Origin: an uncultured Cohaesibacter sp.
Lineage (GTDB): Bacteria > Pseudomonadota > Alphaproteobacteria > Rhizobiales > Cohaesibacteraceae
Length of the DNA: 64,000 bases
Direction: 5' to 3'
Assembly (NCBI RefSeq): GCF_963664735.1
Contig: NZ_OY761553.1
Span: 1,317,303 to 1,381,302, forward strand
Shown: in pieces, positions 1 through 64,000 of the stretch
Layout of the letters: the number at the start of each line of letters is the position of its first letter
Position numbering within the stretch: the stretch's first letter is position 1
Notes under the pieces: model-generated
The model's input: only the letters and a program-made list of their open reading frames with translations
Databases searched by the model: none
What the model was told of the DNA's origin: nothing
Program-made: the position numbers and the translations under genes

Positions 1-999
1 ACCGATAAAGACAGCGTCGGGAGCGTCCTGCCCCTGAAGGCCATCGGGAGCGATGTCCTCGATGATTTTCAGCGAAGGGACACCGAGACAGCTGGCGTTG
101 TGGCTTGCCAAAAGGCGCCGTTTTTCCAGCGGTTCAAGGCCTATGGCACGACAAGAGCGATGGCTTCTGAGCCATTCAATGGCAACCGAGCCACAGCCAG
201 TGCCGATGTCCCAGAGCAAGGCTCTAGGGTGTGGCATCAATTTGGCCAAGGCGCTGGCTCGGATATCCCGTTTTGTCATCTTGCCATCATGCTCGAAGGC
301 TTCATCAGGCAGACCGGCACTTATCGGCAACCAGTGCGTCAGTTGCTCGGGCAGCGCGATCGCCAGCACATTAAGATCGGCGAAGGACTGTCCACTCATA
401 AGGAGTGCCTTGGCTTCCGTTTTGTAGATTTGCTCGGCATCACCGCCCAGATGCTCAAGAATGGTCAGCTGAGCGTCATCGATGCCACGCGCACAGAGTT
501 GCTCGGCAACCTCTCTGGGAGAAGTTCCATCACGGCTGAGAACCAGCAGACGCGCACCCGGCATGTAATGCGGCAATAGAGTTTCGATGCTTCGGCCATG
601 AATTGTAAGCTTGGCGGTTTTGTCAAGCGCCCAACCAAGACGGCTGGCGGCAATGCTGAAACTTCCGGGGAATGGCAAAACGCGCATGTCATCTGAGCTG
701 AAGTGGCGCGATAGCGTTCCCCCAATGCCGAAATACATCGGGTCACCACTGGCGAGCACGACAACCGGCGAGCCTCTCAATGCCTCCAGTTCGTCAAAGC
801 AATGCGAAAAAGGGGCTGGCCAACCGCGCTTCTCTGCATCTATTGCCATCTCATCAGGCATCATAGCCAGATGTCTTTCGCCGCCATAGATAACTTTCGC
901 CTCAGCGATCAGCGACCAGGCAAGATCGCCCAGACCGTCAAGCCCGTCTTCTCCGATGCCGATCACACTCAACCATGGAGACAATTGCTGTTGGTTCAT
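1..999 (-). CDS. cobL: Precorrin-6Y C5,15-methyltransferase (decarboxylating), 3' end cut by window
   Basis: The reading frame is open from the ATG at 999 to the window edge, giving 333 codons without a stop. The N-terminal half is a CbiE-type SAM methyltransferase: LSVIGIGEDGLDGL near residues 10-23 and the VLASGDPMYFGIG motif near residue 80. The C-terminal half begins near residue 235 with a CbiT-like section and shows LLWDIGTGCGSVAIEW, a classic Rossmann SAM-binding loop. CobL methylates C5 and C15 and decarboxylates precorrin-6Y in the cytoplasm. A TAGGAGG ribosome site precedes the ATG. It lies 12 nt after cobH in the same operon. Confidence 0.93.
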   Translation of the reverse strand, partial: MNQQQLSPWLSVIGIGEDGLDGLGDLAWSLIAEAKVIYGGERHLAMMPDEMAIDAEKRGWPAPFSHCFDELEALRGSPVVVLASGDPMYFGIGGTLSRHFSSDDMRVLPFPGSFSIAASRLGWALDKTAKLTIHGRSIETLLPHYMPGARLLVLSRDGTSPREVAEQLCARGIDDAQLTILEHLGGDAEQIYKTEAKALLMSGQSFADLNVLAIALPEQLTHWLPISAGLPDEAFEHDGKMTKRDIRASALAKLMPHPRALLWDIGTGCGSVAIEWLRSHRSCRAIGLEPLEKRRLLASHNASCLGVPSLKIIEDIAPDGLQGQDAPDAVFIG

Positions 1000-1011
1000 C
1001 TCTCTGGCCTC

Positions 1012-1692
1012 CTACATCGGTTTGTCGCTCTGACCGAGCGCAGCTATCGCCAGAGCGTTGACTGCGGCACTCGCCATGGGCGTTCCGCCACGTCTGCCCA
1101 GCATGGCGATATAGTCAAGCTCCAGCTCTGCGGCTTCATCGACCAGCGTTTGCTTGGATTCGGCAGCGCCAACAAAACCGACAGGAAAGCCAAGAACGAG
1201 AGCAGGCTTGCCCGCCCCTTCCCTCACCATTTCCAGCAAACGATACAAAGCCGTTGGCGCATTGCCGATGGCGACAATGGAGCCCTCAAGATGTGGGCGC
1301 CAAAGCTCCATGGCAGCGGCTGTTCGCGTGGTGTTGAGCTTTTGGGCAATGTCCGAGACTTCCGGACTATTCAGCGTCACCAAGATGCGGTTATGGGCAA
1401 GAGCGGCACCCGGCGCAAAGAAACGGGGCGAAATGCCGCCAGCAACCATTTGCGTATCCACCAGAATTGTGGTGCCTGATTGAAGGGCCTCGACGCCCTT
1501 GTCTGCCGCATTTGGCGAAAAGCGCAGATCGGAGACCAGATCGGTCATTCCGACAGAGTGCATAACGCGCACGGCAACCGGCTCCAGCGAAGGAGGCAAA
1601 GTGGCCAGAGCATCAGATGCTTCTTGCCTGATAATATTGAAGGAATTGGCATAAATCGCTGCCGGATCCTTCTCATAACTATGAAGGGTCAT
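1012..1692 (-). CDS. cobH: Precorrin-8X methylmutase
   Basis: This 226-residue protein matches the usual length of CobH/CbiC. Recognisable blocks are RVMHSVGMTDLVSDLRFSP (residues about 42-60), the DTQMVAGG segment and the C-terminal GRRGGTPMASAAVNALA. The conserved His in the RVMHS block is the expected catalytic residue. The enzyme moves the C11 methyl group to C12, making hydrogenobyrinic acid (or the cobalt equivalent). It lies between cbiX (80-nt gap) and cobL (12-nt gap) and is probably cotranscribed from the riboswitch-controlled operon. Confidence 0.95.
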   Translation of the reverse strand: MTLHSYEKDPAAIYANSFNIIRQEASDALATLPPSLEPVAVRVMHSVGMTDLVSDLRFSPNAADKGVEALQSGTTILVDTQMVAGGISPRFFAPGAALAHNRILVTLNSPEVSDIAQKLNTTRTAAAMELWRPHLEGSIVAIGNAPTALYRLLEMVREGAGKPALVLGFPVGFVGAAESKQTLVDEAAELELDYIAMLGRRGGTPMASAAVNALAIAALGQSDKPM

Positions 1693-1772
1693 TTCTAATC
1701 ACCAAGATCGGGTTGCGCCACGGTGCTGACCTTGTTGTCAGGTCATGCCAAACCGTGCCGCAACCTTGAGGA

Positions 1773-2990
1773 TCAATCCTTTTTGTACATGCTTTTTGGA
1801 CCTAGCGGATGGTCTGCCTGCGGGTAAGGATGGTGGTGATGATCATGGCCTTCGCCATGAGAATGCCCGTGGTCATGGCCATGATCGTGGTGGTGGTGAT
1901 GATCATGCCCGTGGTGGTCATGATCATGATCATGATCGTGGTCATGATGGTGAGAGGTGCCATGATCATGGCCGTGACCTTGGGAGTGAGCGTGGTCGTG
2001 GCCATGATCATGGTGGTGATGCTCCGACGAAGGGTGATGCTTAAGACATTCGTTGGTGCATTTGTTATCTTCGCAATATTCGCAGTCTTTGGTATCCACC
2101 CCTTCAACATGATGGTGGTGGCTTTCCTGCTTAAGGCCGACTTCGGCCTCGAACCCCAGCACCTGCGCACGATATTTGCACAGCTGGCAGTTCATATTGT
2201 TCGTTCCTTCGAGGATCTCGGCAACGCGATCCTCAAAAGTTTCAATGACATAATCCTGATCATTCAAATACCCAGCCTTGACGAACTGAATGTCAGGGTG
2301 GCGGGCAGCAACTTCATCGGTGAAGTTGTAGATGCGGCGGACAAGAATGCCGGTGAAGAGGAAATACGGGAACACGATGATACGCTTGTAGCCAAGTTTG
2401 GCAGCATGTTCGAGACCCGGCTCGACAAGCGGGAATGTGACGCCGGAATAGCAGACTTCTGCCCAGCCGAACCCCATACCTTCCCAAAGCATGCGCATCA
2501 GTTTGTTGACATTGGAGTTTGCATCAGGGTCGGAAGCGCCTCGCCCGACAACCATAAGCAACGTATCGGTGATCGCGACCTCGCCAAGCTCGGCATTTGC
2601 GGCATCTACAGCCTCCTGAATGCGCGCACCCGCGGCCTTCATCATTTTAAGGTCCAGCCCGAGTTCGCGGCCATATTCGATGGTCACGCCGGGCGTTTTG
2701 GCCTGATAGGAATTGAGCACGGAGGGAATGTCATTCTTGGCATGCCCTGCAGCAAACAGCATGCCCGGAACGGCCAGAATGCGTGTGCAGCCCTGAGCTA
2801 CCAGATTATCCAACCCCTTGGACAGAACAGGATTGGCAAATTCCAGATAGCCATAATCAACGGGCCAATCGGGAAAGCGTGGGCGCAGGCGTTCGGCCAA
2901 TTGCGCAAACTGATCGACGGCTTCCTGATTTCGGCTGCCATGGCCGCAGATCATGAGGCCGAGTTTTTCGTTATTTTCGGTACTGGTCAT
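1773..2990 (-). CDS. cbiX: Sirohydrochlorin cobaltochelatase, long CbiX form with Cys and His-rich tail
   Basis: The 405-residue protein starts with the chelatase fold: LMICGHGSRNQEAV near residues 12-25 carries the metal-binding His, and AVPGMLFAAGHAKNDIP holds a second conserved His. A second chelatase-like half follows (VVGRGASDPDANSN). After residue about 265 it carries MNCQLCKYR, which resembles the MxCxxC Fe-S motif of long CbiX proteins, and then CEYCEDNKCTNEC. The last roughly 85 residues are almost entirely His, Asp and Gly, likely a cobalt store. Start at 2990 is supported by an AGGGGA site. It occurs beside CobN, the late cobaltochelatase subunit, which is unusual. Confidence 0.9.
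   Translation of the reverse strand: MTSTENNEKLGLMICGHGSRNQEAVDQFAQLAERLRPRFPDWPVDYGYLEFANPVLSKGLDNLVAQGCTRILAVPGMLFAAGHAKNDIPSVLNSYQAKTPGVTIEYGRELGLDLKMMKAAGARIQEAVDAANAELGEVAITDTLLMVVGRGASDPDANSNVNKLMRMLWEGMGFGWAEVCYSGVTFPLVEPGLEHAAKLGYKRIIVFPYFLFTGILVRRIYNFTDEVAARHPDIQFVKAGYLNDQDYVIETFEDRVAEILEGTNNMNCQLCKYRAQVLGFEAEVGLKQESHHHHVEGVDTKDCEYCEDNKCTNECLKHHPSSEHHHHDHGHDHAHSQGHGHDHGTSHHHDHDHDHDHDHHGHDHHHHHDHGHDHGHSHGEGHDHHHHPYPQADHPLGPKSMYKKD
1815..2035. repeat. Low-complexity CATGAT-type tract encoding the CbiX His-rich tail
   Basis: Short tandem-like ATG/CAT/GGT units fill this stretch and translate on the minus strand to His-Asp-Gly runs. The low complexity also keeps the opposite strand open and creates a false long plus-strand frame. 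The repeat could expand or contract by slippage. Confidence 0.75.
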
Positions 2991-3221
2991 TCTGGTCCCC
3001 TGTGGTTCGTTCGTCTTGAGCTTGAAGAGCTCTTTCGTTGGTTATCAGCAGGGAAAAAAGAACCTTGAGCATGGCTACGCCCAACATACTCTTTCTGTCC
3101 TGCAGGTCAGTCTTGGCCTCCGGATTGGATCTGCCGCACTGACTTGATTTTCAGCCCCTTTCGCGAGAGGCGCTGCAAAAATTCGTTTAGGGCAAAAGGC
3201 CCTCGAGTTTGAAAATGCCCA

Positions 3222-3869
3222 TCAGCAAATTTGGCCATTTTCCATTTTTACGGTTCTTGTGACGACCTGATCCCTGAAAGCCCTATCGTGACTGACAATG
3301 ATCATGGCCTGAGGCAATGATAGCAGAATCTCAACGAGACGTGCCCTTGTGGTCTCGTCAAGATCGTTGGTTGGTTCATCAAGCAGGAGGATATCCGGCT
3401 TCATGGCAATAACTGTGGCTAAAGCAACAAGCCGCTTCTGGCCACCTGAAAGCCTGTGAGTAACCTTCTCCTTCAAATGAGACAGATTCAACATCGAAAG
3501 CGTTTCTTCGACGATGACTGCAGCATCCTGACGGCTGTAACCCAGGTTCAAGGGGCCGAAAGCGATGTCCTCAGCAACTGTCGGGCAGAAGAGCTGGTCA
3601 TCGGAATCCTGAAAAACCAGCCCGACGCGTCGGCGCAGAAGTGCAAAATCCTCTTCGCTGCTATAGTCACGACCGAAAGCGGAGATGCTGCCACTCTGCG
3701 CCTTATAGAGCCCTACCAGCAAATGCAGGAAAGTGCTTTTTCCTGCTCCATTCGCTCCCACAAGACCCAGACGCTCGCCAGCAGCAAGGCTCAGCGACGC
3801 TCCATTTACGCAAGTGCCACTACCGTGATAGGCGTAGCTCAAGTCACTTGTTTCAAGCAGAAATGACAT
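3222..3869 (-). CDS. cbiO: Cobalt ECF transporter ATPase
   Basis: The 215-residue ABC ATPase has Walker A GANGAGKST (about residues 38-46), the Q-loop region VFQDSDDQLF, signature LSGGQKRLVALA, Walker B ILLLDEPTNDLD and the switch His in IIVSHD. The VFQDPDDQ-like block is typical of energy-coupling-factor ATPases. A GGAGGT site precedes the ATG and the start overlaps the end of cbiQ by 17 nt. It is shorter than the common length of about 270 and ends soon after the switch His, so it is a compact version. It should energise CbiM and CbiQ at the inner membrane. Confidence 0.92.
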   Translation of the reverse strand: MSFLLETSDLSYAYHGSGTCVNGASLSLAAGERLGLVGANGAGKSTFLHLLVGLYKAQSGSISAFGRDYSSEEDFALLRRRVGLVFQDSDDQLFCPTVAEDIAFGPLNLGYSRQDAAVIVEETLSMLNLSHLKEKVTHRLSGGQKRLVALATVIAMKPDILLLDEPTNDLDETTRARLVEILLSLPQAMIIVSHDRAFRDQVVTRTVKMENGQIC

Positions 3870-4674
3870 GTTGCACCTCCACCATCAGAAGCAATGACAT
3901 AAACAGGATGGAAAATAGAGCAAATGCGAAATCTCTCTTGCTGAAGCTAAACTCCTTGAGCAAATGAAACTGACCGTTAAAGCCCCTGCATTTCATTGCC
4001 ATAAGAATGCGCTCTGACCGCTCAAAAGAACGGATCATCAGCATGCCCACCAGATAGCCTACGCTTTTGTAGGTGTGCAGACTATTTTTGGGTGCGAAAG
4101 CACGGCATTTCATGGCTGTCCTGAGGCGGCGATATTCGGCATGCAACACTTCCACGTAGCGCACGGTAAACAGCAGCAAATGCACCAGACGCTCAGGCAC
4201 CCTGAGATTGGCCAGTGCATGACCGAAGGTGACTGCATCGATGGTAGCCATGAGCGCCAGTGACGCCATAACGATAGCATTGGCCCTTAGCAAGATCACC
4301 AGCGCTTGCAAAAAACCTTCGTAGCTGGCAGGCATACCAAAGAGGTTGAAGACCACGCTTCCGGCTGTGGTGAAAGGCAGCATGACAAGCAAAAGAACGA
4401 TGAAACCATCCACCGTCACAACGCGCTTGACGGTCGATTTAAGCGGCAGCTTCGCCTGAAAGAGAAGGAACAAGGACGCACACAAGGCAAGAGCCAGAAG
4501 AGGCAGTTGATCGAGCTGCACAACGCAGATGGAGAAGAGAAAAACCGTCACAATCCTTACACGGGGATCCAGATCACGGATCCACATGCGATGATTGAAC
4601 AGATTTTCATCCGCCTGCGTCACACCGCTTGCGAGCATTTTGGCCCGGCCTGCTTCTTCCAGCAAATCACTCAT
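3853..4674 (-). CDS. cbiQ: Cobalt ECF transporter transmembrane component
   Basis: This 273-residue membrane protein has several hydrophobic spans (for example about residues 38-75 and 90-140). It carries the two cytoplasmic coupling motifs of T components: RLRTAMKCRAF and RSERILMAMKCRGF, both with the A-x-K/C-R-G/A pattern that contacts the ATPase. Its ATG overlaps the stop of the upstream cbiL-like gene by 4 nt (ATGA), so the two are translationally coupled. It is part of the riboswitch-led cobalt uptake operon. Confidence 0.92.
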   Translation of the reverse strand: MSDLLEEAGRAKMLASGVTQADENLFNHRMWIRDLDPRVRIVTVFLFSICVVQLDQLPLLALALCASLFLLFQAKLPLKSTVKRVVTVDGFIVLLLVMLPFTTAGSVVFNLFGMPASYEGFLQALVILLRANAIVMASLALMATIDAVTFGHALANLRVPERLVHLLLFTVRYVEVLHAEYRRLRTAMKCRAFAPKNSLHTYKSVGYLVGMLMIRSFERSERILMAMKCRGFNGQFHLLKEFSFSKRDFAFALFSILFMSLLLMVEVQHVISA

Positions 4675-5369
4675 GCGTTTTTCTCACTCAACTCTTTGAG
4701 TCTTTTACGATCTTTTCTGGCGGCGACATAGAAGCCGATGCCGAATAGACCGCAGATATAGCCAATACCGCCAAGGATTGCCTGCATGTCGTTCTTTTCC
4801 ATATATTCGAAAAGCACTTTCCTGAGAGGCTTCACTTTCTGCCACATGGCATCCTGCAAATCTGGTTTGAAGGCTTCCAATTGCTCATGCACTTCGGCGG
4901 CGATCAGCTTTTGAAGAGCTGCCGGATCTAGCCCAACGGCGGCGGGATCTGGTGCGCCATCGCTCTTGACTTTCAGTTGCTCAACAACATTTTCGACTTC
5001 TGCAGCAGCTTCGCTGGCAACAGCGTCGCCACCAATGCTGTCAGGAAGCTCATCTACGCCCAAACGATAGGTGGCTATATGCCCGGCTCCAAGATTGGCG
5101 CGAAAGGTGATCGGCTCTTTTTTGGTTGGCGTATACCTGAAAATCCCGTCTTCATCCGTCATCGTCTTGCCGAGCAGAGTACCCGCATCGTCATATACTT
5201 CCACTTCCGTTTTGACGGCCATGTCCCCGTTGGAGAAACCAATCTCGCCCTCAACGTCATTGCCATCGGCATAGGCCGAAACAACCACCTTATGGGCTGA
5301 AGCTGGAATGGCGAATGTGCAGGCAAAGAGCAGCAAAAAACTTGCCAAGACTTTTACCAGTTTATTCAT
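4671..5369 (-). CDS. cbiL: CbiL/NikL-like accessory protein of the cobalt/nickel ECF transporter
   Basis: The protein has 232 residues. It has a signal peptide (MNKLVKVLASFLLLFACTF then PASAHK) whose mature end would begin with a His, a periplasmic beta-domain with YTPTKKEPITFRA, a helical acidic stretch and one C-terminal membrane span (GGIGYICGLFGIGFYVAA) followed by a basic tail. This layout matches CbiL/NikL proteins that replace CbiN/NikN as the small helper in some ECF metal importers. Stop and start overlap by 4 nt with cbiQ, and likewise with cbiM upstream. Confidence 0.78.
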   Translation of the reverse strand: MNKLVKVLASFLLLFACTFAIPASAHKVVVSAYADGNDVEGEIGFSNGDMAVKTEVEVYDDAGTLLGKTMTDEDGIFRYTPTKKEPITFRANLGAGHIATYRLGVDELPDSIGGDAVASEAAAEVENVVEQLKVKSDGAPDPAAVGLDPAALQKLIAAEVHEQLEAFKPDLQDAMWQKVKPLRKVLFEYMEKNDMQAILGGIGYICGLFGIGFYVAARKDRKRLKELSEKNA

Positions 5370-6001
5370 TTGGCAACCTCCCCGGAGGTCTTTTGGCTCA
5401 TGGCGTGAAGCAACTCCGGCTTAACTTTATAAATCAGATAAATGGCGGCAGCAGACAGCAACCCTTCAATGATCATGATCGGTATGTGGGCGACAAATAC
5501 CAGCTTGGCCTGAAAGACAAAATTCTCGCCTGACAAACCAAGAGCCAAGGCAACGCACAGGGTTGTCAAAGCGATGGCCAAAGCACCGGCGACTCCACCA
5601 TAAATGGCAGCGATATCGGCTGATTTTGCCTTGATAAGAAACGGGTTGACCAACAAGCCGACCAGCACCGCTGGCGCGGCGATATTGAAGGTATTCACCC
5701 CAAGAACGGAAATGCCCCCGAAGGCAAAGAACACCGCTTGCAGCAGCAAGCCGACGAACAGAGCCGGGAAAGCAGCCCAGCCGAGAATAATCCCGGCCAG
5801 ACCGTTCAGGATGAGATGAACGCTGGAGAAGCCAAGTGGAACGTGAATGAGAGACGCAACAAAGAAAGCCGCGCTCAAAACCCCAGCAGCGGGAATAAGA
5901 TCCATTTCCAGCTTTCGCAGCCCCATGACGAGACCAACCGCAGACATAGCGGAACCTGCAATCAGCACTTCATTGGACAGGGCACCATCAACGATATGCA
6001 T
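5366..6001 (-). CDS. cbiM: Cobalt ECF transporter substrate-binding membrane component
   Basis: The 211-residue protein starts with MHIVDGALSNEV. The N-terminal Met-His pair is characteristic of CbiM/NikM because it forms part of the metal site. Conserved His residues continue in SLIHVPLGFSSVHLILNG (about residues 50-67), and six to seven hydrophobic spans follow. A TTGGAGG ribosome site sits just before the ATG. The DUF4198 gene lies immediately upstream. It probably imports cobalt because a cobalamin riboswitch controls the operon. Nickel cannot be excluded by sequence. Confidence 0.93.
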   Translation of the reverse strand: MHIVDGALSNEVLIAGSAMSAVGLVMGLRKLEMDLIPAAGVLSAAFFVASLIHVPLGFSSVHLILNGLAGIILGWAAFPALFVGLLLQAVFFAFGGISVLGVNTFNIAAPAVLVGLLVNPFLIKAKSADIAAIYGGVAGALAIALTTLCVALALGLSGENFVFQAKLVFVAHIPIMIIEGLLSAAAIYLIYKVKPELLHAMSQKTSGEVAK

Positions 6002-6030
6002 AACTCATCCTCCAAGCATGAAAACCAAAA

Positions 6031-6822
6031 CTATTTAAGGTCATAAGCCCGGATCCAGATAACAGCATCCTGAGAAAGCTCTTTGCCCTCATGCTCGGTG
6101 TCAGGCCCCACTCCAAGGGCGGCAAAGCCCCAGAAACCGGATTTAGGGATACCGTAGGTGAAATAGCCGTTGTCATCGGAGATAGCGGTCAATGTGCCAC
6201 CCGGCGCTGGCTCGGTGGTCACTTCACCGGCGGTATTGGCTTCCATGTCCGGAGCTGCGGCAATATATTCGATTTCGATTTCAGCGCCGACGACCGGTTT
6301 GCCTTCGCTCAGAACTCGCCCGGAGAAAGTGGAGCCCGCCAGAATATCGGTAGGCTTGTTGAGCGGAATGATTTCGGTTTTCAGACCAGCAGGTTCATTC
6401 CAATCGGTTGGAACGCCACCCTTATTGACGTAGCTCTTGGTGATCTGTTGAATATAGATGTCTTCGCTCGGCTCATAGTAAGGTGCGGGCTTGAGCACGA
6501 CCGTATAGTCACCATTCCTCTTGACTTTCAGGGCAGCATCGAAAGCGTCCGCTTCATTGCCTGATCCTTTAAAGCGGATTGGCTTGAGGCTATCCTTCAG
6601 GTCAATTTTCTCACCCTTGAAGATGGCATAGAATTCTTCCGGCGTGCCCATGTCCATGACATGGCCGTTTTCAAATGGATGCCAGAAGATCAATTTGAAC
6701 GGAACATTGCCCGCTTTTTCCAGATTGACTTCAGGTGTGTAGACAAGTTGAAAATGCGCATTTGCAGTACCGGCAAACACGAGGGCTGATGCCAAAACGG
6801 CACCCTTCAGAAATTTATACAT
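6031..6822 (-). CDS. DUF4198-family periplasmic protein, NikK/CbiK-type metal uptake helper
   Basis: The start at 6822 is chosen because AGGGAGA lies about 10 nt before this ATG. A longer frame adds only nine unlikely residues. The 263-residue product has a signal peptide (MYKFLKGAVLASALVFAGT, then ANAHFQ) with a His at the predicted mature N-terminus, then a His-containing FWHPFENGHVMDMG block and beta-sandwich segments. Such DUF4198 proteins accompany NikM/CbiM importers and probably bind the metal in the periplasm. It is the first gene after the riboswitch. The C-terminal part repeats a carboxypeptidase-regulatory-like fold (AISDDNGYFTYGIPKSGFWG). Confidence 0.8.
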   Translation of the reverse strand: MYKFLKGAVLASALVFAGTANAHFQLVYTPEVNLEKAGNVPFKLIFWHPFENGHVMDMGTPEEFYAIFKGEKIDLKDSLKPIRFKGSGNEADAFDAALKVKRNGDYTVVLKPAPYYEPSEDIYIQQITKSYVNKGGVPTDWNEPAGLKTEIIPLNKPTDILAGSTFSGRVLSEGKPVVGAEIEIEYIAAAPDMEANTAGEVTTEPAPGGTLTAISDDNGYFTYGIPKSGFWGFAALGVGPDTEHEGKELSQDAVIWIRAYDLK

Positions 6823-6992
6823 AGAGTCATCTCCCTTTGGTAAAACCAACTTGGAGACGCTGTGGGAATGGAAGTATCGGTAAGGGACTTGCTGATGTTA
6901 AAATAGCGCATCAGACTATCTCCACCAAACGCACACCCCGGCGTCATGTTTAGAGGCGACAAGGACAAACGATGCTTGTCCCGGTCTGTCTG

Positions 6993-7192
6993 ATGGCAGG
7001 TCTCCTGGCTTACGGGTCTTCACAGTCCGCTCGAACCTTCCCAACGTAAAAACGTCAGTGGCATATATCGAACGGTAGCTCACCGTTTACAGTTGCGGGG
7101 GCAGCCATGGCCTAGGTCCCGATTGGGTAGTCCTCACCATGTTCCCTTTTCATTTCCTCATCACGCCCGGATGAGAAAAACCATCACACCGC
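6993..7192 (-). promoter_or_regulatory. Cobalamin riboswitch 1, heading cobalt uptake and cob operon
   Basis: Read on the minus strand, the element contains GCCCCCGCAACTG, a GCCACTG box, GGGAAGG and the B12-box AGCCAGGAGACCTGCC near 6995-7010. They come in the order expected for an adenosylcobalamin riboswitch. It lies about 170 nt upstream of the DUF4198/cbiM operon. Together with its flanks it accounts for the 435-nt stretch between cobO and that operon. High cobalamin should reduce expression. Confidence 0.93.
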
Positions 7193-7285
7193 TTATGTTT
7201 AGGTGCGCCGCAAAGGCATGTCAACTTGACGGAGTGAAACATTGCCTTTTTGGACACAGAATATCTTTATGAGTACGAAGTTCCT

Positions 7286-7915
7286 CTAATATTCGATCCC
7301 TTCCTGAGCCTTTATGCCAGCCCGGAACGGATGCTTTACGAGCGTCATTTCCGTCACCAGATCGGCGATCTCGATCAACTCGTCCTTTGCATTGCGCCCA
7401 GTTATAACCACATGGGTTTGCTGAGGTTTTTCGTTCTTTAGGAAAGAGACGATTTCCTCGACTGGCAGATAGTCATAGCGCAGAACAATATTCAGCTCAT
7501 CGAGCAATACAAATCGAATTTCCGGGTCCAGTATTGCCTCTTTTGCCGCTTCCCATGCGGCGCGTGCATTCTCTATGTCCTTGTTCCGGTCCTGAGTTTC
7601 CCAAGTGAAGCCTTCGCCCATGGCCTTGATCGTCACCTGTTCGGGAAATTTCTCCAACATGCGCTTTTCGCCGCTATCCCAGGCCCCTTTGACAAACTGG
7701 ATGACAGCAATCTTGTGCCCATGTCCGATGGAGCGAAATGCCATGCCAAAGGCTGCGGTCGATTTGCCCTTGCCTTTGCCGGTATGGACTATGATCAGCC
7801 CCTTTTCCTCGGTTTTGGTGGCAAGGATCTTGTCCCGCGCCGCCTTTTTCTTTTTCATCTTTTCCGCATGCCGAGCATCGATCTCTTCCTGGGTCATGCC
7901 TTCGGTATTCTTCAT
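7286..7915 (-). CDS. cobO: Cob(I)yrinic acid a,c-diamide adenosyltransferase
   Basis: Start at 7915 is preferred: AAGGGGAG sits just before this ATG, it lies 15 nt after the cobN stop, and it gives 209 residues, the normal CobO length. The P-loop HTGKGKGKSTAAFGMAFR (about residues 35-52), the VQFVKGAW block and the LLDELNIVLRYDYL Walker-B-like segment identify the CobA/CobO/BtuR family. It adds the 5'-deoxyadenosyl group to reduced corrinoid. The N-terminus is lysine-rich (MKKKKAARDK), as in other CobO proteins. Confidence 0.95.
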   Translation of the reverse strand: MKNTEGMTQEEIDARHAEKMKKKKAARDKILATKTEEKGLIIVHTGKGKGKSTAAFGMAFRSIGHGHKIAVIQFVKGAWDSGEKRMLEKFPEQVTIKAMGEGFTWETQDRNKDIENARAAWEAAKEAILDPEIRFVLLDELNIVLRYDYLPVEEIVSFLKNEKPQQTHVVITGRNAKDELIEIADLVTEMTLVKHPFRAGIKAQEGIEY

Positions 7916-7929
7916 AGAAACTCCCCTTC

Positions 7930-10900
7930 CTATTTGGCTGCCGGTTGCTTGTTTGCTTCGAGATTGAATCTGGCACTGTTGGACCTTGGTGTCCAAAGGC
8001 CCCTGTCAAGCGCCTCCAGAAAGCGATCCATCATATCATCATAGGCGGGCCGGTTCTTGTCTTTAAGAAACTCGGCAACGGCCTCATCTTCGATATAGGC
8101 TTCATAGAGCTGATCAAAATGATGATCGCCCACCGCGTTGGTTGTCGCAGCAAAAGCAAAGAGATAGTCAAGCGTTGCGGCCATCTCGAATGCGCCCTTG
8201 TAGCCGTGCCGCATGACGCCCGCGATCCATTTGGGATTGGCCGCCCGGCCCCTTACCACGCGGGCAATTTCCTCATCCAGCGTGCGAATAACGAGGCGTT
8301 CAGCGCGGGAATGATCGTTGTGATAAACCTTTGGCGCGGAGCCCTTCAGACTTTCAACGCTGGCCGCCAAACCGCCCTCGAATTGATAATAGTCATCTGA
8401 GTCAAGAAGATCATGCTCTCTGTTATCCTGATTCTGGATGACGGCATCCACCTTTGACAGACGCTGCTTAAGGCTCTCTGCGGCTTTGTTTCCATATTGT
8501 CCCGCCCCATAGGCAAAGCCACCCCAGGCGACAAAAGCCTCGGCGAAGTCGGACCGTTTGTCCCATATCTTCTCATCAATCAGCGCCTGTAGTCCAGCAC
8601 CGTAAGCGCCCGGCATGGAACCGAAAATGCGAAAGGTCGATTGCCGTTTGGCCAACTCAGCATCAACACCTTGTGCCTCGGCCTCGGCCCTTTCACGTCT
8701 TACGCGAGCAGCTAGCGGATTGGCATCTTCATCTTCCTCAAGCTCGGAGATGCGGCGAACGGCACGGTCGAACAGATCAATCTGATGGGGGAATGCATCG
8801 CGGAAAAAGCCCGAGATGCGCAAGGTGACGTCAACGCGGGGACGGCGCAGTTCTTCAAGGCTGACGATTTCTATTCCGGTAACGCGCCCTGAAGCAGCCT
8901 CCCAGACAGGTCTGACACCAAGCAGGGCCAAGGCCTGAGCAATATCATCGCCACCGGTGCGCATGTTCGAGGTGCCCCAGCAGGTTAGAACAATGGCCTG
9001 CAGCCACTCCCCTTCATCCTGAAAATGCCTCTCCATGAGCCTTTGCGCCGACAATTCGCCGATATTCCACGCTGTTTTCGAAGGCACCGAGCGCACATCG
9101 ACCGCAAAGAAATTCCTGCCCGTCGGCAAAACATCCGGTCGCCCCCTCGTTGGGGCACCAGAAGGCCCGGGTGGCACAAACCGCCCAGAAAGCCCTGCCA
9201 ACAGATTTTGCATTTCCTCTGGCCCACAGGCATCAATCGCTTGGCTGAGATCGGTCTTGATCCAGTCCAACACGGCCTTTGTGGCCTTGAAGCTATCGGG
9301 ACAGATCAACTCTCCGGCCACCATCGCTTTTGCAAGCAGCTCAATACGCTCGACAGCATCCCCACAATGGCGCCAAAGCGCATCGGTTCGCTCTGCCAAA
9401 ATATCGGGGCGTTTGCCGTCCCATGGTCTGGCAAAATCACAATCAAGCGGGTCGAAAGATTCTCCTGCGATAGTGAGGCCCAAATCATCACTTATTGCTC
9501 GGTGAAGCGAAACCTGCTCTGCCCCTCCCCCTCTTGGGACACGCGCAATCGCCACAAGCAAATCCACACGATAGCCCCCTTCCGGAGATAATCCCAAGAT
9601 GTGCAGACCGTCGCGGATCTGCAATTCCTTAAGATCGCAGAGATGCGTATCGAGCTGTTGCAGTGCGGTTCTGTTATCATCTTCGGCACTGACACCAGCA
9701 TCTTTGTCCAGCCCTGTGCGACTGGCAAGAAAACGGATTTCTTCCAGCAACATATCCGAACGACGCGGGTCTACTCCCTGAGCGGTGTAGAATTCATCAA
9801 CGAGCGCCTCCAGTTCCTCTCCGGCCCCGTGGCTTTCTGCACGGGTTAGCGGCGGGGTCAGGTGATCGATGATAACGGCACTTGTGCGGCGCTTGGCCTG
9901 ACAGCCTTCTCCGGGATCATTGACAATGAAAGGATATAAATGGGGAATTGGCCCAAGGACAGCTTCGGGAAAACAAGCCTCGCTCAAAGCCAAGGCCTTG
10001 CCCGGCAGCCATTCCAGATTTCCATGCTTGCCAGCATGAATAATGGCATGAAGCCCATAGACATGGCGAAGCCAGAAATAGAAAGCAAAATAATTGTGCG
10101 GCGGCACCAGATCGGGGTCGTGATAGGTTTCTTTAGGATCAATATTATAACCCCGCGCGGGCTGGACGCCGACAGCCAGATTGCCAAAGGTCAGGATTGC
10201 CAGCTGGAAGGCCCCTTCGCGCACCATAGGATCATTTTCTGGCGCGCCCCAGCGTGTCTCTATCGCGTCTCTGACAGAAGCAGGCAAAGCACCGAACATG
10301 GCCTTATATTCTGCGACATTGAGGCTGTGGTCGCTTTGACGCATCGCTTGACCAAGAGCATTGGTCGGGCCTCTCAGGATCTGTTGCATCAGGGCGTCGG
10401 CATCTTCGGGAATATCATCAATGATATAGCCCGAAGCCTTCATCGCCCGCATCATGCCAACAACCGAAGCAGGACTATCGAGCCCGACGCCGTTGGCAAT
10501 GCGGCTGTCCTTGTTGGGATAATTGGCCAGAATCACCCCAACTTTTCGACTATCCGTCTGCGTTTGGCGGAGGGTTGCCCAGCCGTTTGCCAAATCGGCA
10601 ACATAGTCGATGCGGTCCGCATGAGGAACAAGCTGAACCGGTTTATATTGCGTACGCTCATCCAATGCACCTTCTTCCTTGAAGGCTATGGCACGGCTCA
10701 GGATACGGCCATCAAGCTCGGGCAGAACCACATGCATCGCCAGATCACGCGCAGAAAGTCCGCGCTGGCTTTCCTCCCAAGCCAACTTGCTTGAGCCAGA
10801 CAGGATGGCCTGAATGATAGCACAATCATATTGATCGAGGATGGTCGGCTCGTAGGCCTTGCCGGCTTTGGAAAGTGCGAAGGCCGTGCAATTGAGAATA

Positions 10901-11718
10901 ACCGCGGGCGGCAATCTCGGCAGCAGCTTTAACAAAAATTCCTGCGCTTCGAAATCCTTCAAACTGGGAAGGAAGATCGGCAGGGCATGAGATCCTTTGG
11001 CTTCCAGAGCATCGGCCAGCGCATCTATGGGGGCCGTCATGGCACTTTGCACATAGGAGCGATAAAACAGCACCGGGACGACAGGCCGGGTTGCTTCATT
11101 CTCGGCAAGATGCCGGTCCTGATAGCGCTCTATACCATCATCACCGCTAAAGCTCTCGCCGTTCTTTAGGATTCCTACGCGGGCGAGCGGCACCGGATGG
11201 GGCACAGCTTCCGGCTCGCCTGCGATCAAAGCTTCCGCAAACCGCAGGGCCAGCGCCATATTTTCCGCACCACCCTCAACACAATAACGCCAGAACTGAC
11301 GCACAAGGGCAATTGGCTCGCTGGACCATTCTGCGAGGCTCTCATCCCACTTGTCATCGCCGGGCATGACAAGCAATTTCACACCATAGCCGCGGGACAA
11401 TTTCTTGAGCTGTTCCAGCCCATAGCGCCAATATTCGACACCGCCAAGGAGCCTTAGCGCGATCAGCTTTGCCTTGCTGGCGGTCTGCTCCACATAAAGA
11501 TCAACGGAATATGGATGGCCAAGAGTCATGAGGTTGGCAAGACGAACCGACAAAGCCCCGGCGGGCAGAGCGTGCCCACCCAAACCTGCTGACATGGCAA
11601 AGGCAGAGAGCTCACTGTCCGCCGAAGAAAGAATGACAATGTCACCGGGGCTTTGTCCCAGATCTACAGCTTCTTGACCATCATCGATCCGCCCGGCATC
11701 AGGCGCCAGAATATGCAT
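7930..11718 (-). CDS. cobN: Cobaltochelatase large subunit
   Basis: This 1262-residue protein has the full CobN/BchH-type length. Diagnostic blocks include VILANYPNKDSRIANGVGLDSPAS, HNYFAFYFWLR, IIHAGKHGNLEWLPGKALALS (metal-site region), and near the C-terminus NPKWIAGVMRHGYKGAFEMAATLDYLFAFAATT. The enzyme inserts cobalt into hydrogenobyrinic acid a,c-diamide with the ATPase partners CobS and CobT, which are not in this window. It lies 53 nt after cobW in the second riboswitch operon, upstream of cobO. Confidence 0.96.
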   Translation of the reverse strand: MHILAPDAGRIDDGQEAVDLGQSPGDIVILSSADSELSAFAMSAGLGGHALPAGALSVRLANLMTLGHPYSVDLYVEQTASKAKLIALRLLGGVEYWRYGLEQLKKLSRGYGVKLLVMPGDDKWDESLAEWSSEPIALVRQFWRYCVEGGAENMALALRFAEALIAGEPEAVPHPVPLARVGILKNGESFSGDDGIERYQDRHLAENEATRPVVPVLFYRSYVQSAMTAPIDALADALEAKGSHALPIFLPSLKDFEAQEFLLKLLPRLPPAVILNCTAFALSKAGKAYEPTILDQYDCAIIQAILSGSSKLAWEESQRGLSARDLAMHVVLPELDGRILSRAIAFKEEGALDERTQYKPVQLVPHADRIDYVADLANGWATLRQTQTDSRKVGVILANYPNKDSRIANGVGLDSPASVVGMMRAMKASGYIIDDIPEDADALMQQILRGPTNALGQAMRQSDHSLNVAEYKAMFGALPASVRDAIETRWGAPENDPMVREGAFQLAILTFGNLAVGVQPARGYNIDPKETYHDPDLVPPHNYFAFYFWLRHVYGLHAIIHAGKHGNLEWLPGKALALSEACFPEAVLGPIPHLYPFIVNDPGEGCQAKRRTSAVIIDHLTPPLTRAESHGAGEELEALVDEFYTAQGVDPRRSDMLLEEIRFLASRTGLDKDAGVSAEDDNRTALQQLDTHLCDLKELQIRDGLHILGLSPEGGYRVDLLVAIARVPRGGGAEQVSLHRAISDDLGLTIAGESFDPLDCDFARPWDGKRPDILAERTDALWRHCGDAVERIELLAKAMVAGELICPDSFKATKAVLDWIKTDLSQAIDACGPEEMQNLLAGLSGRFVPPGPSGAPTRGRPDVLPTGRNFFAVDVRSVPSKTAWNIGELSAQRLMERHFQDEGEWLQAIVLTCWGTSNMRTGGDDIAQALALLGVRPVWEAASGRVTGIEIVSLEELRRPRVDVTLRISGFFRDAFPHQIDLFDRAVRRISELEEDEDANPLAARVRRERAEAEAQGVDAELAKRQSTFRIFGSMPGAYGAGLQALIDEKIWDKRSDFAEAFVAWGGFAYGAGQYGNKAAESLKQRLSKVDAVIQNQDNREHDLLDSDDYYQFEGGLAASVESLKGSAPKVYHNDHSRAERLVIRTLDEEIARVVRGRAANPKWIAGVMRHGYKGAFEMAATLDYLFAFAATTNAVGDHHFDQLYEAYIEDEAVAEFLKDKNRPAYDDMMDRFLEALDRGLWTPRSNSARFNLEANKQPAAK

Positions 11719-11771
11719 GTCGGCGCAATCCTTTTCCCGTCATTTTTCTTCAGACTGAGCTGGTGCTGTGG

Positions 11772-12872
11772 TTAGCCCAGCGTCTTCTTTGCCAGATCAA
11801 GGTCGAAATCCTTGAGACCGATCACCACCAGACCCGTTGTCTTTTCCGCGCTAGCATCAAACCAGCTTTCAACCCGGCGTCCGACTGCCTGAACGACAAC
11901 CCGTGCTTTCTTGCCCTCGATGCAAGCATAACCTTTTACTCGCAGCACACCTGATTGGGCCAAGACATCGGCAACAGCCTGCTTGAGAGCATCCATTGTC
12001 TCAAATGTACGCGGCAGAACGACTGCGGAATGGAAATCATCGTGATCGTGGTGATGGTGGTGATGATCATCGTGATCATGATCATGATCATGATCATGGT
12101 CGTCATCGTCGTCATCATGATGGTGGTGATCATGGGCAGCCTGACGGCTGTCGATATCTTCCTCGGCTCCCGCTTCCAGCCCCAGAAGCACAGCGGCAGA
12201 GACGTTGCCATTTGCGGAATGAACGATCTTCACGCCTTGGCGCATATGCTCTGTGATTATGCTCTCGACATGCGCCATGGCGGCATCATCGACGAGATCG
12301 GCCTTGGAGACGACAATCATGTCGGCGCATTTGAGCTGATCATTGAACAGCTCATCAATCGGGCTCTCATGATCAATCGAGTCATCAAGTTCCCGTTGAT
12401 GGGCCATGGCGTCTTCATCAATGCTGTAGTGGCCTTCGCTCAAAGCTGCAGCGTCCGCGATGGTAATGACGCCATCCACGGTAACGGAGGCTCTCACGCT
12501 GGGCCATTGAAAGGCCTGAACCAGCGGCTGGGGCAACGCCAAGCCAGATGTTTCGATAACGATGTGATCCGGTCTTGGCTCACGCTGGAGCAGCATTTCC
12601 ATCGTGGGCAGGAACTCGTCTGCTACAGTGCAACAAATGCAGCCGTTTTTCAGCTCGACCACATCGTCTTCAGTACAGTTTGGGTTGCCGCAACTTGAAA
12701 TCAGTTCACCGTCAAATCCCATATCGCCGAATTCATTGACGATAAGAGCGATTTTCTTGTCACCGGCCTGTTCGATCAAATGACGAATGAGCGTGGTTTT
12801 ACCGGAACCAAGAAAGCCGGTCACGACAGTTGCGGGAATCTTGCGGGATGTCAGAGGAGCCTTGAAGGACAT
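11772..12872 (-). CDS. cobW: CobW-type metallochaperone GTPase
   Basis: The 366-residue G3E GTPase has Walker A GFLGSGKTTLIRHL (about residues 19-32), the zinc/cobalt-binding CXCC motif in ELKNGCICCTVADEF (about residues 73-87), VIETSGLALPQPL, and the SKADLVD guanine motif. A His/Asp-rich insertion (about residues 245-275) precedes the CobW C-terminal domain. CobW is thought to deliver cobalt to the CobNST chelatase. It lies between the DUF1636 gene and cobN, consistent with that role. Confidence 0.94.
   Translation of the reverse strand: MSFKAPLTSRKIPATVVTGFLGSGKTTLIRHLIEQAGDKKIALIVNEFGDMGFDGELISSCGNPNCTEDDVVELKNGCICCTVADEFLPTMEMLLQREPRPDHIVIETSGLALPQPLVQAFQWPSVRASVTVDGVITIADAAALSEGHYSIDEDAMAHQRELDDSIDHESPIDELFNDQLKCADMIVVSKADLVDDAAMAHVESIITEHMRQGVKIVHSANGNVSAAVLLGLEAGAEEDIDSRQAAHDHHHHDDDDDDHDHDHDHDHDDHHHHHHDHDDFHSAVVLPRTFETMDALKQAVADVLAQSGVLRVKGYACIEGKKARVVVQAVGRRVESWFDASAEKTTGLVVIGLKDFDLDLAKKTLG
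12040..12140. repeat. Low-complexity tract encoding the CobW His/Asp-rich loop
   Basis: Runs of CATGAT, CATCGT and GGTGAT units translate on the minus strand to alternating His and Asp. It is a second tract of the same kind as the one in cbiX and could be prone to slippage. Confidence 0.7.
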
Positions 12873-12881
12873 AATAAGCCT

Positions 12882-13298
12882 CTAGTTCTTGTTGGAAATT
12901 TCTGAAGGAAAAGGATGCAGACGCGCAATCGTGTTCTTGCGAATATGCGGTGGCCGGGTTCGCCACTCTGGCAGGCCATCTTCGGCCTCGACGTAGCTCT
13001 TCGCAAAAGTGACCAGATCATCGACGCGCTCGGCAGAGCCATCCAATTCGCCGACAACAAACTGGTATTTTTGGTCAGCCATCAGAGCAGCAACGCAACT
13101 GCGCTTGCAGCTGCTCATGCAGCGAGCGGGCTGAACAATGATTTTATCCCTTAAGGCCTCGTCAGCAGCAACAACCGCCTGTACGGCAGTCAGCAGCTTT
13201 TCGCCCTCCGGGCTTTCTGTCGCCAACTTTTCCGGATTCTGTTTCACGGCGGCATTGTTACAGGTGCTGCAAATTTGCAAAATAGCTATATTTTTCAA
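12882..13298 (-). CDS. DUF1636 family metal-binding protein
   Basis: The frame begins at a TTG codon (13298) with a TAGGA-like site upstream, because no in-frame ATG fits better. The 138-residue product opens with ILQICSTCNNA (a CxxC pair) and has ARCMSSCKRSCVAAL in the middle, giving five Cys that resemble the thioredoxin-like ferredoxin fold of DUF1636. This family is often next to cobW and cobN and its exact role is not known to me. It is the first gene after riboswitch 2 and ends 9 nt before cobW. Confidence 0.78.
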   Translation of the reverse strand: MKNIAILQICSTCNNAAVKQNPEKLATESPEGEKLLTAVQAVVAADEALRDKIIVQPARCMSSCKRSCVAALMADQKYQFVVGELDGSAERVDDLVTFAKSYVEAEDGLPEWRTRPPHIRKNTIARLHPFPSEISNKN

Positions 13299-13444
13299 CG
13301 CATAATCCTAGCATCGTATTGCAACAGAAGCTGCTGATTCCGACTTTAACGAAACACGCCGATAGCAGGGAGGGAAAGCTGGGAAGCAAAAATCAATTTG
13401 CCTCAACTCCGATACACCCCGACCGGTTCGTGAGAATTGCTTGG

Positions 13445-13632
13445 CTGGCAGGTCTCCTGGCTCACGGTTTTGCGCCCCGTTTCCTTCCCAAGCCCGTTGG
13501 CTCAGTGGTTTAAACAGGGCAATCCGCTTACAGTTGCGGGGGCAGCCATGGTATTGGCCCCGAGTTGGGTCGTCCGCACCATGTTCCCTTTTCATCTTCC
13601 CAGACTCGATCATGGGAAGAACCATCCGGCTT
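13445..13632 (-). promoter_or_regulatory. Cobalamin riboswitch 2, heading DUF1636-cobW-cobN-cobO
   Basis: On the minus strand the order is GGAACATGGTG, the GCCCCCGCAACTG core, GGAAGG, and the B12 box AGCCAGGAGACCTGCC near 13447-13465. This is the same arrangement as the first riboswitch. It accounts for the centre of the 447-nt stretch between the DUF1636 gene and the LysR gene. I see nothing else supportable in the remaining roughly 110 nt on the LysR side. Confidence 0.93.
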
Positions 13633-13745
13633 CTTTTTGCGGGATTGAATGAGGCTTGTCAATCTGGTTAGACAGTATTTTTATGACTATGAAATACACA
13701 ATTGAAATGCCGCTTTCGGCCACGGCAGCCTTTTCCAGCAGCTGT

Positions 13746-14699
13746 CTAGATAAAAGTTCTTTCTGACAACGAGTGTGAGAATATCCGCTCTTGGCAAAGG
13801 CGAAGAAACTCACTCTCGGCCTCCGAGAATCGGCGCTTGGGGTTTGAGACCAAATGCACATCAACAGCGGGCAGATTTTCGTAAGGCGGCAATTGAAACA
13901 GCAAGCCCCGCTCCACATCACGGCGGGCAACGTGCACAGGCAGTGCGCCGATTCCAATGTTGGCAACGATCATGCGCCGCACCTCGACCAGATTGGAGGA
14001 AACCCCATGCCACCGGGTCGCAGCCTGTACCCGTGCGCGCAGGTTTGCCACCGGTTCCAGTGCTCCGCCTTCCACTTCGGTTTGAAAGGAAACGCTAGGC
14101 TCGCCAACCAGCTCAGTTGCATCGATATCTTTCTTTTTGAATAGCCGGTGGTTTGGTCCGCAATAAAGTGCAAAATATTCGCGATACATGATTTCCGCGT
14201 CCAGCTGAACCGAGCTGTTATTGAACAGGCAGACGCCAAAACTTGCCCTATTCTGTCCCACCCGACTGACAATCTCTTCACTGTCGGCAACCGAGATGGA
14301 AAATGTCACCTTGTCGTGCAAATGGGCATACTGGGCGAGCACTTCATCAAACTGGGGACAAACCACATGGCTGGCGACAACAAGCGTAATGTGGCCTCTG
14401 AGTTCGTCTTCGCCTCTGTCCAGCAGGGATGGCAGTTGAGACACACTGCCGAAAATTGTCGAACATTCATAATAAAGGATGTCACCTGCCCGCGTTACCC
14501 TGAACTGGTTGGGCTTTCTGATGATCAGCTTATGCCCGATCATTTCTTCCAGCCTTTTCAGAGCCGCGCTCACTGTTGGTTGTTTCAACCCCAGGAAATC
14601 GGCTGCTTTGGTAATGCTCTTTTGCTCGACTACCACCATGAAAGTGCGAAGCAAATTCCAATCCAGATTCCACGGAAACCGCTGTTCATAAGGCCTCAT
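13746..14699 (-). CDS. LysR-family transcriptional regulator
   Basis: The 317-residue regulator has an N-terminal winged helix: NLLRTFMVVVEQKSITKAADFLGLKQPTVSAALKRLEEMIG at about residues 17-57, the standard LysR HTH. A periplasmic-binding-like effector domain follows (GHITLVVASHVVCPQF, GIGALPVHVARRDVERG). It is divergent from the amino-acid ABC/aminotransferase operon. The shared 150-nt spacer contains a good LysR dyad, so it most likely controls that operon. The effector is unknown. Confidence 0.9.
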   Translation of the reverse strand: MRPYEQRFPWNLDWNLLRTFMVVVEQKSITKAADFLGLKQPTVSAALKRLEEMIGHKLIIRKPNQFRVTRAGDILYYECSTIFGSVSQLPSLLDRGEDELRGHITLVVASHVVCPQFDEVLAQYAHLHDKVTFSISVADSEEIVSRVGQNRASFGVCLFNNSSVQLDAEIMYREYFALYCGPNHRLFKKKDIDATELVGEPSVSFQTEVEGGALEPVANLRARVQAATRWHGVSSNLVEVRRMIVANIGIGALPVHVARRDVERGLLFQLPPYENLPAVDVHLVSNPKRRFSEAESEFLRLCQERIFSHSLSERTFI

Positions 14700-14705
14700 G
14701 ATAGA

Positions 14706-14728
14706 TCCAATCTATATTCAACATTGGA
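14706..14728. promoter_or_regulatory. Likely LysR operator (TCCAAT-N11-ATTGGA)
   Basis: A perfect 6-bp inverted repeat, TCCAAT and ATTGGA, is separated by 11 nt and contains the T-N11-A core typical of LysR boxes. It lies directly upstream of the LysR start and about 125 nt before the divergent substrate-binding gene. Confidence 0.65.
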
Positions 14729-14851
14729 ATTATTTATTTGCTTGATGATACAACCCGTGCAACCTTCAGCACAAGGTGGCAAAAAATTAGTCACTGCTAA
14801 AAATTAGGCAAAATGCCAGGGAACAGTTTTCGCTTCAAACAGGAGAATTTC

Positions 14852-15637
14852 ATGATCAACCGTCGCAGCTTGTTGAAGTTTGCCGCAGCCACCGGCACGC
14901 TTGTGCTTGCCAGCCTTAGCATTTCCGCTCCGGTTCTTGCTGATGAACTGGACACCATAAAGGAAAATGGTGAAATTCGCATTGCCATGAGTGGCGCCTA
15001 TCCTCCATTCAACTTTGTCAATGACGCAAACGAAGTGGTCGGCTTCGATCCATCCATCGGTGCGGCCATTGCAGAGCGCATGGGTGTTAAAACGAAGATC
15101 ATCACCACCGCATGGGACGGCATCATAGGCGGTTTGCTGGCCAACAAATATGACGCCATCGTCGGGTCTATGACCATCACCGACGAACGCGCCAAAGTCG
15201 TGGATTTTGTGGGGCCTTATTACACCACACAGCGTGCAATCTTCACCAAGAACGGGTCTGAGATCAAGGATCTTGCCGGATTGAAAGATGCAACGCTCGG
15301 GGTAACCCTTGGCGAAACTCACGAACAGTGGGCGCGCGAACAGGGCTACAAGATTCGCACTTACAAGGGTCTGCCCGAGTTGATGCTTGAACTCAAGAGC
15401 GGCCGCGTTGATGCTATCGTCAATGACCGCATCGCAGCCATGCTGGCCATGAAAGAAAATGGCTACGACTTCGTGGAAATTCCGGTCCCTGAGGCTGACA
15501 AATACGAGCAGGGCATCGCAATCCGCAAGGGCAATCCTGAGCTGAAAGCTGCCATGCAGAAAGCTCTGGACGAAGTCATGGCCGATGGCACTTACCTCGA
15601 AATAGCCAATAAGTGGGTCGGCGGCGACATTCGCTAA
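14852..15637 (+). CDS. Amino-acid ABC transporter substrate-binding protein (family 3)
   Basis: Start at 14852 follows an AGGAGA site. The 261-residue protein has a signal peptide with a twin-arginine-like start (MINRRSLLKFAAATGTLVLA then APVLADE). The mature part shows the SBP_bac_3 pattern: EIRIAMSGAYPPFNFV, VVGFDPSIGAAIAERMG, DAIVGSMTITDERAKVVDF and LKSGRVDAIVNDR. It should bind a polar amino acid or a derivative in the periplasm and feed the two permeases downstream. Confidence 0.92.
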   Translation: MINRRSLLKFAAATGTLVLASLSISAPVLADELDTIKENGEIRIAMSGAYPPFNFVNDANEVVGFDPSIGAAIAERMGVKTKIITTAWDGIIGGLLANKYDAIVGSMTITDERAKVVDFVGPYYTTQRAIFTKNGSEIKDLAGLKDATLGVTLGETHEQWAREQGYKIRTYKGLPELMLELKSGRVDAIVNDRIAAMLAMKENGYDFVEIPVPEADKYEQGIAIRKGNPELKAAMQKALDEVMADGTYLEIANKWVGGDIR

Positions 15638-15776
15638 ATCCCGCAACATCTTGCAAGGTCCCGCCCAGAGTCTGAGCGTGCGGGGCTTTGCAATATACAC
15701 AAATCCCCCTTTTTTTCTGGATTAATGACAGACTTGCTCCGATTGATTTCAGGATCATCATCAAGGACAGCAATGA

Positions 15777-16424
15777 ATGGATATTGATCTTATCCTCCGG
15801 GTCTATCCCCATTTTCTCAAAGCGGCGGTGCTGACGATCGAGTTATCGGTTCTTACCGCCATACTCGGGCTCATTTGCGGTTCTCTAGGCGCCGCGGCGC
15901 GACTTTCCCGGCTCAAGGCTATCCGCTTTCTGGGCTCGGCCTATGTCAGCCTGTTTCGCGGTACCCCTGCCCTTATCCAGCTGTTCCTATTGTATTTCGG
16001 CGGACCACAGATCGGCATTCAGCTTGACGCATTCCAGGCCGGTGTTATTGGCCTTGGGGTGAACATCGGTGCCTATATGACCGAAACCATTCGCGGCGCG
16101 ATCATATCGGTTCATAAAGGACAAACTGAAGCGGCGCGCACACTCGGGATGAGCCGCTGGCAAGCCATGCGCTATGTCATCCTGCCACAAGCCTTTCGCC
16201 TGATGGTCCGTCCGCTTGGCGTCAACATCAATGCGCTCATCAAGGGCACGGCGTTGGTTGCAGCAATCTCCGTTGTGGAATTGACCTACACCGCTCAGCG
16301 CTTCATCGGTTCGACTTACAAGCCGTTTGAAATGTTCATTCTGGCTGGCGTTCTCTACATGATCATCATTTACATAACGGGACGCGGCATTAGCTGGCTC
16401 GACAAGAAGGTGCGGATCCAATGA
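15777..16424 (+). CDS. Amino-acid ABC transporter permease (HisM/GlnP family), first subunit
   Basis: This 215-residue inner-membrane protein has several hydrophobic spans and the EAA loop EAARTLGMSRWQAMRYVILPQAFR (about residues 119-142) that docks to the ATPase. SLFRGTPALIQLFLLYFGGPQ is the HEXXX-type permease N-terminal motif. It pairs with the next permease and starts 139 nt after the binding protein. Confidence 0.92.
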   Translation: MDIDLILRVYPHFLKAAVLTIELSVLTAILGLICGSLGAAARLSRLKAIRFLGSAYVSLFRGTPALIQLFLLYFGGPQIGIQLDAFQAGVIGLGVNIGAYMTETIRGAIISVHKGQTEAARTLGMSRWQAMRYVILPQAFRLMVRPLGVNINALIKGTALVAAISVVELTYTAQRFIGSTYKPFEMFILAGVLYMIIIYITGRGISWLDKKVRIQ

Positions 16425-16451
16425 CCTTTCAAGGATTGAATGGAGGCCGAC

Positions 16452-17108
16452 ATGGGGCTTGATTTTTCGGTCGTACCCGGCTTTTTCGGCGTCATCATGC
16501 AAGGCGTCTTCTGGACGATTGCCATCACGGTTGCCGCAGCAATACTTAGCTTTTTTGGTGGTATTTTCTTTGCCGTTATCGCTCTTTATGCGCCGCGCGT
16601 GATCAGCTGGCCGATGAAGGGCTTCGAGTGGTTGTTCATGGGCACGCCGCTTTTGTTGCAGTTGTTCCTGATCTATTTCGGACTGATCCAGGTCGGCATT
16701 GATTTGCCCGCATTTGTGGCCGGATTCGTCGGTCTTGGATTGCACTTTGCCGTTTATAATTCGGAGTTGATCCAGACAAGTATTCTGGCCGTGGACAAGG
16801 GCCAGATGGAAGCGGCCCGCACGCTCGGTCTCAGCCGAGGGCATGCCCTGCGTTATATCGTCATTCCGCAAGCGGTGCGCGATGTCATTCCGCCAATCGG
16901 CAACAACATGATCGCACTGCTCAAGGACTCCGCGCTTGTTTCCGTAATCGGCGTGTCCGAGCTGACCCTTTCGGCACAGCTGGCAATAGGCCGCACCTAT
17001 CGGCCGTTTGAATTCTATGCAGTTGCTGCCGTTTGCTATTACATCATCAATCTGGGCATGGAAGCGGTGTTGCGTCGTCTTGAACACCGCGTACAAGCCT
17101 CTCGTTAA
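16452..17108 (+). CDS. Amino-acid ABC transporter permease, second subunit
   Basis: A GGAGG site sits 6 nt before the ATG at 16452. An in-frame ATG at 16440 overlaps this site and is less likely. The 218-residue protein shows [20 protein letters not shown] and [29 protein letters not shown], the EAA motif of polar amino-acid permeases. It is similar in design to the preceding permease, implying a heterodimer. Confidence 0.92.
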
Positions 17109-17128
17109 GCTGTCGGAAGGATAAATTC

Positions 17129-17899
17129 ATGACGCATCATCGTCCCTTTGTCGATATTCGCCACGCCCAGAAATGCTTTGGAGACCTTGAGGTACTCAAG
17201 GATATCAACTTGCAGGTCGAGCAGCAGCAAATTGTTGCCATTATCGGGCCCAGTGGCTCAGGTAAATCGACGCTTCTGCGCGCGATCAACGACCTTGACC
17301 CGCTCACGTCCGGCGAAGTCTGGATTGATGGGGTGCAGGTAAACAAACTCCTGCCCCACGCGCAATATGAAAAGCATATCAACAAGGTGCGTCAGGAAAT
17401 TGGCATGGTGTTCCAGCATTTCAATCTGTTCCCGCACCTGACCGTGCGCGAGAATATCACGCTGGCACCCAAGCTGCTCAAGGGCGTTTCAGCCGATGAG
17501 GCCAATGCTTTGGCAGAAGAACAGCTGGAGCATGTGGGACTGATCGACAGGATCGATTATCACCCCTCGCAATTGTCCGGCGGGCAGAAGCAGCGCGTTG
17601 CCATTGCACGAGCGCTCGCCATGAAACCCAAACTGATGCTGTTTGACGAAGCAACGTCAGCGCTTGACCCGGAATTGGTCGAAGAGGTCAACCAGGTCAT
17701 GAAAATGTTGGCTGAGGAAGCCATGACCATGATCATTGTCACCCACGAAATGGGATTTGCCGAAAGCGTTTGCGATCGGGTCCTGTTCATGGATGGCGGT
17801 GTCGTCGTCGAGGAAGGCACACCCGATGTTGTCTTCCGCAACCCGACCCAAGAACGAACAAGAAATTTCCTTAGAAAACATCTCGAAGGCGTAAAATGA
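17129..17899 (+). CDS. Amino-acid ABC transporter ATPase (GlnQ/HisP type)
   Basis: The 256-residue ATPase has Walker [16 protein letters not shown] (about residues 39-53), Q-loop [14 protein letters not shown], signature [17 protein letters not shown], Walker [16 protein letters not shown], and switch His in [10 protein letters not shown]. The [11 protein letters not shown] block is diagnostic of polar amino-acid importers. Its stop overlaps the aminotransferase start by 4 nt (ATGA), linking transport with catabolism. Confidence 0.95.
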
Positions 17900-19245
17900 G
17901 CAAAGAAGCGTCTCATCTCTTCTATCAGTCCCGCGCTCCACGACCATTTCTGGATCGCGCAGAAGGGATCTATATGTATGACCAATCCGGCAAGCGCTAT
18001 ATTGATGGCTCTTCCGGTGCGATGGTTTCCAATATCGGACACTCCAACCCGAATGTACTTGCCGCGATGAAAGCCCAGATGGACAAATCCACCTTCGGCT
18101 ATCGCTTGCATTTTCGAACAGAGCCCTCTGAAGAACTCGCCACGATGGTGGCCGAGCGCATGCCGGGCAATCTGGATCGTGTGTTCTTTGTTTCCGGCGG
18201 GTCGGAAGCCGTTGAGAGCGCTGTCAAGCTGGCCCGTCAATATGCCATTACGCAAGGTCAGACCGATCGATGGAAGGTGATTTCCCGTTTTCCTTCCTAT
18301 CACGGAGCGACCTTCGGTGCTCTGGCTCTGACCGGCTATGATCCCCTCGCCCGTCCGTTCGACCCGATGATGCGCGACATGCCAAAAATCGCCGCACCGG
18401 CCTGCTATCTGGACCGGGACAATCTAACCGACGAGCAGCGCGGTTTGAAATATGCCGAGTTGCTGCGTGACGAGATCATCAGGCAGGGACCGGAAACGGT
18501 TCTGGCCTTCATCATGGAACCAATCGGCGGCGCTTCCACAGGCGCGCTTGTTGCTCCAGACAGCTATTACGGGCGTATTGCGGAAATCTGCAAGGAATTC
18601 GGCGTTCTGCTTATCTATGACGAAGTTATGACCGGCGTAGGCCGCACAGGAGCCTTCCTAGCTGCCAATCACTGGGATATCGAACCGGACATCGTAGCGA
18701 TGTCCAAAGGCTTTGCCGCCGGCTATGCGCCGCTGGGAGCCGTGGTTGCCCGCGAAACCATGGTCGAAGCGTTGCTTGATGCCGGTGGCTTCCTGCATGG
18801 CTACACTTATGCAGGCAACCCTCTGGCCTGTTCGGCAGGCGTTGCCGTTCTCAAGGAAATCGAGCGGCTCGACCTCATCACCAACTGCGCCAACATGGGG
18901 GCCTTGCTGAAGTCTCGCCTTGAAGGCCTGATGGATCGCTACCCATTCATTGGTGATGTGCGCGGCAAGGGCCTTCTTCTGGCATTCGAACTTGTCAGCG
19001 ACAAGCAGACCATGGAGCCCTTGCCCAAGGAGTATAACTGCTATCTCGAACTGGTCGAGATGGCCTACGAACGTGGCCTCATTATCTATTCTCGCCGCAC
19101 CCGCGGTGGTATTGAAGGGGATCACTTCCTTGTTGCTCCGGCCATGATTGTCAACGAAGCCCAGATTGACGAGATCATGGGCATTCTCATCGAGAGCCTT
19201 GATGCTCTCGCGGCAAAATTCGATCTGCCAGTGACAGCATCATGA
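17896..19245 (+). CDS. Class III PLP aminotransferase
   Basis: The 449-residue protein is a fold-type I omega-aminotransferase. It has [18 protein letters not shown] (phosphate-binding loop, about residues 97-114), [14 protein letters not shown], the PLP aspartate in [15 protein letters not shown] (about 241-255), and the Schiff-base lysine in [17 protein letters not shown]. Class III enzymes act on the omega- or beta-amino group of many substrates. Coupling to a 3-oxoacid CoA-transferase suggests a beta-amino acid giving a 3-oxoacid, but the substrate is inferred. Confidence 0.9.
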
Positions 19246-19934
19246 AACTGCCTCAAAAAACACGATCAATTGAAGAAGCCGTCGCGCAGATCCGCGACGG
19301 TGCCTCGATCATGGTCGGCGGATTTGGTGTTCCCGGTACACCCTTCAACCTGATCGCGGAATTGGCGCGGCAGGGTCAGAAAGATCTGACCCTCGTGAAA
19401 AATGATGCCAACGAAGCCGGTATGGGCATTGATCATCTGTTGGTGAATGGACAGGTGCGCAAACTCATCGTGACCCATCTAGGCCTCAACGCACACGCGA
19501 TCGAGCTCATGAATACCGGCGTTATTGAAGTGGAGTTCTGCGCACAAGGCATTCTGGCTGAACGCATACGGGCCGGTGGTTCGGGTCTTGCAGGTTTCAT
19601 CTCTGATATTGGCATCGGCACGGAGCTTGCCGAGGGCAAACAGATGGTCACTGTTGAAGGCAAGGACTATGTGCTCGAATCCTCTCTGCGCACCGATGTC
19701 GCGCTCATCCATGCGGAACAATGCGATGCTTTCGGCAATCTTTGCTTTGCCAAAACAGCGCGCAATTTCAATCCCTTGATGGCAATGGCAGCGGACTGTG
19801 TCATCGCAGAAAGCCAGCATTGCCACTCGATTGGCCGTCTTGACCCGGACGCCATCCATACGCCGGGGCCATTTGTTGATCATGTGGTCGCGATTGACGA
19901 GTTACACAAGGAATATGCCATTGTCCGACGCTAG
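19242..19934 (+). CDS. 3-oxoacid CoA-transferase, subunit A
   Basis: The 230-residue subunit has the CoA-transferase family I N-terminal block SIMVGGFGVPGTPFNLIAEL (GGFG-type oxyanion loop, about residues 22-41) and the GGSGLAGFISDIGIGTELAEGK segment. Its ATG overlaps the aminotransferase stop (ATGA), and its end overlaps subunit B by 20 nt. The pair transfers CoA to a short 3-oxoacid such as acetoacetate or 3-oxoadipate. The sequence alone does not separate these options. Confidence 0.92.
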   Translation: MKLPQKTRSIEEAVAQIRDGASIMVGGFGVPGTPFNLIAELARQGQKDLTLVKNDANEAGMGIDHLLVNGQVRKLIVTHLGLNAHAIELMNTGVIEVEFCAQGILAERIRAGGSGLAGFISDIGIGTELAEGKQMVTVEGKDYVLESSLRTDVALIHAEQCDAFGNLCFAKTARNFNPLMAMAADCVIAESQHCHSIGRLDPDAIHTPGPFVDHVVAIDELHKEYAIVRR

Positions 19935-20574
19935 AGAAAGAATGGTTGCCCGCGCTGCCCGCGCGATTGAGCCGGGCATGCTGGTTAATCTCGGCATCGG
20001 ATTGCCGACCCGCGTGGTGAACTATCTGCCAGATGGCATCGAAGTCGGGCTTCACACGGAAAACGGTCTTGTCGGTGTTGGTCCGACACTGGATTATGAT
20101 CATGCAGACTGCGATCTGATCGATGCCGGTGGCGCCTATATCAGCGCCCTGCCCGGCGGGGCCTTCATGGACAGCGCAGCTTCCTTTGCCATTGTCCGTT
20201 CAGGGCGGCTCGATCTCACCATGCTGGGAGCCTTTGAAGTGGCACAGAACGGCGATCTTGCCAACTGGAAGATACCGGGAAAATTCTCTCCCGGAGTTGG
20301 TGGCGGCATCGAGTTGGCACAGAAAGCAGCCCATGTCATGGTGCTGACGACACATACAGACCGCAAGGGAAACCCCAAGCTTCTGGAGCGCTGCACCCTG
20401 CCGCTGACAGCCACGGGGGCTGTTGAGCGCATTTTCACCGACATGGCTGTGATTGATGTTACGCCAGACGGCTTTGCCTTGAGAGAACGGGCTGAGGCGA
20501 TATCAATCAAGGAAATCATCGAAGCGACCGGTGCTCCTTTGAGCATACCGGAAGGTGACATCCCCACATTCTGA
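19915..20574 (+). CDS. 3-oxoacid CoA-transferase, subunit B
   Basis: Start at 19915 is preceded by AAGGA and gives 219 residues, the normal length. The longer upstream frame only shadows subunit A. The catalytic glutamate is visible in HTENGLVGVGP (Glu about residue 49), and LPGGAFMDSAASFAIVRSGRLDLTMLGAFEV is the conserved family block. It forms the alpha2-beta2 enzyme with the overlapping upstream subunit. Confidence 0.93.
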   Translation: MPLSDARERMVARAARAIEPGMLVNLGIGLPTRVVNYLPDGIEVGLHTENGLVGVGPTLDYDHADCDLIDAGGAYISALPGGAFMDSAASFAIVRSGRLDLTMLGAFEVAQNGDLANWKIPGKFSPGVGGGIELAQKAAHVMVLTTHTDRKGNPKLLERCTLPLTATGAVERIFTDMAVIDVTPDGFALRERAEAISIKEIIEATGAPLSIPEGDIPTF

Positions 20575-20605
20575 TCTCAGAACAACAGACTCTGGAGGGA
20601 GCACA

Positions 20606-21898
20606 ATGGATCAGGACATTTCAAGCAAGATACTTTGCGCAGTTGAAAGCAACTTCGACAAGCAAATGGAATTTCTCATGCAGCTTGTCAGCCATCCTTC
20701 CACACGAGGCCTGGAGCAAGCCGCACAGGCCTTCATGGCCGATGCACTGTCTGATCGTGGATATGAGGTCGATCGCTGGGAGATCAACCTTGATGACATA
20801 CGGCAATTGCCCGGCTTTTCGCCCGTTTTGGGCTTTTATGACGACGCGATCAACGTGGTTGGTTTGCACAAGAGCAAAACCAACCAAGGCCGTTCTTTGA
20901 TCCTCAATGGCCATATCGATGTGGTGCCCGCAGGTCCGCTGGATATGTGGGACATGCCGCCCTTCTCGCCAAAGATTGAAGGCGACTGGATGTATGGTCG
21001 TGGCGCAGGAGACATGAAAGCAGGATTGGTGGCCAACCTGTTTGCGCTCGATGCCTTGCGCTCAGCCGGTTTCGCGCCTGCTGCAGATTTGTTTTTCCAG
21101 TCTGTGGTTGAAGAAGAATGCACCGGAAACGGCGCGCTTGCCTGCCTGCAGAGAGGATACAAGGCGGATGCCGTGCTCATTCCCGAACCGTTCGATGAAA
21201 CGCTGGTCAAAGCGCAAACCGGCGTCATCTGGTTTCAGGTTCATCTGCAAGGACTGCCCACTCATGTTGCCTATGCTGGCGACGGGGCAAACGCTATTGA
21301 AGCGGCCATTCCGCTAATCAATGCCCTGCATGAGCTGGAAAAACGCTGGAATGCACCGGAGCATCGGCACCACGATTTTGCGCATCATGACCATGCACTT
21401 AATCTCAACATCGGCAAGATTGTAGGCGGCGACTGGCCCAGCTCTGTGCCTGCATGGTGCGTGTTCGACGTGCGCATGGGCGTGTTCCCCGGTCAGGACA
21501 TGGAAGCCGCTCGGGCGGACATAGAAACCACCTTATTGAACGCAGCTGAGGAAAACTGCTTCCTGAAAGAGAACAAACCCAAGGTTGTTTACCACGGATT
21601 CATGGCTGAGGGGTATGCATTATCTGATGATAAAAGCGAACCTGCGTTAAGCGCGATCGAGACACTTGGCAGGGCCCACAAGCTGGTAAACAACAAGGAT
21701 CTGGAGCAGATGGCAATCACCTGCACGACAGATACTCGCTTTTTCGGGCTTTATGCCAACACACCGGCTCTCGTTTACGGTCCTCATGCCGAAGCCATTC
21801 ATGGCTTCAACGAGAGGGTTTCGTTGGAAAGCATCAAGCGCGTTACCAAGGCGACAGCCCTATTCATCGCCGATTGGTGCGGACTGGAAACAATTTAG
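20606..21898 (+). CDS. M20 family metallohydrolase (ArgE/DapE-like)
   Basis: Start at 20606 follows GGAGGGAG. The 430-residue product has the M20 zinc ligands: LNGHIDVVPAG, GRGAGDMKAGLVAN, VVEEECTGNGAL (catalytic Glu pair) and the C-terminal YGPHAEAIHGFNE His. It resembles acetylornithine deacetylase/succinyl-DAP desuccinylase enzymes, which remove an acyl group from an amine. In this operon it could release the free amino acid for the aminotransferase. The acyl group is unknown. Confidence 0.88.
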   Translation: MDQDISSKILCAVESNFDKQMEFLMQLVSHPSTRGLEQAAQAFMADALSDRGYEVDRWEINLDDIRQLPGFSPVLGFYDDAINVVGLHKSKTNQGRSLILNGHIDVVPAGPLDMWDMPPFSPKIEGDWMYGRGAGDMKAGLVANLFALDALRSAGFAPAADLFFQSVVEEECTGNGALACLQRGYKADAVLIPEPFDETLVKAQTGVIWFQVHLQGLPTHVAYAGDGANAIEAAIPLINALHELEKRWNAPEHRHHDFAHHDHALNLNIGKIVGGDWPSSVPAWCVFDVRMGVFPGQDMEAARADIETTLLNAAEENCFLKENKPKVVYHGFMAEGYALSDDKSEPALSAIETLGRAHKLVNNKDLEQMAITCTTDTRFFGLYANTPALVYGPHAEAIHGFNERVSLESIKRVTKATALFIADWCGLETI

Positions 21899-21907
21899 GA
21901 GATAGAA

Positions 21908-23092
21908 ATGCGCCAAGCTGTGATCGTTTCAACTGCCCGTACGCCCATCGGGAAGGCTTATCGCGGCGCATTCAATAATCTGGAAGGTCCAAGCCTTGCC
22001 GCCCATGCTGTTAAGGCCGCGATGGAACGCGCTGCCGTAGAAGGAGATGCTGTCGAAGAAATCACCTTTGGCTCCGCACTCACCCAAGGCAGCACCGGCA
22101 TCAATGTTGGTCGCCATATCGTGCTGGCGTCCGGGTTGCCGGATTCGGTTGCAGGCTCGACGATTGATCGCCAATGCGCTTCAGGGCTTAACGCCATCGC
22201 CATTGCAGCCCATATGATCATCAACGAAGGGGTCGACGTGGCTATTGGTGGCGGGCTGGACAGCATTTCGCTTGTGCAGCTTGAAGAACATTGGAACTGG
22301 TATCGCTACCGCGACCCGAATGTTCGCGAAAGCTACTATATGTCGATGCTCGAAACTGCAGAAACTGTTGCCAAGCGTTACGGCGTGAGCCGCGAAGAGC
22401 AAGATGCCTACTCCCTGCAAAGCCAACAGCGGACGGCGGCTGCGCAGCAAGCCGGACTTTTCGCCGATGAAATTGCCCCCATCACGACAAAGAAGCTCGT
22501 AAAGGACAAGGAAACCGGTACGTTGCAGGAAGAGACGGTAACGCTTGCTCAAGACGAATGTAACCGTCCCCAGACTACCTTGGAGGGTCTGGCTCGCCTC
22601 AAACCTGTTTTGGGAGACGAGACAAGCATCACCGCCGGTAACGCCAGCCAGCTTTCGGATGGCGCGTCAGCTTGCGTTCTAATGGAAGCAGCAGAGGCCG
22701 AACGACGTGGCTTGAAGCCTCTTGGCATCTTCCGTGGATTTACTGTGGCCGGTTGTGCCGCCGAAGAAATGGGCATCGGACCGGTTCGAGCCATTCCCAA
22801 GTTGCTTGCCCGCAACGGCTTGCGCGTAGACAGCATAGACCTTTGGGAAATAAACGAAGCTTTCGCTTCTCAGCTTCTTTATTGCCGTGACAGCCTCGGG
22901 ATTGATAACGACAAACTCAATGTCAATGGCGGTGCGATTTCCATTGGCCATCCATATGGCATGTCCGGCGCACGCATGGCGGGGCATCTTCTCATTGAGG
23001 GACGCCGGAGAGGAGCAAAATATGGCATCGCCAGCATGTGCGTTGGCGGAGGCCAAGGAGCCGCAGGACTGTTTGAAATCCTGCCGGAATAA
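21908..23092 (+). CDS. Thiolase (acetyl-CoA acetyltransferase type)
   Basis: The 394-residue thiolase has the acyl-accepting Cys in [16 protein letters not shown] (about residue 86), the [16 protein letters not shown] His block and the [13 protein letters not shown] second catalytic Cys near the C-terminus. It would cleave a 3-oxoacyl-CoA to acetyl-CoA plus a shorter acyl-CoA, following the CoA-transferase. It is the last gene of the operon, 9 nt after the M20 gene. Confidence 0.93.
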
Positions 23093-23120
23093 CGCCAAAG
23101 GCGTTTGCGGATCGACTGAC

Positions 23121-23153
23121 AAAAAGGGGGCAGGATGAAACCCGCCCCTTTCA
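23121..23153. terminator. Probable bidirectional terminator between convergent operons
   Basis: AAAAAGGGGGC, an 11-nt loop and GCCCCTTTC form a GC-rich hairpin flanked by A and T runs between the convergent thiolase and LLM genes. A smaller hairpin (AACGCC/GGCGTT) overlaps the thiolase stop at 23091-23106. Confidence 0.6.
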
Positions 23154-23199
23154 AGTTTAACCAGTCCTTATCGAACCAGTCCGTGTTAAATTCAAGTGC

Positions 23200-24204
23200 T
23201 CAGGCGCCAAAGGCAGGAATGATTTTCTCGCCATATTCCGCGATGATCTGCTCTTCCTTGCCGTTGTCGAGATAGATATTAAACTGCGTAACACCGGCGT
23301 CTTTAAGTACGTTTAGCTTGGCAACATGCTGTTCGGCTGCGCCCAGAACGCTGAAACCCTCGATGATTTCATCGGTAATGAAATCGAGATAGGGATTGTC
23401 GCTCTGGCCATGCTTGGAATAGTCATAACCCTTGCGATCCTTGATATAGGCGGTCAGAGCTGCGGGAATGTCGTCACGCTCCGTGCCATATTTCTCAACG
23501 ATATCGGCGACATGGTTGCCCACCATGGCCGGGAACCAGCGCGTGGCGGCAATGCATTCTTCGCGGGTGCCGAAATAGGCAGGCGCTGCGGACATGACCT
23601 TGTAGTTTGACATGTCACGGCCCGCCTTCTTGCCCTCTTCAATGGCGGTGCTGGCCAGCCATTTGACAATGCTCGGCTCGGCAATCTGAAGGATGAGACC
23701 ATCCCCCACGCGCCCGGCAGAACTCAGCGCCTTTGGGCCATAGGCAGCAACCCAGACCGGCAACTCGTAGCCCTCGGCCCAGGGGAATTTGACCGGTTCG
23801 GGGCATTCGCCATATTGGGCTTCATCGCCGCGCACCAGCGCCTTGACCACATGGGTGAATTCTTCAAGCCGCTTGAGCGGGGCTGGCTTGAGGCCCATGA
23901 CGCGAACGGCACTGTCACCGCGACCAAGACCGATATCAAAGCGGCCTTCGGACTGTTTGGCCAACGAGCCGAACATTGAGGCGGCCAGCGACCAGTCGCG
24001 GGTGTTGGGGTTGGTCACACAGGGGCCAAAGCGCATCTTGGAGGTGTGTTCCATACACATGGCCATGGCCATATAGCTCTCGCGCCAAAGGATATGGCTG
24101 TCATAGAACCAGCAATAGGTGAAGCCTGCATTTTCGGCCTGTCGCACAAGGGCGCGGGCTCGTTTCGGCTCTACAAAGCCTTTAAAGCAAATACCGAATT
24201 CCAT
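23200..24204 (-). CDS. Luciferase-like F420-dependent oxidoreductase (CPS_4043-type)
   Basis: The 334-residue TIM-barrel protein begins MEFGICFKGFVEPKRARALV and contains RFDIGLGRGDSAVRVMGL (about residues 87-104), GYELPVWVAAYGPKALSSAGRVGDG and a C-terminal LKDAGVTQFNIYLD. The pattern matches the F420-binding branch of the LLM superfamily near methylenetetrahydromethanopterin reductase, which I recall as the CPS_4043 group. It is the last gene after a full F420 biosynthesis set and a pyrimidine/hydantoin catabolic set. Its substrate is unknown. I infer a reductase or oxidase for the imported ring compound. Confidence 0.82.
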   Translation of the reverse strand: MEFGICFKGFVEPKRARALVRQAENAGFTYCWFYDSHILWRESYMAMAMCMEHTSKMRFGPCVTNPNTRDWSLAASMFGSLAKQSEGRFDIGLGRGDSAVRVMGLKPAPLKRLEEFTHVVKALVRGDEAQYGECPEPVKFPWAEGYELPVWVAAYGPKALSSAGRVGDGLILQIAEPSIVKWLASTAIEEGKKAGRDMSNYKVMSAAPAYFGTREECIAATRWFPAMVGNHVADIVEKYGTERDDIPAALTAYIKDRKGYDYSKHGQSDNPYLDFITDEIIEGFSVLGAAEQHVAKLNVLKDAGVTQFNIYLDNGKEEQIIAEYGEKIIPAFGA

Positions 24205-24267
24205 CTCTCTCTCCTGTCCTTGTTCTTCAAGTCTTGTCGTTGGTTGGTCGGTGATTGTTGTCAGACA

Positions 24268-24936
24268 TCAATGGTCGGGCGCCCAGATCTTCAGCCCGGC
24301 ATGGGTGAAAGGCACCTGCTTTGAAATATTGATGCGAATGAGAATGGGGGTAATGGCCTCAATGCAGCGGGCGGCTTCCGCGTCTCCGGCATTATAGGCC
24401 GTAACACCTAGCTTGCTGATCAGCTCCATGACCTTCTGGCGGGCAGCCAAAGAATTGCCGCAAACCAGAATGTCGCAATTGATGGCCCATTCAAGGGTTT
24501 TCAGCGTCGTGGCCGATACATTATGCAGCGCCCCCACGACCGGGATTTCCGGCCCGAGCAGAGCTTGTGCGGCCTCGGTTGCCGAACCTTCGGGTGGCAT
24601 TTCCACCTTCTTGGGGTCGCCCTCCTTGAGGGGCACCACGATATCTATCAGGATCTTGCCTTCAAGATGGGGCTTGAGCGCAGTCAAAGTGGCATTATGG
24701 CCCGAGAAAGGCACCGCCAGAATGACCATTTCATCGGCCATTGCAACGGCCTCTTCGTTGCCATGCCCGGTAATGGCAGCACTGCCCCCTGCCAGCTCCT
24801 GTGCCAGAGTTTGGGCTATTTCGGCGGCACGCGCAGCATCGCGCGAGCCGAGAGCGACCGGAACACCGGCGCGCGCAAATCTGAGGGCCAATCCCTGCCC
24901 TTGCGGCCCGGTGCCGCCTATGATTGCGATCGTCAT
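24268..24936 (-). CDS. fno: F420:NADPH oxidoreductase (Fno/NpdG family)
   Basis: The 222-residue protein has the N-terminal NADP fold [18 protein letters not shown] (about residues 4-21) and [26 protein letters not shown] and the [16 protein letters not shown] block typical of NADPH-dependent F420 reductases. It should pass hydride between NADPH and F420, supplying F420H2 for the adjacent LLM enzyme. Its ATG overlaps the cofE stop by 4 nt, so it is made with the cofactor enzymes. Confidence 0.88.
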
Positions 24937-25718
24937 CTGAACATATCCTCTTGTTTCCCTCTCAACAGATCCTCGCCCCGGCTTTCACTCGGACTCCAGT
25001 CGAGCCCGCGAAACAGGACAAGGGGTGTTTTTGCTGCCTTTTTTACAACCAGCCCGGAGGCCGCAGCCAGTTCATCGGCAAAGGCTGCCTCGGTCACCTT
25101 CATGGTGCGCCCCCAGGCATCCTTGTTTCCCTGCTCGCGGATCGTGGCAGGCACTCCGGCAAGCCCGATGGCCACATTGACCTGCGCAATCCGCCAGGGC
25201 CTGCCGAAGGTGTCTGTCATGACCACGCCTATCTGGCAGCCAAAACGGGCTTCCAGTGCATCCCGCATGGCGCGCACGCTTGCGTCGGGGTCTGGCGGCA
25301 GCGTCATTGCGGCATCCGTTTCGGCAATGTTGGATTCATCTACGGCGGCATTGGCGGAAATGAAGCCAAGCCGGTGGCGGCAGATCATGGTGCCTTCGCT
25401 CTGGCCCGGATGGCGGAAGGCGCGAATGACTTCGGCGCTCTCGCGCAGTACGATTTCCACCTTGCGCGGATCCTTGCCCAGCTCCTGCGCATAACGCAGG
25501 GCCTCGTCAGACGGCGTGATGCCGGAAAGCGGATAGATACAGCCCTCGGCTTTGGAAAAGACCTTTTGCGCCACGCAAAGGATATCGCCTCCCTTGGGTT
25601 GATTGCCGCTGGCCACGAGGCAATCGCCGAGGATCGCCGCCAGATCATCCCCTTTCTCGATGTCAGGCACGCCGGGAATGGCGATAATGGAAAGGCTCGA
25701 CAGACTATCCATGCTCAC
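24933..25718 (-). CDS. cofE: Coenzyme F420-0:L-glutamate ligase
   Basis: The 261-residue CofE family protein shows [16 protein letters not shown] (about residues 43-58), [38 protein letters not shown] and [13 protein letters not shown]. These are the metal and GTP-binding blocks of CofE/FbiB-N. It adds the first gamma-linked glutamates to F420-0. Length fits the stand-alone archaeal-type enzyme: the C-terminal FMN reductase domain of actinobacterial FbiB is absent. Start and stop overlap neighbours by 4 nt on both sides. Confidence 0.93.
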
Positions 25719-26374
25719 GCCCTTTCGCCATTGCCAATGGCCATTTTCCAGCCGTCATCGAGATAGTCCAGATCAGCCAGCGTATCGACATCGCGGCGCA
25801 GGCTCTTGAGCGGCAGGATTACCGGCATCATCCCCGCATCAGCAGCCCGGCTGAAATGGCGGGTGAAGGAATCCGGCCCGAAAGAAAATGCGACGGGACA
25901 AGGCAATGGCACGACAAGCGCATTGGTGCCCAGATCCTGCGACGGACAGAGAGCGACGGTTTGCCCGTCAACCGGATAGGACAACAGCCGGGCGATATCC
26001 TCGCGCGATGGATCGGCAAGGTCACCGGGCAGAATGCAGAGACGATCATAGCCAAGATCACATGCCGTTTTGGCGGCCTCAGAGACTGCGCTATTCAGTC
26101 CGGCATTGTCTTGCTCGTTGATATGGCCAATTTGCAGTTCCGCAGCCAAAGCCACGATTTCTGCGCTGTTTGAAACGACCGCAACATCGATCCTGCCCTG
26201 CCCGGAGCCGCTTTGCTTGAGGCCCATGACAGCCTGTTGGATGCGCCGGACAACCGTTTTGAACAGGAGAAGCGCCAGTTGGGAGCGCTCCGCCTCACTC
26301 AAGGCCGGAGCAAGGCGGGATTTCGCCGCGGCGGGGTCCTTCATGGGAATGAGAACCAGCATTCTTGTGCTCAT
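25715..26374 (-). CDS. cofC: 2-phospho-L-lactate (or 3-phosphoglycerate) guanylyltransferase
   Basis: Start at 26374 is chosen because it overlaps the cofD stop as ATGA. The longer frame adds 33 residues without conservation. The 219-residue product has the CofC/FbiD nucleotidyltransferase layout: LVLIPMKDPAAAKSRLAPALSEAERSQL (about residues 6-33), DRLCILPGDLADPS and the SFGPDSFTRHF C-terminal block. It makes the GDP-activated three-carbon acid for CofD. Which acid it prefers (phospholactate, PEP or phosphoglycerate) cannot be told by eye. Confidence 0.9.
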   Translation of the reverse strand: MSTRMLVLIPMKDPAAAKSRLAPALSEAERSQLALLLFKTVVRRIQQAVMGLKQSGSGQGRIDVAVVSNSAEIVALAAELQIGHINEQDNAGLNSAVSEAAKTACDLGYDRLCILPGDLADPSREDIARLLSYPVDGQTVALCPSQDLGTNALVVPLPCPVAFSFGPDSFTRHFSRAADAGMMPVILPLKSLRRDVDTLADLDYLDDGWKMAIGNGERA

Positions 26375-27339
26375 GCAGCCTCTCCATTCAGCTTGCCACC
26401 CATTGCAATTGAAATGACTTGCCGAGCTAGGCGGGCCTTGTCTTGAGCCTCTTTCATCAGGATGTCGGAGCAAGTGGGCGTTATGCCCAGCGCTGCAATT
26501 TCCTGCGCCAGATCCGCATCCTGATGATCGATCAACAGATGCTCGATCAATCCCTGATAATGATGAGCAACGCCGCAGGCGTCGGCACGCAGGCCGAGCG
26601 CGGTCATCATCCTGTCCGCCGGACCCTTGACCACCTTGCCAGCAATGAGCGGGCTGACAGCGATCTTCTTCGCAGAGGCCGCCTTCACCGCATCGCGAAT
26701 AGCGGGAATGGCGAGGATCGGCTCTATGCTGACCAATGGATTGGAGGGAGCGATCACGATCAGATCCGCATGGGCAATGGCAGCAAGCGCTTCGCCCGTT
26801 GGACGCGCCTCAGCGATACCGGAAAATTCCAGCGCTTCTACCTGTGGCGCACATTTCTCGCGGACAAAATATTCCTGAAAGGAGAGCCAGCCCTTTTGCG
26901 TCTTTACTCGCGTTTGCACTCTGTCATCGGTCGGCAAAAGGATGGCAGGCATGACGCCGAAGGCGCGGGCAATATCGCGCGCGATATCAGATGGCCGATG
27001 ACCCTTTGTCCGGCGCATGGTGCGATAGATATGCAGGCCGAAATCCTTATCGCCCAGCATCATCCATGTATCTTCTCCCAATGTTGTCAGGATATCGAGC
27101 GCACGGGTGCCCTCATCGGCCAGCCCCCAGCCCTGCTGGCGGTTGATCCGTCCCGACAAGGTGTAGGTCATGGTGTCGATATCGGGTGACACCCACAGAC
27201 CATGGAATTCCTCGTCATCGGCCACATTGCCGATGATTGTCAGATCGATATTCTCGAGCGCGGCAAGGCCTTCGGCCATTTTTGCGCCGCCGACACCGCC
27301 AGCCAGCAATGTCACCCTTGGTTTATTTGCAAGCGTCAT
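26371..27339 (-). CDS. cofD: 2-phospho-L-lactate transferase
   Basis: The 322-residue protein opens with VTLLAGGVGGAKMAEGLA (about residues 9-26), the Rossmann-like start of CofD, and has ADDEEFHGLWVSPDIDTMTYTL, GDKDFGLHIYRT, and APSNPLVSIEPILAI. It joins the GDP-activated side-chain acid to the deazaflavin Fo, making F420-0 (or its dehydro or glycerate form). It overlaps cofH by 4 nt and cofC by 4 nt. Confidence 0.94.
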   Translation of the reverse strand: MTLANKPRVTLLAGGVGGAKMAEGLAALENIDLTIIGNVADDEEFHGLWVSPDIDTMTYTLSGRINRQQGWGLADEGTRALDILTTLGEDTWMMLGDKDFGLHIYRTMRRTKGHRPSDIARDIARAFGVMPAILLPTDDRVQTRVKTQKGWLSFQEYFVREKCAPQVEALEFSGIAEARPTGEALAAIAHADLIVIAPSNPLVSIEPILAIPAIRDAVKAASAKKIAVSPLIAGKVVKGPADRMMTALGLRADACGVAHHYQGLIEHLLIDHQDADLAQEIAALGITPTCSDILMKEAQDKARLARQVISIAMGGKLNGEAA

Positions 27340-28613
27340 TCGGCGGCCTCCAGCTTCGGCCTTTTGACCGGAAACATCTTGAGGAAGTCGAGCGGATCCT
27401 TGCCGCCGCGCTCGATCAGCGGGGAGAGCGGTTTGGGATCGTGATCATCATAGATATCCAGAATGCGATAATCGCTGGACCGACGCGCCGGCATGCGACC
27501 GGAAGCGCGAATGATCTGCGTTAGCTCATAGGCCGTGATCTCCTGCCCGTGATCCGCACCGGCAGAGCGGGAGATGCTTTCCTCCATCAGGGTACCGCCC
27601 AGATCATTGGCTCCGCGATCAAGCATCGCCAGGGCATGTTGCGGTCCGAGCTTGGTCCAGGAGACCTGAATATTGTCAATGAAGCCATTGAGCATGATGC
27701 GCGAGACTGCATGCATCTTGTCGATTTCATCGATGCTCGGCCCCTTGCGCACCTTGCCGGGATTCTCGGCATAGAGTGCGGTGCCGACATGCTGATAGGA
27801 AAGCGGTACGAATTCGGTAAAGCCGCCGGTGTCCTTCTGGATCGAGCGGACAAGATCGATGTGAGCGGCCCAATGTTCGGGCGCATCAATATGGCCATAC
27901 ATGATGGTGGCTGTGGTGCGGATACCCACTTCATGGGCGGTGCGGACGATCTCGACCCATTTTTCGGTTTTCAGCTTGTCCTTGGTCAGCTGTTTGCGGA
28001 TTTCGGTATCGAGAATTTCGGCGGCCGTTCCGGGCATCGTGCCCAATCCGGCGTCCTTCAATTCTTGCAGAAATTCCCTGTAGGGCTTGCGGCTCTTGGA
28101 TGCGCCATACCAGACCTCGAAAGGCGAGAAGGCATGCAGATGCATGTCGGGCAGCTCCGCCTTGATGGCGCGGCACAGCTCTTCATAATAGGAGCCGGGC
28201 AATTTCGGATGCAGCCCGCCCTGAATGCAGACCTCCGTCGCACCCCGATCCCATGCCTCATGGCAGCGCCGCACCACTTCGGCAACGGAATGCCACTGGG
28301 CATCCTCATCCTCGGCCCGCTTGGCGAAATTGCAGAATTTGCAGCCCATATAGCAGATGTTGGTGAAATTGATGTTCCGGTTCACCGTGAAGGTGACCAG
28401 ATCGCCATTGGTCTTCTGGCGCAGAAGATCGGCAGTCTTGTAGATAGCCTGCTTGTCGGCTTCTCTTTCTGCCTTGAATAGCAACACCGCCTCTTGTTGC
28501 GAAATCTCTCGCCCTTCCAGAGCCTTGTCGAGAACAGCCCCGACCGGCAAGGAAAGCCCTTTGGCAACCAGACCATCACTCGGATTCAGGATTTTTTCCA
28601 TTTCATTGCACAT
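27336..28613 (-). CDS. cofH: Fo synthase subunit 2 (radical SAM)
   Basis: The 425-residue protein has the radical SAM cluster motif CYMGCKFC (CxxxCxxC, about residues 87-94) after FTVNRNINFTNI, then TEVCIQGGLHPKLPG, MHLHAFSPFEV and GTAAEILDTEIRKQL. These mark CofH, which joins a tyrosine-derived radical to 5-amino-6-ribitylaminouracil. AAGGAG lies 8 nt before the ATG. It starts 4 nt after the cofG stop. Separate CofG and CofH, not fused FbiC, are used here. Confidence 0.94.
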   Translation of the reverse strand: MCNEMEKILNPSDGLVAKGLSLPVGAVLDKALEGREISQQEAVLLFKAEREADKQAIYKTADLLRQKTNGDLVTFTVNRNINFTNICYMGCKFCNFAKRAEDEDAQWHSVAEVVRRCHEAWDRGATEVCIQGGLHPKLPGSYYEELCRAIKAELPDMHLHAFSPFEVWYGASKSRKPYREFLQELKDAGLGTMPGTAAEILDTEIRKQLTKDKLKTEKWVEIVRTAHEVGIRTTATIMYGHIDAPEHWAAHIDLVRSIQKDTGGFTEFVPLSYQHVGTALYAENPGKVRKGPSIDEIDKMHAVSRIMLNGFIDNIQVSWTKLGPQHALAMLDRGANDLGGTLMEESISRSAGADHGQEITAYELTQIIRASGRMPARRSSDYRILDIYDDHDPKPLSPLIERGGKDPLDFLKMFPVKRPKLEAAE

Positions 28614-28617
28614 GTTC

Positions 28618-29817
28618 TCATTCTCCTTGCGTCAGATGGCGCTGCTCGCGCGCAAGTCCGTTGCCTGCGGCCATGGCGGCAATGCGGTCTTGCAATTTGG
28701 GACTTAGATAATCACTGCCCTGTTGCAGATAGGCGGGATAGATCGGCAGGCGCTCCCTGAGCGCGAAACCGGATGTCTTGCAGCTCTCTGCCAGCGCCTC
28801 GATCTGCGGCCAGGCATGCTGGGGGTTGATGAAATCTATGGTCACCGGCGATATCCCGCCCCAGTCATTGATGCCCGCATCAAGATAGGCGATATGGCGG
28901 GCACTGAGATTGGGCGGTGCCTGAAGGCTGATGTCGGGCGATAAGATGATCCGGGCTGCAGCAATGGTTCTGAGCATATCCTCAAGGCTCGGCTCGGGAT
29001 GGCTGGCCATGGCGATATCCGGCTTGGTCTGGAAATTCTGGATGATGACTTCCTGAATGTGACCGTGGCGGGCGTGGCTGTCATTGATGGCGTGAAGAGC
29101 CTCGATGCGCTCGGCCCATGTTTCGCCAATGCCGATCAGCAGACCGGTGGTAAAGGGCACCTTGCGCTGCCCTGCCCGCTCCAGCGTGCGCAGCCTTTGC
29201 AGCGGCACCTTGTCCGGACAGGCATGATGCGCCCCGCCCTTGCCGGTGAGGCGTCGGGAGGTGGTTTCCAGCATCATGCCCATGGAAACGGAAACCGGAC
29301 GCAGTTTTGCCAGCTCTTCATCGCTGAGTGTCCCCGCATTGACATGGGGCAGCATGGATGTCTCGGCCAGCACCAGTACGCACATGGCGGCGAGATAATC
29401 GGTCATGCTGTCATAACCGAGCAATGACAGCGCCTTGCGGGCCTTTTCATAGCGCAGCTCGGGTTTTTCGCCGAGACTGAAGAGCAGTTCCTTGCAGCCC
29501 TTTGCCTCGCCCTTGCGGGCGGTAGCCAGCACCTGATCGGGGGACATGATATTGGCATCTGGATGATCGGGATGTTTGACAAAGGTGCAATAGGCGCAGG
29601 TGTCACGGCACATATTTGTCAGTGGCACGAAAGCCTTGCGCGAATAGGTCACCGTGCGGCCCCAATGGCCATCACGAATATCCGCAGCACGTGCCATGAG
29701 GCTTTCCAGATCGGACTTGAGCAAATGGCGGGCTTCATCAAAAAGCTCTCGCGAGCCGGTTGGAATGCCCGAAACCATCTCTGCCGATCGATTATTGAGT
29801 TCACTCTGTATCAGCAT
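28618..29817 (-). CDS. cofG: Fo synthase subunit 1 (radical SAM)
   Basis: The 399-residue reading uses the ATG at 29817. A 63-residue longer frame lacks conservation. The radical SAM motif CRDTCAYC (CxxxCxxC, about residue 72) follows YSRKAFVPLTNM. ELLFSLGEKPE, GLLIGIGETWAERIEAL, and DWGGISPVTIDFINPQ are typical CofG blocks. It closes the deazaflavin ring to Fo. The gene opens the coupled cofG-H-D-C-E-fno run, 242 nt after the ABC binding-protein gene. I see no clear promoter in that gap. Confidence 0.93.
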   Translation of the reverse strand: MLIQSELNNRSAEMVSGIPTGSRELFDEARHLLKSDLESLMARAADIRDGHWGRTVTYSRKAFVPLTNMCRDTCAYCTFVKHPDHPDANIMSPDQVLATARKGEAKGCKELLFSLGEKPELRYEKARKALSLLGYDSMTDYLAAMCVLVLAETSMLPHVNAGTLSDEELAKLRPVSVSMGMMLETTSRRLTGKGGAHHACPDKVPLQRLRTLERAGQRKVPFTTGLLIGIGETWAERIEALHAINDSHARHGHIQEVIIQNFQTKPDIAMASHPEPSLEDMLRTIAAARIILSPDISLQAPPNLSARHIAYLDAGINDWGGISPVTIDFINPQHAWPQIEALAESCKTSGFALRERLPIYPAYLQQGSDYLSPKLQDRIAAMAAGNGLAREQRHLTQGE

Positions 29818-30059
29818 GAATTTGCCTGTGCCTTCACATTGTCTTGTCTGAATTCCGCCGCCAGCCAGCCCCGCCCTGCCCGATGACACCTCGATTTCGA
29901 GACAAGGAGGGCCTGTTCGCGCAAATGGCATTTGCGCGGCGACTGAATTTCCGTGTTGTTCGATTGCTTTGGGGACTGCACTGCCGGTCTGTCCGGCAGG
30001 CCGCAATCTTGCCTGCAGCCAGCAGAAGCCCGGCTGCAGGAAATGTCAGCGACCGGCTG

Positions 30060-31062
30060 TTATTTCAGAGCCAGATCGGTGATCTTGTGGGTCCATGCGC
30101 CTTCCGGTGCTGCGGAGATAACCGGAGCAGAGCCGCCGCTCATCAGCGTCTTGACGGTGCGCTCATAGTCGGCCGGATCAAGTGCGCCGTTGGAGCCTGC
30201 GGTCAGCTTGGCCACTTCGCTCATCATGCGCTTCTGGTGCTTTTCGGTCTGGGCGCCGGTTTCGTCATATTCCAGAACGATATCGGCAGCTTCATCCGGA
30301 TTGGCTTCGGCATATTTCCAGCCCTTCATGGAAGCACGAACGAAACGGACCAGCTTGTCGACTTCGGCATCGTCCGAGAGTTTCTCTTCCAGAACATAGA
30401 GGCCGTCTTCCAGTGTGGCCACGCCCTGATCTTCATATTTGAAGGTGATCAGATCGTCCGGCGAGATGCCAGCGTCGATAACCTGCCAATATTCATTATA
30501 GGTCATGGTGGAGATACAGGCCGCCTGCTTCTGCAGTAGAGGATCCACGTTGAAGCCCTGCTTGAGAACGGTGACGCCCTTGTCACCGCCTTCGGTCGGG
30601 ATACCGAGAATGCTCATCCAGCTCAGGAACGGATATTCATTACCGAAGAACCAGACGCCGAGGGTCTTGCCGGGGAAATCTTCAGGGGTCTTGACGCCGC
30701 TTTCCTTGAGGCAGGTCAGCATCATGCCCGAAGATTTGTATGGCTGAGCGATGTTGACCAGCGGCAGACCCTTTTCGCGGGCAGCAAGGGCGGAAGGCAT
30801 CCAGTCGACGACAACGTCAGCGCCACCACCGGCCAGAATCTGCGTTGGCGCGATGTCCCGGGCCGCCCGGTTTGATGGTGACGGCAAGGTCTTCTTCTTC
30901 ATAGAAGCCTTTTTCCAGTGCAACATAATAGCCGGCAAACTGGGCCTGCGTGACCCATTTGAGCTGAAGGGTAAAGTCATCTGCCGCGTGGGCTCCGGTG
31001 GCTGCAAAGATCGAGGCAGCTGCACATGCGCCAATCGCAAAATTCTTCAATGTGTCTCTCAT
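30060..31062 (-). pseudogene. NMT1/THI5-type ABC substrate-binding protein, apparent frameshift
   Basis: The protein is spread over two frames. The first runs from the ATG at 31062: signal peptide MRDTLKNFAIGACAAASIF, then LQLKWVTQAQFAGYYVALEKGFY, the NMT1 start. It changes to another frame near 30857-30862, where GGCCCGGGACATCGCG appears to hold one extra G. Removing it restores PGGPDIAPTQ followed by ILAGGGADVVVDWMPSALA and the rest to the stop at 30060. The full product would be about 333 residues and bind a pyrimidine-like ligand. It may be a real mutation or an assembly error. Confidence 0.8.
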
Positions 31063-31142
31063 CTTCTATTCCCTTTGGTGTTCCATAAAGGAGTTGGTTA
31101 AGGTGTTGCTTGTTTTTTTCTTTGGTTATTGAATGGGGTCTT

Positions 31143-31988
31143 TTAGCCCCTTTGAGATGGATGCCAGAAGGTCACCCCTTTTTCGATTGCGGCGACCGCC
31201 CCGTAAAACAGGGAACCGGCAATGGCCGCAACCGTAATTTCCGCCCAGACCATATCGAGCCCGAGCTTGCCCACCTCGGTAGAGATGCGGAAGCCCATGC
31301 CGACAATTGGCGAGCCGAAAAATTCCGCCACAATGGCCCCGATCAGCGCCGAGGTGGTGGAGATTTTCAGGCCATTGAAAATGAATGGCATCGCCGCAGG
31401 CAGTCGCAATTTCAACAATGTATCCGAATAGCTGGCGGCATAGGTTTTCATCAGGTCCCGCTGCATATGGTCGGTATCGGACAGGCCCTGCACGCAATTG
31501 ACCAGCATGGGGAAGAAGACCATGACGACGACCACGGCAGCCTTTGACTGCCAGTCGAAGCCGAACCACATCACAAGGATTGGTGCGATGCCGACAATCG
31601 GCAAGGCGGCAACGAAGTTGCCGACCGGCAGCAGGCCCATTTGCAAAAATGGCACCCGATCGATCAGGATCGCGGTCAGGAAGGCCGCCCCGCACCCCAT
31701 GACATAGCCGGTCAGTGCCCCCTTGACGAAGGTCTGGAAGAAATCGAGCCAGAGGATATCCGTCGAGGCGGCAAAGCGGGTGGCGATCGCCGAAGGCGGC
31801 GGCAGGATCACGCCCGGTATTTCAAGCCCCCGAGCCAGCAATTCCCATGCGGCGATGATGGTTGCACCGAAAATGAAGGGCACCAGAAAGCGCACCAGAA
31901 GCGTGTCATGCGCGCTCGAGCGGGAAAGCCTGACATTGACCCAGGAGGCCAGAATCCAGATGACGAAAGCTGACAGAACCAAGATCAT
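31143..31988 (-). CDS. ABC transporter permease (NMT1/taurine-type), second
   Basis: Start at 31988 overlaps the upstream permease stop by 4 nt (ATGA). The 281-residue protein has about six hydrophobic spans, ILPPPSAIATRF near the N-terminus and the EAA-type loop DLMKTYAASYSDTLLKLRLPAAMPFIFNGLKIS. This fits SsuC/ThiX-like permeases. It partners with the preceding permease and the upstream ATPase for import of an organic ring compound. Confidence 0.9.
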   Translation of the reverse strand: MILVLSAFVIWILASWVNVRLSRSSAHDTLLVRFLVPFIFGATIIAAWELLARGLEIPGVILPPPSAIATRFAASTDILWLDFFQTFVKGALTGYVMGCGAAFLTAILIDRVPFLQMGLLPVGNFVAALPIVGIAPILVMWFGFDWQSKAAVVVVMVFFPMLVNCVQGLSDTDHMQRDLMKTYAASYSDTLLKLRLPAAMPFIFNGLKISTTSALIGAIVAEFFGSPIVGMGFRISTEVGKLGLDMVWAEITVAAIAGSLFYGAVAAIEKGVTFWHPSQRG

Positions 31989-32851
31989 CGCACCATCCCC
32001 ATTCTTTTCAGTACCGATTTTTCGGCCAGCCCCACCAGCGCGACCAGTCCGGCGGCCAGCAAGGCGGCGGCAAACAGCGCGGCCCACATCTGGATGGTCT
32101 GGCCATAATAGGAGCCGGTCAGCAGGCGCGCACCCAAGCCACGGATCGCACCGGTTGGCAATTCGCCAACGATGGTGCCGACCAGCGAGGCGGCAATACC
32201 CACCTTCATCGAGGTGAAGAGATAGGGCACTGAGGATGGCAGGCGCAGCTTGTAGAAGGCATCGCTTCTGGAGGCATTATAGGTCTTCAACAGATCCATC
32301 TGCATGTGATCGGGCGCTCGCAGGCCCTTGACCATGCCGACCAACACGGGGAAGAAACTGAGATAGGCCGAGATGATCGCCTTGGGGATCAGCCCCTGAA
32401 TGCCGACAGAATTGAGCACCACGATGATCATCGGCGCGATGGCCAGAATGGGCACGGTCTGGGAGGCGATGGCCCACGGCATGACGCTCATGTCCATGGC
32501 GCGAATATAGATGATGCCGACAGACAGCACGATGCCCAGCAGCGTGCCGACCACGAAGCCCAAAAGGGTCGCTTCCAGCGTGATCCAGCCATGGAAGACC
32601 AGCGAACGCTTGGAGGTGATCTTCTTGCCAATGGTGGTATCCCAAAGCTCGGCGGCCACCTGATGGGGCGCTGGCAAAACTGGGCGTTCCTGCGTCCATG
32701 TATCCTTGACCAGTTCGGAAAAGGACAGCTCGACCTTGGCGCGGGCGGCCTGATCATAGGCCCATTTGGCATTCATTTTCACGGCCGCGCCATACCAGAG
32801 CGCAACAATGACCAGAACGACCGTGCAAATGGCAAATAGCTTACGCATCAT
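31985..32851 (-). CDS. ABC transporter permease (NMT1/taurine-type), first
   Basis: Two adjacent ATG codons (32851, 32848) overlap the end of the ATPase gene by 11 or 8 nt, so either start is possible. The 288-residue protein has an N-terminal span, a periplasmic segment (ERPVLPAPHQVAAELWDTT), then several spans and the EAA loop DLLKTYNASRSDAFYKLRLPSSVPYLFTSMKVG. It is the partner of the next permease. Confidence 0.9.
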   Translation of the reverse strand: MMRKLFAICTVVLVIVALWYGAAVKMNAKWAYDQAARAKVELSFSELVKDTWTQERPVLPAPHQVAAELWDTTIGKKITSKRSLVFHGWITLEATLLGFVVGTLLGIVLSVGIIYIRAMDMSVMPWAIASQTVPILAIAPMIIVVLNSVGIQGLIPKAIISAYLSFFPVLVGMVKGLRAPDHMQMDLLKTYNASRSDAFYKLRLPSSVPYLFTSMKVGIAASLVGTIVGELPTGAIRGLGARLLTGSYYGQTIQMWAALFAAALLAAGLVALVGLAEKSVLKRMGMVR

Positions 32852-33641
32852 CCGCTCCGTCACCATGTCCGGCGCGCAGACCCTCACGCACACGATGCGC
32901 GATATCGATAAATTCCTGACTGTCGCGGATGGAAAGCGGTCGCTCCTTGGGCAATGTGCTTTCGATCACGTCGGTGATGCGGCCCGGTCTCGGGCTCATG
33001 ACGACAATCTTGGTGGAGAGATAGACCGCCTCGGGGATCGAGTGGGTCACGAAGCCGATGGTCTTGCCGGTGCTTGACCAGAGATGCAGCAGCTGCTCGT
33101 TGAGATGATCGCGGACGATTTCGTCCAGCGCTCCAAAGGGTTCGTCCATCAAGAGGATATCGGCATCAAAAGACAGCGCCCGCGCGATGGAAGCGCGTTG
33201 CTGCATGCCGCCGGACAATTGCCATGGAAACTTGTTGCCGAAGCCTTCCAGATCGACCAGCTTGAGTACCTTCTCGACGCGGGCATTCTGCTCGGCCTTG
33301 GTAAAACCCATAATTTCGAGCGGCAGCTTGATATTGCGGGCGATGGTGCGCCATGGATAAAGCCCGGCGGCCTGAAAGACATATCCATAGGCCCGGTCCT
33401 TTCGCGCCAGTTCGGGTGTTGTGCCATTGACCATCAATTCGCCCGAGGTCGGGTTTTCCAGTGCTGCGATGGCTCTGAGGAAAGTTGTCTTGCCGCAACC
33501 GGACGGACCAATGAAGCTGACAAAGTCGCCCTTGTCGATCTGAAGATTGACATCCTTGAGCGCATGGACCGGCCCATCGTTGGTCTGAAAGGTCAGACAG
33601 AGGTCCTTGGCAGAGACCACATGGAAGTCGGAGTGCATCAT
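32841..33641 (-). CDS. ABC transporter ATPase (SsuB/ThiZ-type)
   Basis: The 266-residue ATPase has Walker A GPSGCGKTTFLRAIA (about residues 44-58), YVFQAAGLYPWRTIARNI, signature LSGGMQQRASIARAL, Walker B ILLMDEPFGALDEIVR and switch His in GFVTHSIPEAVYL. The PW-R-T block and GALDE are typical of nitrate/sulfonate/pyrimidine importers. It follows the dihydropyrimidinase gene by 93 nt and overlaps the first permease. Confidence 0.93.
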   Translation of the reverse strand: MMHSDFHVVSAKDLCLTFQTNDGPVHALKDVNLQIDKGDFVSFIGPSGCGKTTFLRAIAALENPTSGELMVNGTTPELARKDRAYGYVFQAAGLYPWRTIARNIKLPLEIMGFTKAEQNARVEKVLKLVDLEGFGNKFPWQLSGGMQQRASIARALSFDADILLMDEPFGALDEIVRDHLNEQLLHLWSSTGKTIGFVTHSIPEAVYLSTKIVVMSPRPGRITDVIESTLPKERPLSIRDSQEFIDIAHRVREGLRAGHGDGADDA

Positions 33642-33734
33642 CGTTGCTTGTTCCCGTTCGGATTATGCCTGTTTAAATAAGCTTGCCCTGCGGATGCATA
33701 TCGCACCCGCAAGGATTTGTTCACCGGCTCGCAT

Positions 33735-35189
33735 TCAGACGCCGCTTGGCGGAATGCCTGCGCGCACGATCGGGCGTGGCGAGACCAGTTCCTTCCATGT
33801 TGACAGCGCCTTGTTGACCGCCCCGTAAGGCTGGCGGGCAACAAATTTGCCGTGGCCCTCTTCGGTTTTCAGCGTGCTTTCCTCGACCACGACCTTGCCG
33901 CGGGAGAGCGTGAAGCGCGGCAGGCCGGTCACTTCCTTGCCCTCGAAGACGCTGTAATCGATGGTCGATACCTGAGTTGCGGCGGAAATGGTCTTCTTCA
34001 GCTTGGGATCCCAAACCACGATGTCGGCATCAGCCCCGACAAGGATCGCGCCCTTTTTCGGATACATGTTGAGGATCTTGGCGATATTGGTTGAGGTGAC
34101 GGCGACAAATTCATTCATCGTTAGACGACCGGTGCCGACACCATAGGTCCAGAGCATCGGCATGCGATCTTCAAGGCCGCCGGTGCCGTTCGGGATCTTG
34201 GTGAAATCGCCAACGCCATAGCGTTTCTGCTCGGTGGTGAAGGCGCAATGGTCGGTCGCAACGCAGGAAAGCGAACCGGCCTGAAGCCCGGCCCACAGGC
34301 TGTCCTGATGCATCTTGTTGCGGAAGGGCGGGCTCATGACGCGGCGTGCGGCGTGATCCCAGTCCTTGTCGAAATATTCGCTCTCATCAAGGGTCAGATG
34401 CTGGATCAGTGGCTCACCATAAACCCGGATGCCCTTCTGGCGGGCGCGGCGGATGGCTTCATGGCTCTGCTCGCAGGACGTATGGACGACATAGAGCGGC
34501 ACACCAGCCATATCGGCCAGCATGATGGCGCGGTTGGTGGCCTCGCCCTCCACTTCCGGCGGACGGGAATAGGCATGGGCTTCAGGGCCAGTGTTACCCT
34601 GATCGAGCAGCTTTGCCGACATGGACGCCACGACATCACCATTCTCGGCATGGACCAGCGGCATCGCCCCCAGCTCGGCGCAGCGCTGGAAGGAGGCGAA
34701 CAGCTCGTCGTCATTGACCATCAGCGAGCCTTTATAAGCAAGGAAATGCTTGAAGGTGTTGATACCCTTCTCGCGCACCACGGTTTCCATTTCATTGAAG
34801 ACCTGCTCGCCCCACCAGGTGATCGCCATATGGAAGGAATAGTCGCAGGTGGCCATCGTTGACTTGTTGTCCCAGCGCATCAGGGCATCCATCAGGCTCT
34901 GGCCGGGATCGGGCAGGCAGAAGTCAACCACCATGGTGGTGCCTCCGGAAACGGCAGCCCGGGTGCCCGAGGAAAAGTCATCTGCCGAATAAGTGCCCAT
35001 GAATGGCATTTCCAGATGCACATGCGGGTCGATGCCACCCGGCATGACATAACATCCCGTGGCATCCAGAATTTCATCACCGGAAAGATTTGAACCGATT
35101 TCGGTAATGATACCATCCTCGATTTTCACATCGGCTTCATAAGTCAGATCGGCGGTGACAATGGTGCCGCCCTTAATCACTTTGCTCAT
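33735..35189 (-). CDS. hydA: Dihydropyrimidinase/hydantoinase
   Basis: Start at 35189 follows AAGAGGAAA. The 484-residue amidohydrolase has metal ligands GGIDPHVHLEMPF (about residues 52-64), the carboxylated lysine in HFLAYKGSLMV, PLVHAENGDVV, VVHTSCEQSHEA and CVATDHCAFTTEQK. It opens 5,6-dihydrouracil or dihydrothymine to N-carbamoyl-beta-amino acids, or acts on hydantoins. With the amidohydrolase and MmsA genes it fits reductive pyrimidine breakdown. Confidence 0.93.
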   Translation of the reverse strand: MSKVIKGGTIVTADLTYEADVKIEDGIITEIGSNLSGDEILDATGCYVMPGGIDPHVHLEMPFMGTYSADDFSSGTRAAVSGGTTMVVDFCLPDPGQSLMDALMRWDNKSTMATCDYSFHMAITWWGEQVFNEMETVVREKGINTFKHFLAYKGSLMVNDDELFASFQRCAELGAMPLVHAENGDVVASMSAKLLDQGNTGPEAHAYSRPPEVEGEATNRAIMLADMAGVPLYVVHTSCEQSHEAIRRARQKGIRVYGEPLIQHLTLDESEYFDKDWDHAARRVMSPPFRNKMHQDSLWAGLQAGSLSCVATDHCAFTTEQKRYGVGDFTKIPNGTGGLEDRMPMLWTYGVGTGRLTMNEFVAVTSTNIAKILNMYPKKGAILVGADADIVVWDPKLKKTISAATQVSTIDYSVFEGKEVTGLPRFTLSRGKVVVEESTLKTEEGHGKFVARQPYGAVNKALSTWKELVSPRPIVRAGIPPSGV

Positions 35190-35248
35190 TGATTTTCCTC
35201 TTTTAGATATGCAACCCTTAGACAACCTAGTGTTGTGAGGATTGAGCT

Positions 35249-35503
35249 ATGCGCGAACCTATTAAGTACTTGTTCCTTCTGGAGCTTCGTAAAATATTTA
35301 AAGAAGCCAAAAATGCAGGCATTTCCGTTGTCGAAATTCGCGCTAGCGACTTGGCAGAGCGAGCGGGAAAGAAATACCGGATACCAGCATGCTGCAATGC
35401 GATGCGAAGCATCATGACTGATAAAGACCAAGAGATCCTTCGCCCAACAGTTCAGAAGGACAGCACCACAAATATCTACCGGTATGATCTGTCTGGTAGA
35501 TAA
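35249..35503 (+). CDS. Small uncharacterised protein inserted antisense between hydA and hyuC
   Basis: A TGAGG site lies 8 nt before the ATG. The 84-residue product is basic and partly helical (KYLFLLELRKIFKEAKNAG), then VVEIRASDLAERAG, KYRIPACCNAMRSIM and a TNIYRYDL end. The CCNAM block and the following polar turn recall small domains with a (H/Y)RxPxCCxxM motif that I have seen near nucleic-acid enzymes, but I cannot name the family. It is the only plus-strand gene in a 15-kb minus-strand run. Confidence 0.6.
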   Translation: MREPIKYLFLLELRKIFKEAKNAGISVVEIRASDLAERAGKKYRIPACCNAMRSIMTDKDQEILRPTVQKDSTTNIYRYDLSGR

Positions 35504-35514
35504 GGTCATCTTCC

Positions 35515-36756
35515 TTATTCCGAGATCTCGGCTGTTTCCAAAACCGCCTGCAAAAGCACGTCGGCCCCGGCTGTTGCCCATTCCTTGGAAATGTCTTCCG
35601 CTTCGTTATGGGAAAGCCCGTCAACGCATGGGCACATGATCATCGTGGCGGGGGCTACCTTGGCAGCCCAGCAGGCATCATGACCGGCACCAGAGACGAT
35701 ATCCATATGCGAATAGCCAAGATCAATGGCTGCATTGCGCACCCGATCAACCAGCGTCGGATCAAAGGTCACAGGATCGAACTGGCCGACCTGTTCGACC
35801 GAACAGCCAACGCCAAGTTCCTCGCAGATGACGGCGGCCTTTTCCTTGATGGCATCACGCATGCCGTTTAGCTTGTCGATATCGACGGTGCGGATGTCGA
35901 CGGTGAAAGTGACCGTACCGGGCAAAACATTGCGCGAGTTTGGCGAGAAGGTCACCTGCCCGACACCGCCGACAGCATTTGGCTGGGCGGCCATTGTCAC
36001 TTCCTGCAACATTTCGAAGATGCGGGCCATGGCAAGGCCGGCATTGACGCGCATCGCCATGGGGGTGGATCCGGTATGGGCTTCCTTGCCCGTCAGGGTA
36101 AATTCCAGCCACCAGAGACCCTGACAATGGGTAACGACGCCGATTTCCTTTTTCTCGACTTCAAGGATCGGCCCCTGCTCGATGTGATATTCGAAATAGG
36201 CGTGCATCTTGCGGGCGCCGACTTCCTCGTCGCCGACCCAGTCGATGCGCTTCAACTCGTCGCCATAGGTCTTGCCTTCCAGATCCTTGCGGCCATAGGC
36301 ATAATCAAGCGTATGGATACCGGCAAAGACGCCGGACGCCAGCATCGGCGGAGAGAAGCGGCCGCCTTCCTCATTGGCCCAGTTGACCACGACAATCGGA
36401 TGTTTGGTCTTGATATCGGCATCATTGAGCATGCGCACCAGTTCGAGCGCTGAAAGCACGCCGAGTACGCCGTCATATTTGCCGCCCGTGGGCTGGGTGT
36501 CGAGATGTGAGCCGACATAGACCGGCAGCGCATCGGGGTCGGTGCCCGGACGGGTCATGAACATGGAGCCCATCTTGTCGACCCCCATGGAAAGGCCCGC
36601 ATCCTCGCACCATGTCTGGAACAGGGCGCGCCCTTCGGCGTCTTCATCGGTCAGGGTCTGGCGATTGTTGCCACCAGCGACGCCCGGACCGATTTTCGCC
36701 ATGTCCATCAGAGACTGCCAAAGACGGTCTCCATCCACTCGCAGATTCTTTTTCAT
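35515..36756 (-). CDS. hyuC: N-carbamoyl amino-acid/beta-ureidopropionate amidohydrolase (M20)
   Basis: The 413-residue hydantoinase/carbamoylase family enzyme has zinc-ligand blocks VGSHLDTQPTGGKYDGVLGVLSALE (about residues 80-104), NWANEEGGRFSPPML, the YFEYHIEQGPILE Gln/His block, and GKEAHTGSTPM in the lid domain. It hydrolyses N-carbamoyl-beta-alanine or similar ureido acids to the amino acid, CO2 and ammonia. It is the step after hydA. The gene between them on the opposite strand interrupts the run without disrupting either frame. Confidence 0.93.
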   Translation of the reverse strand: MKKNLRVDGDRLWQSLMDMAKIGPGVAGGNNRQTLTDEDAEGRALFQTWCEDAGLSMGVDKMGSMFMTRPGTDPDALPVYVGSHLDTQPTGGKYDGVLGVLSALELVRMLNDADIKTKHPIVVVNWANEEGGRFSPPMLASGVFAGIHTLDYAYGRKDLEGKTYGDELKRIDWVGDEEVGARKMHAYFEYHIEQGPILEVEKKEIGVVTHCQGLWWLEFTLTGKEAHTGSTPMAMRVNAGLAMARIFEMLQEVTMAAQPNAVGGVGQVTFSPNSRNVLPGTVTFTVDIRTVDIDKLNGMRDAIKEKAAVICEELGVGCSVEQVGQFDPVTFDPTLVDRVRNAAIDLGYSHMDIVSGAGHDACWAAKVAPATMIMCPCVDGLSHNEAEDISKEWATAGADVLLQAVLETAEISE

Positions 36757-36884
36757 GATTTGGTTCCCCTGTCATATTAATTTTGCCCAATGGGCTATTC
36801 TGGAAGTGCGCCGCCGGTTTTCCGGTCTGTTTTCAGGCGCTTAAATATTATTGTTAAACCAGTTGCGCGGCCCCGCCGCTCTCC

Positions 36885-38375
<1,491 letters not shown>

Positions 38376-38497
38376 CACGCATCCCCTCAACTCTGTTTGA
38401 GCCTTTGTCCCTCTGGGTGCTATTTGACCGGTGCAATTTTATTTTGCGATTTTTTTGCCAAACGCCTCTTTCGTGGTAAGAACGCTTGCATCATCCG

Positions 38498-38669
38498 CAC
38501 GATCGGTCAATATTTTTCTGCACGATCGGTCAGCTTTTTGAGTGTTTGCGAAACATTCGTGCATTTGCTCAAAAAACAACCAAGAAAAGAGAATTTTTAA
38601 TGCAGGAATTTTTATAATGATCTGAGTTTATCTACAGGTCTGTCCAAGAAATACATGTGATTGACCGAT
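38498..38669. promoter_or_regulatory. Probable operator cluster for the divergent RutR-like regulator
   Basis: The 334-nt gap between mmsA and the TetR gene holds CACGATCGGTCA at 38498-38509 and again at 38521-38532, and the inverted half TTGACCGAT at 38661-38669. RutR sites are built on TTGACCA/TGGTCAA halves, so these look like variant RutR-type half sites. The rest of the gap is AT-rich with no other gene. Confidence 0.55.
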
Positions 38670-38709
38670 AACTACCAAGCCAGCGCAGAATAAATATACA
38701 GGTAATAAA

Positions 38710-39336
38710 ATGACCACCAAGAACTCCACAAAACAGAAAAAAAACAGGGCTCATAATATTGAAAATATATTGTCTGCTGCGGAAGTAGTTTTTGCGCAAT
38801 TCGGTTATAATGGTGCCTCTATCAGTCGTATTGCAGATGAGGCTGGCCTGCCGAAGTCAAATGTCGTTTATTACTTTTCTACCAAAGAGTTACTGTATAG
38901 GACTGTAGTAGAAGACATCTTCAATGTGTGGCGCGCTGCGGCAGATGAAATCGTTGAAGATGCAGACCCCAGAGAAGCTTTAGGCAGCTATATCGATACC
39001 AAGCTGGAGCTGGCCAAAACACGGCCCTATGGCTCCAAGGTCTGGGCCAATGAAATCATTCAGGGCGCGCCGATTGTTCAGGACTATTTGGAAACCGAGC
39101 TGCGCTCATGGACTGAAGAGAGAATCAACGTCATCCACAAATGGATTGCAGCGGGCAAGATTCGCCCGATCAGCCCGAAGCACTTGCTCTTCACGATTTG
39201 GGCAACAACGCAGCATTATGCCGACTTCAAGCATCAGATCTCTACCCTGAATGCGGGTAGTGACCTGAATGCTGAACAATGGGAAGAGACTAAGCAGGCG
39301 GTCAAAGACCTTCTACTGTTTGGCATTTGCCACTAG
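38710..39336 (+). CDS. TetR-family regulator, RutR-like
   Basis: The 208-residue protein has a lysine-rich N-terminus and the TetR HTH FGYNGASISRIADEAGLPKSNVVYYFSTKELLY (about residues 32-64). The C-terminal domain with RPYGSKVWANEIIQGAPIVQDYL resembles RutR, which senses uracil and thymine. It lies divergent from the pyrimidine-type cluster and tail-to-tail (3-nt overlap) with the decarboxylase gene. It is the best candidate for control of the mmsA-hyuC-hydA run. Confidence 0.85.
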   Translation: MTTKNSTKQKKNRAHNIENILSAAEVVFAQFGYNGASISRIADEAGLPKSNVVYYFSTKELLYRTVVEDIFNVWRAAADEIVEDADPREALGSYIDTKLELAKTRPYGSKVWANEIIQGAPIVQDYLETELRSWTEERINVIHKWIAAGKIRPISPKHLLFTIWATTQHYADFKHQISTLNAGSDLNAEQWEETKQAVKDLLLFGICH

Positions 39337-41006
39337 CGCGGCACTCTGCGTTTGCCATAATCCAGCTCGGCCGTTTTGGGGCCGAAAATCTTCAAAGGCT
39401 CCGGCGCGTCAAACGGATCGAGATGAATTTCAATGAGAGTTGCACAGTCCTTTTGCTCGCAAAGCTGAAGCGCCTCGGCCAACTCTCCTTCGGTCTTGAC
39501 CGATGCAGTGAACGAGTCCACATCAGGAGCGAAGACTTTCATCAGAGCCGTATAGTCCCAGTTGGCAATATCATTGTAGCTGGCTTTCATGCCCTGAATG
39601 TAGCGTTCGATCGTGTAACCGCGATTATTGATGAGGAATATGATCGGCTTTAATCCTTCGCGTAGAAGGGTTGAAAGCTCTTGCGCCGTCAGCTGGAAGG
39701 AGCCATCACCAATAAACAGGATTTGTCGCCGGTCAGGAACAGCCATCATAGAGCCAAGCATCGCAGGCAAGGTGTAGCCAATCGCGCCCCAAACCATTTG
39801 CGAAAGGTAGTTGGCACCAGCAGGCAACCGCAACCCCGTCATGGCAATATTCGAAGTGCCATTCTCTGCGAGAATAACGTCGCCTTCCTTGAAAAAGCCT
39901 TCCATGAGTGGCCAGAACCGCTTCTGCGTAAGTGCCAGATCAGGCTGAATTTCAATATCTTGAGGCGCTACAAGATTCTCAGGCACACCACTTGCTGTTC
40001 GCTCTTCCACCCGCTCAACAAGGCCGTTGATCAGTTCCTCTGCCATGACGCCTTCGAAGACCTCGCCACCGATGGTGGAACTATGGCCGCGAATGGAAAC
40101 AATCGTCTCTGCCGACATCTGGTCGATAAACTGCAAGGTGCTGGCTTCCACAAAACTTGGAGCTGTGACGAACAGGCAGTCGGAATTCTCGATGATGTCG
40201 CGCACATGAGGGGCCGACGCTGCGCCATTGTAGATGCCAGCGAAGAGCGAAGACGACTCGCTCAAAATTGCCTTACCGGAGCGGAAGGACGCGTATGGAA
40301 TCTTGTATTTTTCAACCAGCCGGGTCAACGCTTCGGCATAGCCCGTTCTATCAACGTCCATGTCGATCAGGACTGCTGGCCGTTTGGCCTTTTCGAGATA
40401 GTTTTGAACGAGTTCGATGGCGCTCGAAAGATTCTCTTTGTCACTATCGGGCATAGACAAATCCAGAGGGCTCTCTGGTGCATCAATCATGAGATAGGAA
40501 ATGTTCGAGGGGACCTGAATGAAGACCGGCTGGCGCTCAATCCAGCAAATTCGCAGGATTCTATCAATTTCAAAGGCTGCGTTGGCAGGGGTCAAGCGCG
40601 TTTGGGCAACGGTAAACTCCCGCACACTATTCATGACATTGTCGAAGTTGCCTTCGGCGAGCGAATGGTGGATACGCAGTCGTCCTTCCATGGCATAAAG
40701 CGGAGGAGCGCCAGAGATGAAAACAATCGGAACATTCTCGGCGCAAGCCCCGGCGACACCACAAAGGGCAGACAGATCCCCCACCCCATAGGTGGTAAAC
40801 ATTGCCGAAATTCGATTGAGCCGCGCATAACCGTCTGCGGCATAAGCCGAGTTCAACTCATTGCAATTGCCAACAAAGCGAAGCCCTTCAACCTCTTCAA
40901 TCTGATCGAGCATTTGCAGGGTGAAATCTCCAGGCACGCCGAAAATATGCCCGATCCCCATTTCCTTCAATCGGTTGAACAGATAATTGCCTATGCTCGT
41001 CTTCAT
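39333..41006 (-). CDS. Thiamine-diphosphate 2-oxoacid decarboxylase (pyruvate/indolepyruvate type)
   Basis: Start at 41006 gives 557 residues. The catalytic Glu is in VGNCNELNSAYAADGYAR (about residue 49). LRIHHSLAEGNFDN carries the double His of pyruvate/indolepyruvate decarboxylases. The cofactor motif is GDGSFQLTAQELSTLLREGLKPIIFLINNRGY. It releases CO2 from a 2-oxoacid to give an aldehyde. Whether pyruvate, phenylpyruvate or indolepyruvate is the substrate cannot be seen. It stands alone downstream of the TetR gene. Confidence 0.88.
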   Translation of the reverse strand: MKTSIGNYLFNRLKEMGIGHIFGVPGDFTLQMLDQIEEVEGLRFVGNCNELNSAYAADGYARLNRISAMFTTYGVGDLSALCGVAGACAENVPIVFISGAPPLYAMEGRLRIHHSLAEGNFDNVMNSVREFTVAQTRLTPANAAFEIDRILRICWIERQPVFIQVPSNISYLMIDAPESPLDLSMPDSDKENLSSAIELVQNYLEKAKRPAVLIDMDVDRTGYAEALTRLVEKYKIPYASFRSGKAILSESSSLFAGIYNGAASAPHVRDIIENSDCLFVTAPSFVEASTLQFIDQMSAETIVSIRGHSSTIGGEVFEGVMAEELINGLVERVEERTASGVPENLVAPQDIEIQPDLALTQKRFWPLMEGFFKEGDVILAENGTSNIAMTGLRLPAGANYLSQMVWGAIGYTLPAMLGSMMAVPDRRQILFIGDGSFQLTAQELSTLLREGLKPIIFLINNRGYTIERYIQGMKASYNDIANWDYTALMKVFAPDVDSFTASVKTEGELAEALQLCEQKDCATLIEIHLDPFDAPEPLKIFGPKTAELDYGKRRVPR

Positions 41007-41165
41007 AGTGTCTGAGGCCTCTAAGCTGGATAGAATAATTTGGACATGACGCAACGGTCAGGACAAGGCGATCAATATCATAAAGGACTGATTTGTCCAG
41101 TATGTCCAATCGCTTCGCCATTGACCTATTCCAAGCACTCCATGCTCGACACCCCAAGTTCGGGC

Positions 41166-42134
41166 CTATTGAGCGACGGATTTCAGCAGGGCTTCGATGT
41201 GAGCCGGACCCGTTGGGCGGATTCCATTGGGGTTGAGGGCCTTGATGGAATAATAGCCGCGCGTGATATGATCCATGTTTACCGTGTCAATGACACCGGG
41301 AAGCCGCAGAATCCTCTCCATATAGGCCGATAGCTTCGGATAGTCCCTGATCTGCTTACGGTTGGTCTTGAAGATCCCATGATAGGCAGCATCAAACCGG
41401 ATTAGCGTTACAAAGGTGCGAATGTCGGTTTCGGTAAAGCGATCACCGAAGATGAAATCGCCTTCAAGACGATTTTCCAGCATATCAAGCGTTTTGAAAA
41501 CACCTTCTACAGCTTCGTCATAAGCCTGTTGGGTCGTCGCGAAACCGGCTTTGTAAACGCCGTTATTGAAATTGTTGTAGATAACAGGGTTCAGGGCATC
41601 GATCTCTTCGTGAAGGTCTTCCGGATACAGACGCAGATCAGACGGGATCATATGTTCGAATGCGGTGTCGAACATTCTTACGATATCGGCACTCTCGTTA
41701 TTGACCATAACATTCTGCTTCATGTCCCACAGGGCCGGAACAGTTGCCCGCCCCGAGAAATGCGAGTCAGCGCGGGTATAAAGCTCATGGATATAGCTGA
41801 ACCCAAACAAAGGATCTTCATCCGCACCGGAATAGCCACCGAACGACCAGCCCTGATCCGTCATGACAGGATTGACGACGGTGATCGGAATAATCTCTTC
41901 CAGCCCCTTCAGTTTACGGGCAATCAGGGTTCGGGAAGCCCAAGGGCAGATCAGAGCCACATAAAGGCGATAGCGCCCGGCCTCTGCCTTGAAGCCCCCT
42001 TCCCCGGTTGGACCAGGAGCACCGTCCGGCGTGATCCAGTTACGGAAACTGGAGGTCTGGCGTACGAACCTGCCATCCTTGTCAGATTTTTGTACTGGCT
42101 GCCAGTCTTGCGTCCATTTTCCATCGATCAGCAT
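41166..42134 (-). CDS. Glutathionyl-hydroquinone reductase-like glutathione transferase
   Basis: The 322-residue protein has the Xi-class glutathione transferase start: GRYRLYVALICPWASRTLIARKLKGLE (about residues 53-79), where the CPWA Cys is catalytic. It then has ITVVNPVMTDQGWSF, FSGRATVPALWD and GDRFTETDIRTFVTLIRFD. Such enzymes reduce glutathionyl-hydroquinones. It sits beside a ring dioxygenase and a redox reductase, a set common in quinone or aromatic stress. Confidence 0.9.
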   Translation of the reverse strand: MLIDGKWTQDWQPVQKSDKDGRFVRQTSSFRNWITPDGAPGPTGEGGFKAEAGRYRLYVALICPWASRTLIARKLKGLEEIIPITVVNPVMTDQGWSFGGYSGADEDPLFGFSYIHELYTRADSHFSGRATVPALWDMKQNVMVNNESADIVRMFDTAFEHMIPSDLRLYPEDLHEEIDALNPVIYNNFNNGVYKAGFATTQQAYDEAVEGVFKTLDMLENRLEGDFIFGDRFTETDIRTFVTLIRFDAAYHGIFKTNRKQIRDYPKLSAYMERILRLPGVIDTVNMDHITRGYYSIKALNPNGIRPTGPAHIEALLKSVAQ

Positions 42135-42186
42135 GGGTATCTCCTATCTCTCATTTTGTTATTGTTCTTGTTCTATTCGGTGTTGC

Positions 42187-43011
42187 TCAGGCGCCGTGGA
42201 AGACGAAGGAGCGCATGGAGACCGAGCCAAGATCGATGCTCTCGGTCATAAAGGTCAGGTCGTCCCTTTCATCGGACGCTCCGGCGATCGTAAGCGCTGG
42301 CAAATAATGGTCTACCGTCGGGTGCGCGACACGCAGCAAAGAGCCAAGCTCTTTTGGATCGGCAAGTCCCTTGAAGTCGCGATTAGCCAGTTTGTCAGCG
42401 AACAGCTTGTCAAACTCCAGCGCGAAGTCTTGGGCCTTTCCGCCCCAACGCATAGCGCGTAGATTGTGCACCACGTTACCAGAGCCAAGGATCAACACGC
42501 CACGATCACGCAATTGCGACAAGAGTTTGCCGATCTCCAAATGCCAGCTTAGCGGCTTGCTCATATCGATCGACAGCTGGAACACGGGCACATCAGCTGC
42601 CGGATACAAATGTTGCAGAACCGTCCAAGCGCCGTGATCAAGCCCCCAGCGATCATCTTCTTGCGCATGATGGCTGGCCAAAAGGGAAACCACTTCACGA
42701 GCCAGTTTCGGGTCACCATGTGCCGGGTATTGCTGAGCAAACAGCTCATCAGGAAAGCCGTAGAAATCATGGATGGTTTTTGGCAACTTGGATACATCTA
42801 CCAGAGTTGATCCTTGCGTCATCCAGTGGGCAGAAACCACGAGTATTGCCTGCGGATGGGGCAAGGTTTCACCAAGCTTGTTCCAGCTCTGGCTGTAAAC
42901 ATTGTCTTCGATGGCATTCATCGGGTTGCCATGGCCGAGAAAGACCAATGGCATGCGGTCTGACGCCTTAAGATTATTGCGAAGGCTTTGAAGTGAATGG
43001 GACACGCTCAT
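42187..43011 (-). CDS. ygiD: YgiD-type extradiol ring-cleavage dioxygenase
   Basis: Start at 43011 follows AAAGGAG. The 274-residue protein has the LigB-fold blocks MPLVFLGHGNPMNAIEDN (about residues 20-37), ILVVSAHWMTQGS, DDRWGLDHGAWTVLQHLYP and SGNVVHNLRAM. The His residues in these blocks are the metal ligands of DOPA 4,5-dioxygenase-like enzymes. It lies 52 nt upstream of the glutathione transferase gene and is probably in the same transcript. Confidence 0.88.
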   Translation of the reverse strand: MSVSHSLQSLRNNLKASDRMPLVFLGHGNPMNAIEDNVYSQSWNKLGETLPHPQAILVVSAHWMTQGSTLVDVSKLPKTIHDFYGFPDELFAQQYPAHGDPKLAREVVSLLASHHAQEDDRWGLDHGAWTVLQHLYPAADVPVFQLSIDMSKPLSWHLEIGKLLSQLRDRGVLILGSGNVVHNLRAMRWGGKAQDFALEFDKLFADKLANRDFKGLADPKELGSLLRVAHPTVDHYLPALTIAGASDERDDLTFMTESIDLGSVSMRSFVFHGA

Positions 43012-43131
43012 TGTCTTTCTCCTTTGATGCGAGTGCAGTTTGGGTGGGGAGCCGATCACCGGCTCCCTTTGCTGGTTCTTTATTGTTCTTATTATTGTTG
43101 TCTTGCGGGTATTTTCTTGCTGGGCTTTTTA

Positions 43132-43761
43132 TTATTCAGAGAGCCATTTTGGGGCAATCTGAGTGCCGTATCCAAGCACATAACCGAAGTTGATGTTCAG
43201 GTAGCCAAGTGGCTCCAGATATCGGGCATTGGATAGCGGACCTGCATCTTTTGGCTGGAGACCGATTTCAGCCGCCAGTGCCTTTACAACATCTTTTGCT
43301 GCATCATCATCAGAAGCGACAAAGGTTTGCAGAGCCTCGCCGTTCAGCTTCAGGCCTGAAGCATAATGCTGGGCGAAAACCGTGTTAAAGGCTTTGACTA
43401 CTTTGGCAGCTGGTGCAAGCTGAGCCAACTCTTCAGCGGCAGAGCTATTGAAACCGACCTGAAGACCGGAGAAATCGTCGGTGATCGGGTTTGAAACGTC
43501 TACGAGGATTTTGCCGGAAAAGTCTGCTTCAGCGACGATGGCTTTGGAAGCGGCATAAGGCGTTGCCAGAATGATGAGATCAGCAGCAGCCACAGCAGGC
43601 TTCAATGCGCTTGCCTTGACTTCAATGCCCTGTTCCTTGAGCTTGGCAGCGGCTGCGACACCGTCATCGGAGTCAACGACCGAGATGCTGTGGCTGGTTT
43701 TTGCCAATACGCTTGCCAGACCAGAACCGATGTTACCTGCGCCTACGATTGCAATATTCAT
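43132..43761 (-). CDS. NADP-binding oxidoreductase, Fno-like family
   Basis: The start after AAGGAG at 43761 gives 209 residues. MNIAIVGAGNIGSGLASVLAK is a Rossmann GxGxxG start, followed by VVDSDDGVAAA, DLIILATPYAA and VKAFNTVFAQHYASG, the pattern of the NADPH-dependent F420 reductase family (COG2085). With no F420 gene next to it, it may act on another acceptor, such as a quinone. A second Fno-like protein in the same window is in the F420 operon. Confidence 0.82.
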   Translation of the reverse strand: MNIAIVGAGNIGSGLASVLAKTSHSISVVDSDDGVAAAAKLKEQGIEVKASALKPAVAAADLIILATPYAASKAIVAEADFSGKILVDVSNPITDDFSGLQVGFNSSAAEELAQLAPAAKVVKAFNTVFAQHYASGLKLNGEALQTFVASDDDAAKDVVKALAAEIGLQPKDAGPLSNARYLEPLGYLNINFGYVLGYGTQIAPKWLSE

Positions 43762-43908
43762 TTTATTCACTCCTTGTTTTTCCTGCCGTCTGTTTTCTGG
43801 TTTGGAAGGCGGCTTGTTTCGTCTGAAGTGAATATGCACATTCCTTTCTAAGAATAAAATGGTTATTATATTGAATGACTATCTTTAATTTATTCTCAAT
43901 TAGCCATA

Positions 43909-44805
43909 TCAGAACGGGCTGTTTATCTTGATATCTTCGAGCGCGAAATCAATGATTGCTCGCACTTTGCGCGGAAGCACCGTGCCGTCGAGATAGACGG
44001 CGCTCAGAGGCGTAGACAGGCCCTGATAATCACACAGCAATGGCACCAGGCGCCCTTCTGCCAAATCATCAGCAACAATGAAACGAGGGCAATAGGCAAT
44101 CGCATCGCCAGCAACGGCCCAATCGCGCGCGACCTTGGCACTGTTGACCACGAACCGCCGTTTGATGACGATATCAACATGCTTTCCGTCCTTTACGAAA
44201 ACCCACCTTGTGGGGTCGCGGCGGTTGGCATCAACCATGCAAATATGATCGAGCAAATCGTCTGGCTTGCTCGGTTCTCCGTGCTTCTCGATATAGTCAG
44301 GAGACGCAACGATTGCCGAGCCCATATCACCCAGCTTGCGCGCCTTGAGCGAAGAAACGCTTGGCGTGCCAATGCGGAAAGCAAGATCGATACCGTCTCG
44401 GGCGAGATCCACATAGGCATCATTGAGGCGTAAATCGACATTCATTTGCGGGTGACGGCCTACAAATCGGCGCAACATGTCGCCCACATATATCTCGCCA
44501 AAGGATACCGAAGCCGATATTCGGACAAGACCGGAAAGCCCCTTGGATTCTTCTCTCACCGACCCGATCAGGTCGTCCAATTCATCAAGCAGCGCAGGCG
44601 CCCGCGCCAAAAGGTCTTCGCCAACAGGAGTGAGGCCAACCTTTCGCGTCGTCCTTTGCAACAGACGAGCCCCGATCCGCGCTTCCAGCTCGGCAACATA
44701 TTTGGATGTCAAGCGGTTGGAAATACCCATACGCTCGGCAGCATCAGTGAATGAACCGGTTTGAGCGGTGGCAACAAACGCCTTCAGGCCATCGACAAGA
44801 TCCAT
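43909..44805 (-). CDS. LysR-family regulator of the redox/aromatic gene set
   Basis: The 298-residue protein starts MDLVDGLKAFVATAQTGSFT, then AERMGISNRLTSKYVAELEARIGARLLQRTTRKV (HTH, about residues 22-55), and a LysR effector domain. It is upstream of the Fno-like gene, the dioxygenase and the transferase on the same strand. The 147-nt gap after it is AT-rich and probably carries the promoter it controls. The effector is unknown. Confidence 0.88.
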   Translation of the reverse strand: MDLVDGLKAFVATAQTGSFTDAAERMGISNRLTSKYVAELEARIGARLLQRTTRKVGLTPVGEDLLARAPALLDELDDLIGSVREESKGLSGLVRISASVSFGEIYVGDMLRRFVGRHPQMNVDLRLNDAYVDLARDGIDLAFRIGTPSVSSLKARKLGDMGSAIVASPDYIEKHGEPSKPDDLLDHICMVDANRRDPTRWVFVKDGKHVDIVIKRRFVVNSAKVARDWAVAGDAIAYCPRFIVADDLAEGRLVPLLCDYQGLSTPLSAVYLDGTVLPRKVRAIIDFALEDIKINSPF

Positions 44806-44888
44806 GAGACTTACCCTTTTTAGGAACGATTAGAAGACAATAGAGCCACATAGTCGTTACTACAAAGGAAATAATCGCAATTCAGGCC

Positions 44889-45767
44889 CTATGCCTTGAT
44901 CTTCTCGTCGCTTTTGGATGCTTCCGCTTTGAGCAAGGCTGCAATAAAGGCTTTCTGCATTGTGCTTCTGCGCTTTTTGTCAATCGCGTCCTTTATTCTC
45001 AGGGCAGCCTCTTCAAAACTGGCAGTCTGTCCCGGAATGACCGCCTCGCAATAGAGAATGTGATAGCCGGCTTCACTTTCCAGCACTTCGCTTATGGCGT
45101 CGCTATCCATGGCAAAAAGCACGTCATCAAGCTCTTTGTAAAGCTTGCCGCGCGGAACTGTGCCCAGAATGCCACCATTCAGGGCACTGGGACATTCGGA
45201 ATAGCGCAAGGCAAGATCTGCGAATTGCCCCAAAGAGCCATCAAGTTCATCCCTGATCTTTTCGATCCGTTCACGAGATGCCTCTCTGCGGTTTTCTTCT
45301 ATTTCTTCATTGATGGTGATGAGAATGTGGCGAACTTGGCGTGTCTCGCCAATGGAAAATCGCTCAGGGTGGGCGTCATACCACTCTCTTGCCTCTGCAT
45401 CTGTTGCTTTTTCGGCCTTATTAGCAACACACTCCAGCACAGCATCTGCCTTTAGCTCCCGCGCCAATGCGCATTCAAGATCATTCTCCATCATACCGTT
45501 TCTAGCCAAGTCGGCAGTGAAGTCTGACTGCCCATCATATCTTGCCTTGATGCTGTCGATCGATTTTTCCAGTTGAGACGCGGGAACCATGACCTCTGCG
45601 GCAATTGGGCTGGCAAGGACAAGCCGCTCCAAGAGCAAAGCGCGGTCTGCCTGTTCTTGGATCCGAGCTTTGGCGCCTTGCGGCAGTTGGTCAAAACGAC
45701 ACTGATGAGCTGCCAGGGACGCACTCATGAGATGATAAGCCAGTAGCGCCGCCTCGCTCATCGACAC
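44889..45767 (-). CDS. nifM: NifM-type peptidyl-prolyl isomerase
   Basis: The 292-residue protein has an N-terminal helical domain and a PpiC parvulin domain: ETRQVRHILITINEEIEENRR (about residues 143-163), GQFADLALRYSECPSALNGGILGTVPRGKLYKELDDV and ISEVLESEAGYHILYCEAV. Parvulins in nif clusters are NifM, which matures the NifH iron protein. It overlaps the nifZ end by 10 nt. It is the last nif gene on this side. Confidence 0.88.
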   Translation of the reverse strand: MSMSEAALLAYHLMSASLAAHQCRFDQLPQGAKARIQEQADRALLLERLVLASPIAAEVMVPASQLEKSIDSIKARYDGQSDFTADLARNGMMENDLECALARELKADAVLECVANKAEKATDAEAREWYDAHPERFSIGETRQVRHILITINEEIEENRREASRERIEKIRDELDGSLGQFADLALRYSECPSALNGGILGTVPRGKLYKELDDVLFAMDSDAISEVLESEAGYHILYCEAVIPGQTASFEEAALRIKDAIDKKRRSTMQKAFIAALLKAEASKSDEKIKA

Positions 45768-46255
45768 CCCTCCACTACAGACGATGAATCAGACGCATCG
45801 GCTAAAGCCATTTCAGGAACCTGCAAGGTGCGCCCGGGGAACCGAACGTGATAAGCAACCGTGCCAAAGGTTTCGACGATGGTCTCATCGCGCAGCACTT
45901 TGATCACCTCTCCCTCGTCGCCCACATCAGCAACCACTTCTCCGGCTATGCCAAGCAAAACCTTGGCCTTGACCTTGTCACCATATTCAAAACAGTTGGG
46001 CACCCAAGGAGCATCTGCTGCGAGAAGCTCGCTGTCGCGGCAGCCGACGATGATGTCACCATCGGTGAAGTGAACCGTGTAGATCACCTGATCCTGCAAA
46101 AATGTACCAACGTCACGCACGACTCCTGTCGCGCCACGCCGAACCAGAAGCGAGCCCCTGTAGGAACCCGGATGAGTTCCATCATTACGAAGGTTGCGCA
46201 GGACACGCACTTCTGCGCCATAGTCAAATCGAGGAGGAGGCAGGGAATCGAGCAT
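45758..46255 (-). CDS. nifZ: NifZ, P-cluster maturation protein
   Basis: The 165-residue protein carries two NifZ-type beta repeats: PPRFDYGAEVRVLRNLRNDGTHPG (about residues 6-29) with GATGVVRDVGTFLQDQVIYTVHF, and NCFEYGDKVKAKVLLGIAG with GDEGEVIKVLRDETIVETFGTVAYHVRFPGR. NifZ helps form the second P-cluster of MoFe protein. Its start coincides with the last base of nifW and its end overlaps nifM, so the three are translationally coupled. Confidence 0.93.
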   Translation of the reverse strand: MLDSLPPPRFDYGAEVRVLRNLRNDGTHPGSYRGSLLVRRGATGVVRDVGTFLQDQVIYTVHFTDGDIIVGCRDSELLAADAPWVPNCFEYGDKVKAKVLLGIAGEVVADVGDEGEVIKVLRDETIVETFGTVAYHVRFPGRTLQVPEMALADASDSSSVVEGCR

Positions 46256-46569
46256 TATTTCAACACATCTTCAAGAGGAACAAAGGTGGGCTGACCGGTT
46301 TTGAAGACCTTGAAAACTTTCTCGGTAATCGGGTCGGATCGGACAAAGTCCAGATAGGCCTCTTTGAGTTGTCCGGTATAAAAATCCCACCAGGATTGCC
46401 CCGCATCGGGTTTGCGGGTTTTCATTTCCAGATAGTCATGAAAGCGCTGCAAGATATGAAGTCTATTGACCATGACGACCTTTGGATCATAGTCGATTTC
46501 GAAGTAATCCAGAAATTCCTCGGCACTTCCCAAATCGGAGAGTTCCGCATCCAACTCTTCATTTCTCAT
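46255..46569 (-). CDS. nifW: NifW, nitrogenase stabilising protein
   Basis: The 104-residue protein has the NifW pattern LDAELSDLGSAEEFLDYFEIDYDPKVVMVNRLHILQRFHDYL and the end PDAGQSWWDFYTGQLKEAYLDFVRSDPITEKVFKVF. It is thought to protect or assemble MoFe protein. It lies 66 nt after nifV and shares one base with the nifZ start. Confidence 0.93.
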   Translation of the reverse strand: MRNEELDAELSDLGSAEEFLDYFEIDYDPKVVMVNRLHILQRFHDYLEMKTRKPDAGQSWWDFYTGQLKEAYLDFVRSDPITEKVFKVFKTGQPTFVPLEDVLK

Positions 46570-46635
46570 TGTCCGTTCCCTTTCTGTTTATCTGTTTGAT
46601 GCCTGGCCTCATCAATCTCCTGCCAGACAGCCCTC

Positions 46636-47778
46636 TCAATGAGTGCGCTCATCGGCCATAATTTGTTGATGGAAGGTCAGCAAATCCTGTCGCTGAGGCG
46701 TGCGTTTGAAGGTTTCGGCAAAGCTGCGCACCTTTTCCAGAATGCCTTTCGCCTGCCCCGCTGTGAGCGCAATTCCCATGTTTTCATAGATATGCAAGAC
46801 GGCCTTGGTGCCTGAGTGTTTGCCCAGCACCAGCTCGTGATGACGCCCTAGCCATTCAGGGTCAACGCCTTGATAGGTTTCTTTGTTTTTTACCAATCCA
46901 TCAACGTGAATGCCGCTTTCGTGGGTAAATACGCTAGAGCCGACAAGGCTCTTTTGATGGGGAACCGGTCGTCCGGATGCGCGTGCCACCATTTGGGAGA
47001 GTGCGTTGAACTGGCGTTGATCAACTCCGGTCTGGAAATGATAAAGACGGTCGATGGCAACAGCGAATTCCTCCAGCGAGGCATTGCCAGCCCGTTCTCC
47101 CAAACCGTTGACCGTGGTGTTTACATGGGTTGCCCCTCCCAGAACTGCAGCCAAAGAATTAGCTGTCGCCAAGCCATAATCATCGTGCGCGTGCATCTCC
47201 AGCTCAAGGTCGGAATTGGCTCGCAGTTGTCGAAAAATTTCGGCAGTTCCGAAAGGCTCAAGAATACCAACGGTATCAGCGAAGCGGAAGCGTCGCGCCC
47301 CTGCTTTGGCGGCAGTTTCCATCGCCTTGAGCACAAAATCGAGATCGGCACGGGAGGAATCCTCCCCCCCGACCATGACCTCGAATCCCGCATCAAGCGC
47401 CTTGGGGATCATCGTCTCGATCTGCCTTAAAACATAATCACGAGTCTGGCCCAGTTTATACTGGATTTGGCCATCAGACATCGGGATGGAGAGATCGATA
47501 ATATCAACGCCCAGATTGCGAGATGCTTCCAGATCGAAGTCGCACATTCTGCACCAGACGATCAAACGCGCATCAAGCCCCAGACTGGAAATGGCTCGGA
47601 TCGTCTCCTGCTCGTCTTCGCCCATGGCTGGAATACCCACTTCCAGTTCCTGCACTCCAGCGGCGACCAGATCTCTGGCAATGGCGCATTTTTCTGCTCG
47701 CGTAAAAGCGACGCCTGCGCTTTGTTCTCCATCGCGCAATGTCGTATCATCGATTATGACTTGCCGTATCAAATTCAT
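46636..47778 (-). CDS. nifV: Homocitrate synthase
   Basis: The start at 47778 with GAGG upstream gives 380 residues, the normal NifV length. VIIDDTTLRDGEQSAGVAF (about residues 8-26) is the HMGL/LeuA active-site block, ELEMHAHDDYGLATANSLA carries the metal His pair, and HESGIHVDGLVKN is the second His block. It makes homocitrate from acetyl-CoA and 2-oxoglutarate for FeMo-co. It follows iscA under the same sigma-54 promoter. Confidence 0.95.
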   Translation of the reverse strand: MNLIRQVIIDDTTLRDGEQSAGVAFTRAEKCAIARDLVAAGVQELEVGIPAMGEDEQETIRAISSLGLDARLIVWCRMCDFDLEASRNLGVDIIDLSIPMSDGQIQYKLGQTRDYVLRQIETMIPKALDAGFEVMVGGEDSSRADLDFVLKAMETAAKAGARRFRFADTVGILEPFGTAEIFRQLRANSDLELEMHAHDDYGLATANSLAAVLGGATHVNTTVNGLGERAGNASLEEFAVAIDRLYHFQTGVDQRQFNALSQMVARASGRPVPHQKSLVGSSVFTHESGIHVDGLVKNKETYQGVDPEWLGRHHELVLGKHSGTKAVLHIYENMGIALTAGQAKGILEKVRSFAETFKRTPQRQDLLTFHQQIMADERTH

Positions 47779-47867
47779 CTCGAACCTCTTATTGGCAATG
47801 AGAACAGGTCCCTCGGCCATAGCCGAATGGTGGGACTGGCCCTACCCAGCCGACTTGACGCCCAAAA

Positions 47868-48191
47868 TCAGGCGGCGAAACTCTTGCCACAAGCGCACAT
47901 GCCAGCGGTATTGGGATTGTCGAACGTAAAGCCAGCACCCTTTTCTGTTTCGGCGAAATCAATTGTGGTTCCGATCAGAATTTCGGCATTTTGCGGCACG
48001 ACATAAAGCTTGATGGCACCGCAATCGACGATATGGTCTTCCGGCTCTGGCGCGGCGACCAACGCAAGACTATATTTCACCCCGGCGCAGCCGGCCATGT
48101 CGGCGGCAATGCGAAGACCGGTCAGCGGCTTTTCGGATTTTTCGATAAGGCTTGTTAGCTTTGCTTGAGCGTTGTCTGTGAGTGTCAGCAT
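47868..48191 (-). CDS. HesB/IscA-type Fe-S assembly protein of the nif cluster
   Basis: Start at 48191 gives 107 residues. The three IscA cysteines are in DMAGCAGVKYSLAL and NTAGMCACGKSF (the C-terminal CxC). It is typical of NifIscA, a carrier for Fe-S clusters. It is first in an operon with nifV, W, Z and M, led by a sigma-54 promoter about 45 nt upstream. Confidence 0.93.
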   Translation of the reverse strand: MLTLTDNAQAKLTSLIEKSEKPLTGLRIAADMAGCAGVKYSLALVAAPEPEDHIVDCGAIKLYVVPQNAEILIGTTIDFAETEKGAGFTFDNPNTAGMCACGKSFAA

Positions 48192-48233
48192 TGTCGTACC
48201 TTTCGGCTTGTTTCCGGCTCTTACAAATGAATT

Positions 48234-48249
48234 TGCAAAAGCCGTGCCA
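48234..48249 (-). promoter_or_regulatory. Sigma-54 -24/-12 promoter of the iscA-nifVWZM operon
   Basis: On the minus strand the sequence is TGGCACGGCTTTTGCA: GG-N10-GC with the full TGGCAC and TTGC elements. It is 43 nt upstream of the iscA start. Confidence 0.9.
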
Positions 48250-48316
48250 TCACACAAAATAAACGCAAAGCACTGATATTAATGACATAACCACTTTCGC
48301 CTCTCAACATGTGCCT

Positions 48317-48332
48317 TGTCGCAAAGCCGACA
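48317..48332. promoter_or_regulatory. NifA upstream activator site for iscA-nifVWZM
   Basis: TGTCGCAAAGCCGACA fits TGT-N10-ACA and lies 68 nt upstream of the -24 element. Confidence 0.8.
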
Positions 48333-48356
48333 ATCCAACCGTCCCTCAGAAACGAC

Positions 48357-48388
48357 AATGCCGCCCCTTGTTAACAATGGGCGGCATT
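48357..48388. terminator. Strong hairpin after fdxB, likely end of the nifE operon
   Basis: AATGCCGCCC and GGGCGGCATT form a perfect 10-bp stem with a 12-nt loop, 35 nt after the fdxB stop. No clear T-run follows on either strand, so it may stop transcription weakly or protect the 3' end. It also separates the two transcripts. Confidence 0.55.
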
Positions 48389-48423
48389 GGATTGTTGTCT
48401 TGAACTTCAATTTGCGGAACTGA

Positions 48424-48762
48424 TCAGGCAGCTTCCTTGGTAGTGTGCGTAAAGCACCCTTTCGGGCAAATCTTGGAGCAGGCTTCACAGCCAATGCAGT
48501 CGCCATTGTTTTTCAGCGTCATGACCATGCTGGTGTCATCAGAAAAACCATCATCGTCGTCATCACCAAACGGATCATCATCATCGAGATCTTCTTCATC
48601 ATCGTCCAGATCAAGGCTTTCGCGCTCAACCAATTCGAACACATCTCTGGCGCAAACCCTGTAGCAGCGACCACAGCCGATGCATTTTTTGGCGTCCAGT
48701 GCCTCAACGAATTGCGGCGTCCATTCCGTGCCGTCCATTGTCAATCCGACAAGTGCAGTCAT
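48424..48762 (-). CDS. fdxB: Nif-specific ferredoxin with long acidic linker (FdxB type)
   Basis: The start at 48762 gives 112 residues. Two [4Fe-4S] motifs are visible: CIGCGRCYRVC (residues 27-37) and CIGCEACSKICPKGC (89-103). They are separated by a linker with a run of Asp and Glu (residues 51-76) that is longer than I expect for FdxB proteins. It likely feeds electrons to FeMo-co synthesis or to nitrogenase. It lies at the end of the nifENX operon. Confidence 0.9.
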   Translation of the reverse strand: MTALVGLTMDGTEWTPQFVEALDAKKCIGCGRCYRVCARDVFELVERESLDLDDDEEDLDDDDPFGDDDDDGFSDDTSMVMTLKNNGDCIGCEACSKICPKGCFTHTTKEAA

Positions 48763-48776
48763 TTCTTGCTTTCCTC

Positions 48777-48989
48777 TCACAGTGTGGTCTGGGCTGCCTT
48801 GCAGGCACCCTCGGCTTCTTCCCATGCTTTGCAAGCGGCATAGGTTTCCTCTGCCAGTTGCGGCAGCTCTTCAAACGCAGCGGGCAATCTATCTTCAACC
48901 AAATCATGCAGCTCCATTGCCTTCTCAGACGCAATGCGTTTGGCCTTTCGGGCAGCTTTTGTCAGGACTTTCAGCTCTGCTTCGTCCAT
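48777..48989 (-). CDS. CCE_0567-type small metalloprotein (DUF683)
   Basis: The 70-residue helical protein reads MDEAELKVLTKAARKAKRIA, then AMELHDLVEDRLPAAFEEL and AACKAWEEAEGACKAAQ. It matches the DUF683/CCE_0567 small proteins that follow nifX-DUF269 in many nif clusters. The two His/Glu/Cys-rich helices are the probable metal site. Function is not established to my knowledge. Confidence 0.87.
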   Translation of the reverse strand: MDEAELKVLTKAARKAKRIASEKAMELHDLVEDRLPAAFEELPQLAEETYAACKAWEEAEGACKAAQTTL

Positions 48990-49008
48990 GGTTCAGTCCC
49001 CTTTGAAA

Positions 49009-49485
49009 TCACAGTTTCGCCACGTCGCGGTGGTCCTCCACGAGCGCTGCTGCTTTGGATATGATCTTTTCCGCTTCTTCCTGCATATGATCGAGCGACT
49101 TGAAGCCGAAGCGATGAACATCCCTGAGATTTTTGTCGAAGACAATCAGCTTGCCCACGGCGATAATCACGCGGCCGAACCCCTCATAAGTCAGGTTGAT
49201 CAGCGGCACGGCCATGAGACCGGTCGTTGCCTCTATGCTGGTAGTCAAGGCGTTGTACCAGGCCTTGATCCGCATGATCACATCCTCATCCGGATCGCCG
49301 ATGACGGGCACCTGCCGCTTGCGCTCCTTGGTCAGGATATATGGGTCGATGATCTCGTTCTCGCCGGATTTGTCCCAAATTCCATAGGCATCCACGGCCC
49401 GAATCTGGCGCAGCATTTCCTTGACAAAAGGAGTTTCCAGTGCGGGATCATCCTTCTCTACTACCATTTGGTCCCAATCGCTCAT
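49009..49485 (-). CDS. NifX-associated protein (DUF269)
   Basis: Start at 49485 with GAGGG upstream (overlapping the nifX end) gives 158 residues, the family size. Blocks are ETPFVKEMLRQIRAVDAYGIWD (about residues 17-38), RQVPVIGDPDEDVIMRIKAWYNALT, and GFGRVIIAVGKLIVFDKNLRDVHRFGF. DUF269 proteins are always near nifX and probably support FeMo-co assembly. It starts 7 nt after the nifX stop. Confidence 0.92.
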   Translation of the reverse strand: MSDWDQMVVEKDDPALETPFVKEMLRQIRAVDAYGIWDKSGENEIIDPYILTKERKRQVPVIGDPDEDVIMRIKAWYNALTTSIEATTGLMAVPLINLTYEGFGRVIIAVGKLIVFDKNLRDVHRFGFKSLDHMQEEAEKIISKAAALVEDHRDVAKL

Positions 49486-49492
49486 ATCGCCC

Positions 49493-49987
49493 TCATTCGC
49501 TCCAACCTTCGGTTTCCATTTCATCAAATCTACGCGGGTCATCCCGCAGCCCCTGAATGCTTTCAAGTGCTCGGAGCACCCAGAATGCCGGTTCGGACTT
49601 CAGCTCTTCCTGAAATTTGCCAAGCTGAAGCTTGATCGATGTACCATCGGCCACTTTGAGGGGCTGCACACCGGCCTGCTTGAGTTGGGCGATGGCAGAG
49701 GCCCCAACGGCGCGGCAGTAAACAGCGGCAACGCCTTCAAGAGAGGCTATTCTCGCCTTCAGCTTGTCTTCACTGCCATCCTGAGAGGCTTGCTCGAAAG
49801 AGATGCTCTGGTGAAAATGCGCAGCATCTCGCGTTACCAAGAAGATCGCAAAGCTCTCGCTTGTGCCGAAATGCTGATCCACATGGTGTTGATCACTCGT
49901 CGCAAAGGCAATTTTCAAAGCCTTGTCTTCGAACCCGTCTTCAATGGTGCCGTCCACCAAAGTGAGCGTGCGGCTGACTTGAACCAT
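49493..49987 (-). CDS. nifX: NifX, FeMo-co precursor carrier
   Basis: The 164-residue protein has the NifX/NifB-C-like fold: KALKIAFATSDQHHVDQHFGTSESFAIFLVT (about residues 22-52), VYCRAVGASAIAQLKQAGVQPLKVADG and LGKFQEELKSEPAFW. GGGAG lies before the ATG. The start overlaps the end of nifN by 47 nt. It binds NifB-co and VK-cluster during FeMo-co synthesis. Confidence 0.93.
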   Translation of the reverse strand: MVQVSRTLTLVDGTIEDGFEDKALKIAFATSDQHHVDQHFGTSESFAIFLVTRDAAHFHQSISFEQASQDGSEDKLKARIASLEGVAAVYCRAVGASAIAQLKQAGVQPLKVADGTSIKLQLGKFQEELKSEPAFWVLRALESIQGLRDDPRRFDEMETEGWSE

Positions 49988-51359
49988 TGTGCTCCCCCTT
50001 CATGTCCTGAACCTGAGCGTAAATTGACCGATAGGGTTCCAGCGCTCCCTTTTCGGTTTCGATGAGCAGATTGGCCAGCTCAAACAGCGTATGCTTTGTC
50101 CCTAGATATCCAATCCAACAGTGTGAGGCGGCGCCTATCCGGTCATATTGAGGGAAACCGGCACGCAGCAGCGGCAGGCCGAGCCGCTCCGCGCTCGCGG
50201 CACAATGGGAATTGCCGATAAGAAGATCAGCCCCGCCTTGGGTGGCAAATTTCTCCAACTCCTGCAGGTCCCCGATCTTGACTTCCCTAGCACGAACCCG
50301 TTTGAGAACTGACGTGTTTGAGGGGGAAATGGCAGCCACCAGATCACAGCCAATGCTTGCCAGCAGATCGCTCAACGCCTTGAGCAGATCGGGATCGGCT
50401 GCTACGGCGGCCCTTCCCATCCCGAGATTGAAATGGGTGTCGAGCATGGCGTCTTGCAGTTGCTGGCGTTGGCGTTCAAATCGCTTGGGCACGGCTTGCC
50501 CGGTCAGCTCGTGCAGCATCATGATGAATTGATCCATTGCCTCTATGCCCATGAGGTGATCAAAACGATAATCAGGCACACCTGTACGCTCATGAAGCAA
50601 ATCTGCTGCGACATTCATGCTGGCGCCAATAACGATGGTCGCCGATGCCATATGCAAATACTCAAAATCGCCGACGGATGTTCCCCCCGTAGTCAGAGGG
50701 CTGTAATCCTTGGCATCCAGATGCCCATCAAGGCTCGTTGAGAGATCCGGCAAGACGATCGGCAACAACCCAAAGGCTTCGACGGTTTCCTTAATTTCAT
50801 CAATATCGGCGGGCGTCAGCGAAGCATTCACGAGGATATTGACCTGCCGATTGGTCGGCACACCGCCCTTCTTCTCGGCCTCAGGCACCAGGCGATTGAT
50901 CATCTCATAAACAGCCTTTGCAAAGCCTGTTTCCAGAGCCCCCACATAGTCGGGTGTTTCTACGGGCACAACGGCCGTCTTGTAGCATTCAGGGTGGCTC
51001 TTGCGAAAAACGGCAACAGCCCCGTTCACGTCCGAGCCCTGGGTTTCGGAAAGACCCGTTGTCGGAATGCCGACGAGAGCGGGTTGGAACTTCTCACAAA
51101 GGGTGGTAAGGCCCTCAACCACATTTTCGTCAGAGCCCATAATGGTGCTGACCTGATCCATTGCTGTGGTTTGCAAGGCGACCGGTTCACGGAAATGACC
51201 GATCAGATAGATCTTGCCATAAGCCGTACAGCCTTGAGCACCATGGAGCATGGCGATGGCATCGCGAATGCCCAGAAAGGCAAGTGACGCACCGAGAGAA
51301 CTGCTCGCCTTGAGAGGACTAACAGAGAGCGCTTTGTTGCGTTTGATGATTTCTGCCAT
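49941..51359 (-). CDS. nifN: NifN, FeMo-co scaffold
   Basis: The start at 51359 gives 472 residues. Blocks are LKASSSLGASLAFLGIRDAIA, LHGAQGCTAYGKIYLIGHFREPVALQTTAMDQ (about residues 38-70), GLTTLCEKFQPALVGIPTTGLSETQGSDV and LIGNSHCAASAERLGLPLLRAGFPQYDRIG. It resembles NifK but lacks most P-cluster cysteines, as NifN does. It overlaps nifX and lies 4 nt after the nifE stop. Confidence 0.95.
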   Translation of the reverse strand: MAEIIKRNKALSVSPLKASSSLGASLAFLGIRDAIAMLHGAQGCTAYGKIYLIGHFREPVALQTTAMDQVSTIMGSDENVVEGLTTLCEKFQPALVGIPTTGLSETQGSDVNGAVAVFRKSHPECYKTAVVPVETPDYVGALETGFAKAVYEMINRLVPEAEKKGGVPTNRQVNILVNASLTPADIDEIKETVEAFGLLPIVLPDLSTSLDGHLDAKDYSPLTTGGTSVGDFEYLHMASATIVIGASMNVAADLLHERTGVPDYRFDHLMGIEAMDQFIMMLHELTGQAVPKRFERQRQQLQDAMLDTHFNLGMGRAAVAADPDLLKALSDLLASIGCDLVAAISPSNTSVLKRVRAREVKIGDLQELEKFATQGGADLLIGNSHCAASAERLGLPLLRAGFPQYDRIGAASHCWIGYLGTKHTLFELANLLIETEKGALEPYRSIYAQVQDMKGEHNGSSQPHAHFGGRHH

Positions 51360-51363
51360 GGTC

Positions 51364-52764
51364 TTACTCCGCCGCGACACTGAGAGGTTTTTGCCAAGGA
51401 GCCGGCTCGCGCACAGCTTTCCAGATTGGACTTTCCACCGCTTGCACGATCTGCTCGGCAAAGGTGATCATGCCCTCATAGCCCGCATAAGCGAGCTCTC
51501 GCTCCTGATTGATGTGAAGGAAGGGAATGCGCGCCTTGAGCGCGGTATACATGTTGCGGCCACCAGCGATGAGGATATCCGTCCCGGTTTCGTTGACCAT
51601 GTCGATCAGCTTGCGTGCCCCCTGACTTTCATCAAGCATGACAGTCTTCTCGCCCATCAGCTCGAGTATCTTGGCCTTGTCCTGTTCCGTGGATTTGCGC
51701 GTTGAGGTGGCGACAACTTCCATACCCAGATCTTGCAGCACAGAGATGATCGACCAGGCCTTGACACCACCGGTATAGAGCAGGACCCTCTTGCCCTTGA
51801 GCCGTTGCTTGAAGGGCTCAAGGCGAGCGTGAGCAGCGGCCTCTTCCCGTGCAATCAGGGCCTCTGTGCGTTCGCAAAGTGATGGATCATTGATGAGGCG
51901 CGCAAATTCTCTCAGCGCTATCCCCATGTCGCGAATACCGTAGAAACTACCTTCAAACCATGGCGTGCCATAGCCCTCCTTGAGCTTGCGAGCAACATTG
52001 ATCATGGCTTTGGAGCAAACCATCATATTGACTTCCGAGCGGTGCATGGTCTGCACTTCGCGGAAGCGCGCATCCCCGGACAGGGAGCCCAGAACACGCA
52101 GCCCCAGCTCATCAAACAGAGGCTGCACATGCCACAATTCACCGGCGATATTATATTCGCCGATCAGAGCGATATCATGGACCGTGATGCCGTCGCGCTG
52201 GAGATGCTCGGGCACCGGGTCCGGCTCGCGCGTCCCGATGACATGTCGAACCATCGATTCACCGGCAATGCGGTTCCCCAGATTCTTGGTGCCATAAAAT
52301 CCGGCAGCATCCACAGGCACGACCGGCACACCCCAGCGCGCCTGAGCAGCCTTGCAAACAGCGCCAATATCATCGCCGATCAAAGCCGGAACACAGGTAT
52401 TGTAAACAAAAACAGCTTCAGGATTTTGCTCGTCAATGGCTTGCTTGATCGAGTGAAACAGACGCTTTTCGCCGCGCCCCATGATAACGTCCTGCTCGGT
52501 CAGATCCGTTGTGAAGCCCATCTTGTAGAGCTTGGCACCAGAAGAACGGCTGCCCCGGTTATCCCATGCACTCCCTGCGCAGGCGATGGAGCCGTGCACG
52601 ATATGGGCAACATCGGCGATAGGCAATAGAGCGATCTGGGCACCATCGAAACAGCACCCGCCAGCAGCAGCACCGGGCTTTGGTCTGGCACAACCGGATT
52701 TGGATTTGTGGTTATGTTCGCAGGCTGGCTCATCAAGTAGATGCGCAATTTCACTTTGTTTCAT
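51364..52764 (-). CDS. nifE: NifE, FeMo-co scaffold
   Basis: The ATG at 52764 gives 466 residues. [30 protein letters not shown] (about residues 59-88) and [24 protein letters not shown] mark NifE, as does [32 protein letters not shown]. With NifN it forms the scaffold where NifB-co becomes FeMo-co. It is first in an operon led by its own sigma-54 promoter. Confidence 0.95.
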
Positions 52765-52806
52765 TGGCCACAAACCTCGCTAAAAGAAATGTCTAACTTT
52801 CTTACT

Positions 52807-52822
52807 AGCAAGGTCTATGCCA
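52807..52822 (-). promoter_or_regulatory. Sigma-54 -24/-12 promoter of nifE operon
   Basis: On the minus strand TGGCATAGACCTTGCT has GG-N10-GC with the TGGCA and TTGC elements, 43 nt before the nifE start. Confidence 0.88.
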
Positions 52823-52867
52823 CAAACTAACCATATGAAATTTAAGTATAATTCTTGATTTTTAAAA

Positions 52868-52883
52868 TGTCAGAAAACCGACA
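52868..52883. promoter_or_regulatory. NifA upstream activator site for nifE
   Basis: TGTCAGAAAACCGACA fits TGT-N10-ACA, 46 nt upstream of the -24 element and just before the end of the upstream gene. Confidence 0.8.
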
Positions 52884-52894
52884 AAATCCAAACA

Positions 52895-53884
52895 TTACAA
52901 CAATGTCGGCAATGCGCCTGCACCAAACACATAAGGAAAGCGGATCCAGTTTTCGAGGACTTCAAGATCTTTCTCTGCCAGATAGCGATAGTTGCGCTGG
53001 TGGTCCATATAGACCGCTGTTGCAATCTGCGGCCAGATCTTCTGCTCAACCAGCATGTTGAAATACCATGCCATCGGGAAACCGGCGTTTTTGTCATATT
53101 CCTTGAGAAAATGTGAGAGATTTGTCCCGCTCATGTTAGCGACGTTGTCGCTGGGCAAAGGCAGCTTTTTGACCGGAACCGGCGTTGCTTCCGTTTTTCG
53201 TTCTCCGAAGCGATCAAGGAACGGCAAGAGCTTGAGAACGAAATGATCACTGAAGCGTTCCTTGCTGGAAGCCGTCGTTTTGTCCCATTCCTCGAGAAAG
53301 CGGATATAGCGCAGGTCTGACCCTTCCGAGGAAAGCTGTTTTTTCACCAGTTCGCTAATGTCGGTTATGGAATGGAAGACATAACGCGGCGGTGTCATTT
53401 CCCTGGGCTCGACGCGAGCGGCAAAGGCACCATGCGGATCCAGAAGATCCTCAAGATCATCCGGTATCTGATCATTGATAAACAATGGGCGGTCGACTAC
53501 TTCGGTCAACTCTTCCACTTTGAGCTGGACAAAATCGGCCGCTTCCCCGCCAGTTTGTGCGACGAAATAATGGCATTTCCCATCATGGCGTGTGGTAAAA
53601 TAGTCTTCGGCTCCATATTTCTCATAAAGAGCGAACATGTCATGGTCAGACTCTTCTTCTGCCCATTCCCTCAGATTGCTTGCAATGCGGGTGCCTTGTT
53701 CATCTACAAGGCCTCCTAGCCGATACCAACCGCTGAGCGTTGTGCGGTATCGGAAATTGAGATCTGGCAAAATGGTGCCAACGGCCTCAACAAGCGAAAC
53801 GTGATGTGTTCCAGGTTTGACCTTGCTGCAAATCTCATTGAGCTGGGCAATTCTCGGTTCAAATTCGTGTACTGGATTTGTCAT
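52895..53884 (-). CDS. Uncharacterised nif-cluster protein of 329 residues
   Basis: Start at 53884 is the first ATG. An upstream TTG could add eight residues. The protein is soluble and I do not recognise a family. Visible segments are HHVSLVEAVGTILPDLNFRYRTTLSGWYRLGGLVDEQGTR (about residues 28-67), WAEEESDHDMFALYEKYGAEDYFTTRHDGKCHYFVAQTGG, RYIRFLEEWDKTTASSKERFSDHFVLKLLPFLDRFGE and a C-terminal RNYRYLAEKDLEVLENWIRFPYVFGAG. It ends the nifH operon, after the DUF6129 gene. Its place between MoFe genes and nifE suggests a nitrogenase helper. Confidence 0.75.
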   Translation of the reverse strand: MTNPVHEFEPRIAQLNEICSKVKPGTHHVSLVEAVGTILPDLNFRYRTTLSGWYRLGGLVDEQGTRIASNLREWAEEESDHDMFALYEKYGAEDYFTTRHDGKCHYFVAQTGGEAADFVQLKVEELTEVVDRPLFINDQIPDDLEDLLDPHGAFAARVEPREMTPPRYVFHSITDISELVKKQLSSEGSDLRYIRFLEEWDKTTASSKERFSDHFVLKLLPFLDRFGERKTEATPVPVKKLPLPSDNVANMSGTNLSHFLKEYDKNAGFPMAWYFNMLVEQKIWPQIATAVYMDHQRNYRYLAEKDLEVLENWIRFPYVFGAGALPTLL

Positions 53885-53908
53885 GGATGTCTCTAAAGCG
53901 CCTCCCAA

Positions 53909-54181
53909 TTATTCCTCCCAAGGCTCAACCTCTGCGACCACGATTCCGGTCGCGCTCTCGGCCTCAGAGGTAAAGCTGATGCAGCCCTCGCCACCGACGA
54001 CCAGATAGAGGTTAAACGTCTCATGCTCTTTGATCGGCTGCGCTGTCGAGATGTCGTCATCCTGACAAAAGGTAAAATGTATCGCGGGCCATTTGGTTCG
54101 CAAATGTGCGGATAACTCCTCACCAAGTCCTTTTGCAGAAACTTCTCCCACCACATCATCAAGCAGCGCAGCGTCAATCAT
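53909..54181 (-). CDS. DUF6129-type small nif protein
   Basis: The start overlaps the nafY-like stop by 4 nt (ATGA) and gives 90 residues. It has VVGEVSAKGLGEELSAHLRTKWPAIHFTF, a DISTAQPIKEHETFNLYLV segment and GCISFTSEAESATGIVVAEV. I recall small proteins of this kind (DUF6129) beside nif genes, with function unknown. The assignment is by context and pattern, not certain. Confidence 0.65.
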   Translation of the reverse strand: MIDAALLDDVVGEVSAKGLGEELSAHLRTKWPAIHFTFCQDDDISTAQPIKEHETFNLYLVVGGEGCISFTSEAESATGIVVAEVEPWEE

Positions 54182-54879
54182 TCCTTGATTTCCTCCAAGA
54201 ACGGCATCAATGTTTTGGCTTCTTGTCCCATCGCTCGTGCCAACCATGGCGGCGGGCTGCCTGCCAGGACTTTTTGCAAATCAGTGATGATGTCGCGGGC
54301 CTGTCTGCTTGCAGCCAGTTTGATAGGGTGAATGCCGGCGCGAACGACTTTCGCTGCGGCCGGGCCGCCGATCGAAATAACATTCAGCACGTCACAGTCG
54401 GAAATCAGCGCGGCACGCCATTTGTTCTTGTCCTCGACATCGTCGGGCTCGCGCGCGGAACGAATGTCGATAAGGCGGGATTGGGTGGCAGAAACCTGAT
54501 ATATGAGAAACCGACGGCAGGAGCCATAATGGCCGTCAACTTCTTCAGCGGCGTTCGAGGCACAGGCGATGCGGATAGATCCTGGCATATCGCCTTCTTG
54601 GTAAGGCTCGATTGGCAGGTCCTCTGGAGTTTCATCCACGCCATCGCCTTTAAGAACACGCAACGCCACCTTCAACTGGTCTGCCGGTATCTTGATGAAG
54701 TCTTCGCCACCAGCTTGCCGAAAGCTCTTCATACCGAGATTGGCAAACTTTTCTTCAGTCATCGGCAATCCAACTGCCGACCCGAGAATGGAAATCAACG
54801 TTCCGGCATCTATACCGGGAAGGTCATTTGCCGCTAGGCCGATGCGCAAGGCAAGCTCGCGCGACAAAGGGGCTGTCAT
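54178..54879 (-). CDS. NafY/NifY-like FeMo-co binding protein
   Basis: Start at 54879 follows GGAGG and gives 233 residues, near the 243 of NafY. An N-terminal helical domain (about residues 1-90, AGTLISILGSAVGLPMTEEKFANLGMKSFR) precedes a NifX-like C-terminal domain with IRIACASNAAEEVDGHYGSCRRFLIYQVS, SDCDVLNVISIGGPAAAKVVRAGIHPIKL. Such proteins hold apo-MoFe protein or FeMo-co. The terminator before it may lower its level relative to nifHDK. Confidence 0.82.
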   Translation of the reverse strand: MTAPLSRELALRIGLAANDLPGIDAGTLISILGSAVGLPMTEEKFANLGMKSFRQAGGEDFIKIPADQLKVALRVLKGDGVDETPEDLPIEPYQEGDMPGSIRIACASNAAEEVDGHYGSCRRFLIYQVSATQSRLIDIRSAREPDDVEDKNKWRAALISDCDVLNVISIGGPAAAKVVRAGIHPIKLAASRQARDIITDLQKVLAGSPPPWLARAMGQEAKTLMPFLEEIKE

Positions 54880-54917
54880 GCAGAACCTCCAATCCAATAT
54901 CAATTGGTAAATCAAAA

Positions 54918-54970
54918 AGGGACGCGAACTCAGTATGGAACAACAGGCTGCTAGTGATGTTCGCGTCCCT
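54918..54970 (-). terminator. Intrinsic terminator (leaky) between fdxN and the nafY-like gene
   Basis: AGGGACGCGAAC at 54918-54929 pairs fully with GTTCGCGTCCCT at 54959-54970, giving a 12-bp stem with a 29-nt loop. On the minus strand the stem is followed by TTTTTGATTT. I see no separate promoter before the next gene. Confidence 0.8.
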
Positions 54971-54981
54971 CCCCTCGACGA

Positions 54982-55179
54982 CTATTCTGCCGGAACGATG
55001 CAATCTTCCTCGAAACAGCCTTCCATGCATTTGGGACTGTCATGAATGCCCTCACATTCATTGCAAAGCGCAGGATCAATATAATAGACACCCTTACGCG
55101 GGGATATTGCATTGGACGGGCAGGTTGTTTCACAGTCACCACATGCTGTGCAAATATCTGCATTGATCATCATTGCCAT
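54982..55179 (-). CDS. fdxN: 2[4Fe-4S] ferredoxin
   Basis: The 65-residue protein starts at 55179 with AGGAGATA upstream. Cluster motifs are CTACGDCETTCPSNA (residues about 10-24) and CNECEGIHDSPKCMEGCFEEDC. The spacing in the second motif (C-x2-C-x8-C-x3-C) is that of bacterial FdxN-type ferredoxins. It should give electrons to NifH or to the NifB/E/N maturation steps. It follows nifT. Confidence 0.93.
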   Translation of the reverse strand: MAMMINADICTACGDCETTCPSNAISPRKGVYYIDPALCNECEGIHDSPKCMEGCFEEDCIVPAE

Positions 55180-55197
55180 GGTCTATCTCCTTTTGGC

Positions 55198-55258
55198 GAA
55201 GAGAGTTGGTCTGAATTGACCAGAGCACCATTGGTCTGCTGGTCGCTTCCCTCTCTTC
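55198..55258. other. Imperfect hairpin in the nifT-fdxN junction
   Basis: GAAGAGAG at 55198-55205 pairs with CTCTCTTC at 55251-55258, and TGGTC/GACCA pair inside. It could be an RNA processing or stabilising element. Confidence 0.45.
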
Positions 55259-55333
55259 TCATGTTTGGGCTTTCCTTCGATTTCAGGTCTTGGGAGGCTG
55301 AAAATCGCACGTCAAGAAAGCACCGAAGAATGG

Positions 55334-55546
55334 CTAACCGCGTTTGAAACGCAGCGTTGTCGGAAATTCGGGTGGTGGGGAAATCGGATCAATGAAGAAT
55401 TTATCTCCATTGGAAAGCTCCACCATGCCGCCCCATGCGTCGTCCGTATTGGTCTCGACAGAAGTGATGACTTCCTCAAGGTCCTTCTTGGCCACATAGA
55501 ACAGCAAATCGCCCTTATCGTTGTATCTGAGCATTACGTTTGGCAT
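55334..55546 (-). CDS. nifT: NifT/FixU
   Basis: The start at 55546 gives 70 residues, the usual size. NVMLRYNDKGDLLFYVAKKDLEEVI and GGMVELSNGDKFFIDP are the NifT pattern. It follows nifK by 79 nt. Its role is not essential in most species tested. Confidence 0.93.
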   Translation of the reverse strand: MPNVMLRYNDKGDLLFYVAKKDLEEVITSVETNTDDAWGGMVELSNGDKFFIDPISPPPEFPTTLRFKRG

Positions 55547-55571
55547 TTCGGTCTCCTGTTCACCTACCGCG

Positions 55572-55596
55572 CCTCCGCCATATTGCATGACGGAGG
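55572..55596. other. Hairpin in the nifK-nifT junction
   Basis: CCTCCG and CGGAGG with CAT/ATG inside form a stem with one mismatch. It lies between the nifK stop and the nifT start. Confidence 0.5.
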
Positions 55597-55625
55597 GTTG
55601 GCAGGAGCGGTTTTGGGCCGATGCT

Positions 55626-57197
55626 TTAGCGCACCAGATCATAGTTGAAGTCGGTAACACCCATTTTCATGGTATCCTTGTCCAACTTTTCCAAAACGGC
55701 GTTGGTCAGCGTCGTCAGGATGGTCATAGCGCCTTCATACCCCAGCGTGGTTGAACGGTGCAGATGATGCCGATCGAAGATCGGGAAACCGATACGGATC
55801 AGTGGCACATGGAACTCTTCGCCCTTCTTCAGGGTATCGCGTTCGATAAATTTGCCGTAGGAGTTTCCGATCATGAAATCAGGCTTGTTGGAGAAGATCA
55901 GGGACCGCAGGTGCCAAAGGTCCTTGCCAACATGCACTTCGCAATCCTTGCCGTAAGGACTATCGGCAAGAATCTTGTCCAAGGCCTTTTTCCAGCGCTT
56001 GTTGGCGTGGTTGCAGATGATGTGGGTCGGTTCTGCGCCCAGTTCTAGCAGGAATGAAGCGAGGCCCATGACGAAGTCAGCGTCGCCCCAAATTGCAAAT
56101 TTCTTGCCGTGCAGCCAAGCGTGACTGTCGGTCATCATGTCAACAAGGCGTCCTCGTTCGATTTCGAGAGACAAAGGAATGTCCTTGCCGGAAATCTCTG
56201 AAACCTTCATCAAGAATTCGTCGGTCCATTTCAGGCCCATAGGAATGTTGATGGCTGGGGTTTCATGATTCCAGGTGTTCTTGATATATTTGCGGGTCTT
56301 TACCAGCTGCCATGGCTGCAAAAGGAGGGTATCCTTGGCGTTTGGCGCGTCCTTGACTTCGTCTTGTGTGGTTCCGCCCGAATACATGCGGTATTTGCCA
56401 TCAGCAGGCGTATCAAGCACTTCGGAAGGATCACAGAGCAGAGAATAGTCGACGCCCATTTCCTTCATATATCGATGCAAGACACGATAGTTGCCAAGGT
56501 AGGTTTCAAAGCCCGGAACAATGTTGATCTTGCCATTTGAGCCGACTTCCTTGTCAGCCATATTGTTGACGGTGAAGTAGCGAATAGTGCCTTCGAACAT
56601 ATTGTCCCAGCCGGTGGTGTGAGAACCAACGAAGCTCGGTGTATGGGCAAACGGAACCGGGAAATCTTCCGGAATATGGCCTTCCTTGCGGGAGTTGCCG
56701 ATAAAGGCGTTTAGGTCATCCCCGATAACCTCGGCCATACAGGTAGTAGAGACCATGATCATGTCTGGTTTATAAAGCGCACGAGCGTTCTCCAGGCCAT
56801 CATACATGTTCTTCTGACCGCCAAACACGGCGGCATCTTCGGTCATGGAGTCAGAGACACAAGCTACTGGCTCCTTGAAGTGGCGGTTGAAATATGTGCG
56901 GAAATAGGCCACGCAGCCCTGCGATCCATGCACATAAGGCAAGGTGTTCTCAAATCCGAGCGAGCACAGCACGGCACCCAATGGCTGACAGGCTTTGGCC
57001 GGGTTGATGGTCAGAGCTTCACGGGAAAAGTTCAGCTCCTTATATTCCTCGGACGTCGTCCATTCGAAGATCTCTTCGACCTTTGAGACGTCATGTTTCT
57101 CTTCGAACAGAGCGCGTTTATCGCCCAGCGTTTTCTCATACTCATCTTGCTTGAAAAGCGGATAGCTGGGTTTGATATTGTCAACGACTTGATTCAT
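55626..57197 (-). CDS. nifK: Nitrogenase MoFe protein beta chain
   Basis: The start at 57197 (after AAGGAGGACC) gives 523 residues. P-cluster cysteines are in AKACQPLGAVLCSLGFENTLPYVHGSQGCVAYF (about residues 69-101), which matches NifK. FRTYFNRHFKEPVACVSDSMTEDAAVFGG continues the core, and IWGDADFVMGLASFLLELGAEPTHI is the FeMo domain. It forms the alpha2-beta2 MoFe protein with NifD. Confidence 0.97.
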   Translation of the reverse strand: MNQVVDNIKPSYPLFKQDEYEKTLGDKRALFEEKHDVSKVEEIFEWTTSEEYKELNFSREALTINPAKACQPLGAVLCSLGFENTLPYVHGSQGCVAYFRTYFNRHFKEPVACVSDSMTEDAAVFGGQKNMYDGLENARALYKPDMIMVSTTCMAEVIGDDLNAFIGNSRKEGHIPEDFPVPFAHTPSFVGSHTTGWDNMFEGTIRYFTVNNMADKEVGSNGKINIVPGFETYLGNYRVLHRYMKEMGVDYSLLCDPSEVLDTPADGKYRMYSGGTTQDEVKDAPNAKDTLLLQPWQLVKTRKYIKNTWNHETPAINIPMGLKWTDEFLMKVSEISGKDIPLSLEIERGRLVDMMTDSHAWLHGKKFAIWGDADFVMGLASFLLELGAEPTHIICNHANKRWKKALDKILADSPYGKDCEVHVGKDLWHLRSLIFSNKPDFMIGNSYGKFIERDTLKKGEEFHVPLIRIGFPIFDRHHLHRSTTLGYEGAMTILTTLTNAVLEKLDKDTMKMGVTDFNYDLVR

Positions 57198-57232
57198 TTG
57201 GTCCTCCTTCGCGCCACCAATCTGTGAACTCA

Positions 57233-57292
57233 CGAAGTTTCTGGCGAAATATTGGCGAAGTTTCTGGCGATGCCACGTTGGGAAGCATCGCC
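57233..57292. other. 15-bp direct repeat and hairpin in the nifD-nifK junction
   Basis: CGAAGTTTCTGGCGA occurs at 57233-57247 and again at 57256-57270. Next to it GGCGATGC (57266-57273) pairs perfectly with GCATCGCC (57285-57292). Confidence 0.7.
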
Positions 57293-57303
57293 GTGATGCC
57301 TGA

Positions 57304-58776
57304 CTATTCGGCTGCGATGGCCGTTTCCTCACCCATCCGTTTCCACGGCGGGGTCATGCTGTCCCAGCAAGGATTGTTGATCGTCATGTCCATGTCGCGA
57401 GCAAAAATCGCAAAGCCGTCATAGCCATGGTATGGGCCTGAATAGTCCCAGGAATGCATCTGGCGGAATGGAACGCCCATTTTCTGGAAAATGTATTTTT
57501 CCTTGACGCCTGAACCGATCAGGTCCGGTTTGACGCGCTTGACGAATTCTTCGAATTCATAACCGGTCACGTCATCATAGATGAGGGTCGCATTGCCCAT
57601 CTCGGCAACGGTACGATCATAATCATCATTGTGAGCAAATTCGTAACCGGTGCCAACCACTTCCATGCCGAGATCTTCATAGGCACCGATGATGTGGCGC
57701 GGACGCAAACCGCCGACATAAAGCATGACGCGCTTGCCTTCCAGACGCGGACGATATTTGTCGACAACAGCCTGCCATTGAGGTTTGTATTTCTCGATAA
57801 CCCGCTCTGCGCCTTCCTTGATCTTGTCATCGAACTGAGCGGCGATGGCGCGCAGGGATTCTTCGATCTTGCTCGGGCCAAAGAAGTTATATTCCATCCA
57901 TGGAATACCGAACTTCTCTTCCATGTAACGAGAGATATAGTTCATGGAACGATAGCAGTGCAGCAGGTTCAGCTTGGCTTTTGGCGTATTTTCCATTTCG
58001 GCCAAGGTGCCATCACCGGACCACTGCGCAATGACACGCAAACCCATTTCTTCAAGCAGAATACGAGAGGCCCATGCATCACCGCCGATGTTGTAATCGC
58101 CGATAATCGTGACGTCATAGTCCGTTGCTTCAAACTTTTTGCCGGTGGCCGGATCGATAACCCAGTCGCGAATGGAGTCGTTGGCAATATGGTGTCCGAG
58201 GGACTGTGAAACACCACGGAACCCTTCACAACGAACAGGAACGATGGTCTTGTCCAGTTCCTTGCCCTTCTGCTTGGAAACGGCTTCAATGTCGTCACCG
58301 ATCAGGCCGATTGGGCATTCTGACTGGATGGTCATGCCTTTGGCTAACGGGAACAGCATGTTGATTTCGTCAACGATCTTGCCGAGCTTCTTGTCACCGC
58401 CAAAAACGATGTCTTTCTCCTGAAAATCAGACGTAAAGTTCATCGTACCGAATGTATCAACTCCGGTATGGCCAACATAGTAGTTACGGCGTCCCGCGCG
58501 GGAATATTGACCGCATCCGACAGGACCATGGGACAAATGCACCATGTCCTTGACCGGCCCCCAGACCACGCCTTTGGACCCAGCATATGCGCAGCCGCGG
58601 ATGGTCATTACACCAGGAAGGGATTTACGGTTGGAGGTAATGCATTTGCTGGACTTCTCGACCTCTGGGTCGTTAGCAGTCAAATGTTTGGCGCGGTCTT
58701 TTTGCGCTTTCTCAGGGTAGACTTCAAGCACCTCCTGAATGAGGGCTTCGGTCTCTTCTTTCGTCATATTCGACAT
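57304..58776 (-). CDS. nifD: Nitrogenase MoFe protein alpha chain
   Basis: The 490-residue NifD has P-cluster ligands in [37 protein letters not shown] (about residues 56-93), a FeMo-co Cys in [15 protein letters not shown], and the FeMo-co His region in [27 protein letters not shown] is also typical. Starts after GGGGAAAAG. It carries the substrate-reducing site. Confidence 0.98.
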
Positions 58777-58794
58777 AGTCTTTTCCCCGTGGTT

Positions 58795-58823
58795 AAGGTG
58801 AGGACCAATCCGTCCTACACCTT
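58795..58823. other. Hairpin in the nifH-nifD junction
   Basis: AAGGTGAGGAC pairs with GTCCTACACCTT (one bulged A), a stem of 11 bp with a 6-nt loop. It sits between nifH and nifD and may protect the abundant nifH message. Confidence 0.65.
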
Positions 58824-58857
58824 GAGCAACAGTTCAAATGGGAAACCTGAAGGTAGA

Positions 58858-59916
<1,059 letters not shown>

Positions 59917-59931
59917 TTACAAAATTAATTT

Positions 59932-59947
59932 TGTCGTATTGTCGACA
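59932..59947. promoter_or_regulatory. NifA upstream activator site, nifH side
   Basis: TGTCGTATTGTCGACA fits TGT-N10-ACA and lies about 100 nt upstream of the nifH -24 element. The DNA between is AT-rich, which suits the bend needed for activation. Confidence 0.82.
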
Positions 59948-60055
59948 GAGTGTCGTTCCCCTTTGTCACATTGAGGCATGACAGTATGCATTGCTTATCC
60001 TTATGCCCGAGCAGAGCCTGTTCTTGTCGCAGATTTGGCGTTCGACACTTTGCCC

Positions 60056-60071
60056 TGTCAGATATGCGACA
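60056..60071. promoter_or_regulatory. NifA upstream activator site, plus-strand side
   Basis: TGTCAGATATGCGACA fits TGT-N10-ACA, 56 nt before the plus-strand sigma-54-like promoter at 60127. Confidence 0.75.
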
Positions 60072-60126
60072 ATTGAAAACCTAGTCATTACCTCTAAAAA
60101 TCAATCACTTAAAGAACATTCATTGT

Positions 60127-60143
60127 TTGGTTCGATTTTTGCT
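60127..60143 (+). promoter_or_regulatory. Probable sigma-54 promoter of the SIR2-like/hemerythrin operon
   Basis: TTGGTTCGATTTTTGCT keeps GG-N10-GC and the TTGC element, but the -24 box is weaker than the nifH one. It lies 48 nt before the SIR2-like start. Confidence 0.65.
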
Positions 60144-60190
60144 TGTCATCTTTTGAGACCCAAAACCTTGTAAGGATCGGTAGGCCCATC

Positions 60191-61054
60191 ATGACAACAG
60201 CAACAATCGAACAGATCATTGAAAAAGTCGGGAGTGGTGATGTCGTACCCTATCTTGGTCCGGGCGTGCTTTTTGATGCGCACAATATCAATAGTGGTGA
60301 AGCGATGCCCGCTGATAGTGACAGTCTGATCCTGGCCATGAACAAAGGCCGCCCGATGGCGCCCAAATTGATGTATGAGTTTTCCCGTGCCGCCATGAAT
60401 CTGGAACTCAAGCGCGGCAGGCGGTTCATAGAACAGTTTCTCACCAGGCTCTACAAGGAGGAGCAATGGAGCCGGGCTGCTTTACACGAGTGGATCAAAA
60501 CCGTTTCACCCGCCTATGTGATCGATATAAACAGGGATCTTCAGCTACAGCAGAGCTTTGCGGACACTCCGCACTATCTCGTCAAGGGCATGGCGCGTAT
60601 TGGTGGAACAGACTACCGGTTCACCATCAACCGTTACGACGGCGAGCGCTACTCCCCAATACAGCCGGAAGATCTGTCAGCCGACATTCCCATCCTTTTC
60701 AAGCCCTTGGGCTCGCCAGACCCGACACCCAACTACATCGCTTCGGATGCTGACTTTGTCGATTATCTGACAGAACTCATGGGGGGCTTTGGTGTTCCCA
60801 GATTTTTGAAGGAATATCGCAAAAACAAACAATATCTGTTTCTTGGCATGCGATTTGTCCGCGATACCGAACGCATGGTCATGTCAGACATCACTTTCGG
60901 AGCCGGTGAGCCTGCCGGCTGGGCACTTATCGAAAAACCCACCCCCAAAGAAATCCGGTATTGCATGAAAAAAAATATAGAAATTGTCGAAATGGAACTT
61001 AATAGCTTTCTAAGTGCAACAGGTACTCCCACAACCGCAAATGCTATGTTATAA
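60191..61054 (+). CDS. SIR2-like protein of the nif cluster
   Basis: Start at 60191 gives 287 residues. The N-terminal GDVVPYLGPGVLFD (about residues 16-29) resembles the glycine-rich NAD-binding loop of SIR2-like domains. LKRGRRFIEQFLTRLYKE, SPAYVIDINRDLQLQQSF, PHYLVKGMARIG and PILFKPLGSPDP follow, in an order seen in SIR2-family proteins. No zinc-finger cysteine set is present. It is divergent from nifH and shares a NifA-type control region. Catalytic activity is not shown. Confidence 0.6.
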   Translation: MTTATIEQIIEKVGSGDVVPYLGPGVLFDAHNINSGEAMPADSDSLILAMNKGRPMAPKLMYEFSRAAMNLELKRGRRFIEQFLTRLYKEEQWSRAALHEWIKTVSPAYVIDINRDLQLQQSFADTPHYLVKGMARIGGTDYRFTINRYDGERYSPIQPEDLSADIPILFKPLGSPDPTPNYIASDADFVDYLTELMGGFGVPRFLKEYRKNKQYLFLGMRFVRDTERMVMSDITFGAGEPAGWALIEKPTPKEIRYCMKKNIEIVEMELNSFLSATGTPTTANAML

Positions 61055-61084
61055 GAAAAAAACAAAAGTGTGTGGGGACACAAA

Positions 61085-61513
61085 ATGACATTGATAGAAT
61101 GGGACGAAGACAAGCACCTTGTCGGCGTCGATGAGATGGATAATCTCCATCAAGCGTTTACGCTTATCGTAAACAGTCTTGGGGAAACTAAAGACAGCGC
61201 AACATTCAAGGCACTCTTCATCCAGCTGCTTGAACATACGCAAGAGCATTTTGCGATTGAAGACCGGATCATGCAGGAAACCGGATTTGCAGATCACTTC
61301 GATCACAGAACCGAGCATACGCGCTTTCTGGCAGAGATGAATTATATCAACGACAAGGTACAGGCGAGCGAAATGGCCTATGGGCGCGCTTTCATCAAAG
61401 ATCTGCCGCGATGGTTTCATGTCCATTCTCTGACGATGGACAGAGCTCTGGCCGCACATGTGAACCGGACGGCGAGCGACCTTCCTTCACCAAAGATCAG
61501 AAAGCAGCTGTAG
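61085..61513 (+). CDS. Bacteriohemerythrin
   Basis: The start at 61085 with GGGGACA upstream gives 142 residues. The diiron ligand pattern is DEMDNLHQAFTLIV (about residues 15-28), HTQEHFAIEDRIMQETGF, HRTEHTRFLAEM and WFHVHSLTMDRAL. Hemerythrins bind O2 at a diiron centre. It lies 30 nt after the SIR2-like gene and tail-to-tail with nifQ. It probably buffers oxygen for nitrogenase. Confidence 0.92.
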   Translation: MTLIEWDEDKHLVGVDEMDNLHQAFTLIVNSLGETKDSATFKALFIQLLEHTQEHFAIEDRIMQETGFADHFDHRTEHTRFLAEMNYINDKVQASEMAYGRAFIKDLPRWFHVHSLTMDRALAAHVNRTASDLPSPKIRKQL

Positions 61514-61520
61514 TCCTTCG

Positions 61521-62114
61521 CTACTCGTTTTCCGGTGCAAAGCAGACCTTATATTCGCTGCAAGTTTCGCAACTTGGAGACCGGCAGAGTATGAAGCCTT
61601 CTTTTGCGCAAAGCTGGCGGTAGAAGAATTTCTTCCAGCGCATGTTGTTGACATTCTGCTCGGCAAGTGTGCGGAAATTGGCGAGCAGCATTTGGCCAAG
61701 GCTTTTGCGAGAAAACAAACCCAAATCTGACCATAGATGGTCGGAGCCCATGCAGCCGGTCGCAACAATCTGGGCTATCCAGAATTCCTCGCGGCTTGCG
61801 CCGTTGTGGTGTTCCAGCAAAAGCGACTTGACGTCCGCCAACTCGCTCGCCCTTTCAGGCTCCACATCTCGACGTGTCGTCAATCCCACCTGTCTGAATT
61901 CGGGAGGAAAACACTCCAGCACAGCAGAAAAGTCGTCTTCAGCAAGTCCCATATAGCGGGGCAAGGCGCTTCGCCCACACATCCAGCTCGACAGCATTTG
62001 GGCGAGATATGCAGCATTCCCCTTCTCTTCAACGCCATACATCAAGCGCTCATAGAGCGCCTGATGATCGAGATTGGCAGCATTTTCCATTTTGTCATCC
62101 CGAGAGATATACAT
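61521..62114 (-). CDS. nifQ: NifQ, molybdenum donor for FeMo-co
   Basis: The 197-residue protein has NWM-type helical blocks and the C-terminal Fe-S motif CRSPSCETCSEYKVC (C-x4-C-x2-C-x5-C), characteristic of NifQ. It also has IVATGCMGSDHLWSDLGLFSRKSLGQMLLANFRTLA. The first ATG (62114) shares one base with the stop of the upstream ferredoxin. A second at 62090 is possible. Confidence 0.93.
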   Translation of the reverse strand: MYISRDDKMENAANLDHQALYERLMYGVEEKGNAAYLAQMLSSWMCGRSALPRYMGLAEDDFSAVLECFPPEFRQVGLTTRRDVEPERASELADVKSLLLEHHNGASREEFWIAQIVATGCMGSDHLWSDLGLFSRKSLGQMLLANFRTLAEQNVNNMRWKKFFYRQLCAKEGFILCRSPSCETCSEYKVCFAPENE

Positions 62115-62473
62115 TATTCGCTCTCGTAGGTGATGCGGATATCTTCATCGCGGACAATCATCTGACAGGCCAGCCGCCAATCGCTTGGCATGTCATTCAC
62201 AACGACTTTTTCAAGCTCGTCCTTGGACAATTTGCCCAGTTCCTGAAGGACGGTCTTTTCCTTATCGGTCATATGGACACCCATGTGGGTCGGGCCACCG
62301 TCCAGATCCGTGACATGAATGAGGCAGGAGCCGCATTCACCGTCACCGCAATCAAAATGGATGGGCACCTTATATTCCTTGGCGAGTTCCAGAACTGTCT
62401 TTTTGTGGCTGCCAGCCGGGGCGTAAATTTCCATTTCATCAAATTCAGGATGCTGAAAAACGATCTTGGGCAT
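62114..62473 (-). CDS. Nif-specific 2Fe-2S ferredoxin
   Basis: The 119-residue plant-type ferredoxin has CGDGECGSC (about residues 42-50) and the late Cys in WRLACQMIVRD. The insertion THMGVHMTDKEKTVLQELG between them is seen in nif-linked ferredoxins. It precedes nifQ with a one-base overlap, and is likely an electron carrier for nitrogenase or maturation. Confidence 0.9.
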   Translation of the reverse strand: MPKIVFQHPEFDEMEIYAPAGSHKKTVLELAKEYKVPIHFDCGDGECGSCLIHVTDLDGGPTHMGVHMTDKEKTVLQELGKLSKDELEKVVVNDMPSDWRLACQMIVRDEDIRITYESE

Positions 62474-62557
62474 TCTACTTGGTCCTTTTTGGTCAAGAGG
62501 AGAGGTAGAGCATTTGAACGGGCGCTCCCTTGAGAGCGACTTATCTCTAAAGCCGGA

Positions 62558-62869
<312 letters not shown>

Positions 62870-62873
62870 CTAG

Positions 62874-64000
62874 TCAAAGTTCAGCAAAGTCGATGACCTT
62901 CGGCTTTGCCTTGCCAGCCAGAACCTCTGCGATTGCCTGTCCGTAGACGCGGCAATCCTCAAGCTCCTGTTCTGTCGGGTGAAACTTGATGCGTTTGCCC
63001 TTTTCAGGTACGCGCATTTTAAGGCCGCGCAATCGGTCCTCGATCATCGGGACGGCTTCGCCAGACCAGCCGAAGGATCCGAACGCTGCACCAACCTTGC
63101 CACGCGTTTCGATAGCAACGAGGGAAGCCAGCAAATCCCAAATGGGCTTGACCGCATCCCCATTGATGGTGGGAGAACCGAAGATCATGCCATCTGCGCC
63201 TTCGATGAGATCAACAAACGGCTCCACCTCGCCGCCTTGCAAATCGTAAAGCGAAACGCGAACACCATCGATCTTGCTCGCTCCTTCATAAACAGAGCGA
63301 GCCATGTCTGCCGTCGCGCCGTAGGCACTCATGTAAAAAATCAGCAGGCTTTTTTCCTTGCCGACGATATCGTTAGGCAAATGCGAACCGGAAAGAGAGC
63401 GATAGCTCTTGATATAGTCCATCGGGTGATCGCGCAGGATCGGCCCATGCGAGGGAGCAATCATCACAGGCTCTAGCGGCTCGATTTTATCCATTGCCTG
63501 TAGCACCCACTTCTTGAAGGGGCGCATGATGTGCTTGAAGTAATATTCAAAGGAAAAGCGGAAATCGCCGACCAGATCGTTATAGAGCCGTTCGTCGCAG
63601 AAATGGGCGCCGAAGACATCGCAAGAGAAGAGGATCTTGTCTTCTTCCAGAAAAGTACATTTGGTTTCTGGCCAATGCAGATAGGGGGTAAGCACAAACT
63701 TCAGAGTACGACCGCCAAGATCAAGGCTATCGCCGTCATCGGTCAGCGTGTAGCTATAATTCTCCAACTCGTCCTTGAGCGTCGCTTGCAGAAGCTTCAG
63801 CCCACGCTGGGAGACATAGATGTGGGCTTGTGGCGCTCGGCGCATAAGTTCCGGCAGTGCTCCGGCGTGATCCAGTTCCAGATGGTTGAGCACAACCGCC
63901 TTGATGGCATCATAGCTTGTTACAGATTCCAGCCTTGCGAAGAACTGCTCGGCGAACTCTTCCTTGACGGTGTCTATGATGGCTACGCCCTGAGCGCCCT
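62874..64000 (-). CDS. fprA: A-type flavoprotein (flavodiiron, FprA type), 5' end cut by window
   Basis: The frame is open to the window edge, so the true start is outside. The visible 375 codons hold the beta-lactamase-like diiron motif LNHLELDHAG (HxExDH), then CTFLEEDKILFSCDVFGAHFCDE and a flavodoxin domain beginning near LLIFYMSAYGATADMA with FGSPTINGDAVKP. Flavodiiron proteins reduce O2 or NO. Next to nif ferredoxins it may protect nitrogenase from oxygen or supply electrons. Confidence 0.92.
   Translation of the reverse strand, partial: GAQGVAIIDTVKEEFAEQFFARLESVTSYDAIKAVVLNHLELDHAGALPELMRRAPQAHIYVSQRGLKLLQATLKDELENYSYTLTDDGDSLDLGGRTLKFVLTPYLHWPETKCTFLEEDKILFSCDVFGAHFCDERLYNDLVGDFRFSFEYYFKHIMRPFKKWVLQAMDKIEPLEPVMIAPSHGPILRDHPMDYIKSYRSLSGSHLPNDIVGKEKSLLIFYMSAYGATADMARSVYEGASKIDGVRVSLYDLQGGEVEPFVDLIEGADGMIFGSPTINGDAVKPIWDLLASLVAIETRGKVGAAFGSFGWSGEAVPMIEDRLRGLKMRVPEKGKRIKFHPTEQELEDCRVYGQAIAEVLAGKAKPKVIDFAEL

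What the first reader, a model, noticed from the sequence alone, without database searches (positions are those of the whole stretch)
23200..39336. Predicted F420-dependent reductive pyrimidine (or related ring) catabolic locus
mmsA, hyuC, hydA and an NMT1-type ABC importer form the familiar reductive pyrimidine set, next to a RutR-like regulator. The usual dihydropyrimidine dehydrogenase (PreT/PreA, PydA) is absent here. In its place, on the same strand, lie a complete F420 biosynthesis set, an F420:NADPH oxidoreductase and an LLM F420-type enzyme. The simplest reading is that F420H2, recharged from NADPH by Fno, reduces uracil or thymine to the dihydro form for hydA. I know of no described F420-dependent pyrimidine reductase. 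The alternative is an oxidative step on a hydantoin-type substrate. The ABC genes sit between catabolism and cofactor genes, tying import to cofactor supply.
Basis: partly seen in the sequence, partly recalled or inferred. Interest (0 to 1): 0.88.

Follow-up and report, generated by a model that had tools for sequence, protein, structure and literature searches.

The report
Predicted F420-dependent pyrimidine breakdown operon
This marine bacterium appears to break down uracil and thymine with a reductase that runs on cofactor F420, made by genes in the same operon, instead of the usual iron-sulfur flavin enzyme; that would give F420 a job in Proteobacteria, where its role is an open question.

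Summary
On one strand (window 38390-23200) lie mmsA, hyuC, hydA, an NMT1-type ABC importer, cofG-H-D-C-E, fno and an LLM enzyme of family TIGR03842, beside a divergent RutR-like regulator. The complete genome holds one DHO_dh-family protein, a quinone-type PyrD, so no PreA was found.

In 80 named loci the LLM recurs with hydA/hyuC in several gene orders, including the preTA-rutR-hyuC-hydA-ABC order with preTA replaced. In 199 Paracoccus-family genomes the LLM is in 7 of 17 hydA+ preA- genomes but 2 of 169 hydA+ preA+ ones. In Halopseudomonas 6 of 37 genomes have it, the same 6 have hydA, none has preA. RutR-type operators stand before cofG in many relatives. Related hydA genes pair with either reductase.

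Best reading: the LLM is an F420H2-dependent dihydropyrimidine dehydrogenase, recharged by Fno: a new electron-donor variant of the Pyd pathway. Substrate and cofactor use are inferred, not assayed. Against: 17 of 50 LLM genomes also carry PreA, so another ring substrate is possible; the window lacks a clear RutR operator.

The parts
23200..24204 (-). LLM-class F420-dependent oxidoreductase (TIGR03842); proposed F420H2-dependent uracil/thymine reductase
   Evidence: PF00296; TIGR03842 503.7 bits (cut-off 295.45); AF2 model closest to Mer, TM 0.79
24268..24936 (-). fno/npdG, NADPH:F420 oxidoreductase; proposed F420 recharging step
   Evidence: TIGR01915 189.2/149.8
24933..25718 (-). cofE, F420-0:glutamate ligase
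   Evidence: TIGR01916 227.1/180.65
25715..26473 (-). cofC, guanylyltransferase; true start probably about 100 bases further in (inference)
   Evidence: TIGR03552 134/105, match from residue 40
26371..27339 (-). cofD, phospholactate (or analogue) transferase
   Evidence: TIGR01819 277.5/257.45
27336..28613 (-). cofH, FO synthase subunit 2
   Evidence: TIGR03551 487.2/374.1
28618..30006 (-). cofG, FO synthase subunit 1 (start uncertain)
   Evidence: TIGR03550 461.8/213.35
30060..31040 (-). NMT1/THI5-type substrate-binding protein of the importer; N-terminal part lies in another frame
   Evidence: PF09084 89.2 bits; three-frame translation against L038 and L040
31143..32087 (-). ABC permease 1
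   Evidence: PF00528
31985..32893 (-). ABC permease 2
   Evidence: PF00528
32841..33641 (-). ABC ATPase
   Evidence: PF00005
33735..35225 (-). hydA, dihydropyrimidinase
   Evidence: TIGR02033 605.3/393.25; best solved match 3dc8 dihydropyrimidinase, 938.5 bits
35515..36756 (-). hyuC, probable beta-ureidopropionase (N-carbamoyl-beta-alanine amidohydrolase)
   Evidence: TIGR01879 380.9/204; best solved matches 8apz and 8aq0 (N-carbamoyl-L-amino-acid hydrolase) and 8c46 (N-carbamoyl-beta-alanine amidohydrolase)
36885..38390 (-). mmsA, CoA-acylating (methyl)malonate-semialdehyde dehydrogenase
   Evidence: TIGR01722 697/448.5
38391..38709 (.). mmsA/rutR promoter region with three exact TTGACC half-sites (38424, 38505, 38661); no full RutR-type operator
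   Evidence: best full-operator match has 4 mismatches
38710..39336 (+). RutR-like TetR regulator
   Evidence: PF08362 164.7 bits; below the curated RutR cut-offs

Best explanation
The locus is a reductive pyrimidine-degradation (Pyd) operon in which dihydropyrimidine dehydrogenase (PreTA/PydA) has been replaced by a different fold: an LLM-class enzyme, TIGR03842, that takes a hydride from reduced cofactor F420. The ABC importer brings in the base. NADPH reduces F420 through Fno. The LLM enzyme reduces the 5,6 double bond of uracil and/or thymine. HydA opens the dihydropyrimidine ring, HyuC releases ammonia, CO2 and the beta-amino acid, a transaminase (not in this cluster) makes the semialdehyde, and MmsA makes acetyl- or propionyl-CoA. 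F420 biosynthesis is part of the operon, so the cofactor is made when pyrimidines are used, under a RutR-type regulator. Shown here: gene content, no PreA found, co-occurrence, exchange with preTA, operators in relatives, Mer-like fold. Inferred: F420H2 as donor, uracil/thymine as substrate, direction of the reaction, regulation in this genome.
For: Gene set over curated cut-offs; no PreA in a complete genome. Linkage: HydA or HyuC in 46 of 80 fetched loci, 33 of 44 with full flanks; some Pyd-type neighbour (HydA, HyuC, NMT1 SBP, RutR-like, AptA, MmsA or the aminotransferase of L085; thresholds mine) in 65 of 80; several orders. Same order as preT-preA-rutR-hyuC-hydA(-ABC) loci with (cof)-fno-LLM in place of preTA. 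199 genomes: 7 of 17 hydA+ preA- have the LLM against 2 of 169 hydA+ preA+, p 4.6e-7 uncorrected for kinship; 9 of 9 LLM genomes have hydA. Halopseudomonas genus: LLM 6 of 37, hydA in the same 6 and 0 of 31 others, preA 0 of 37. RutR-type site with at most 3 mismatches before cofG in 27 of 55 loci, about 0.7 expected in shuffles, and before the LLM in three Roseibium loci. HydA tree: partner label changes 4 times, 3 forced by well-supported branches; the window's HydA is most like a preTA-linked one (82%, L154). In nine genomes without CofD beside the LLM, 8 have it elsewhere. One Halopseudomonas-group region also holds an NCS1 nucleobase symporter and a Tsx channel. Fold closest to Mer, an F420-dependent reductase.
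Against: No enzyme assay exists. 17 of 50 LLM genomes also encode PreA; in at least two of them (L076/L128, L070/L133) each locus has its own hydA and hyuC, which suggests redundancy or another substrate. 15 of 80 loci show no Pyd-type neighbour in the stretch held, and 34 no HydA or HyuC (some are cut at contig ends). 10 of 17 hydA+ preA- genomes lack the LLM. 14 of the 50 genomes are MAGs, so absence there is weaker; three others (L038, L039, L042) have a PreA-model match of 124-142 bits, below the cut-off of 335 and covering only its first 320 of 422 positions, not identified. The window's promoter region has no full RutR-type operator and its TetR protein is below the RutR cut-offs. Mer's Glu6 is Cys or Thr here, so the proton donor is unknown.
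Confidence: 0.76

Rival explanations
1. The LLM is an F420H2-dependent reductase feeding HydA, but its natural substrate is another ring: thymine only, a modified or N-substituted pyrimidine, or a purine-derived ring.
For: 17 of 50 LLM genomes also have PreA, and at least two carry two hydA/hyuC sets. A paper predicts an F420-dependent LLM reductase for yanthine in Chloroflexota uric-acid clusters (PMC12507026, passages read). Dihydropyrimidinases are broad (recalled).
Against: 33 of 50 LLM genomes tested have no PreA over the cut-off, so no PreA-type enzyme would make dihydrouracil there; the same hydA lineages pair with both reductases; RutR-type operators are shared between preTA and F420 loci.
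Confidence: 0.18
2. The LLM is an FMN-dependent oxygenase like RutA that opens the pyrimidine ring oxidatively.
For: RutA is also an LLM-superfamily enzyme acting on uracil (recalled).
Against: RutA model TIGR03612 is not among the 22 families that the LLM matches at E 0.001; nearest solved structures are F420-dependent Mer; Fno lies beside it in 69 of 80 loci; HydA would not be needed; the 80 loci show one weak RutB-like hit, 28% in L088.
Confidence: 0.03
3. F420 and the LLM serve an unrelated function and the Pyd genes are chance neighbours.
For: 15 of 80 loci have no Pyd-type neighbour in the stretch held; G215 has the cof-fno-LLM set with no window Pyd protein matched in 20 kb.
Against: Recurrent linkage in different orders, matched presence of LLM and hydA in Halopseudomonas, RutR-type sites before cofG.
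Confidence: 0.03

Closest known systems
Reductive pyrimidine (Pyd) pathway with PreTA/PydA (NAD(P)H) and its ferredoxin variant PydAc (PMC7332683; first of four parts read)
   Same: Same hydrolases HydA (PydB) and HyuC (PydC), MmsA; in rhodobacteral preTA loci also the RutR-like regulator, NMT1 importer and gene order
   Different: First step by an unrelated LLM-fold enzyme with F420H2 as proposed donor; cofactor biosynthesis in the operon; no DHO_dh-type reductase
Putative F420-dependent LLM yanthine reductase of Chloroflexota uric-acid clusters (PMC12507026; passages read)
   Same: Predicted replacement of a PydA-like reductase by an F420 LLM enzyme in a reductive ring-degradation cluster
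   Different: Purine-derived ring, other phylum, no F420 biosynthesis linkage reported in the passages read; the F420 enzyme there is a prediction too
Mer, methylenetetrahydromethanopterin reductase
   Same: Best fold and sequence match, TM 0.79, 26% identity to 8qpl; F420 reductase
   Different: Below the Mer cut-offs (127.4/276, 125.5/348.7); residue 6 is Cys or Thr instead of Glu; different genomic context
Rut pathway (RutA, LLM fold)
   Same: LLM superfamily and RutR-type regulator
   Different: Oxidative FMN chemistry (recalled); no RutA match for the LLM; HydA kept

Membership tests
TIGR03842 LLM class F420-dependent oxidoreductase | score over curated cut-off | tested here: met
   503.7 against 295.45
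TIGR03842 LLM class F420-dependent oxidoreductase | use of F420 as cofactor | not testable with these tools
   fold nearest to F420-bound Mer and linked F420 genes only
Reductive Pyd pathway | dihydropyrimidinase and ureidopropionase | tested here: met
   TIGR02033 605.3/393.25; TIGR01879 380.9/204; nearest solved 3dc8, 8apz, 8c46
Reductive Pyd pathway | PreTA/PydA-type dihydropyrimidine dehydrogenase | tested here: not met
   only PF01180 protein in the genome is PyrD class 2
Reductive Pyd pathway | dihydropyrimidine formed from uracil or thymine | not testable with these tools
   needs enzyme assay
F420 biosynthesis | CofG, CofH, CofD, CofC, CofE | tested here: met
   all over curated cut-offs; which F420 variant is made was not tested
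Mer | equivalog score and Glu6 | tested here: not met
   127.4/276 and 125.5/348.7; Cys in 64, Thr in 18 of 82
RutA / Rut pathway | TIGR03612 match of the LLM | tested here: not met
   not among families at E 0.001
RutA / Rut pathway | a RutA elsewhere in the window's genome | not tested
RutR | equivalog score | tested here: not met
   191.9/368 and 166.6/230; PF08362 domain met
RutR regulon | operator in the promoter region | tested here: inconclusive
   window: best 4 mismatches, three TTGACC half-sites; relatives: 27 of 55 cofG upstream regions at 3 mismatches or fewer

The most novel reading that the evidence does not exclude
An F420H2-dependent dihydropyrimidine dehydrogenase of the LLM fold, evolutionarily unrelated to PreTA/PydA, which together with operon-borne F420 biosynthesis forms a self-sufficient, horizontally mobile pyrimidine-catabolic module; pyrimidine catabolism is then a main reason why many marine Alphaproteobacteria and some Pseudomonadaceae make F420, and why F420 is seen only in traces without pyrimidine induction.
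Probability: 0.7. Interest if true: 0.86.

Novelty: new variant of a known kind. Interest (0 to 1): 0.82.

Why it matters
A 2021 review says that in bacteria outside Actinobacteria no F420-dependent reductase or F420-reducing dehydrogenase had been studied experimentally, that why Proteobacteria make F420 is unanswered, and that Paracoccus denitrificans makes only traces (PMC8498797, section 23 read; passages). This locus gives a concrete, testable answer, a function for TIGR03842 (model type 'hypoth_equivalog'), a fourth proposed electron donor for uracil reduction besides NADPH, NADH and ferredoxin, and a case of repeated exchange of unrelated enzymes before the same downstream hydrolase.

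Tried and rejected
Cys6 as proton donor (in place of Mer's Glu6; a catalytic Cys in dihydropyrimidine dehydrogenase is recalled): rejected, since residue 6 is Thr in 18 of 82 LLM proteins, including Pyd-linked ones such as L057 and L102.

Full RutR operator in the window: nine matches with up to 3 mismatches (mean 2.7 in 100 shuffles, none reached nine), but all have 3, most lie inside genes, and none is between mmsA and rutR; the best in the 400 bases before rutR has 4. The consensus TTGACCANNTGGTCAA is recalled; a search for it with RutR in the paper library gave nothing. It is backed here by exact copies before hyuC/rutR in two preTA loci (L130, L133). PMC5343134 (passages) lists RutR as a pyrimidine-catabolism regulator with taxon-specific motif changes, so a changed motif in Cohaesibacter is possible.

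Chance neighbourhood, a hidden PreA and a RutA-like oxygenase were considered and disfavoured. The 'intergenic' count is relative to my marker genes only, so some of those sites may lie in other genes.

Literature: ten searches of one open-licence library listed no F420-dependent pyrimidine reductase; subscription papers are mostly not held. Papers opened: PMC8498797 (section 23 and passages), PMC12507026, PMC5343134, PMC6279831 (passages), PMC7332683 (first of four parts).
Full report
What is there. The window is from a complete 4.94 Mb genome in one contig that is close to Cohaesibacter: LLM relatives at 97% identity are in two Cohaesibacter species. Fourteen minus-strand genes run from mmsA (38390) to the LLM gene (23200), with a divergent TetR/RutR-like gene at 38710. 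Each F420 biosynthesis enzyme, the NADPH:F420 reductase, the LLM, HydA, HyuC and MmsA pass at least one curated NCBIfam cut-off. HydA is nearest to a solved dihydropyrimidinase (3dc8) and HyuC to 8apz/8aq0 and 8c46, the latter named N-carbamoyl-beta-alanine amidohydrolase.

The usual first enzyme was not found. The whole genome has a single PF01180 protein, a quinone-type PyrD that scores 38.4 against the PreA cut-off of 335. The genome has one match to TIGR03842 at E 0.001, the window's.

Linkage in relatives. A scan with an alignment of four LLM proteins found 315 relatives; the 80 best were kept. By their titles they are mostly Alphaproteobacteria, many of marine genera, and a few Gammaproteobacteria; L065 is labelled Nocardioides and is probably contamination. 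With thresholds that I set, HydA and HyuC each lie in 41 loci and one or the other in 46 of 80 (33 of 44 with full flanks), Fno in 69, CofD in 69, RutR-like in 35, the NMT1 binding protein in 29, and at least one Pyd-type neighbour in 65. Several arrangements occur: Cohaesibacter order; hydA-hyuC divergent from cofG (Pseudovibrio, Paracoccus); cof-fno-LLM-hyuC-hydA-ABC; LLM-hyuC-hydA-ABC without cof genes nearby; and cof-fno-LLM-hyuC with rutR, mmsA and an AptA-type aminotransferase in Halopseudomonas. Eleven loci had no CofD; two of these are cut at contig ends, and of the nine others' genomes 8 have CofD elsewhere. No PreT or PreA hit at E 1e-5 was found in the 80 loci.

Exchange with preTA. 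Six PreA loci from genomes that carry both systems were fetched; five show preT-preA-rutR-hyuC-hydA, four of them followed by ABC genes in the stretch held, and the Roseibium one has only a binding protein nearby. Several F420 loci have that order with fno-LLM in place of preTA. A HydA tree of 60 rows (37 F420-linked; 23 preTA-linked, 18 of these called so because HydA lies within about 6 kb of PreA) needs four changes of partner, three forced by well-supported branches; the Thalassovita preTA-linked and Ruegeria F420-linked HydA are sisters. The window's HydA has its highest identity (82%) to a preTA-linked one.

Phyletic pattern. In 199 genomes of the Paracoccus denitrificans family: LLM 9, PreA 170, HydA 186. 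Among HydA+ genomes the LLM is in 7 of 17 without PreA and in 2 of 169 with it (Fisher p 4.6e-7, not corrected for kinship). All 9 LLM genomes have HydA. In 37 genomes of the genus of L104 (Halopseudomonas by title) the LLM is in 6, HydA in exactly those 6, PreA in none; in 5 of the 6 HydA lies about 10 to 11.4 kb from the LLM, in the sixth on another contig. One such region (L161) also holds an NCS1 nucleobase symporter and a Tsx nucleoside channel. In 50 of the 80 named genomes PreA was over cut-off in 17 and not in 33; the 17 are 16 rhodobacteral genomes and one Roseibium. In the class-wide draw the LLM is rare: 3 of 241 genomes over cut-off, the window's own included. Of the other two, G215 has the whole cof-fno-LLM set at 75% LLM identity with no window Pyd protein matched in 20 kb, and G164 carries divergent tandem copies near cof genes.

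Regulation. With the recalled RutR consensus TTGACCANNTGGTCAA, 53 sites with at most 2 mismatches occur in 88 sequences (1.65 Mb; L161 overlaps L108) against 1 in a single base shuffle; 43 lie outside marker genes. They stand before hyuC in preTA loci (L128, L130, L131, L132, L133) and F420 loci (L070, L103, L109), before cofG in 15 loci, and before the LLM in Roseibium (L105, L111, L116). In 55 cofG upstream regions 27 have a site with at most 3 mismatches; shuffles predict 0.7 and random stretches of the same loci 2.5. Sequences are related, so these are not independent events. The window has only three TTGACC half-sites between mmsA and rutR (0.27 expected, P 0.003, post hoc).

The enzyme. 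An AF2 model (pLDDT 86.4) is closest to Mer (8qpl, TM 0.79), then other F420 enzymes and luciferases. PMC6279831 (passages) places the MERs in a 'reductase' group of F420 LLM enzymes. The window protein falls below the Mer cut-offs and lacks Mer's Glu6. [quoted passage not shown] one of four such loci scanned), and no Fno was matched in those four stretches, so the F420-recharging enzyme seems exchanged while the TIGR03842 LLM is kept.

Literature. NADPH, NADH and ferredoxin variants of the uracil reductase are described in PMC7332683 (first of four parts read). An F420 LLM enzyme is predicted for yanthine reduction in Chloroflexota (PMC12507026, passages). The F420 review states that roles in Proteobacteria are unresolved (PMC8498797, section 23 and passages). 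No F420-dependent pyrimidine reductase turned up in ten searches (listed in Tried and rejected).

Verdict. I put about 0.9 on F420H2 as the donor, 0.85 on the LLM supplying HydA's substrate, and about 0.75 on uracil and/or thymine being the ring.

Noticed in passing
window about 30850-30880: The NMT1 binding-protein gene appears split between two reading frames, whereas Cohaesibacter relatives L038 and L040 have it in one frame; sequencing error or a real break, not resolved.
   Followed up: partly
[quoted passage not shown]
   Followed up: partly
L161 4730-9140: A Halopseudomonas-group module carries an NCS1 nucleobase symporter and a Tsx nucleoside channel; no NMT1 binding protein of the window's type was matched there.
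   Followed up: partly
L083, L085, L087, L112 and others: A class III aminotransferase close to glutamate-1-semialdehyde aminomutases accompanies 13 of 80 loci, possibly the beta-alanine or 3-aminoisobutyrate transaminase step.
   Followed up: no
L090 11101-12012: An EamA-type transporter recurs in 15 loci, in many of them between the LLM and hyuC.
   Followed up: no
L034, L035: Genome G164 has divergent tandem TIGR03842 genes (about 55% identical to the window LLM) beside F420 genes; function may differ.
   Followed up: no
L065: A contig labelled Nocardioides marinus carries an alphaproteobacterial-type F420-LLM-RutR locus; probably contamination.
   Followed up: no
window 39333-41054: An indolepyruvate-decarboxylase-like TPP enzyme lies next to the regulator (TIGR03393 463 bits, below the cut-off of 946).
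   Followed up: no
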